Source: Clostridiales bacterium
GTDB lineage: Bacteria > Bacillota > Clostridia > Christensenellales > Borkfalkiaceae
Assembly: GCA_015069495.1 (NCBI GenBank)
Contig: SVIN01000020.1
Location: 1-32,702, forward strand
DNA length: 32,702 nt
Direction: 5' to 3'
Positions 1 to 32,702 of this stretch are shown here, one piece after another (the stretch's first letter is position 1; the number at the start of each line of letters is the position of its first letter). Below the pieces are notes generated by a model, which was not told where the DNA came from, searched no databases, and saw nothing but the letters and a program-made list of their open reading frames with translations. Made by a program: the position numbers and the translations under genes.

Positions 1-679
1 CATCATCACCGCCCGTTTCTTCGCCTTCATTTATAGCGTAAACGTCAATTACACAGTCACCGTCGTATACGTAATATGCAACTTCTACGTAGATATCGCC
101 CTTTTCATAACAATACCACGCATCACCGCCTTCATCGTAAGAAGTTTCGATAAAGGTATATCCGCTAAATTGAGCAAGGTATGCGTTGAAATCCGCTTGC
201 GTATTGCCGTAGGTGTAGAAATTCACCCAAGTATACCCGTCTTCCCCCTCAAAAGTTTCTATATAATATTCGTTATTCGCAACGAATGGAAGCGCTTCCC
301 CAAGATAAGTTTCGCAGAGTTGCTTTTCCGAAGGCGTGAAGGCATTGTACGTATATTTCTTCTCGTCTTCTTCATCTTCCATGCTACTGTTGGGGGCTTC
401 CGTACTGCTGTTAGGGGCTTCCGTACTGCTGTTGGAGTCTTCCGTACTGCTGTTGGAGTCTTCCGTACTGCTGTTGGAGTCTTCCGTACTGCTGTTGGAG
501 TCTTCCGTACTGCCGTCAGAGGTACTTTCTGTCAAACTATCCGACGCCGTTTCTTCCAAGGACGATGCTGTATTGCTGTTTACACCTAACTGTTCGAGCA
601 TATTTTGCACTTGATCGCACGCGCTAAAACAAAATACACTTGCCAAGACAGCTAAAATTGCCGATGTTTTCTTCTTCAT
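1..679 (-). CDS. Putative lipoprotein, C-terminus beyond window edge
   Basis: An open frame of 226 codons runs from ATG at 679 off the left edge without a stop. It begins with a lipoprotein signal peptide (MKKKTSAILAVLASVFC, then FSAC, with the Cys near residue 21 as the likely lipidation site). A Ser/Thr/Glu/Asn-rich low-complexity linker follows, made of 7-residue units (consensus STEDSNS, last two STEAPNS). The rest is an acidic, Tyr-rich globular part with no recognised family. It has its own strong promoter (714-742) and an AGGTGA ribosome site at 684-689. It is probably anchored on the outer face of the membrane, with the linker holding the domain away from the surface. Function unknown. 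Confidence 0.85.
   Translation of the reverse strand, partial: MKKKTSAILAVLASVFCFSACDQVQNMLEQLGVNSNTASSLEETASDSLTESTSDGSTEDSNSSTEDSNSSTEDSNSSTEDSNSSTEAPNSSTEAPNSSMEDEEDEKKYTYNAFTPSEKQLCETYLGEALPFVANNEYYIETFEGEDGYTWVNFYTYGNTQADFNAYLAQFSGYTFIETSYDEGGDAWYCYEKGDIYVEVAYYVYDGDCVIDVYAINEGEETGGDD
381..511 (-). repeat. In-frame 21-bp tandem repeat (about six units)
   Basis: Six near-identical 21-bp units (plus-strand core ccgtactgctgttggagtct) encode the Ser/Thr-rich linker of the lipoprotein at 1-679. Four units give EDSNSST. The two units nearest the C-terminal part give EAPNSS(T/M) and differ by a few bases. Because the unit is a multiple of three, copy-number change would alter linker length without breaking the frame. 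Confidence 0.9.
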
Positions 680-713
680 GATATCACCTAAAAAAATAAT
701 ATATTTTTTTCAC

Positions 714-742
714 ATTATAACACTTGCAAAACGCTTTGTCAA
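714..742 (-). promoter_or_regulatory. Sigma-70-type promoter for the edge lipoprotein
   Basis: On the minus strand there is a perfect TTGACA (737-742), a 17-bp spacer and a perfect TATAAT (714-719). The lipoprotein ATG lies about 35 bases downstream. Confidence 0.85.
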
Positions 743-752
743 GTCTTTTCGT

Positions 753-799
753 AAAAACGCAGAAAAGGACGGAAGTAAATTATATCCGCCCTTTTCCGC
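753..799 (-). terminator. Intrinsic terminator of the Ig-repeat surface protein gene
   Basis: Minus-strand arms 785-799 and 759-773 form a 15-bp stem with two G-U pairs, followed directly by GTTTTT. It starts 13 bases after the stop of the surface protein gene and ends just before the next promoter. Confidence 0.8.
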
Positions 800-811
800 T
801 TACAATGGAGG

Positions 812-3226
812 TTAGTTTTCTTTTCTCTTTCTCAACACTAAATATGCGCCTGCCCCAGCGCCTGCAAGGGTAACTACGCTGAGTGACGTCGCCAAGATGA
901 CCGCGCCGCACCCACCTTCATTCTTTTTCGTTGCAGGGATTTCTTCCGTTTTGGTTTCACCGCATTCGCAGGTGTAAGTCTTTTCGCCCGCTTCTTTTTT
1001 CGTAGGCGGAGTGGTTATTTCGCCATCATTCCAATTATGTTCGGGTGTCTTTTCGATTTCTTCCGTTTTGGTTTCGCCGCATTCGCAAGTATACGTTTTC
1101 ACCCCGAATTGCGTATGCGTAGGTTCCGTCGTCACCGCACCTTCATCCCAAACATGTACAACGTCTGCCTCGGTGATGTTAAATATATCCGATAACACTT
1201 TCATATCGTTGGTAAACGTAACTTCGCAAGCATATCGACCTGCAGTGCAAAGAGGTAACGTTGCCTGATTTTCCCCCGCGATAGCCTGAGGAACCCAACT
1301 GTTTACCGCGATTTCCACAACGGCACCTTCGCCCTCAATCAACAAATCGATATCATTCTCTTCCAGAATATACACATATTTACCATCCACCAACTCCAAC
1401 GATTCTCCATCGTAAGGACCTACAAAGGTAAGCTCGCCTGAGATGGGGGTTACAATCAGAGCGTCATCTTTTTCCGCTTTTATAAAAATATTAATCGCGG
1501 AATATTCCTCGTCAGCCTTCCAAACGCCATCCTCGTAGTTTCCCGTCCAAATAAAAGTCGTCTCCCGCTCATTGGCATTAGGGTCTTCATCTACAACCTT
1601 GATTAACTCTTGCTCGTATTTATACCATTGATACCCAGTGACTTCTTCGGGATAATCCACCGTAATGCTGGGGTCTTGCGCCGTTGCTTGTTTCACGATA
1701 TCCCCCTCAAAAGCAACCACTTCCGATTGGAACGTCTTTATTTCACCTTCTTGAGAAGTTGCGATACAAGCATACTTTCCCCCAAATTGATAATTCTGCA
1801 AAGCGGAATCTGTTTCCCCTTCCAATGCATTCATCAACGCATAGCTGTTCAGTAGGATTTCCACCTCTTCCGTATTCTCCTCGATATAGAGGTTGAAGTC
1901 CACGATTTCATCCGTTGTATTTTTCCAAGTGTATACCCCGCCGTTATTTTCCAACTCATAATAACCCTTGTAATCTTTGACACTTCCTGCAAAGTCTTCC
2001 GCAGGCTTCACAATAAGCTGTTCGTTGGGTTCAATCATAATACTTACGTCTATTTCCGTTCCCGTCCAAACACCGTCTTCAAACTCACCTTGATACACTC
2101 TGTGTACTTCTTTTTCACCCTCTCGCGTAGCAGAAGATACTAACGTAAAATCCATCATTCCAACCTCGTACCATTGGTACGTCAATTTGTCGGGATATGA
2201 AAGTTTAAACTGCGGGGCACCCGTTATCGGTTGTTCCATAATATAGTAATCCACGCAAATAATATCCGTTTTAATCGTCTCCGCGCCATCCGATATTTCA
2301 CAAGCATACAACTCGCCTATCACAGGATTTTTTAATGCGGATTCCGTTTCATCCTCCAATACACTCGGCGTTAAGGTATAAATGCCCCATTCGAAGCTGA
2401 TGGGTTTCTCTATTTCCAACCAAACAGTTGTATCATACAGTGCGTAGACGCTTTGTTCGCTAAAGAATAACAAGCCGTCAGACGATTGGATGCTGCACCT
2501 ATCTTCCGCATTGTTTATCAGAAACATTTCCCCTGCATTCAGCTGAATCCCCATCGTACCATATTCAAACCATTCCAAAGGATTATCTGCAATAACATAT
2601 CGAACACCATTCAATTCTCGACCAAACGCATCAACTATGGGATAGGTTTTCGTTTCCGCATTTTCCGTTCTTGTAATCTTCATTTCCATGGAAAATTCTT
2701 TCTTGTATGAAACAACATAGAAGTATGCCTTATCACAGTCGCGGTCTGCTTCGTACGTATAGGTATTGCTGGTTTCGTCATATTGCCAATAGCCGCCATC
2801 CAAGATATTTCCTAACCCCGGAAAACCTAATCCTTCCACTTCTTCCCTCGGGATGTCAAGTTTCACGGTAATTACGTCACCAATTTCAAAAGCCATATAG
2901 AAGACAAGATTGCTGTCAAAGGCATACCATACTCCATCCGTTTCTTCAACTGCCCTATTAGGGCCTTGCGTTGCGCCAATCGTACCATCTTCAAATGGCT
3001 CCAAAGGAATCACGTCCAAATCAACCGCAAAAGTTTTATCCATGCGATACCATTGATAGGCCGCGTCTTGCGCATCCGTTTCTACCTTAGGCAAACCGCC
3101 TGTGGGTTGTTGGGTAATTTCCAATGCTGACGCTCTATTCAGAGTCAACGCACCTGCCGTCGCAAAACCAAGCGTCAAACCAAAACCTAAACACAGTGCC
3201 GTCCATTTTTTCATACTATTTTTCAT
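812..3226 (-). CDS. Surface protein with three Ig-like repeats and C-terminal membrane anchor
   Basis: An 804-residue protein starting at ATG 3226. TTAGGAGT lies 7 bases upstream, so the in-frame codons further upstream (to 3244) are not used. A signal peptide occupies about residues 1-34. Three large repeats follow, each opening with a YQWY motif (AAYQWY, LTYQWY, TGYQWY) and closing with a YAC motif (YACEI, YACIA, YACEV), as in bacterial Ig-like domains. Two 33-residue repeats of the type KTYTCECGETKTEEI come next. The C-terminus is GGCGA plus a hydrophobic helix and RKRKEN. No LPXTG is present. The likely role is adhesion or binding at the cell surface. It is co-transcribed with the small gene at 3237-3581. 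Confidence 0.85.
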   Translation of the reverse strand: MKNSMKKWTALCLGFGLTLGFATAGALTLNRASALEITQQPTGGLPKVETDAQDAAYQWYRMDKTFAVDLDVIPLEPFEDGTIGATQGPNRAVEETDGVWYAFDSNLVFYMAFEIGDVITVKLDIPREEVEGLGFPGLGNILDGGYWQYDETSNTYTYEADRDCDKAYFYVVSYKKEFSMEMKITRTENAETKTYPIVDAFGRELNGVRYVIADNPLEWFEYGTMGIQLNAGEMFLINNAEDRCSIQSSDGLLFFSEQSVYALYDTTVWLEIEKPISFEWGIYTLTPSVLEDETESALKNPVIGELYACEISDGAETIKTDIICVDYYIMEQPITGAPQFKLSYPDKLTYQWYEVGMMDFTLVSSATREGEKEVHRVYQGEFEDGVWTGTEIDVSIMIEPNEQLIVKPAEDFAGSVKDYKGYYELENNGGVYTWKNTTDEIVDFNLYIEENTEEVEILLNSYALMNALEGETDSALQNYQFGGKYACIATSQEGEIKTFQSEVVAFEGDIVKQATAQDPSITVDYPEEVTGYQWYKYEQELIKVVDEDPNANERETTFIWTGNYEDGVWKADEEYSAINIFIKAEKDDALIVTPISGELTFVGPYDGESLELVDGKYVYILEENDIDLLIEGEGAVVEIAVNSWVPQAIAGENQATLPLCTAGRYACEVTFTNDMKVLSDIFNITEADVVHVWDEGAVTTEPTHTQFGVKTYTCECGETKTEEIEKTPEHNWNDGEITTPPTKKEAGEKTYTCECGETKTEEIPATKKNEGGCGAVILATSLSVVTLAGAGAGAYLVLRKRKEN
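935..1135 (-). repeat. Duplicated Cys-containing 33-residue module at DNA level
   Basis: Two nearly identical DNA stretches (around 939-985 and 1057-1103) encode the paired TYTCECGETKTEE repeats before the membrane anchor of the surface protein. They are close enough in sequence to recombine. Confidence 0.7.
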
Positions 3227-3236
3227 TTTTATACTC

Positions 3237-3581
3237 CTAATCATTTTTTTCTATTATATATGAAGCATTTCGCTTTTTATTCGTTTCACTGATACATATC
3301 CCCAGCAAATCCTCACCGTGTCGGTAATATTTGCATTGAAAGCAACCATCCTCTTTCGATTGCCCTTCATATCCCGCGCAAGCGTCCTGCATTTGCGTCA
3401 CAAAAGGATAACCGTCCTTGGTATATTGAGGATGGACAAGAAAGTCGGGATAGATGGGAATGGGTTCATTGAACGGGCCATAGCGTTCTTTTTCGTCATA
3501 ATAACCATAGTGAATTTCAAACGTTTCACCATATACGGTCATTATTTTGTATAAATCTCCCTCGCGTATTTTTTGGTTCAT
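3237..3581 (-). CDS. Small soluble protein with Cys cluster, unknown function
   Basis: A 114-residue protein starting at ATG 3581 (MNQKIREGDLYKIM), with AAAAGGAGT upstream. The longer frame to 3659 would include the promoter and is rejected. There is no signal peptide or membrane segment. It is rich in Tyr and acidic residues and has a Cys cluster in its second half (DACAGYEG, then GCFQCKYY and GICISE) that could bind a metal. I do not recognise the family. Its TAG stop overlaps the ribosome site of the following surface protein gene, so the two are translationally linked. Promoter 3643-3671 with a CcpA/LacI-like operator suggests control by carbon source. Confidence 0.75.
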   Translation of the reverse strand: MNQKIREGDLYKIMTVYGETFEIHYGYYDEKERYGPFNEPIPIYPDFLVHPQYTKDGYPFVTQMQDACAGYEGQSKEDGCFQCKYYRHGEDLLGICISETNKKRNASYIIEKND

Positions 3582-3642
3582 ATCCGTACTCCTTTTGTCT
3601 GTATCGGCAAAAAAAATCTGCCATAACCGCCTTACAGTTGCG

Positions 3643-3671
3643 ATTATAGCAGATTGCATTTGATTTGTAAA
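3643..3671 (-). promoter_or_regulatory. Promoter for the small Cys protein/surface protein operon
   Basis: On the minus strand TTTACA (3666-3671), 17 bp, then a perfect TATAAT (3643-3648). Transcription would begin near 3636, about 55 bases before the ATG at 3581. The -35 hexamer lies inside an 18-bp near-palindrome. Confidence 0.8.
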
Positions 3672-3681
3672 CGTCTACAAA
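3664..3681. promoter_or_regulatory. cre-like (CcpA/LacI family) operator over the -35
   Basis: TTTGTAAACGTCTACAAA is an 18-bp near-perfect palindrome with a central CG; only two symmetric positions break the symmetry. It matches the Gram-positive cre pattern WTGNNARCGNWWWCAW with one mismatch on either strand. It covers the -35 box, so a bound repressor would block transcription. Whether CcpA or a local LacI protein binds it cannot be told from sequence. Confidence 0.55.
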
Positions 3682-3731
3682 AAACTTTTTTGGCCATATT
3701 TTTTTGCCTGATTTTTACAAAAAACGGACAA

Positions 3732-4952
3732 TTAAATGATGTAGGCGAACTCGCTTTTATCCAGTACGCCCGTCTTGTGAATGGTACGAACAATGGTCTG
3801 TTTGACGGTGGATTCGGACACGTGCAACATGTTTGCAATTTCCTTGATGGTATAACCAAACACCGTCAATTTTGCCACCTCGTGTTCACGCGGGGTTAAG
3901 TTGGTTGCAATGTATTTATTGCGCATTGCGCCCGATAATTTCGCCCAGCCGATACTGTACGTACGGTATAACTCCACCACAAGCGTAACCGCGTTTTCGT
4001 CTTGCAACGCAATACGCTCTTCCAATAACCCGTTAAAATGGCGGATATACTCGGTTAAAATACCATAAAGCCCATCGGGTAACGCCAAGGCAACCGCCTT
4101 GTCTATATGCGCGATTGCGCGGTCTTTTTGCCCTGAATTGTAATATGCCACCGCGCAGGACATGCGCAGATAAATTTCAGGAATCACCGTTTTGTCTACC
4201 ACCGCTTGCGTAATAAGAGGCTCGATGGTATTGGGGATAATCTTCATCAGTGCTAGCCCCTGTATCCCTTCCAATTTGGCTTCCTTAGATGCAATGGCAT
4301 ATGCCGCCATGTACAGATATTTTATGTAAAACACCTTTGCCGCAGGGTGCGCATCCGCAGGTAAAACCTCAAAATTGCCGATTTGGAACCATGTGGGAAA
4401 ATCTTTATTGTCATAGATAGAACTGTCGATAATCGCAAGTGTTAACGATACAATTTCACGTTCGGTATTGTTGGAACAGGGCGCTTCGCAAACGTGTTTC
4501 TTTGCCTCATTCCAAAGCCGAATATCCCCGCGCCAAATGGCGCAAAGCGCGAGCAGCATACCGCCGCCCAAGATGGCATAAAAACCCGAATGCGCGGATA
4601 AGAAGTAGCGCGCATGGTCGTACACTTTGTCGATTTCACCCCGCCGATAAGCAATTTGCGCGTTAAACAAGGCATACGCTTCGGGGTTATTTACCAACAT
4701 CTCCGCACAAGCATCCGCTTCGCCTGCTCTGGAATATAAGTTGGTCATATCCAAAAACGGACTCTTTCTCGGCATGGGCATATGCGGTATTTCCCCTTTA
4801 GAGGAACTTGGCAACACAGCGCGGACGGGAATCATCCACGCACGGCCAAAACGTACCGCGCCCTTAATTTTGCCTTGACTGCATAAAATTTGTACCCGCC
4901 GAGGAGTCACCCCCCATTTCTCCGCAGCGGCTTTTACCGTAATCAATTCCAT
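3732..4952 (-). CDS. Transcriptional regulator with N-terminal excisionase-like and C-terminal LuxR HTH
   Basis: A 406-residue protein. Residues 1-50 form a MerR/excisionase-type winged helix (VKAAAEKWGVTPRRVQILC, then GRAWMIP). About residues 60-340 are an alpha-helical region rich in Ala and Leu, plausibly TPR-like and ligand-sensing. Residues 350-406 are a LuxR/GerE helix-turn-helix (LTPREHEVAKL, then IANMLHVSESTVKQTIVR). No receiver domain is present. Two DNA-binding domains at opposite ends are unusual. The start at 4952 has AGGTGA just upstream. Two identical hairpin repeats lie between its promoter and start, suggesting autoregulation. Its targets are unknown; it adjoins small lipoprotein and surface protein genes. 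Confidence 0.85.
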   Translation of the reverse strand: MELITVKAAAEKWGVTPRRVQILCSQGKIKGAVRFGRAWMIPVRAVLPSSSKGEIPHMPMPRKSPFLDMTNLYSRAGEADACAEMLVNNPEAYALFNAQIAYRRGEIDKVYDHARYFLSAHSGFYAILGGGMLLALCAIWRGDIRLWNEAKKHVCEAPCSNNTEREIVSLTLAIIDSSIYDNKDFPTWFQIGNFEVLPADAHPAAKVFYIKYLYMAAYAIASKEAKLEGIQGLALMKIIPNTIEPLITQAVVDKTVIPEIYLRMSCAVAYYNSGQKDRAIAHIDKAVALALPDGLYGILTEYIRHFNGLLEERIALQDENAVTLVVELYRTYSIGWAKLSGAMRNKYIATNLTPREHEVAKLTVFGYTIKEIANMLHVSESTVKQTIVRTIHKTGVLDKSEFAYII

Positions 4953-4961
4953 ACTTCACCT

Positions 4962-5010
4962 ATTCGCTTTTGCGAACTATCCCTCTTTTACACTGTTCGC
5001 TTTTGCGAAC
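4962..5010 (-). promoter_or_regulatory. Tandem 16-bp inverted repeats in the leader of the LuxR-type regulator gene
   Basis: Two copies of TTCGCTTTTGCGAAC (4963-4977 and 4996-5010) lie 33 bp apart, about three helical turns. Each is itself an inverted repeat: the 4995-5010 copy has 6-bp perfect arms (GTTCGC/GCGAAC) around TTTT, and the 4962-4977 copy has 5-bp arms. They sit downstream of the -10 box and end 10 bp before the start codon. They could act as paired DNA operators or as two short RNA hairpins near the ribosome site. Confidence 0.7.
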
Positions 5011-5020
5011 TCATACAGAA

Positions 5021-5049
5021 ATTATATATCTTTTTTTATCGTTTGTCAA
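5021..5049 (-). promoter_or_regulatory. Promoter for the LuxR-type regulator gene
   Basis: On the minus strand a perfect TTGACA (5044-5049), 17-bp spacer and a perfect TATAAT (5021-5026). A start near 5014 gives a leader of about 60 bases that contains both inverted repeats. Confidence 0.88.
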
Positions 5050-5067
5050 GAACTAAATGGAAAAAAA

Positions 5068-5481
5068 TTACAGATTTAGAAGAATTTCCGCAGACTCTTT
5101 CGTGATTTCATATATGCCATGATACGGCTGTTCCAAATACCAATGCGAAATCAACCCAAAAAGCCTTTCGTCTTGGTAAAGATAAGTCGGAATGTATTCC
5201 TCTTCGCCTATAAATCGAACGCAATACACTTCGTCTGCATAAGGCGTATCGTTGACGGATTGGCGTTTGGTGGGCGTTGCTGTTTCGATAATGGATATGA
5301 CTTGCTCAATTTTCCCATCATCCATAATCACTGTATGATTGGTCGCATCAAACCCCAAACAAACACTTACCCCTAACGCCGTTTCAGGTAAAATCGGCGC
5401 GGGTGCTTCCTCTGTATTAAGTAAAGCGCAGGATGAAAAAGTCAACAGCGATGCCATTGCCAATACACATAATTTTTTCAT
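5068..5481 (-). CDS. Small putative lipoprotein
   Basis: A 137-residue protein with a lipoprotein signal (MKKLCVLAMASLLTFSSC, Cys near residue 18). The mature part of about 120 residues is acidic, without a recognised domain; it contains IEQVISIIETATPTKRQSVN and ends in ITKESAEILLNL. A GGGGG ribosome site lies just upstream, with promoter 5503-5531. No clear terminator separates it from the regulator gene downstream, so read-through is possible. Function unknown. Confidence 0.75.
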   Translation of the reverse strand: MKKLCVLAMASLLTFSSCALLNTEEAPAPILPETALGVSVCLGFDATNHTVIMDDGKIEQVISIIETATPTKRQSVNDTPYADEVYCVRFIGEEEYIPTYLYQDERLFGLISHWYLEQPYHGIYEITKESAEILLNL

Positions 5482-5502
5482 GCGATTATCCCCCTTTTTT
5501 AT

Positions 5503-5531
5503 ATTATAACATATTATGTGAAAGTTTGCAA
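5503..5531 (-). promoter_or_regulatory. Promoter for the small lipoprotein gene
   Basis: On the minus strand TTGCAA (5526-5531), 17 bp, and a perfect TATAAT (5503-5508). It lies immediately after the terminator of the upstream esterase operon. Confidence 0.7.
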
Positions 5532-5559
5532 GAAAAAAAGGATAGGCGCGAACCTATCC
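5532..5559 (-). terminator. Intrinsic terminator of the esterase/GH37 operon
   Basis: Minus-strand GGATAGG (5553-5559), loop TTCGCG and CCTATCC (5540-5546) are followed by TTTTTTTC. It starts eight bases after the stop of the last operon gene. Confidence 0.88.
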
Positions 5560-5566
5560 TATCCAT

Positions 5567-6229
5567 TTAACCAAATTGTTCTACGTTGTCGTATTCGTTA
5601 CGGGTTTGCTGGTATTTCACCTGATAAGATAACAGCCATTCCCATACGTTTTTATCTTGAAAAGTCGGCGTCCATGCGTTATGCCCTGTATTTTTGTAGA
5701 GGGTCAACTTTGCCGAACCGCCGCCCGATTGGATGACGTCTACCATCTTTTTGCTTTCCTCAGGATAAACACAGCCGTCTTCATCGCCGTGGAATGCCCA
5801 TACGCCCATATGCACAAGCCGTCCTGCATTCCAATACATGCCGCCTCCGCAGATGGGGACAATTGCCGCAAACCATTCGGGACGCGCCATCGCCAACTGC
5901 CAAGTACCATATCCGCCCATACTTGCGCCAACCAAATATACCCTGGATATATCTACGCATGACCAATGGCGAGCGTGGTTGACAAATGCTTGCAACTGCT
6001 CGAAAATACTAAACCAAGAATCCTCGTAACATTGCGGGGCAACACAAACTGCACCGTCTAAATATTCTACCGTATCACTGAAAAAGGGGTGGGTATATAT
6101 AATATCTAAATCACGACCGCGGCCGCCTGCGCCATGCAAATAAATCACCAACGGGTATTGTTTCCCTTCTTCAAACGCTTTGGGCATGCGCACCACATAA
6201 TCAATTTGTTGAAAACGCTTTCTTTCCAT
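5567..6229 (-). CDS. Alpha/beta-hydrolase esterase (CE1/PHB-depolymerase-like)
   Basis: A 220-residue protein starting at ATG 6229 (MERKRFQQID), with AAGGAT upstream; a start at 6265 is possible but adds an atypical leader overlapping the previous gene. The oxyanion motif LHGAGG is at 31-36, the nucleophile elbow GASMGG has Ser103, the acid is Asp149 or Asp151 (HGDEDG) and His183 lies in GHNAW. Together these form a complete Ser-Asp-His triad. The arrangement matches small single-domain esterases related to feruloyl/acetyl-xylan esterases and dienelactone hydrolases. There is no signal peptide, so it acts in the cytoplasm on imported esters. Last gene of the operon, five bases after the preceding stop. 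Confidence 0.85.
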   Translation of the reverse strand: MERKRFQQIDYVVRMPKAFEEGKQYPLVIYLHGAGGRGRDLDIIYTHPFFSDTVEYLDGAVCVAPQCYEDSWFSIFEQLQAFVNHARHWSCVDISRVYLVGASMGGYGTWQLAMARPEWFAAIVPICGGGMYWNAGRLVHMGVWAFHGDEDGCVYPEESKKMVDVIQSGGGSAKLTLYKNTGHNAWTPTFQDKNVWEWLLSYQVKYQQTRNEYDNVEQFG

Positions 6230-6234
6230 GTCGA

Positions 6235-6861
6235 TTAAAATCCTTCGCGGAATACTTTTAACCATTCTTCCGCAATCAATTTACCGCCTGCCACGTCGGG
6301 GTGTACTCCGTCGTAAAGGTAATGAACGGCACCGTATTTTGCTGCCGCTTCGTCCAATTTATCCTGCAAAGCCACAAACCCCGCGCCATATTCTTCCGCG
6401 AGTTTTTTCACCACTGCCGCGTATTTTTTCACTTCACAAAATTCTTCGTACTTTTCTTCCGTTGCCGTACCTTTCAAAACGAAGGGTTCGCAAAGGATAA
6501 ATTTCACGTTGGGCAGTCTCTTTTTCGTATCCTCGATCATCATGCGATACACGCGTTCATAGCGTTCAAGATCCACGCCGTTTCCGCCGTAAATTTCATG
6601 CCATACGTCGTTGATGCCAATCAAAATACTGATAAGGTCGGGGTTGTGATTCCATACGTCCGCTTTAATGCGGGCGTACAAATCCACCACTCTGTGCCCC
6701 CCGATACCGCGATTGATGATTTCATAAGCTTGCGGATTTTCGTATTTCAAAGTGCTAGATACGCTATGCACGTAACCCATACCGTAACCAAACGCATTGC
6801 CGTCCATTTCACGGCTTCTTGCCATATCCGTAATGGAATCCCCAAAAAACAAAATTTTCAT
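6235..6861 (-). CDS. SGNH/GDSL hydrolase (cytoplasmic esterase)
   Basis: A 208-residue protein with all four SGNH blocks: GDSIT (Ser9), NRGIGGHR with the block-II Gly, GINDVW (Asn84) and DGVHPD (Asp184, His187). This resembles acetyl-esterases and acyl-hydrolases acting on sugar acetates, and the length is typical. No signal peptide is present. AGAGGAT precedes the ATG, and the gap from the upstream gene is six bases. It probably removes acyl groups from imported sugars. The exact substrate cannot be assigned. Confidence 0.88.
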   Translation of the reverse strand: MKILFFGDSITDMARSREMDGNAFGYGMGYVHSVSSTLKYENPQAYEIINRGIGGHRVVDLYARIKADVWNHNPDLISILIGINDVWHEIYGGNGVDLERYERVYRMMIEDTKKRLPNVKFILCEPFVLKGTATEEKYEEFCEVKKYAAVVKKLAEEYGAGFVALQDKLDEAAAKYGAVHYLYDGVHPDVAGGKLIAEEWLKVFREGF

Positions 6862-6867
6862 AATTTA

Positions 6868-7416
6868 CTATCCTCTAATTGCATCCGCTACTTGTTGCGC
6901 GCAAACCGCAATCCCTTCTTCCGACAAGTGGATTTGATCCAAGCCGATATATTTGTACAAATCCTGCATCACCGTTGCATGCAAGTCATTGATTTCGATG
7001 CCCATTTCCTGTAACTTGGGTACAATCAATTCGTTATAACGCTGAATCACCGCGTTATTATTGTAAATATATTCGTTATGTACGGGCGTAATCGTTGCAA
7101 AAATAACACGCTTGCCGTATTTTTTGAGTATTCTTGCCGCTCGGAGCATATTTTCCACGTATTCTTCTTCGCTGGTAAAAGCTTCACCATCGTCAAACAA
7201 GCCAGTCGTAATATCCCAAAGCCCGTTGTTCCAATGGATAATATCGCTACCTTCCATTTGTTCCTTAAAATCGAACAACATGCGCAACGTATATTTCACA
7301 AAACGGCAGTTGTCCTCGGGTTGCCATACTTCATAACCTTCCCCAAGCAATTCGGGAACTCTTGTGCCATAGCCGATTTGTCGAATGGAATCGCCTAATA
7401 ATACCACTTTTTTCAT
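6868..7416 (-). CDS. SGNH-fold hydrolase, divergent block III
   Basis: A 182-residue protein starting at ATG 7416 (MKKVVLLGDSIR), with AGAGGAAACG upstream; the codon at 7419 is an equally close alternative and the frame up to 7446 is not needed. Ser10 lies in GDSIR and the catalytic pair Asp160/His163 in LDQIHLSEEG. Block III is HWNNGLWD rather than the usual GxND, with Asn63/64 as the likely oxyanion residue. This variant is typical of the SGNH subgroup with a Trp-Asn motif. Cytoplasmic, second of three SGNH proteins in the operon. Confidence 0.82.
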   Translation of the reverse strand: MKKVVLLGDSIRQIGYGTRVPELLGEGYEVWQPEDNCRFVKYTLRMLFDFKEQMEGSDIIHWNNGLWDITTGLFDDGEAFTSEEEYVENMLRAARILKKYGKRVIFATITPVHNEYIYNNNAVIQRYNELIVPKLQEMGIEINDLHATVMQDLYKYIGLDQIHLSEEGIAVCAQQVADAIRG

Positions 7417-7432
7417 CATCGTTTCCTCTTTA

Positions 7433-8548
7433 TTAAAATTCTTCACCCAATAAGGTTTTTAACAATACTTGCGCGTAAATTCTTACCCCGAAATCGTTGG
7501 GATGGTTTACGCTGTTTGCCAACAAGTCGCGCGTCTTCTTGCCTTGCGATTCCAACCACAAAAACGTGGAAGAAATTTTCGCAACGCCTACGTTATCGTA
7601 TTGGTTGGCAATGTCAATCAATACCTGCTCGAACAAGGGTTGGTTGACTCTCCAGCCGATGGTTTGGCTGTTGGGCAATAAGGTCGAATACAACAGTACG
7701 TTGCCGTTGGGGTTCGCTTGCAAATATCCATCGATGATTCCCTTGATATTACGTTTGAAATGTTCGGGTTCGGTGTGGATATCGTTTGCGCCAAAACCGA
7801 TACAGAACAAGTCCGCCGTTTCTACTTCCGCAGCGCATTTTTCCTCAAAACTGTCAATGCCGTTGATGGAGCTCCACCCACCGACTGCTTGGTTGCAAAC
7901 CTCGATTTCCGCATTGTACTTTTTCTGCAAATACAATTTCATCAAGGTATTCCAATCAGGTTGATAAGGGCTGACGTTTCCGCCATATTGCGTACCCGTT
8001 GCATTGCACCCGACCGTAATCGAATCCCCATACAACAAAATTTTCGCTTTTTTCTTATCTTGTAAAGTCTTTGCAAACGCTTTCACGCGCGCATCCCCTA
8101 CAATGAAATCCTGCGCAAGCGGTTTCTCCAGTTGATAGGAAATCGTGATATATCGGTCGATACAAGTCGCGCATTCGCCAAAGTAGATATATCTTTCTTC
8201 GGGGAAGGAAAACTCTACCGTGTCGGGGTTGGCGCGTAAAATAATCTGTGCGTTGGGCGTCTTACGGAAATATTCATCCACCTCAAAATAAGGCAAATCA
8301 CCACCTTGCACGCGTTTGATTTGATTGCCGTCCACGGTATAATCCACTCCGTCTTCGTATAAAACGTCCCCGAAGATATTTTTCACCACAACCGTGCCTT
8401 TTATCGGCTGACCAAGCAAGGTAATCGTCCCGTCCGCACCCACCAAAAGTCCCGTTTCTTCCGTGATTTCACAACTATCCCATACGGGCGCGAGTAAACT
8501 TTCCAAGCGTTCTTCATTGAATTTTTCTATCTTTTTAAGCGTTTTCAT
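7433..8548 (-). CDS. Two-domain SGNH esterase with N-terminal beta domain
   Basis: A 371-residue protein. Residues 1-150 form a beta-rich domain (repeated Val/Ile/Tyr strands such as GTVVVKNIFGDVLYEDGVDY), like the accessory jelly-roll of CE2-type and related sugar esterases. Residues 168-371 are the SGNH domain: YGDSIT (Ser176), AVGGWSS, GFGANDIH (Asn255) and NHPND (His349). The Asp usually three before the His is replaced, as in CE2-like enzymes where the His may work without it. No signal peptide. Its start overlaps the GH37 stop by 14 bases. Likely deacylates glycan fragments. Confidence 0.85.
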   Translation of the reverse strand: MKTLKKIEKFNEERLESLLAPVWDSCEITEETGLLVGADGTITLLGQPIKGTVVVKNIFGDVLYEDGVDYTVDGNQIKRVQGGDLPYFEVDEYFRKTPNAQIILRANPDTVEFSFPEERYIYFGECATCIDRYITISYQLEKPLAQDFIVGDARVKAFAKTLQDKKKAKILLYGDSITVGCNATGTQYGGNVSPYQPDWNTLMKLYLQKKYNAEIEVCNQAVGGWSSINGIDSFEEKCAAEVETADLFCIGFGANDIHTEPEHFKRNIKGIIDGYLQANPNGNVLLYSTLLPNSQTIGWRVNQPLFEQVLIDIANQYDNVGVAKISSTFLWLESQGKKTRDLLANSVNHPNDFGVRIYAQVLLKTLLGEEF

Positions 8549-9755
8549 TGTTTAATTCCTCGTCGAAATATACGTATACGCCTGCCGTCCACCCCATCAT
8601 TTCTGGGGTATCGTATTCTGCTGATTGCCCGATATCACCGCTGACCGCATCGTATTTTTCCCACAAACGTCCCGTCTTAATAAAGTTTGCATCCACGGTA
8701 TCGTTGTATTTTTTTGCAATACGCTTCGCATCTTCATTAAGCCCCAAGGTTTTCAATGCTTTGTAAATGATACACGTTGCCGCGGGCCATGCGCAAGGAT
8801 AATCCCATTGATAATACACGTCCTCGCCGCGATACGGAGTAGGCGTAACGCCATGGTCAAATTCTAACCCCTTCAACACTTTTTTCAAGCCTTCCGCCTC
8901 GGTGGAAATACCGTACGCGTAAGGGTAAATGGAAACTGCGCTGGCAATTTGCGAGAAGGTGTTGTCTACAAAGTTATAATCCAAGTAAATCCCTTGGTCT
9001 TTATCGTAGAAATAGCGTTCGATAAGCGCCTTTCTCACCGCTCTGTTCGACGCAAAAGGTTCGGTATTTTCACCAAGAATCTGCAACATTTCCACTGCTT
9101 TGGATTCCATTTCATACAAGAAACAATTTAAATCCAAATGCAGGAAACTGCCCGCGTCGATTTTACTGCGTTCGGTTTTGAAACGCATATTGAAATCCAA
9201 CCCGCTTTCCGCAATCGCCATAATATCCATCGCCAAAGCAAGCTGTTCCTCGCGCGTTTCGCGTTTTTCCAATACTCGGTCGGAAAGGTGGATATAATTG
9301 AGCATTTTAAACTCTTCATCCGCATTTGTCGAGAAGTTATTCAACCCAAACGAGGTCATGCGTTGTGTTTGCCAAAATTCGTACTCCTTACGGATATACG
9401 GCATGTATTTGGCGATGATGCTTTTATCTTCTTTATGCTTGTAATAATCGTACACCGCGCTACAGAACAAAGGCGGTTGCGAACGATCGGCAAGGGTATT
9501 GGCATTGGGCATATACCCCAACGTATCGATGAAATACGCCATATTGTCGAGGTTATTTTCCACCTGCTGATCGAATCCGTCTTTCATCAAACCCAAATTG
9601 ACGAAATATACGTCCCAGTAATAAAGGTCGATATACATACCGCCAATGGACGGCGATACGTATTTTTTAGGCACGACAAAATCCCCGCGCATTTCGCTGG
9701 GGTCATGGAAAGTCTTTTCCCAGTTATTCAAAATATATTCTCTTACTTCTTTCAT
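8535..9755 (-). CDS. GH37 (trehalase-like) glycoside hydrolase
   Basis: A 406-residue (alpha/alpha)6-barrel type enzyme. Visible GH37 signatures: IGGMYIDLYYWDVY (37-50; trehalases have PGGRF..YYWDSY), ESGLDF (183-188; ESGWDFS in trehalases, giving Asp187 as general acid), YQWDYPCAWPAA (315-326), WEKYD (365-369) and SAEYDTPEMMGWTAGV (378-393, Glu380 as general base). It is shorter than typical periplasmic trehalases and has no signal peptide. The substrate need not be trehalose; an alpha-glucoside is the conservative call. ATGA overlap with the gene upstream, 14-base overlap downstream. Confidence 0.82.
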   Translation of the reverse strand: MKEVREYILNNWEKTFHDPSEMRGDFVVPKKYVSPSIGGMYIDLYYWDVYFVNLGLMKDGFDQQVENNLDNMAYFIDTLGYMPNANTLADRSQPPLFCSAVYDYYKHKEDKSIIAKYMPYIRKEYEFWQTQRMTSFGLNNFSTNADEEFKMLNYIHLSDRVLEKRETREEQLALAMDIMAIAESGLDFNMRFKTERSKIDAGSFLHLDLNCFLYEMESKAVEMLQILGENTEPFASNRAVRKALIERYFYDKDQGIYLDYNFVDNTFSQIASAVSIYPYAYGISTEAEGLKKVLKGLEFDHGVTPTPYRGEDVYYQWDYPCAWPAATCIIYKALKTLGLNEDAKRIAKKYNDTVDANFIKTGRLWEKYDAVSGDIGQSAEYDTPEMMGWTAGVYVYFDEELNNENA

Positions 9756-10912
9756 TGTAAGCTCCCTAAAATATCCGTTTCAAAATTTTCAGCCGTTTCC
9801 GCGCCTGCCCCGCCGTTGCTGTCCGAATTACGCATATAAACCGCCGTAATTTCATTGACAGGGTCCACCCAGAAATGTGTGCCGTAAGCCCCGCTCCACC
9901 CGAACGTGCCTTTAGGCAATTTACCATTATCATTGGTGAATAACCGCACGCCAAGCCCCCAAGTAACGCCCGTAGCTTGCGTGGGTACGTCCATAAGCTG
10001 AGGCGGGCAATAAGGTGTATACATATGTTTGAGATATTCTTCGCCAATCACGCGTTTGCCGTTGGGCGCAACACCGCCGTTCAACAGCGTTTCCGCAAAC
10101 AAGGAATAATCTTCCGCAGTAGAAATCAACCCCGCGCCGCCGCAATAATAAGTCAAAGGATTGTTGCCGTAAATATGATTGTAATCGTCGGGCGCGTCCA
10201 TTGCCTTACCATTCTTATCCAACATATGTTTTTTCACCATGCGTTGCCATTGTTCTTGGTTAGGTGTGAACGTAGTATCTTTCATACCGATCACGTCGGT
10301 GATATTCTCTTTTACATAGGCCGCGTAATCCATACCGCTGACAATTTCCACAAGCCTTGCCGCCACGTCAAAAGCAACGTGCGGGCCGTAGGATTGCGCC
10401 GTACCCGTTTCAAAAAATAAGGGTTTATCCGAGAAATAATCCACCACGTCTTTTAAAGTCGTCTTCTGAGCCTCGGTCATAGGCGCGGTAACCGCCGTGA
10501 TAATATCTCCCATTTCAATACCGCTGGTATGCGAAAGCAAGTGGAATATGCGGATAGGCGTTTTGCTTTTCCCCACCGTTTTTAAAACGCCGTCTTCCAA
10601 GCGCGCGATCGGTAAATTTTCATACCCTTGTAAATAATCGGTGATAGGCGATTGCAAATCCAACCTGCCCTTTTCCACCTCTAACAACACCGCAAGCGTA
10701 GTGATGGGCTTCGTCATAGAGGCAATGCGATAGGTCAAGTTGCTCGGCAAAGGTTCGCCGTTTACTCCATTTGTACCAAATTCCGCTTGATATACCCTTT
10801 CCCCCGCTTGGTTTACAATGATTTGAACACCGCTGATTGTACCGCGTTCGATATCTTGTAAAGCGCGTTTCGCGAGGTTGTCATTTAATTTATCAATATT
10901 GATTTTTTGCAT
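9752..10912 (-). CDS. Serine hydrolase, beta-lactamase/class C-like family (EstB-type)
   Basis: A 386-residue protein starting at ATG 10912 (MQKINIDKLN), with AAGG upstream. The frame to 11041 crosses the promoter and is rejected. SMTK at 65-68 is the catalytic SxxK. HLLSHTSGI at 124-132 and Tyr175 (SYGPH) occupy the places of the LLTHTSG and Tyr motifs. WSGAYGTHFWVDP near the C-terminus is the typical third motif of this esterase group. No signal peptide, so it is more likely an intracellular esterase than a beta-lactamase or penicillin-binding protein. First gene of the operon. Confidence 0.85.
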   Translation of the reverse strand: MQKINIDKLNDNLAKRALQDIERGTISGVQIIVNQAGERVYQAEFGTNGVNGEPLPSNLTYRIASMTKPITTLAVLLEVEKGRLDLQSPITDYLQGYENLPIARLEDGVLKTVGKSKTPIRIFHLLSHTSGIEMGDIITAVTAPMTEAQKTTLKDVVDYFSDKPLFFETGTAQSYGPHVAFDVAARLVEIVSGMDYAAYVKENITDVIGMKDTTFTPNQEQWQRMVKKHMLDKNGKAMDAPDDYNHIYGNNPLTYYCGGAGLISTAEDYSLFAETLLNGGVAPNGKRVIGEEYLKHMYTPYCPPQLMDVPTQATGVTWGLGVRLFTNDNGKLPKGTFGWSGAYGTHFWVDPVNEITAVYMRNSDSNGGAGAETAENFETDILGSLQ

Positions 10913-11012
10913 AAATACCTTATTTTTTAACTTTTTAGATTGACTAATCGCAAAATATGTATTATAATATAACCATGGCAAAAGCGCAGATACGCATTTC
11001 CCCTTTCCTATA

Positions 11013-11041
11013 AGTATATACGAAATGGAAGATATTGTCAA
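11013..11041 (-). promoter_or_regulatory. Promoter of the esterase/GH37 operon
   Basis: On the minus strand a perfect TTGACA (11036-11041), 17-bp spacer and TATACT (11013-11018). The leader to the ATG at 10912 is about 95 bases. Confidence 0.82.
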
Positions 11042-11049
11042 GATGATTT

Positions 11050-11078
11050 TTGAAAATTTTCACCAAAATAAATATTAT
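11050..11078 (+). promoter_or_regulatory. Possible promoter of the AraC-type regulator
   Basis: TTGAAA (11050-11055), 17 bp, TATTAT (11073-11078). The predicted start falls close to the ribosome site, giving a very short leader, so the assignment is tentative. The -35 lies in a 12-bp palindrome TGAAAATTTTCA (11051-11062) located between the two divergent promoters. Confidence 0.4.
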
Positions 11079-11095
11079 ACATAGTGAGGGTCATT

Positions 11096-11926
11096 ATGTC
11101 GCAAGAAATCAGAGAATTGTCCTTTTTAACAAATGACGTTGAGTTTGCCACGCACTTAACCTATGACAAGGACGCCTTCATTCACTCACATAGTTTCTAT
11201 GAGATTTTTTATATCACGGAAGGCCGTATCATTCATATCCAAAATGGTCAAAAGAGCGTTTTGCAAACGGGCGATATGTTTTTGTTGCGCCCGAACGATA
11301 TCCATACTTTTGAGCGGGTCGGCGAATGTACTCACCGCGACATCATCTTTTCCAAAGACTTATTTGAAAAGGGGGCGAATTATCTTTCCCCCACGCTGTT
11401 CAATGAAATCAACAGCCGTGTTTCCCCTTTCCATTTGAAAATTACACCCGAACAAATCAGTTATTTAGAATCTCTTTTAAACTTCACCAAATACATGTCG
11501 CCAAGCGTTGAAAAGAACAAACCTTATCTTGTCAACAGCGTGCTGGCGCATCTGTTGGGATATCTTTATATCTCCGATCAAGAGGAAAAAATTCCTTATC
11601 CGAGATGGTTCCAAACCTTCCTCGCCAATCTCAACGATCCCGTACATATCAAAGCGGGGATTCAGAGCGCGATGACCGACATCAATTACAATTACATCTA
11701 CGTCAGCCGTATGTTTAAAAAATACATCGGCGTTACCGTCAGCGACTATCTTACGCAAAAGCGTATGGAATTGGCGCAGATATATCTATCCACCACAAAA
11801 ATGAATATTTCGAAAATCAGCGAAGAAGTCGGGTATCCGTACAGTTACCGATTCAATCAAGTATTCAAGCAATACACGGGGATGACCCCGAAAGAATACC
11901 GAAAAAAGAACTCAAAGCCGAGCTAA
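11096..11926 (+). CDS. AraC/XylS family transcriptional regulator with cupin domain
   Basis: A 276-residue protein. ATG 11096 is preceded by GAGGG five bases away; an in-frame GTG at 11084 is less likely. The N-terminal half is a cupin sugar-sensing domain (His30, His32, Glu36 in HSHSFYEIFYITEG; GDMFLLRPNDIHTFE near 59-73). The C-terminal about 100 residues contain two AraC helix-turn-helices (VSRMFKKYIGVTVSDYLTQK and FNQVFKQYTGMTPKEYRK). It is divergent from the esterase/GH37 operon and convergent with the end of the transporter operon, so it is the likely activator of both. The inducer would be a sugar. Confidence 0.92.
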   Translation: MSQEIRELSFLTNDVEFATHLTYDKDAFIHSHSFYEIFYITEGRIIHIQNGQKSVLQTGDMFLLRPNDIHTFERVGECTHRDIIFSKDLFEKGANYLSPTLFNEINSRVSPFHLKITPEQISYLESLLNFTKYMSPSVEKNKPYLVNSVLAHLLGYLYISDQEEKIPYPRWFQTFLANLNDPVHIKAGIQSAMTDINYNYIYVSRMFKKYIGVTVSDYLTQKRMELAQIYLSTTKMNISKISEEVGYPYSYRFNQVFKQYTGMTPKEYRKKNSKPS

Positions 11927-11957
11927 TCCACACGAAGTCGATTAACTCGGCTTTTAC
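11914..11957 (+). terminator. Terminator of the AraC-type regulator gene
   Basis: Arms 11914-11928 and 11940-11954 form a 15-bp stem with one mismatch (AAAGCCGAG with CTCGGCTTT at its base), followed by a short T run. The left arm overlaps the last codons. Confidence 0.75.
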
Positions 11958-11960
11958 TTA

Positions 11961-12133
11961 GGCTATATCACAGAGAATGATTGATTTTAGCTTTCAAGCA
12001 ATTGACGAGAAAAATACAAGAAAGACAAGCGTTTTGTGAGGGCGCATACCCTCAGCGGTCTGTAACCGAATAAAATGCGCCGTATTTCAAAGTATTTTTC
12101 CGTCAAAAATCAATCAAGTGAGGTGATAGAGCC
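11961..12133. repeat. 173-bp palindromic element (MITE-like or structured RNA)
   Basis: The two ends are imperfect 28-bp inverted repeats: GGCTATATCAC...TGATTGATTTT (11961-11988) against the complement of AAAATCAATCA...GTGATAGAGCC (12106-12133). Further in, TTGACG/CGTCAA and GAAAAATAC/GTATTTTTC also pair. The centre holds GGCGCAT (12041-12047)/ATGCGCC (12075-12081) and CGGT/ACCG stems. It contains no gene. It fills nearly the whole gap between two convergent genes. Flanks ACTTA and ACTAA are similar but do not form a clean target duplication. Confidence 0.6.
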
Positions 12134-12138
12134 ACTAA

Positions 12139-13554
12139 TTACATGAATTCAACAAGAACAGCTTCACCCGCTTCCAAATGAATCCCCAAATGCTTCGTAT
12201 TCATGGTAGAAGTTTTACCGCGCTGAATAATCTTCATTTCCTGCGCGTCGTTCAAATCAAGAACAACGTCCTGCGCGCCTGTATGTTGATAATTCACCAC
12301 GTACAAAACCGTTCGTTTTTCGTATTCGAAACAACCAACCAAAGCATCACCGCGAATCCCTTTCAGCTGGTGGAATTCGTTGCCCTCAATCACCATAGAG
12401 TTGCCTTCAAATTCCGCCTTAATCGAATCGGACGGTAAAATACCTACGTTGTACGCATTCATCAAAATCTCGTCTACCGCTTCGATTTGCACGTTCATTT
12501 TTTGCGCGTAGTAATACCATTCGTTTACGTTACCGACCGAGCCAAACAAACTGTTTCTGGTGAAATCGTACGTACCGTTAGGCGCGTAAGCAAAGTGCAA
12601 GGGTTGGAAGCCCAAGAAATACTGAATGCCCTTTGCCCCGCACGCAAGCGAGGTGTTTACGTTCCAAATCAACTGACCTTCCGTAGGGTAAGCTTCAGGC
12701 AAGGATTCAAATTCAATCCCCGCGTCGTTCCATTGACCGCCCGCCTGAATGAATGCCCAATAAGGAATACCATAGTCTTCTGCCATACTCTTGATGATTG
12801 CCAAGTTATTGAAATAGCCTTTATAACTCTTGAAATCCCATACGTAGTGATCCCACGAGATATATTTTCCGTTCCCTTCGCGGAAGTATCTGCCAACATA
12901 TTCTTCATACTCTATGTCTTCCGTACCCGAAGTATACTTCAAGGGACGTTCTTCCCATCTCGGCAACATATTGACGTAGGTAGAATATTTATTGTCAAAT
13001 TCTTCGTTGATGACTTTGTTGACTTTACCGATATATTCAATCTGTTCGTAGTACGGTTCGTCTTTGGAATAGAAACCGACAAAGGATTTATATCCTGCAA
13101 ATTCGGCAACTTGCTCCTTAATTTTATCCTCATTCAACGCCGAATAACCATGGGTCATACTCGTCACAGCGTAGTCGTTTACGTAATAACCAATGTTGTA
13201 TTTCTCCGCAAGCGTTAATACCTTTTTGATACTTTCACGCGCTTGAGGATAGCTTTCGGGGCAGTAAGTAAACAAGTTTATCCCTGCATCCGCAATCATC
13301 TTGATATAATATTCATCGGTGAAGTTGGGCAACGTGTTCCCGTTCTTAGACGAGTTAGGGGTATAAGGACCAAAATACAAGCCAACAGGCATGACATCCT
13401 TACCGCCGATAATATCAAAGGAGTAGGTGTTTACCACGCGATCAGGGTAAACGGTGTCATATTCGTTGGAAGTTTTATTCTTTTTACATCCTGCAAAGGC
13501 CACCGAAGAAAGAGTTAAGGTCGCCGCAAGAATACAGCTTATTTTCTTTCTCAT
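12139..13554 (-). CDS. Lipoprotein TIM-barrel glycoside-hydrolase-like protein (paralogue 1)
   Basis: A 471-residue protein with lipobox AFAGC (Cys23). The fold looks like a clan GH-A (beta/alpha)8 barrel: SKDEP (Asp165-Glu166) at the expected end of strand 4, ISWDHY (Asp235), and LACGAKGIQYFLGF near the end of the barrel. A C-terminal beta-sandwich begins LVGCFEYE and ends LEAGEAVLVEF. The same landmarks occur in the proteins at 18613 and 24953, so the three are paralogues. The acid/base Glu of DEP is conserved; no second Glu is obvious and the S-x-D Asp is a candidate. Last gene of the long operon; its start overlaps the previous stop (ATGA). Confidence 0.75.
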   Translation of the reverse strand: MRKKISCILAATLTLSSVAFAGCKKNKTSNEYDTVYPDRVVNTYSFDIIGGKDVMPVGLYFGPYTPNSSKNGNTLPNFTDEYYIKMIADAGINLFTYCPESYPQARESIKKVLTLAEKYNIGYYVNDYAVTSMTHGYSALNEDKIKEQVAEFAGYKSFVGFYSKDEPYYEQIEYIGKVNKVINEEFDNKYSTYVNMLPRWEERPLKYTSGTEDIEYEEYVGRYFREGNGKYISWDHYVWDFKSYKGYFNNLAIIKSMAEDYGIPYWAFIQAGGQWNDAGIEFESLPEAYPTEGQLIWNVNTSLACGAKGIQYFLGFQPLHFAYAPNGTYDFTRNSLFGSVGNVNEWYYYAQKMNVQIEAVDEILMNAYNVGILPSDSIKAEFEGNSMVIEGNEFHQLKGIRGDALVGCFEYEKRTVLYVVNYQHTGAQDVVLDLNDAQEMKIIQRGKTSTMNTKHLGIHLEAGEAVLVEFM

Positions 13555-15203
13555 TCCTCTTTCCCTCCTTTCTTCATCATCAACGCCCCGCCTACCAACA
13601 GCAAAAAGTATGCCGAGGCAATGGAAGCGGTGCCCTTACAACCTTCTTTCTTCTCCGCAGGGGGATCCGCTTCGTACAGCGTTTCCGCGCGGTTATTCCA
13701 TCTGTCTACATAAACGAAATCATCCTGTTCGGGAAACTTACTGGACACAAAATCCACCTCGACAAGATTTGCGTTCACATCTGTATTTTCCATCTTTAAG
13801 TTGTCAAGCCAGAAGTTTGCGCAATAGGAATCCAAGCCTTGACTCATATTATTTTGCACGTAATTGAAGTCATCGCCGTAACCCCAAATCTGCACGTAAC
13901 CCAAAGGCGTATAACCAAGGTTATAATCAAACAGCTTTTGATAACGATTGACGGGTTCACCCTCGTATTTTGAAAAGACTTGCAATAGCCCGTCCTTCAT
14001 TTCCACCTTAAGGTTTACCGTGCGTTCTTTCCCTTCGCCGTCTACCCCGTTTTCTACCGCGAAAAAGTTTTTATCCCCCGACACTGAAGTCGTTTTCAAG
14101 GTCGCGTAATTGTTGAGCAAAGAACAGCTCATCCCAATCGCCCTGCCGTTTTGATAAACAGGCATCATGAAGAAGAACAACGATTGCGCAACTGCCACGG
14201 ACGAGTTGGTAACAACCGACGAACAGCCAATGGATACCCCCATCCAGTTGGTAGCGGGCGTAATCACGTTTCCCTCATCATCCAACACCGCTTGGCGTTG
14301 AATATGCGGAATATCGTAGGTCATGGTGAAGTTGGAATATTCCTGTCGCGTTGAAATATACCCAATCGCCGTAACGTTGTTAAATTTCAATACGCCGTTT
14401 TCACAAACAACGCTTTGCGGAGAATAATACCCCCCGCTTCCCCCTTCCGAATACAGCAACGCACTGTTAAAACCGTCCGAAAAGGTTTCGGTGAAGTTGG
14501 AATTGGCAGGTGTATCATAGGTTGCCGCGCGAATTTCTGCATTGTAAATTTCCACCGACGAAGGCGCGCTTTGACCGAACCCGAAATAACCGTTGGTAAG
14601 CACGCGTTTTGCGTTGTCGTGATTCAGCATAGAATCGCCATTGACCGACAACTGCATACTGCCCACAGAATAGACGTCAAAATCAATCGTCAATTCCGTT
14701 CCATACGCGTAGGCAGTTGCCGAAGTATACACCGTGCCGACATCTTCGCCTGCAAAGTTTTCCACTTTCACACCGATTTCCCCGCCCATATCGTAAAGGC
14801 AGATGGCGGATGCGGTATTCGCCTGCGAATACGGACGGCTTAACCCGAAGGCAATATAAAATTCCCCGTCTAAAACGTCCGTTATTTTCACAGTCAACCG
14901 ACCGTTGACACAAGTGTCAATACCCATATCACGCAAATCGTTTGCAAGCACCGTACTGACGATTTGACTGTCCTTGCCCGTTTTGCTTTTTTCAAAGATA
15001 ATCTTCCCTTCCTCGTGGGAAATATCACGCGTATATTCCCATTTTTGCTTGGAAAGCTGTTCTTTGTACATTTCCTCGGTAACGACTTTTTGTTCGGATT
15101 TCCCCGCGCTTGCGGTCACGGTAGGCAAAACGCCTACCATACCGCCTAAGCAAACGGCTGTCCCCGCCAAAAGCGCGATCCCGTTTTTTATTCTTTTCTT
15201 CAT
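13551..15203 (-). CDS. Surface protein with two LamG/ConA-like domains and Cys-type C-terminal anchor
   Basis: A 550-residue protein. The signal peptide covers about residues 1-33 (ends TVTASAGK). Two jelly-roll domains follow (about 55-225 and 235-495) with strand patterns of concanavalin-like lectins, for example LTVKITDVLDGEFYIAFGL and GLLQVFSKYEGEPV. The C-terminus is KKEGCKG, a hydrophobic helix, then MKKGGKEE; it matches the ends of the proteins at 812 and 21431. Likely a glycan-binding protein held at the cell surface beside the substrate-binding protein. AGGCGG precedes the ATG. The substrate is not deducible. Confidence 0.78.
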   Translation of the reverse strand: MKKRIKNGIALLAGTAVCLGGMVGVLPTVTASAGKSEQKVVTEEMYKEQLSKQKWEYTRDISHEEGKIIFEKSKTGKDSQIVSTVLANDLRDMGIDTCVNGRLTVKITDVLDGEFYIAFGLSRPYSQANTASAICLYDMGGEIGVKVENFAGEDVGTVYTSATAYAYGTELTIDFDVYSVGSMQLSVNGDSMLNHDNAKRVLTNGYFGFGQSAPSSVEIYNAEIRAATYDTPANSNFTETFSDGFNSALLYSEGGSGGYYSPQSVVCENGVLKFNNVTAIGYISTRQEYSNFTMTYDIPHIQRQAVLDDEGNVITPATNWMGVSIGCSSVVTNSSVAVAQSLFFFMMPVYQNGRAIGMSCSLLNNYATLKTTSVSGDKNFFAVENGVDGEGKERTVNLKVEMKDGLLQVFSKYEGEPVNRYQKLFDYNLGYTPLGYVQIWGYGDDFNYVQNNMSQGLDSYCANFWLDNLKMENTDVNANLVEVDFVSSKFPEQDDFVYVDRWNNRAETLYEADPPAEKKEGCKGTASIASAYFLLLVGGALMMKKGGKEE

Positions 15204-15227
15204 AAATACCGCCTTAGATTGTCTAAA

Positions 15228-16796
15228 TTACTTCAAACCTGCGTTGCTCAAATAGGTATTCCAATTATCGTTGAGCGAGGTGGTTACTTCACCCCAAATC
15301 GCATCTGCCGATTTTGCGCCTGTTTGTTGGCTCATCGCGCTGACAAAGTTCACCGCGCCGTATTCCATTGCGCCGCCGCGGGTGAATGCAAGGCTTCTTC
15401 TGCCTTCTACAATACCAACGGTTGTATACTTATTGGCAAAGTCGCTCATTGTCTTTTCGAAGGTAGACCATACTGCGGTATTGGGCGCATTTTCTGTCTT
15501 ATCAAAAGTAAGAGGCAAGGTCATGTGCGTTTTGTCGTTCATAATCATTTGCGCTTCATCCGAGAAGTAGAACGCCGCAAACTTCTTCGCACCTTCTTTC
15601 GCGGACGCATAGTTCGGGATACAAATTGCGTGCTGGCTGTAGTTTTCCCAAATCAAGGTTCTTGCTTCGTAAATAGTGTTCCAATCGCTTTCGCAAATGG
15701 TGAAATCACCGATTGCATACGTGCCGTCTGCCTGTTTAATATCATCAAGGGAAACTTCACCGTCCACCACCTTATCCACAGCGTCAATCACAGCGGAAAG
15801 TTTCGAATCACTGTTTACGTCCGTCAATTTATCTACGATTGAGCTAATAACAGGGGTGGGCATAATCGAGAAGTTTTTATACTCTGCATTGGACGTTTTC
15901 ATTTCGTTGTTCATCCAAGCGCCGTTACACATCATAACCGCTCTGCCGTTCAAGAACTTCGTCTGTTGCGTAGTGTGGTCTGCGGAGTTAGACCCTGCAA
16001 CAACGTACTGCGAATCCAATAAGGTTTCCATCACTGTCAACGCCTGATATCTGCCGTCTTTTTTGGTCAAAACCTCCAAGTTAGGTTTTTCATTTTCACT
16101 GCCCAAAACGGACGCCTCTTGTCCCAATGTCGAGAAGGTATTGTAGTAGTAGTCCAAACCATCGTATTGCACCTGCCACGTGTTGTAGAGATATTCCCAA
16201 TACCCGCCGCTAAAATAGATGAATGGTTTGCAGTTTTGTGCATTGTAATCAGTGTAAAGATCCATAACGAGTCTTCTCAGCTCATCGGTCGTCTTAGGGA
16301 TTGCATACCCTTCCATCAAATCTTCATTGTATACAAGACCGCACACACCGCCGCCATACGGAAGGGTATAATATTTTCCATCGTAGAATTTATAATTATT
16401 CAACAAGCTCGTCGAGATTTTTTCAGAAACCTTCTTACTTTCTCCTGCGTTTACCATATTCAAAACGTCGTCAAGGGGTTCTAAATATTGGAACAATGCA
16501 TTGGAAGGCACGGGTTCAAAATACAAATCCACTGTGTTGTATTTTGCCCCGTTCATGATTTTATCGGGGATTGCCGTGTTGGTCGTTTCCGAGGTTATCT
16601 CTACGTTATATTCGGGGTATTTCGCCTCGAAAGCTTCCTCGATTTTTTGAATAAATTCGTCGCCCATACCCGAACGCCAAAATGTGATTTCGATATCGGT
16701 CGCAGAGTCGTTTGCGCCCTTGTTGTTACAACCTGCAGCGCATACCGTAGTCAATGCCATTACGCTCATCAGCGCCAAACTAATTATTTTTCTCAT
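15228..16796 (-). CDS. ABC transporter sugar-binding lipoprotein (family 1)
   Basis: A 522-residue protein starting at ATG 16796 (MRKIISLALMSVMAL), with AAGGAG upstream; the frame to 16832 is rejected. The lipobox is VCAAGC. The mature protein has features of extracellular solute-binding family 1 (MalE/UgpB-like): ITFWRSGMGDEF at the start, PYGGGVCGLVYNEDLM, FLNGRAVMMCNGAWM in the middle, and a C-terminal helical part. It is longer than MalE (about 400), as is usual for oligosaccharide-binding versions in Clostridia. It delivers sugars to the two permeases encoded just upstream. Confidence 0.92.
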   Translation of the reverse strand: MRKIISLALMSVMALTTVCAAGCNNKGANDSATDIEITFWRSGMGDEFIQKIEEAFEAKYPEYNVEITSETTNTAIPDKIMNGAKYNTVDLYFEPVPSNALFQYLEPLDDVLNMVNAGESKKVSEKISTSLLNNYKFYDGKYYTLPYGGGVCGLVYNEDLMEGYAIPKTTDELRRLVMDLYTDYNAQNCKPFIYFSGGYWEYLYNTWQVQYDGLDYYYNTFSTLGQEASVLGSENEKPNLEVLTKKDGRYQALTVMETLLDSQYVVAGSNSADHTTQQTKFLNGRAVMMCNGAWMNNEMKTSNAEYKNFSIMPTPVISSIVDKLTDVNSDSKLSAVIDAVDKVVDGEVSLDDIKQADGTYAIGDFTICESDWNTIYEARTLIWENYSQHAICIPNYASAKEGAKKFAAFYFSDEAQMIMNDKTHMTLPLTFDKTENAPNTAVWSTFEKTMSDFANKYTTVGIVEGRRSLAFTRGGAMEYGAVNFVSAMSQQTGAKSADAIWGEVTTSLNDNWNTYLSNAGLK

Positions 16797-16812
16797 AAGA
16801 TTTTTCTCCTTT

Positions 16813-17676
16813 TTATTCTTTAATCCCGCCAAGGGAAATATTACTCATCATAATATTGTTGAAACAGATAAATACAATCAACGTCGGGATGGACGAAACC
16901 ATACACGCAGCAAACAACAAGTCGCGTCTTACGTAGTATTTCATGTCGAAATCAAACAAGTAAATACCAACCGACAGCGTGGGAAGTTTAGGTAAATACA
17001 GCAACTGCGCATCGTAACTGTTCCACGCGCCCATCCACGAAAGCAAGAACAACGCGCCAAGCATTGTCATACTCTGCGGTAACATTACCCTAAAGAATAC
17101 CTGCCAATCGTTTGCGCCGTCGATATACGCTGCCTCAGCGTAACTCCACGATAGGTTTTTGAAAAACGCCGCGAAATACATGTACATCGCACCAAGCCCG
17201 CCAAACGCCGTGACGACAAACAGATAATTGTTGATTAAACCCAAGTTATATATCAATTTATACATTGCCCCGCCTGAACTGTAAATAGGCAGCAACATCA
17301 CCACAAAGGATACGTAATAATAGGCTTTCGCACCGAAAAAGTTGTATTTCGTCGTTACGTAGGACAGCATAGCGCAAAGCAAAATCCCACCCGCTGCGGG
17401 TACTACTGAGAAGTAAATACTGTTAAACGTCATCTCCAAAAAGCTGGTTTTGTTGGGGGTGAACAGGGTAAAGACTTCTATAAAGTTTTTCCACTGCGCC
17501 ACCTCGGGAAACGCAAACGGTTTCATAATGTTTTCATCGTGCGTTTTCAAGGATGCGACTACACCCCAAAAGAAAATATACAAATAGGACAATGCAAATG
17601 CCGTAAACAATATAAAAATGATGGTATAAATGATTTTTTCGGCGGTAGATTTTCTGTCTAAAAATTTAATTTTCAT
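16813..17676 (-). CDS. CUT1 ABC sugar transporter permease (MalG-like)
   Basis: A 287-residue protein starting at ATG 17676 (MKIKFLDRK), with AAGGGGG upstream; residues up to 17802 overlap the other permease gene and are not used. Six membrane segments are visible. The EAA loop is present (EAAYIDGANDWQVFFRVMLP near 185-205), which docks the ATPase. It ends FNNIMMSNISLGGIKE, close to the usual MalG-type ending. Pairs with the permease at 17690 and the binding protein at 15228. No ATPase gene is in the window, so a shared MsmX/UgpC-type ATPase encoded elsewhere is expected. Confidence 0.92.
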   Translation of the reverse strand: MKIKFLDRKSTAEKIIYTIIFILFTAFALSYLYIFFWGVVASLKTHDENIMKPFAFPEVAQWKNFIEVFTLFTPNKTSFLEMTFNSIYFSVVPAAGGILLCAMLSYVTTKYNFFGAKAYYYVSFVVMLLPIYSSGGAMYKLIYNLGLINNYLFVVTAFGGLGAMYMYFAAFFKNLSWSYAEAAYIDGANDWQVFFRVMLPQSMTMLGALFLLSWMGAWNSYDAQLLYLPKLPTLSVGIYLFDFDMKYYVRRDLLFAACMVSSIPTLIVFICFNNIMMSNISLGGIKE

Positions 17677-17689
17677 CCTTTCTACCCCC

Positions 17690-18616
17690 TTAATAATCCA
17701 CGTCTTTGAACAGCTTGTTTTCTGCCCATTTCCCCAAAACAACCAATACCATCGATACCAAGGTAACCAAAATACCGATTGCCGATACGTAATTGTAAAC
17801 AACGGAATTGGGGTTGTTTGCGTTGTTTCGAATCTGGATATACTGCCATGCGCTAAAGGTCATCGTGTCATAGTCACCGTTTGTCAACAAGAATACCGCG
17901 CCCGACGAACCGAATACCGCTGAAATCAACATAATCGCTTTCAATGCAAACGTAGGCCAAATCATGGGCAGGATAATCTTAACCAACTCCGTAACCCAAT
18001 TCACCCCGTCGATTCTTGCCGATTCAATAACCCCGTCGGGAATGCGGGCAAACGACCCGCCCCAAATAATCATATCCCCGGGGAAAGACAGCCACAGCAT
18101 ATGTATCCAAACGAACGTATTTGCAAACCGAGGGTCCCCCAAAAGGTCAGGGACTTCTTGCAAGTCTAACATATTTTGTACAAGTCTCGCAATCGGGCCT
18201 TCTACACTGACAAAGTTTTTATACACGATAACCGTGATAATCCCATTGATGATGCTGGGTAAAAAGAATAAAATACGAAACTCTTTATACAGCGGGATTT
18301 TCTTGTACAAGAAGTAGGAAACCACAATCCCCCACGGGAAGATCACCAACTGAATCAAAAAGGTTTTAAAAGTATTGATAAACGCAAGCCGTATCCCGTT
18401 GGATTGATGCAGCAGATCGTCGAAAAACATTGTAAAGTTTTCAAATCCCCACTGTTTATTGAGTTGTGTATCGTAACGATAAAACGCCATTAAGATGCCG
18501 TCAAAGTTTACGTACACGTAGAATATCAGAAAGTTGATTGTGGGCAAGATAATGAAACTGATGATAAAGAAAACCCTTGCCCAGTTTGTCTTTTTGCCTT
18601 GTATAGATGCACTCAT
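17690..18616 (-). CDS. CUT1 ABC sugar transporter permease (MalF-like)
   Basis: A 308-residue protein starting at ATG 18616 (MSASIQGKKT), with AGAGGAAACG upstream; it overlaps the preceding gene by ATGA. Six membrane segments. The EAA loop reads ESARIDGVNWVTELVKIILP. The insertion typical of enterobacterial MalF is absent, as in most Gram-positive CUT1 permeases. Gene order (barrel protein, MalF-like, MalG-like, binding protein) is consistent with an oligosaccharide uptake cassette. Confidence 0.92.
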   Translation of the reverse strand: MSASIQGKKTNWARVFFIISFIILPTINFLIFYVYVNFDGILMAFYRYDTQLNKQWGFENFTMFFDDLLHQSNGIRLAFINTFKTFLIQLVIFPWGIVVSYFLYKKIPLYKEFRILFFLPSIINGIITVIVYKNFVSVEGPIARLVQNMLDLQEVPDLLGDPRFANTFVWIHMLWLSFPGDMIIWGGSFARIPDGVIESARIDGVNWVTELVKIILPMIWPTFALKAIMLISAVFGSSGAVFLLTNGDYDTMTFSAWQYIQIRNNANNPNSVVYNYVSAIGILVTLVSMVLVVLGKWAENKLFKDVDY

Positions 18617-19818
18617 AACGTTTCCTCTATCATAAAAATTCCTTCGCCTGCGTTCAACGTAAATTCGCCTACGCAATCAAAGGTTCTTACCGACGGTTGC
18701 CCGTCTTTATAAATTTTTACAGCCGTAGGTTTTTTGAACGTGAGTTTTACCGCAACAGATTGATTTTTCGACGTGTCTTCGACGTTCACAAAGATAAACC
18801 CTTCCTTGCCGTCCTCGCCCTTAAACCCGCCTACCAAACAACGCGCGTTCGTTTCCACGCTTGCTATTGAAGTAAAGTGTTCAAATGCGCAACCGTTTTG
18901 TTTATTGAACAACGCCTCGGGGTCGGTTACGGTAGAATTTACACGATGACAGCTTTCCCACGAAAGCCCAAGCAACTCGGATTCAAACGCCTTGATTTCA
19001 CCGTGAATTTTCTGCGCAAAATACCATCTTTCCGTGGGCGCGCCCTTATCAAATAAGCCTGTTTGCCGTTCGTAAAATTCGTTGGTGGTCGGCGTTTGGT
19101 AACAAAAATGCGTAAATCCTTTCGCGCCGTGCGCAAGATATCCGTACATTTGCAAACGCAAATCCGCTTCCGTAGGCGTACGATCGTTCCAGAAATTTTG
19201 ATCGCCCCCATACGCCATGCTCTGAATGAAGAAATGAGGTTTCAAACCATACTTCTTCGCGATCACCGCCGTCGTTTCCATATCCCCAAACCAACCTTCG
19301 TGCAAGAAAAATTCGTAATCACGCGTACGATGCAGGGGGTAGTAATCTATCGACAGCCAACCGCCCGCACCCTCAAAATCATGCATGAATTTTGCAAAAA
19401 TATCTACGTATTGAGGGTATGCGTTCATAATGGCGTCGTTGGGCGCATAGCTGGGATTTAAGTTGATATAAATTGGCTTGTGCGGGTACAGCGATTTTAC
19501 CTTACTCGCAAGCGCGCGTAAGGGCTGTTCATGTTCATGTAAAGGTTCGTCGAATATATTAAACGCAACAACCGCTTCGCTGTTTACCAAAGGGTGATTC
19601 AAAATGGGACAATCCTCAATTTTGTTTCTTCCTTCCAACACAACGTCAAGCCCGTATTTTTCACAAAAGCCCACCGCTTTCGTTTGCGCTTCTATCCCCT
19701 CTGCATAATCGCCGTTTAAGAATACGGCGGTGATACCGCAATCGGCGAGCTGTTTGTAATTTTCCTCAGTTGCCGGCGGTACCTGCCATATTCCGATAAA
19801 GAACTCTTTTCCGTTCAT
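18613..19818 (-). CDS. Cytoplasmic TIM-barrel glycoside-hydrolase-like protein (paralogue 2)
   Basis: A 401-residue protein with no signal peptide. The landmarks shared with the secreted paralogue at 24953 are FDEP (Asp90-Glu91), LSIDYYPLHR (Asp158), TTAVIAKKYG (182-191), GAKGFTHFCYQTP (231-243) and a C-terminal beta domain from LVGGFKGED to LNAGEGIFMIEE. At the FCY(E/Q)TP position this copy has Gln where the secreted one has Glu, so that residue cannot be an essential nucleophile in both; the DEP Glu and S-x-D Asp are the conserved carboxylates. Placed directly before the permeases, it probably processes imported oligosaccharides. GTAGGTT is a weak ribosome site. Confidence 0.72.
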   Translation of the reverse strand: MNGKEFFIGIWQVPPATEENYKQLADCGITAVFLNGDYAEGIEAQTKAVGFCEKYGLDVVLEGRNKIEDCPILNHPLVNSEAVVAFNIFDEPLHEHEQPLRALASKVKSLYPHKPIYINLNPSYAPNDAIMNAYPQYVDIFAKFMHDFEGAGGWLSIDYYPLHRTRDYEFFLHEGWFGDMETTAVIAKKYGLKPHFFIQSMAYGGDQNFWNDRTPTEADLRLQMYGYLAHGAKGFTHFCYQTPTTNEFYERQTGLFDKGAPTERWYFAQKIHGEIKAFESELLGLSWESCHRVNSTVTDPEALFNKQNGCAFEHFTSIASVETNARCLVGGFKGEDGKEGFIFVNVEDTSKNQSVAVKLTFKKPTAVKIYKDGQPSVRTFDCVGEFTLNAGEGIFMIEETL

Positions 19819-19833
19819 AACCTACGCTCTGTG

Positions 19834-21441
19834 TTAATTTTTAATGTAAAGTACGCTGATTGCGCAATCTTCCGTTGCGGTCAGCGAAGTGATAATGTCG
19901 CCTTTCGCGTTCATGACTTTATAGGTATAGCCATCCTTCGCAAATTGCACAAAGTCTACCGCTTCCCCTGCCACCGCTTTCACGATGGTTTCCGTACCCG
20001 ATGCGGATACGGTGATTTTGATATATTCTTTCTTCGCTGTACCAATCGTCAAATCCTGCGTAACGGGGGTTGTGAAATCATACTCTGCCCCGTTTACAAT
20101 CCAGTATTCGTCTTCTGCCAACGCATAAGGCGCGGTCAACACAACACCGTCTTTTACAGCGTATGTTTCCTTTGCACGTCCGTAGGATTTTACCGTCACA
20201 AAATGCATGCCATTGTAGTTGACGTCACAATCCACGGTATTGTCCATCACCTTTGTTTTGCCAAGCATGATATCGCGGACGGATTGAATTTCTTCCGCGG
20301 TCACACCTGCATCCAACAATAAGTTTTCCGTCTTTTCCGCAAGCGTTTCTCCTTCAAACGTTTTCACGTAGGTAAGCAGGTTGTTGATATTGCCAAGCAA
20401 AGCGTCTTGGTGTTTTTCCCAACTGGAGATGTAGGCAAATGCACTGAGTAAATATTCGTTGACAATCGTCTGTTCCTCCACACCAAGCAAGCCGTTCAGC
20501 AAAGCCACGGCTGTCCCCGTACGGTCTCTGCCAACCGAACAGTGCATCACGATGGGATAATTATCCTTGTTTGCAAAGGTAGAGAAGATGGTCTTAATCG
20601 CTGCTTTCGATTCTGCCGTATTGATACCGTTTGCGTAAAGAGGCGCGGGCGTCGCGTTGACATAGTTGATTTCTAAAGGGTTGGGTTTGCCTTCGCCGAC
20701 CGCCCTCAAATCCAAATCTGTTTTAATACCAAGTTCCATCGCGGTTGCTTTACCCGTTTCGGTTACATCGTCCAAACGCGCCGTACGATAAATCAAACCT
20801 TGCATCGTTTTACCATTGGGGGTTGCGTAACCGCCCACGTCGCGGGTGTTAGATACCCCATCGATATCCACTGTGCGCGCACCCGCTTTGGTTGTAAATT
20901 CGAAGATATCCGAACGAACCTGCGCAGTGCCGTTGTTTGCAATAACCTGCCAGTAGTAATCCGTACCTGAATACAAGGTGTTGCCAAGGTTTACCGAGGT
21001 GGATTCTACCGTTTCCGAATACACCACCTGCGTAAAGTTTTTGTCCAACGCCACGTTGACGGTGTAGTTATCCGCCTTGCTTGCATACTGCCAACGCAAA
21101 ACGTTTCCAACGGGCGCGAAATCATCGCAAACGTTATAACATCTAAGAAGTTCTTCCGTGTCAGGAAGGAGTCCCGTTTTTGAAAATTCTTGCATTTCAG
21201 GGCGGAAATAGTAATATTTTGCGATTTCTGCCTGTGTGGGGTTGGTCAACGCCAAAACGCTTTCAATCCCCGAATGCACCACGCTGACCGTCGCACCGTC
21301 ATACGGAGTCAATGCCGTGATTTCGCTGCTGAATTTCACCACGTCCATAGCTTCTGCGTTGCCTTGAATATTTGCGCAAACGGTAACGGACGTAATCGCC
21401 GCCAATGCCGTTGCGATACTGATTTTCCAATTATTCTTCAT
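19834..21441 (-). CDS. Secreted tyrosine-phosphatase-like protein with Fn3-like domain
   Basis: A 535-residue protein starting at ATG 21441 (MKNNWKISIA), with AAGGAGG upstream; it overlaps the previous gene by 11 bases. The signal peptide covers about residues 1-31. An Fn3-like domain lies near 105-187. A Y_phosphatase3-type domain spans 190-405, with SNTRDVGGY at 197-205 and the active-site loop HCSVGRDRTG (Cys301, Arg307). A beta-rich tail completes it. All key residues of a Cys-based phosphatase are present. In this locus it may dephosphorylate a sugar phosphate or phosphate ester outside the cell rather than a protein. No membrane anchor is seen. Confidence 0.82.
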   Translation of the reverse strand: MKNNWKISIATALAAITSVTVCANIQGNAEAMDVVKFSSEITALTPYDGATVSVVHSGIESVLALTNPTQAEIAKYYYFRPEMQEFSKTGLLPDTEELLRCYNVCDDFAPVGNVLRWQYASKADNYTVNVALDKNFTQVVYSETVESTSVNLGNTLYSGTDYYWQVIANNGTAQVRSDIFEFTTKAGARTVDIDGVSNTRDVGGYATPNGKTMQGLIYRTARLDDVTETGKATAMELGIKTDLDLRAVGEGKPNPLEINYVNATPAPLYANGINTAESKAAIKTIFSTFANKDNYPIVMHCSVGRDRTGTAVALLNGLLGVEEQTIVNEYLLSAFAYISSWEKHQDALLGNINNLLTYVKTFEGETLAEKTENLLLDAGVTAEEIQSVRDIMLGKTKVMDNTVDCDVNYNGMHFVTVKSYGRAKETYAVKDGVVLTAPYALAEDEYWIVNGAEYDFTTPVTQDLTIGTAKKEYIKITVSASGTETIVKAVAGEAVDFVQFAKDGYTYKVMNAKGDIITSLTATEDCAISVLYIKN

Positions 21442-24400
21442 CGGATTCCTCCTTTTTACGCATAAGAGCGCATGCGCCTGCCGCACCGATCATCATCGTC
21501 AAACCGCCTGTAAGCAACGAACCCTTACAGCCTTTTTTGCCTTCATCGTTGCTGTCATTGTTGCTGTCCGCGCTGTCATTGTTGTTCGTGCTGTTTCCGC
21601 TGTTGTCACCGCCCGTGGTATAGGAGACTTCCAATTCGATATCTTCCGTAACGATGACAAAGTCGGTGGCGTCGCCATTCTGTTTTATAACCGTCGTTTT
21701 GCCTTCGATATCAAATATGCTAAGGTCAAGCTGTGCACCGTAAGTTACGTAAAGAATCTGCGTTTCACCTGCGAGGGTTACGGTAACTTTGTAATAAACG
21801 TCGCTCTTGATAAATTTCGCCGTCAATGCAACGTCGCTTGTGACGATATCATTGTCAAAATCCCACTTTGTATCGCCAACGTACCATCCGTCGAAGGTAT
21901 ATTGATATTTTTCCGTAGCATCCTTGGTAGGATCTGCGGGCTTTTCAATCTTTGCGCCATATACGTATTCGGTTGCGCTGGTACCGTCAAAGGTAACCGT
22001 ATATCTCTTTTCAGCCTTCACGGTCACACGAACGGTTTCCGTAACGTAGTTGCCGTTGGCATCCGTTGCGGTGACAAGACAGTTCCAAACGCCTGCGTTC
22101 ATTTTACCATCGCTGAATGCACCGTCGTCCCAAATAAATTCGGGTGTAAGTTCCGTCCAACCGTCACTCGCTTTCGCGTCAATTTCAGGCACTGCGTCCC
22201 CTTCGTTCAAGACGATTTCCTGCTTGCTGTAAATGGTCAAAATCGGGTCAAAAATATCCCCTTGCTTATAATCTTTCACCTTGGAGCTTCTGCCTGCGCT
22301 GTATACCAAGATACCGCCGCCAATGTAAGTACCTGCGGGGGTAATATCGTTGATTTCCAAAATCTTTGCGCCGCTGCCGCCAACCGTGATCGAATACTTA
22401 CCATCCGTTTCTTTTACGGAAATTTCAAGTTGCATTTCCACACCGTTTGCAATACCGAAATCCGCTTCACCGAGCAAGATATGTTCGTCACCGCTCCCGC
22501 CCATGGTTGCATCGTAAACGTATACTTTGTTACCGATAAAGAAGATACGCCAGCCATCCCAAAGATTGGTGCTGTTAAGATATACCGCAAGACCACCGTA
22601 GGGCATGTAATTGAGAATCGCTTCATTGGTGGAATATACCATCTTCAAGCTGACGTCGCCATCAAAGCCTTCTACCGCCGCCAACATGCCTTCCGCACCG
22701 AGTTCATAACGGCTTTCCCCGATGATATCGGATACGGTTACGTAATCTTCTTCGGTGGGCATGGTTTCGCATTCGCCTACTACCCAAGTACCGCCAATCA
22801 ACGAAAGGGTGATTTCGGGCAACCAATAATTTTCAAAAGGCGTTTCCGCTTCCACTTTCATCACCGTGATGGGATATTCTTCCGTGGGGTAAAGCGCCGC
22901 CGTCGGCAAATCAATCGCCATGTGGTTCGCGCCATGCGAATACTTAATGCTTGCGCCTTCCATATCGCTGAGTTTTACACCGTTTACGGTGATACCCGCC
23001 ATCGTAATTGCGCTGTTGGAGTTGCTAACCGCGTCGCCAAGCATTTCCACATTAAAATCCAAAAGGGTCAATCGTGTACCCGCTTGCGTGAAAATATTAT
23101 TATTCCAAGTATTTACTTCCGTAAACTCTGCAATGGGCTGAGGAGCGCTCCATTGACCGTTTTTCAGCTTCAGTTCGATATCTTCCGCAAATTCGTACAC
23201 CGTAGAATTGTCACCGCCGATTGTAAAAATCGCGCCTGCGGGAATTGCAAGTGTGGAATTTGCTTCGGGCAGGGTTGCAAAACGCAGGACTATGCCGTTT
23301 TCCCAACCAATCCATCTACCGCAAACAAAGGAAAGATTGTTCGTATCTACGGGTTGACCGTTCAAGGTCATCTTGGCATACACGTCGCTGTAATCGCCGT
23401 TCAAGTCACCGCCTACAAGCCCGTCGATTTGCATGAACGTACAGTACGTTTCGCTGTAGAAGAAGTTGTTCCAAGTTTGATTTATCTTCGTAAGCGTTAC
23501 TTCTTCCGTTTCCACGGGTTCGGGATCCACGGGAGGTTGAGGGTCAACGGGAGGTTGCGTGTTGTCCGCTACCCATGCCGTACCGTTGAAGGTAAAGGTC
23601 AAATCCGCAGGAATTTCATATATATTGGTATCTTCCCCGCCAATGCTAAATCTTGCCCCCGCGGGGAATACAAGCGTTGCACCCGCTTCGGGGGTGGTGA
23701 CCATACGCATCATAAGACCGCCGTTTGCGCCTACCCAATAAGGACAGATGAAAGAGAAATTTGCCGTATCCAAGGGCTGATTGTTCAATTTTGCCTTTGC
23801 AAGCAAATCGCTGTAATCGCCATCCAACGCGCCATTGCCGATTCCACCGTCAAAATGGAAGAAGGTGCAATAGGTATTTTCATAGAAATAGTTATTCCAC
23901 GTCGAATTGATATTGGTAAACGTTACCGACTTTGCGGGGGTGAAAACTTCCCACGCTGTACCGTTGAATTTCAAACAGATATCATTGGTCAATTGGTATA
24001 CGTTGGTATCCGCGCCACCAACGTCAAAGGTTGCGCCCGCCTTGATAATCAATTCATCCCCTACCGTGGGCGCGGTTGCGCTGAACATAATTATGTAATT
24101 GCATGCTTGGTCAGGTCCCGCAATATAAGAAGCCGAGCAAAAATCAAAATACGAAGCCCCGCCGTTTATGGTCGTGTTCGCCTTGATATCCGACCAATCG
24201 TCGCCTTGGGTATAATAGCCGCTGGTCTGCACACCGTCAAAATGCAATACGGTATAGTGCATACCGTTAGCCATAATTTCCGTATTATTATTCCAAGAAG
24301 TATTGATATTCGTAAAGGTTACGGCGGTGGTAGCCACTTCAGGCTTTGTATTGATGATGATTTCATCAATGTAATATGCGGTCGCGCCACTCTTTACACG

Positions 24401-24892
24401 CGCACCTACCGCAATAGGGTTGGAGAGATAGCCGTTCGCATCCTTCATTTGCGCAATCGCCGCGGAGGAAAGGGTTATTTCCACCCAACTGGACATATCC
24501 ACTACATCGTTTTGTGCCCAATTGCCCTCCACCAATGCAGCTCTGAAACTGTCGTTTGCGCCATATTCGGGGGAGTAAATTCTTACAACGATACTCTCGA
24601 CCGCGCTTGCTTTCACCTGTGGAGCGCTTACCATAACGAATGCCGTTGATTGAGCGTTTTCATTGATTTTCAACACCGCGCCGTTTGCGCCTGCAATCCC
24701 TTCCACGTATTCAAACGTATTACCGCCATATTGACCTAACACGATTTGACCTTCATTGGTAAATTCCGTTTCAAAGGTCGTCCCTTCCGCGCTTGCTTTA
24801 TAGGAAATCGCCTGAGCACCGCCCGCAGCAAAGCACATTGCGCTTACCGCTGTCAATACGGATAATGCGATTTTTCTTTTCATCTTTCTCAT
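21431..24892 (-). CDS. Giant surface protein with four WNN repeats, LamG-like and InlB-like domains
   Basis: A 1153-residue protein starting at ATG 24892 with AAGGAG eight bases upstream. Signal peptide about 1-35; N-terminal jelly-roll (38-190) like that of the protein at 27322; four repeats of about 115-125 residues starting FTNINTSWNN (about 195), FTNINSTWNN (about 323), LTKINQTWNN (about 459) and FTEVNTWNNN (about 582); a PQPPVDPEP linker between the second and third; a LamG-like domain (about 715-870); an Ig-like domain (875-955); an InlB/Flg_new-type repeat (957-1025); a Ser/Asn/Asp-rich spacer; and the ending KKGCKG, helix, RKKEESDEE. Probably a multivalent glycan-capturing scaffold. 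The WNN repeat family is not one I can name. Confidence 0.82.
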   Translation of the reverse strand: MRKMKRKIALSVLTAVSAMCFAAGGAQAISYKASAEGTTFETEFTNEGQIVLGQYGGNTFEYVEGIAGANGAVLKINENAQSTAFVMVSAPQVKASAVESIVVRIYSPEYGANDSFRAALVEGNWAQNDVVDMSSWVEITLSSAAIAQMKDANGYLSNPIAVGARVKSGATAYYIDEIIINTKPEVATTAVTFTNINTSWNNNTEIMANGMHYTVLHFDGVQTSGYYTQGDDWSDIKANTTINGGASYFDFCSASYIAGPDQACNYIIMFSATAPTVGDELIIKAGATFDVGGADTNVYQLTNDICLKFNGTAWEVFTPAKSVTFTNINSTWNNYFYENTYCTFFHFDGGIGNGALDGDYSDLLAKAKLNNQPLDTANFSFICPYWVGANGGLMMRMVTTPEAGATLVFPAGARFSIGGEDTNIYEIPADLTFTFNGTAWVADNTQPPVDPQPPVDPEPVETEEVTLTKINQTWNNFFYSETYCTFMQIDGLVGGDLNGDYSDVYAKMTLNGQPVDTNNLSFVCGRWIGWENGIVLRFATLPEANSTLAIPAGAIFTIGGDNSTVYEFAEDIELKLKNGQWSAPQPIAEFTEVNTWNNNIFTQAGTRLTLLDFNVEMLGDAVSNSNSAITMAGITVNGVKLSDMEGASIKYSHGANHMAIDLPTAALYPTEEYPITVMKVEAETPFENYWLPEITLSLIGGTWVVGECETMPTEEDYVTVSDIIGESRYELGAEGMLAAVEGFDGDVSLKMVYSTNEAILNYMPYGGLAVYLNSTNLWDGWRIFFIGNKVYVYDATMGGSGDEHILLGEADFGIANGVEMQLEISVKETDGKYSITVGGSGAKILEINDITPAGTYIGGGILVYSAGRSSKVKDYKQGDIFDPILTIYSKQEIVLNEGDAVPEIDAKASDGWTELTPEFIWDDGAFSDGKMNAGVWNCLVTATDANGNYVTETVRVTVKAEKRYTVTFDGTSATEYVYGAKIEKPADPTKDATEKYQYTFDGWYVGDTKWDFDNDIVTSDVALTAKFIKSDVYYKVTVTLAGETQILYVTYGAQLDLSIFDIEGKTTVIKQNGDATDFVIVTEDIELEVSYTTGGDNSGNSTNNNDSADSNNDSNDEGKKGCKGSLLTGGLTMMIGAAGACALMRKKEESDEE

Positions 24893-24914
24893 GATTTTTT
24901 CTCCTTAATCTCTC

Positions 24915-24944
24915 GTATAGCCACCTTGCGATAGGTGGCTATAC
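24915..24944 (-). other. Intergenic 11-bp stem-loop within the operon
   Basis: GTATAGCCACC (24915-24925) and GGTGGCTATAC (24934-24944) form a perfect 11-bp stem with an 8-base loop in the only sizeable gap of the operon. On the minus strand it is followed by GAGAGATTAAGGAG rather than a T run, so it is not a standard terminator. It may protect or process the mRNA upstream of the 1153-residue surface protein gene. Confidence 0.75.
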
Positions 24945-24952
24945 ATTGTTAC

Positions 24953-27163
24953 TTAACCAACGATAAGCAACCAATCTTCCAACGAACCAAAGTTATCCTT
25001 GTCAAGCCCCGCAATCCAATCGTTGAGCGAGCCGTTATTATCGGTCGATTCCGTATACGGCAAAGACAGCACAAGTAACCGTTTCATCTGGTCTGCCGTG
25101 TAACCGCCGTTAGGATCGTTGTACGCGCGGTATGCTACCTGCGCAATCGAACGCGCATTGTCATTTCCGTTTGCGTAAAACTTCTTCTGTGTGCCGTCTG
25201 CGAACGTGACTTTTACAAACGCACGGCCTTCAAAGATTGTATTCAACTGTTCATCGGGTACTTTGGTCAATACCCCCGAAATCGTCCAAGCGTTTCCGCT
25301 GTAACCAAACTTTTCCTTGGAAATATCAATGGTCAACGAGCCTTCTTCCGCAGAAGAAATCACCGTCACACCATAATGCAAGTTGTCTGCACCGACTGCG
25401 CTTTCCACAGCCGACAACGAGTTTTTATCCACGTCTGCTGTCCATCGAATCGAATTTTCATAATCATTTGCGATACGAACAGACGCGCCTACGCGCATAT
25501 CCATATCCAATGTAACCGCTGTCAAAGTCATATCCGAGCTTACGTTGCTAACGATATATCCCGCAGGGTAAACTTTACCGTTCGTTTCCCAGCCGAGGAA
25601 GAGTTCACCGTCCACAGTTTTTTCAGGAAGCACAAAACTTCCGCCCTTCGCAACCACCGTATTTTCCACCGCGCCGTTCGCATTCATGGTCACCGTATAT
25701 CCGTCTTCCGCCTTAAAAGGTACGACAAAGATACCTTCTCCCGAAGACATGTTCAACGTCAAGCTGTTACCGCTGAGCGTTTCATCCGTGTAACCTGTAC
25801 CGCGGTAAACGCGGACCTTGTCCGTATTGCCGTAAAAGTTCATCGTTACCGACGAGGTCGTGTTTCTCGTCGAATCGTTTGCGTTTGCGAGATAGTAACC
25901 GTTATACCCCATATCGTCTTCGAAACAGCCGACAAGGGTGGTTTCCGTGGACGTTACCGCGTTCAAGTTCCCCTTCGTTAAATTCTGTTTTTGGCGTTCA
26001 GAATAACTGTTCGCATAAGCGATTTCATTGGCAAACAAAGCATTGGTCAACTGACCGTAGCAATCTTTATTGTTATTGTTTGCGGCAGCAAATCTGTCGT
26101 AAGCCGTCCCCTTGGAAATGATTACCCCGTTCCAATCGAAGTTCATATACGCTTCGTCCATGGCATCAATGTTTTTGATTGCATTTTGCACGTATGTATA
26201 ATTTGCCGTAGGCGTACCGTCTGCTTTCACCATTGCTTCGGACAAGAATGCATCTTCCAAAGCGGGCGTTTCATAACAGAAGTTGATGATTTGTTTCGCA
26301 CCGAACGCCATGAAAATGCTGTATTGCATATCCACGTCCGCCTGCCCTTCCAAATTGCGGTAGCTGGGTTTATACGTGCTGTTTTGCGCAGGATTCATCG
26401 TCTGCGCGTAATAACTTACGTCCGCGCCATGCTGTTTCGCAATCACCGCCGTCGTCGCCAAGTCGGACAAGAAGGATGTGGTGATATAGTTTTTCGTTCC
26501 GCCATATACACGGCGCAAGGGATAACTGTCTACCGAGAGCATTTTAGGTCCCGTTAAATGATCCAAAACGGTGTCCGCGTAATATTCTACGTACGAAGCA
26601 TAATCGTTTGTAAAAGTTTCCGACCAATAATAATTGGGCATCAAGTTTGCGAAGAACTGTTTCCCTGCAAACGCGCCTTCAAAGGCTTCGATATAGGTTG
26701 CGATTTGGTCGATTTGTACCGTGTTTATGGGCTCATCCCATATATCCGTACCAATAACACAATCACGGCTCCAACCGCTGACGTAGCAACCAAGTGCCTC
26801 CGACCAACTCCCGATGGCATCAGGGTTTGAGCCTTTGTTTGCATCCAGCAAAATCTTCATACCGTTTTGCTCAAAGTCGTCGAAAATTTGACCCAATCCG
26901 CTCCAATTCGTTACGGTATTGTTACCATTGAGACAGATGAAATCCAACCCCGAGTTTTGAAGCATTGCCACTTCCGCAGGGTTTGTAAGGTCGGGCGCAA
27001 AGAACCCGCCGACCATAAAGTTGGCAGTAGAAGCATACTGCGAATAATCACGAATGACATCCATTTTCCCATCCGCGCTTGCCGTTTGTATATTCACCGT
27101 AGGCGTAAGAAACGCCGCCGCGAACGCCAACGCAAACATTTTATTTAATATATTCTTTTTCAC
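24953..27163 (-). CDS. Secreted TIM-barrel glycoside-hydrolase-like protein (paralogue 3)
   Basis: A 736-residue protein starting at GTG 27163, decided by AAGGAGG six bases upstream and by the signal peptide that then begins VKKNILNKMFALAF and ends TASA. The barrel spans about 45-390, with IWDEP (Asp143-Glu144), LSVDSYPLRR (Asp212), TTAVIAKQHG (237-246) and FCYETP (Glu298). A beta domain runs from LVGCFEDD to SSGEGIFVVPF. An InlB-like repeat follows (about 495-560), then a C-terminal domain with VRIANDYENSIRWT (about 570-725) shared with the protein at 27322. No membrane anchor, so it is released or wall-associated. Likely the extracellular depolymerase of the locus. Confidence 0.75.
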   Translation of the reverse strand: MKKNILNKMFALAFAAAFLTPTVNIQTASADGKMDVIRDYSQYASTANFMVGGFFAPDLTNPAEVAMLQNSGLDFICLNGNNTVTNWSGLGQIFDDFEQNGMKILLDANKGSNPDAIGSWSEALGCYVSGWSRDCVIGTDIWDEPINTVQIDQIATYIEAFEGAFAGKQFFANLMPNYYWSETFTNDYASYVEYYADTVLDHLTGPKMLSVDSYPLRRVYGGTKNYITTSFLSDLATTAVIAKQHGADVSYYAQTMNPAQNSTYKPSYRNLEGQADVDMQYSIFMAFGAKQIINFCYETPALEDAFLSEAMVKADGTPTANYTYVQNAIKNIDAMDEAYMNFDWNGVIISKGTAYDRFAAANNNNKDCYGQLTNALFANEIAYANSYSERQKQNLTKGNLNAVTSTETTLVGCFEDDMGYNGYYLANANDSTRNTTSSVTMNFYGNTDKVRVYRGTGYTDETLSGNSLTLNMSSGEGIFVVPFKAEDGYTVTMNANGAVENTVVAKGGSFVLPEKTVDGELFLGWETNGKVYPAGYIVSNVSSDMTLTAVTLDMDMRVGASVRIANDYENSIRWTADVDKNSLSAVESAVGADNLHYGVTVISSAEEGSLTIDISKEKFGYSGNAWTISGVLTKVPDEQLNTIFEGRAFVKVTFADGTQKKFYANGNDNARSIAQVAYRAYNDPNGGYTADQMKRLLVLSLPYTESTDNNGSLNDWIAGLDKDNFGSLEDWLLIVG

Positions 27164-27169
27164 GTTGCG

Positions 27170-27177
27170 CCTCCTTA
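27170..27177 (-). promoter_or_regulatory. Ribosome site overlapping the small-peptide stop codon
   Basis: The minus-strand TAAGGAGG contains both the TAA stop of the 44-residue peptide gene (27175-27177) and the Shine-Dalgarno sequence of the GTG-started secreted barrel protein. This ties translation of the two genes together and fixes the GTG start. Confidence 0.85.
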
Positions 27178-27309
27178 CCATGCATCCCCGCCAGGTACCC
27201 AATCTCTATAATCGCCGTCGTTATCCACGATAGATGCGGTAACGATATCTTCTGCCGTCCACGCAATCATGCGGATATCAGGCGTTTCATAAGGCATTTT
27301 TTCTTTCAT
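27175..27309 (-). CDS. 44-residue acidic peptide, unknown function
   Basis: A short complete gene: ATG 27309, AGAGGTG five bases upstream, TAA at 27175-27177. The product starts MKEKMPYETPDIRMIAWTAE and ends in the acidic, Trp-rich tail DGDYRDWVPGGDAW. It has no Cys, no signal peptide and no membrane segment. It sits 12 bases after the preceding stop and its own stop forms part of the next ribosome site, strong evidence that it is translated. The layout Tyr-Glu-x-Pro, then a short hydrophobic/acidic stretch ending DIVTAS, then an Asp/Trp/Gly tail reminds me of small YEKPE...DVI.TSG proteins common in gut Clostridia; that link is recollection, not a search result. Confidence 0.75.
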   Translation of the reverse strand: MKEKMPYETPDIRMIAWTAEDIVTASIVDNDGDYRDWVPGGDAW

Positions 27310-27321
27310 TTCACACCTCTA

Positions 27322-29346
27322 TCAAACCCCTGCGATTTCTTCAAGAATCGAAAGCTGCATACCCGTATAATCCCCTGATGCAATCGCGCGGCTTGCTACC
27401 TGCGCAATCGATCGAGTCGTATCGTTTGCCGTTGCATAAATTCTCTTGCTTACACCGTTAGAATATGTAATATCCACATACCCGCGAGCGGTAAATGCGG
27501 TGTTGTAATACTGCGAATTGATATCAATCAACACGCCCGTATATTGGCTGTTTTCCACTTTCCAATTTTTCGCAGTGATATCAAAGTTCTCACCGAAACC
27601 GTCCGCGGAAAGTTCCGTACCGAACACGAAACGGCCTTGTGTCCAATATGCGATATTGTTAAAGCCTTCCGCATCGATATTCGTCGTCCAACGGATCCCG
27701 CTGGTTTCCGCGCTTGCAATACGGATAGACGCACCGTTTTCCGTGGTGAATGCACCCCAAAGCGCGATGAACGTCAAGCCCGTGCCGTCCGTCGTGTATT
27801 CACCTGCAGGAAGGAAAGTTTGCACCAACGCGCCCTCTGCCATTCTATTTTCAACGTAGCCGAGCAATACTTTACCCTCTCTTGTATATTCGGGCAAGGT
27901 ATAAGTAACAGTACCGTCGCCATTGTCATAAGTCGTCAAGGTTTCTGCTTCGTAAGGATCCGATACCTTAATCACGGTATAGCTTACAATTGCAGGATTT
28001 GTCCAAGTTGTACCATTAAAAATAAGGATTACGTCACTTGTAATTTCATAGGTGTTGCTATCCGTACCGCCGATATTGAAGGCCGCGCCTGCAGGAAGAA
28101 CAATCTTCGTACCAGCCGCGGGCATTTGTGCCAAACGCATCATGATACCGCCGCTTGCACCTACCCAATTAGGGCATCTAAACGAAACAACCGATATATC
28201 TGCGGGCTGACCGTTTACCGTCATTTTTGCAAGTAAATCACTGAAATCCGCATCCAAACCGCCGTTGCCGCTGATACCGCCGTCAAAGTGCAAGAACGTG
28301 CAATATGCATCATCGTAAGCATAGTTATTCCACGTCGAGTTGATATTGGTATACGTTACAGAGAGCATTTCAGGTTCTACAGGGGGCGTATACGGTTGCC
28401 AAACCGTACCGTTTAATTGCAAATACATATCCGCAGCAAATTCATAAACGTTTGCATCGGAACTGCCGTTTGTAAATCTTGCACCTGCGGGAATGCAGAA
28501 AATCGCACCTGATGCAGGAAGGGTTACCCAACGCATAACGATACTGTCCGCAGCGCCGTCAAGCCAAGCACGGCAAATAAAAGAAAGGTTTGCCGAATCT
28601 ATGGGCTGACCGTCAATCGTCGCCTTTGCAAGCACGTCGGTATAGTTACCGTCGATGTTACCCGTTACAATACCGCCGCTAAAATTCAAAATTGAGCAAT
28701 AGGTATCGCTGAATGCATAGTTATTCCAAAAAGCATTTATATCCGTAAAGGCTACCTTCGTCGTCTCTTTCATATTAACGGTAATACTGTCAATATAGAA
28801 ATAATCCGAAACCGTACCCTTATCACGCAAGCCAAACGCAAACGAACCCAAGTTACCATCCGCGCCCGTAATCGTTGCGATGGGCAAAGCAACGTCGTAC
28901 CACGTAGATAAATCGTGCGCGCCTACACCGCCCATCGAGCCGCTGATATTGTTAATTCTTAACTCATCCGCTGAAGTATAATCAGGGGAATATACTCTTG
29001 CAACCACGCTTTCTACCATAGACGCCGCAATTTTCGACGCGGTGAAATCAATATTTATATAGGGTGCACCGCCAGTTACTAAACTCGCAGCTTTTACAAC
29101 TGCACCGTTGCAACCTGCGGGCAAGTCTTCTTCCTCACCGTTTACAAATGTATAAGCAAACGCAGTGTTTCCCGTGTAATACCCTACAACAAATTGACCG
29201 TTGTTGGTAAATTCATTTTCCAACGCCGTGGTTTCCGCATTTGCACGAATTGCCGATATCACGCCGCTCACTCCCGCAAACGCAGCGCCAAATCCTAACG
29301 CAATTGCCAATGCAACGTTCGTGAATCCTTTCTTAAATACTTTCAT
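27322..29346 (-). CDS. Secreted protein with two WNN repeats and C-terminal IRWT domain
   Basis: A 674-residue protein starting at ATG 29346 (MKVFKKGFTN), with AAGGAGG upstream; the in-frame extension to 29382 lacks a ribosome site. Signal peptide to about residue 37 (IRANAETT). The N-terminal jelly-roll (40-192) matches the 1153-residue protein (EFTNNGQFVVGYYTGN against EFTNEGQIVLGQYGGN). Two WNN repeats begin FTDINAFWNN (about 200) and YTNINSTWNN (about 334). An InlB-like repeat (about 450-525) and the C-terminal domain with IRIASAETSGIRWT (about 530-674) follow. No anchor, so probably released or wall-bound. First gene of the long operon. Confidence 0.8.
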   Translation of the reverse strand: MKVFKKGFTNVALAIALGFGAAFAGVSGVISAIRANAETTALENEFTNNGQFVVGYYTGNTAFAYTFVNGEEEDLPAGCNGAVVKAASLVTGGAPYINIDFTASKIAASMVESVVARVYSPDYTSADELRINNISGSMGGVGAHDLSTWYDVALPIATITGADGNLGSFAFGLRDKGTVSDYFYIDSITVNMKETTKVAFTDINAFWNNYAFSDTYCSILNFSGGIVTGNIDGNYTDVLAKATIDGQPIDSANLSFICRAWLDGAADSIVMRWVTLPASGAIFCIPAGARFTNGSSDANVYEFAADMYLQLNGTVWQPYTPPVEPEMLSVTYTNINSTWNNYAYDDAYCTFLHFDGGISGNGGLDADFSDLLAKMTVNGQPADISVVSFRCPNWVGASGGIMMRLAQMPAAGTKIVLPAGAAFNIGGTDSNTYEITSDVILIFNGTTWTNPAIVSYTVIKVSDPYEAETLTTYDNGDGTVTYTLPEYTREGKVLLGYVENRMAEGALVQTFLPAGEYTTDGTGLTFIALWGAFTTENGASIRIASAETSGIRWTTNIDAEGFNNIAYWTQGRFVFGTELSADGFGENFDITAKNWKVENSQYTGVLIDINSQYYNTAFTARGYVDITYSNGVSKRIYATANDTTRSIAQVASRAIASGDYTGMQLSILEEIAGV

Positions 29347-29366
29347 TTTTGATTCCTCCTTGTTGT

Positions 29367-29385
29367 ATAGTGTGAATGACACTAT
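29367..29385. promoter_or_regulatory. Candidate operator upstream of the long operon
   Basis: ATAGTGT (29367-29373), a 5-base spacer, then ACACTAT (29379-29385): perfect 7-bp arms. It lies just downstream of the predicted -10 and before the ribosome site, a position suited to a repressor. Confidence 0.5.
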
Positions 29386-29395
29386 TACATTATGA

Positions 29396-29425
29396 ATTTT
29401 ACCATACGCAAAAGTATTTTTTCAA
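29396..29425 (-). promoter_or_regulatory. Probable promoter of the long glycan operon
   Basis: On the minus strand TTGAAA (29420-29425), 18 bp, TAAAAT (29396-29401). Weaker than the other promoters here, as expected for a regulated operon needing an activator. No other good promoter is visible before any of the ten downstream genes. Confidence 0.5.
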
Positions 29426-29554
29426 TAACAATTTTTAACCAATTTGCATTATTTATAAACTTTTTCGCGAGGAATTATTGGCATATTCTCCATTTTATTG
29501 TATTTTTTTAATCGATTATATACTTTTATAGCAGATGGGTATTTTTACAAGGAA
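29426..29554. other. AT-rich intergenic region, no gene
   Basis: Very AT-rich stretch between the long operon and the YitT-type gene. It contains a 10-bp palindrome TAATCGATTA (29509-29518) but no further promoter or gene that I can support. Confidence 0.5.
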
Positions 29555-29591
29555 GAAAAATGAATCCTCCACTCGTATTGAGTAGAGGATT
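29555..29591 (-). terminator. Terminator of the acyltransferase/YitT operon
   Basis: Minus-strand arms 29580-29591 and 29563-29574 (AATCCTCTACTC with GAGTGGAGGATT, one G-U pair) form a 12-bp stem with a 5-base loop followed by CATTTTTC. It starts five bases after the YitT-type stop. Confidence 0.88.
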
Positions 29592-29596
29592 GCCAT

Positions 29597-30484
29597 TTAA
29601 TTATAATCGTCTTCATCGTCTTTTTGCAAAGATTTAAACCCCTGCCCGCGCACTTCTGCAGAGTTGTTAATAATGATAAACGCGTGTGGGTCTACACTGT
29701 TCACCAATTCTTTCAATTGTGAAAGTTGATGATTCTTTACGCACGTAAGCAAAACGTTGTGATTCTTATGCGTATACATCCCCTGACCGTCCCACATCGT
29801 GATACCTCGCGGGCTGTTTTGCAGTAGGATTTGGGAAATTTTCTCCCCCTTATCCGAGATAATAATGCAAAGTTTTGATTTCTCAAAGCCCACCAAAATC
29901 ATTTCCGAGAGTTTCGTGGAAAGGAAAACCACAATCAACGCATGCAACATATTTGCGGGATTATTTGTTGCAATCGAACCAACAACCACAATGATGCCAT
30001 CCAAAAAACCAACGCAAACGGGAATGCTGAGGAATTTTACAAAGCGGGAAATCAAACGTCCCAACAGCTCGGTCCCGCCGCTGGAAAATTGATAACGGAC
30101 AAACAATCCAATCCCAATCCCCTGACAAATCCCGCCGTAAATGGACGCCAATACCCCGTCATTCGTGATGGGATTGGTGAAGACGTATGCCAATAAATCG
30201 GTAATTCCGCCCAGCGTTGCAACGGTTATCAGGCATCGAACAATAAATCGCCAGCCTTGGAATTTTACCCCTAAAATCAAAATGGGTAAATTGATTGCGA
30301 TTGAAATTAAACCGATTGGAATATTCTCGTTTATGTAGTTAAACAAAACGGCAAGCCCCGTTACCCCACCCGCCACGATTTGGTTTTTCGCCAAAAATAA
30401 ACTGGTACTCATGGCGTAGGCAATACAGCCAATTATCATAAAAAAGTAACCTTTCAGCTCTTTTTTTACTTTCTCTTTCGTCAA
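29597..30484 (-). CDS. YitT family membrane protein (DUF161/DUF2179)
   Basis: A 295-residue protein with about six hydrophobic segments in residues 10-200 (DUF161, YitT_membrane; for example QIVAGGVTGLAVLFNYI and GIGIGLFVRYQFSSGGTELL). A C-terminal DUF2179 domain is typical: RGITMWDGQGMYT and HAFIIINNSAEVRGQGF. The length is the family norm. The start codon is TTG (30482-30484) with AAGGAAA about 10 bases upstream; there is no nearby ATG. The molecular role of YitT proteins is not established. It follows the acyltransferase gene by four bases and shares its promoter. Confidence 0.88.
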   Translation of the reverse strand: MTKEKVKKELKGYFFMIIGCIAYAMSTSLFLAKNQIVAGGVTGLAVLFNYINENIPIGLISIAINLPILILGVKFQGWRFIVRCLITVATLGGITDLLAYVFTNPITNDGVLASIYGGICQGIGIGLFVRYQFSSGGTELLGRLISRFVKFLSIPVCVGFLDGIIVVVGSIATNNPANMLHALIVVFLSTKLSEMILVGFEKSKLCIIISDKGEKISQILLQNSPRGITMWDGQGMYTHKNHNVLLTCVKNHQLSQLKELVNSVDPHAFIIINNSAEVRGQGFKSLQKDDEDDYN

Positions 30485-30488
30485 TGCT

Positions 30489-31685
30489 TTATATTTCCTT
30501 TTTCTTCTTTCTCATTTCGTTAAACTTATCCACAAAGCAAACCCACTTCACCGAAACTTTTCCTATCGGCTCTGGACACATCGTAAACAGCTTGCCTTCA
30601 TGGTATATATCGATATGACTGCCCGGGGTGATGGGGAATGCGCCGATATTTTCCGTTTTCACCGTAAAATCAATGGATTCGCCGTGCACCGTACCCGACA
30701 GTTTGAAGACGTCTTTATCCATGTAAATTTCACCCGTACCCGCATCCAAATCCATAAAACCATCTTCCTTGCACGTACCGATGCGCACCTTAGTGGAAAG
30801 GGTTTCATTGTCAATATCAATGGAATTTTGTTGCCATTCGAACCATTCGTTGATACGGCTAAACGGTGCATCGTGCAAGCGGTAATACTTGTCCAAAGTC
30901 GCATCAAGCCCACAACTGCAACGAATGTGATCGCCTTCTGAAGTAATCGTATTTTCCTGCAAGCACTTCGGACACTTGAACAGAATTTTATCCACGCCAA
31001 GCGCCATGTGCTTGCCGCGGTATTCCACCCCTTCCATCGCCAATTCATCATCGTGTAAAATGGCGTTTGCGGTGATTTCCCTGATTTCATCCACGCCCTT
31101 TTGCGCTACTTCTTCAGCAGATAACAGCAATTTTACCGAGGCATTGATTTGTCCCTTTCGCGTATCCCCTTTTTCACGCCATTTCGGGAAGGTCAAGTAC
31201 GCGCCCTCTGCTTTCCAAATATAAAGGTTGACGCCTAATTTTTTAATCAGTTCTGCCGTACCGTCCGTCACGGGTAAAGTATGCCCATAACAAGAAAGTC
31301 TGCCTTCGGGGAAAATCACCAATACAGCGTTTTCATTTTTCGCACGCATAATGTTACGAATTGTAGAAACGTCTGCAGAAAACATTTTTTTCGTGATTAC
31401 GTGCATCATCTTCAACAGCTTTGCATTCGCTTTTTCATGAATCAAATGCTGGCTGACTATGTACGTAGGACGAACGGGATACAACGTCAACCCTGAAAGA
31501 ATATGGTCTTCGTCGCACGTATGCGTTGCCACTACAATGGCAGGTCCTTTGATATCTTTTACAATAGCATTGTCATATTTAATGTTATACTTTCTGGTAT
31601 ATCGGGGTTTTAATACCCGATAAAAAATAGAATAAAGAAAAGGATTAACTTTACCTATTTCCGCTTTTGTACGTTTTTTACTCAT
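30489..31685 (-). CDS. PlsC-type acyltransferase with C-terminal zinc-ribbon extension
   Basis: A 398-residue protein starting at ATG 31685 with GGGGG upstream; an earlier ATG at 31721 falls inside the -10 box. The acyltransferase domain shows HTCDED (His55-x4-Asp60) and FPEGR (125-129), the catalytic and phosphate-binding motifs of 1-acylglycerol-phosphate acyltransferases. From about residue 235 a zinc-ribbon follows (Cys238, Cys241, Cys256, Cys258 in FKCPKC and IRCSCG), then a beta-rich tail of about 140 residues. The family norm is 200-250 residues, so the extension is unusual. Likely in phospholipid synthesis or remodelling at the inner face of the membrane. Confidence 0.85.
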   Translation of the reverse strand: MSKKRTKAEIGKVNPFLYSIFYRVLKPRYTRKYNIKYDNAIVKDIKGPAIVVATHTCDEDHILSGLTLYPVRPTYIVSQHLIHEKANAKLLKMMHVITKKMFSADVSTIRNIMRAKNENAVLVIFPEGRLSCYGHTLPVTDGTAELIKKLGVNLYIWKAEGAYLTFPKWREKGDTRKGQINASVKLLLSAEEVAQKGVDEIREITANAILHDDELAMEGVEYRGKHMALGVDKILFKCPKCLQENTITSEGDHIRCSCGLDATLDKYYRLHDAPFSRINEWFEWQQNSIDIDNETLSTKVRIGTCKEDGFMDLDAGTGEIYMDKDVFKLSGTVHGESIDFTVKTENIGAFPITPGSHIDIYHEGKLFTMCPEPIGKVSVKWVCFVDKFNEMRKKKKEI

Positions 31686-31716
31686 AACGCCCCCATCTTT
31701 GCGTTTATTTTCTATC

Positions 31717-31746
31717 ATCATAACACAAATCGCATACTATTGTCAA
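31717..31746 (-). promoter_or_regulatory. Promoter of the acyltransferase/YitT operon
   Basis: On the minus strand a perfect TTGACA (31741-31746), 18 bp, TATGAT (31717-31722). Confidence 0.78.
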
Positions 31747-32068
31747 GACAATAACGCATTTTTTATCACAAAGGACGGGGATATGAATGTAAAATACACA
31801 AACACAAATAAAAAGCAGAATATCCCATCCGTCCGCAAAAAGGCTTTTATGTGATTAACACAAGCCCCCCGCCCTTTGAGAAAGAAGAAAAAGCGTTTTT
31901 TTCTATTAAAGTATAACGGTTCTATAATAAATGTTGGGGTATGAGAAAAATATCTCAACATTTATTATAGAACCTGCTTTTCTTTACGGGCAGCTTAGCT
32001 TAACCGCTATCAAGCGGTTTTCAACTATCACCTACCGCGCTCGTAAGAGCGCATCACGGACGGAACAC
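31747..32068. other. Gene-free region of stacked inverted repeats
   Basis: No convincing gene. It holds an imperfect inverted repeat (ATCACA/TGTGAT at 31765 and 31850; GGACGG/CCGTCC at 31773 and 31829; GGATAT/ATATCC at 31779 and 31820), a 57-bp perfect-arm palindrome (31918-31974), a remnant of the downstream 176-bp repeat (31975-32008), and two hairpins (AACCGCT/AGCGGTT at 32002-32019, GCGCTC/GAGCGC at 32037-32052). Confidence 0.65.
31918..31974. repeat. 57-bp inverted repeat with 19-bp perfect arms
   Basis: GGTTCTATAATAAATGTTG (31918-31936) is repeated exactly in reverse complement at 31956-31974, with a 19-base loop that itself contains TGAGA/TCTCA. No T run follows on either strand, so it is not a typical terminator. 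It may be a miniature transposable element formed of two IS ends, but no target duplication is visible and I cannot assign a family. Confidence 0.75.
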
Positions 32069-32107
32069 AGCAAAAAAGGATAGGTATTTTACCTATCCTT
32101 TTTTGCT
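32069..32107 (-). terminator. Terminator after tRNA-Glu
   Basis: A perfect 17-bp inverted repeat (32069-32085 and 32091-32107) around a 5-base loop, with A and T runs in the arms, so it could work in both directions. On the minus strand it begins at the last base of the tRNA CCA end. Confidence 0.88.
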
Positions 32108-32181
32108 GGTGACCCGTACGGGACTCGAACCCATGTTACCACCGTGAAAGGGTGGTGTCTTAACCGCTTGACCAACGGGCC
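32107..32181 (-). tRNA. tRNA-Glu (anticodon TTC)
   Basis: A 75-base tRNA including an encoded CCA end. The acceptor stem GGCCCGT pairs with ACGGGTC, the anticodon stem is CCACC/GGTGG around the loop CTTTCAC (anticodon TTC), and the T arm is present with GTTCGAG. No promoter is visible directly upstream, so it is probably transcribed from an array promoter beyond the window. Confidence 0.97.
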
Positions 32182-32512
32182 ATGTTACCTTTCCCCCACA
32201 GACACCACCCTACGGGTGGTTCTCGGACAAAGCAAGGTGAACTTTGTCCTCGGTCACGCTCAATGCTACCTATCGCATTTCGCTTAACTCGCCCCTAAAA
32301 AGCATTATCAATGCTTTTTCTACGGGCAGCTCGGCTTAACCGCTTGACCAACGGGCCATGTTACCTTTCCCCACAGACACCACCCTACGGGTGGTTCTCG
32401 GACAAAGCAAGGTGAACTTTGTCCTCGGTCACGCTCAATGCTACCTATCGCATTTCGCTTAACTCGCCCCTAAAAAGCATTATCAATGCTTTTCTTTACG
32501 GGCAGCTCGGCT
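32161..32512. repeat. Two tandem 176-bp repeats joining tRNA-Glu 5' ends
   Basis: Copy A (32161-32336) and copy B (32337-32512) are almost identical, with an exact period of 176 bp. Each starts with about 21 bases of the 5' part of tRNA-Glu (taaccgcttgaccaacgggc on the plus strand) and carries three hairpins: ACCACCC/GGGTGGT, GGACAAAG/CTTTGTCC and AAAAAGCAT/ATGCTTTTT. A third, diverged start is at 32513 and a fourth copy begins at 32644 inside the second tRNA gene. No coding gene is present. Confidence 0.9.
32337..32357 (-). pseudogene. Truncated tRNA-Glu (5' fragment only)
   Basis: An exact copy of the first 21 bases of the tRNA-Glu gene, ending abruptly where the D arm should continue and joined to the 176-bp repeat sequence. 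It cannot form a tRNA. Confidence 0.85.
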
Positions 32513-32532
32513 TAACGCTTGACCAACGGGCC
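32513..32532 (-). pseudogene. Second truncated tRNA-Glu 5' fragment with 1-base deletion
   Basis: Same 5' tRNA-Glu fragment as at 32337 but lacking one C (taacgcttgacc). The sequence beyond it (32533-32589) differs from the 176-bp repeat and holds small inverted repeats TTCCCTTTTAGGGAA-type and ACGAAATTTTCGT. Confidence 0.8.
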
Positions 32533-32589
32533 TTATGTTTCCCTAAAAGGGAATATTATGTAAGACGAAATTTTCGTTTTTAGGCTTTT

Positions 32590-32664
32590 TGGTGACCCGT
32601 ACGGGACTCGAACCCATGTTACCACCGTGAAAGGGTGGTGTCTTAACCGCTTGACCAACGGGCC
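32590..32664 (-). tRNA. tRNA-Glu (anticodon TTC), second identical copy
   Basis: Identical over all 75 bases to the tRNA at 32107-32181, including the encoded CCA. It is followed upstream by the same 176-bp repeat start, which runs off the window edge, so the array probably continues. Confidence 0.97.
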
Positions 32665-32702
32665 ATGTTACCTTTCCCCACAGACACCACCCTACGGGTG
32701 GT

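Follow-up and report, generated by a model that had tools for sequence, protein, structure and literature searches.

Among the closest known systems to the repeat module described here are surface-protein domains with an Ig-like or beta-sandwich fold, such as those of the S-layer protein SbsC (PDB 4uic), and the beta-sandwich carbohydrate-binding modules (CBMs) of CAZy, which have in common with it a discrete beta-sandwich (predicted for the module) of ~115 residues, an arrangement in tandem copies and enzyme-like regions alongside. The List-Bact repeats (PF09479) are surface repeats found in the same proteins as the module; they differ from it in belonging to another sequence family, one copy standing in protein P1 beside the repeats of interest. 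Domain II of the phage baseplate wedge protein gp6 (PF21515) bears a short local likeness to some of the module's wider relatives. At the level of the whole protein, the MYXO-CTERM tail resembles the end of P1 in its Cys signature, its hydrophobic stretch, its basic end and the CPBP proteases of the genome (PMC11980579); the end of P1 differs in being Lys-rich rather than Arg-rich and in coming from a different phylum.

The window, the whole stretch of DNA analyzed here, comprises 32,702 nucleotides of a Clostridiales bacterium assembly. An earlier sequence-only reading placed the repeats in two secreted proteins of 1153 and 674 residues. P1 indeed has 1153 residues (21431..24892); P2 extends to 686 residues from a GTG codon (27322..29382), 674 being its length from the ATG at 29346, and the word secreted depends on signal peptides that were called by eye in both proteins. 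Both genes lie on the minus strand, as do all features given below. P1 consists of an N-terminal domain common to P2 and paralogues (24350..24781), three WNN repeats, namely P1R1 (23939..24331; E 8.6e-48), P1R2 (23564..23932) and P1R3 (23138..23512), a divergent fourth repeat, P1R4 (22724..23116), an unmatched region (22223-22711), a List_Bact_rpt (Flg_new) domain (21815..22003; E 4.8e-9) and a C-terminal tail (21434..21538) in which a GCKGS motif, a hydrophobic stretch and RKK follow one another, an ending that is not LPXTG. P2 carries the same N-terminal domain (28771..29232), the repeats P2R1 (28387..28767) and P2R2 (27994..28371) and a C-terminal domain of the type GASIRI...GIRW without a Pfam match (27325..27735). 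Sequence searches with the common N-terminal domain return zero matches, and those with the unmatched region of P1 give no lead, the sole match being 7q58 (SAKe6BR) at E 0.0044.

Between P2 and P1 lies a gene for a 749-residue protein (24953..27202), in which Pfam places a List-Bact repeat slightly below cut-off and in which a GASVRI-type C-terminal domain and a TIM-barrel-like N-terminal part are recognizable by eye only. The three genes share one strand, are separated by 119 bp (P2 to the 749-residue gene) and 60 bp (from there to P1) and run into an overlapping next gene for a tyrosine-phosphatase-like protein (PF13350, E 6.8e-35), an arrangement that fits a single operon. A promoter and terminator scan of the locus yields signal no better than that of shuffles.

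The sequence bears out six repeats, four in P1 and two in P2, as first proposed. The WNN pattern occurs in all six, and the YCTF or YCSI motif, expected in most copies, in four. Of the remaining signatures, GDYSD is exact in only two repeats and appears as GNYTD, DADFSD or DDWSD in three others, P1R4 being without it, and the IPAGARF-like ending takes the form PAGAxF or KAGATF in five of the six. An all-against-all BLASTP comparison of the six repeats, with an assumed database size of 5 million, matches 10 of the 15 pairs. All ten pairs lie among five close repeats, with identities of 34-63% and E values from 4e-11 to 3e-53, and P1R4 pairs with none of the other five at E 10. Profile hidden Markov models with one repeat held out score the five close repeats at 101.6-172.4 bits, whereas none of 1000 shuffles of each exceeds 19.9 bits. 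P1R4 reaches 16.8 bits, the highest score among its own 1000 shuffles being 10.2, and an iterated profile assigns it an E value of 1.2e-10 with no match among reversed-sequence decoys.

The six copies in these two proteins are not the full extent of the module; the window's own genome holds many more repeats. Nine belong to the tight WNN class (class A), of which the window has five, contig C23 three and contig C29 one. A profile was seeded with ten sequences, these nine and one from a second genome (G023), and iterated over stretches of four genomes (G000, G020, G023 and G027) that together contain 232 open frames. It converged on 52 repeats, spread over 17 proteins of the four genomes, with zero reversed-decoy matches. 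Profile-profile comparison links class A to class C at 96.6% over 116 columns, to class E at 96.1% over 78 columns and to class F at 95.0% over 51 columns of the C-terminal part. Without the sequences of G023 the three values are 96.4, 95.5 and 94.4%, and the match to class E then spans 46 columns. Controls made by reversal or by column shuffling remain at or below 2.7% and the unrelated N-terminal domain at 0.3%. Classes B, D and Gx show no convincing link to class A (2%, 0.4% and 31%), and at least two Gx-type repeats nonetheless lie inside the iterated set of 52. A further class, INGxSLxxIN, whose profile contains mistyped ends in two of its seven rows, compares with class C at 71% and with class A at 1%, and at the level of the taxonomic class it is found in one of 148 genomes, the window's own. 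Judged from these profiles, the WNN repeats form a single branch within a large family of ~115-residue modules that have diverged in sequence.

The proposal that the repeats match no named carbohydrate-binding family holds in Pfam, NCBIfam and PDB searches, none of which gives a convincing match. Scanned against Pfam at E 10, the repeats of the window proteins show nothing beyond chance level, and NCBIfam returns no relevant match to these proteins; among CBM families represented in Pfam, none has a repeat over its curated cut-off. No PDB sequence matches the repeats below E 0.03, and profile matches to DsbA, superoxide dismutase and similar entries, at E 0.03 or worse, were rejected. NCBIfam matches to AbnB (4e-4) and to flavohemoprotein (9.6e-4), each in one of the 52 repeats, were taken as chance. 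These searches bear on the reading that the module belongs to a known CBM family from which it has diverged too far for profile methods to recognize. A CBM_5_12 match does occur in one of the 52 superfamily repeats, at an E of only 0.033; against that reading, the weak hits are single and unshared by other members, and the nine class A repeats give zero CBM matches against Pfam at E 10, and we consider it highly improbable.

Four of the 52 repeats match the domain Gp6_2nd (PF21515) at E values no higher than 0.1, the lowest being 1.2e-4, and two of six whole relatives scanned exceed its cut-off of 27 bits, at 29.6 and 28.8 bits. The matches cover 32-40 of 66 positions around IPAGTQF and were treated as a short local match of 32-40 residues rather than as membership; no window repeat is matched. 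Searches for the tight class by pattern give 13 matches in genome_contigs and 62 in viral_contigs, with no relative among either, and P2 is not found in phage or plasmid collections. A class E scan of genome_contigs returns only SVIW01000006.1, from the same-genus metagenome-assembled genome Clostridiales bacterium isolate SIG419, and one Bifidobacterium stretch, whose frame reads by eye as an FtsX-like permease and was set aside as spurious. Those portions of the literature that our search covered contain no description of this module.

The distribution of the module is narrow in the genome samples. At E 1e-4 the class A profile finds four of 57 genomes of the genus, the three other than the window's own at 4e-16, 4e-16 and 2.7e-5, and in the order sample one of 396, the window's own; strong members of this tight class were seen in no other genome. 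The superfamily profile A5, applied at E 1e-3, finds 14 of the 57 genomes of the genus, 42 of 251 genomes and 6 of 18 genera of the GTDB family, and in the phylum sample one of 398, again the window's own. The class E profile finds one of 391 genomes at class level, also the window's own. In its own genome A5 matches 35 times, with partial matches counted, and copy numbers are lower bounds since repeat-bearing frames run past the ends of contigs C23 and C29. These figures describe the reach of sequence profiles, beyond which more diverged relatives may exist elsewhere; in the sampled genomes, the module superfamily is restricted to a single GTDB family within the Clostridia. That the WNN repeats belong to an unnamed, lineage-restricted module family is something we hold with very high confidence, and it stands much firmer than glycan binding.

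A structural model of P1R2 predicts a discrete beta-sandwich (pLDDT 82, pTM 0.76), and when two adjacent copies are modeled together the order of elements is nearly identical in both; in the second model the N-terminal domain is of low confidence. The repeat is thus predicted to be a contiguous, discretely folding domain, and a missing VIA-align or Foldseek match does not amount to a new fold. The residues most conserved across the 52 repeats are the Gly of the PAG motif (50/52) and the Ile just ahead of it (41/52); a Tyr (38/47), a C-terminal Trp (33/35) and a central position that is aromatic in 75% are also conserved, with WNN as an extra feature of class A. Two cysteines are invariant in the seven sequences of A3; in P1R2 they are C21, which opens the second strand, and C62, which closely follows the third. 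P1R3 has both by eye, P1R1 is without the first, and a disulfide between C21 and C62 of P1R2 is plausible. In the main rival to a glycan-binding role, the modules are Ig-like spacers or S-layer-like building units that lengthen and stiffen surface proteins and have no ligand; we regard this as possible, yet on the unlikely side.

We count 37 repeat-bearing open frames, several of them cut off by contig ends, with 141 repeat matches. Two architectures recur: large proteins, some with ends that look glycosidase-like from their motifs and from matches below threshold, and shorter ones whose tail contains Cys and is not of the LPXTG kind. The large class accounts for 21 of the 37 frames (1,332-2,540 residues, 2-7 repeats each; 20 without a Cys tail), and a Cys-containing tail is present in 11 of the 37. 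A 1861-residue paralogue on contig C23 and a 2330-residue relative in another genome (G1272) share a terminal domain in which YFExxNEP, NxHPY and TExG are invariant across four aligned sequences, motifs that we take to be the glutamate pattern of clan GH-A. Profiles match this domain weakly or below threshold (PslG, E 0.057; Glyco_hydro_cc, E 0.003 in one of the four members), and the fusion of the module to a putative carbohydrate-active enzyme is read from motifs. Seven other large proteins have a common C-terminal region, which matches DUF4434 in five of them (best E 2.7e-4; one member scores 20.1 bits, short of the cut-off of 30), and a GDSL lipase domain lies near the end of one further repeat protein of the window's genome (contig C44, E 7.3e-13). 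Two of nine C-terminal regions scanned have any Pfam match at E 0.01. The repeat subtype that adjoins the N-terminal domain keeps its position in four proteins of this genome (97/97).

Many divergent tandem copies, in proteins with and without tails, could also pair in the manner of cohesin and dockerin. The ligands would then be proteins rather than glycans, whether on host mucins, on other bacteria or among partners in a cellulosome-like assembly. Pfam scans show no cohesin or dockerin and no partner module was identified, and this reading seems to us improbable. A CBM-like glycan-binding role is instead the best explanation for the WNN modules, because they are common to tail-bearing and enzyme-like proteins and because a subtype is fixed beside the N-terminal domain; we give it an even chance of being right.

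How P1 would be held at the cell surface follows no LPXTG pattern. Neither LPxTG nor LPxTA occurs within 60 residues of the C-terminus in any of 547 open frames that are at least 250 residues long, shadow frames counted, and sortase (PF04203) has no match in the window's genome, which is 76% complete, the control being positive in 3 of 14 genomes. Judged by its sequence, P1 is not an LPXTG-sortase anchored protein. Its comparison with NCBIfam gives no TIGR03901 (MYXO-CTERM) match at E 1. A regular expression for Cys tails gives 40 matches, of which 20 were judged true tails by eye. The genome contains two CPBP proteases over the PF02517 cut-off, whose presence is not specific since PF02517 also matches 11 of 14 control genomes.

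Among the other genes of the window, Pfam identifies an SBP_bac_1 extracellular solute-binding lipoprotein of a neighboring ABC transporter (15228..16832; E 1.2e-16), an alpha/beta hydrolase, a trehalase/GH63-like enzyme and GDSL proteins, two above cut-off and one below; CUT1 was the sequence-only reading's word for the transporter, of which our Pfam scan covered the SBP_bac_1 protein. Permease relatives occur in 9 of 31 repeat stretches and in 2 of 20 control stretches hand-picked from six of the genomes other than the window's own (Fisher one-sided p 0.10). Of the 31, one (L105) is without a repeat by the local profile, two (L025 and L026) have a nearly identical gene end and are both counted, and several others are short contigs. 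The trend agrees with a carbohydrate role, though it is not significant.

We infer a surface location for these proteins, enzyme activity for the fused regions and glycan binding for the modules. Strings of modules in tail-anchored proteins such as P1 would hold complex glycans at the cell surface, the same modules would target large secreted enzymes to those glycans, and the adjoining transporter would import the degradation products. If glycan binding is true, some Clostridia would possess an unnamed CBM-like family with tens of copies per genome, a finding that would help to explain how these small genomes capture complex sugars and could supply new polysaccharide probes. The fused C-terminal regions, mostly unrecognized by Pfam, may include undescribed glycosidase families.

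Set beside the described systems, the WNN locus is CBM-like in its company of esterase-type proteins, a trehalase/GH63-like enzyme and a solute-binding protein, and the modules are unlike CBMs in having no convincing Pfam CBM match and in occurring in one bacterial family only in our samples. A bolder and rather unlikely view would see here an endemic glycan-recognition toolkit, in which dozens of diversified beta-sandwich modules are common to giant secreted glycosidases of undescribed families and to sortase-independent Cys-tail surface receptors, a Gram-positive counterpart of SusD/SusE plus MYXO-CTERM. What surprises is the copy number, the narrow range and the company, enzyme-like regions mostly unrecognized by Pfam and a non-LPXTG tail in a genome that gives no sortase match. 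The module itself is a new family of a familiar kind, namely the multi-copy extracellular module with a predicted beta-sandwich fold.

P1 and P2, the two window proteins that carry the WNN repeats, have in common with their paralogues an N-terminal domain (minus strand; window 24350-24781 in P1 and 28771-29232 in P2) that is present in 4 of 57 genus genomes (E 1e-3) and lies at G027:C14:91016-91498 in the same-genus genome G027. The domain closes with YIDSITV, and endings of this kind are typical of many jelly-roll modules. A search of PDB sequences returned no match to it, and its structure prediction gave a poor model.

At its C-terminus (window 27325-27735), P2 contains a GAS[VI]R[MI]...GIR[WF] domain, which by regular expression is common to P2 and large repeat proteins; it was also recognized by eye at the end of the protein encoded at window 24953-27202. 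Outside the window, this domain occurs in the genomic stretches L009, L027, L048, L049, L052, L104, L106, L114, and L117. Pfam scans of the proteins covered assigned it to no family.

The large proteins additionally contain a repeat of the type NGxS[LV]xx[IW]N (45 pattern hits; L048, L049, L052, L106-L111, L115-L118, and L123), related with 71% profile probability to class C, one of the classes linked by profile to the tight WNN class. Among 148 genomes of the taxonomic class, this type was detected in the window's own genome alone. Motifs delineate a GH-A-like catalytic domain with four minus-strand members (L009:14213-15715, L121:3498-5000, L009:1349-2515, and L009:2525-3793) and invariant YFExxNEP, NxHPY, and TExG. 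Pfam barely recognizes this domain, matching one member of four (E 0.003); it possibly represents an undescribed glycosidase family.

Directly downstream of P1, and overlapping it, this sugar-type locus encodes a tyrosine-phosphatase-like protein (window 19834-21486, minus strand; PF13350, E 6.8e-35) with a signal peptide recognized by eye. A 915-residue open frame antisense to P1 (window 21902-24649, plus strand) is probably a by-product of codon use.

P1 ends in a Cys-containing tail (window 21434-21538) of a recurring C-terminal layout, in which C[GKSFT][SGM] is followed by a hydrophobic segment and the terminus is rich in K/R. Forty regular-expression hits among 547 open frames, subsequently judged by eye, place this tail in 20 proteins; it ends the proteins encoded at window 812-3244 and 13551-15203 and recurs in L009, L027, L048-L051, L109, L113, L115, L122, and L123. 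LPxTG is absent from the last 60 residues of the same 547 frames, and no sortase match was found in the window's 76%-complete genome. That genome yields two matches to the CPBP protease family, which is also present in 11 of 14 control genomes. The tail is similar to MYXO-CTERM, which combines a GCGC motif with a CPBP myxosortase (PMC11980579), but it resides here in a Clostridia-type genome.
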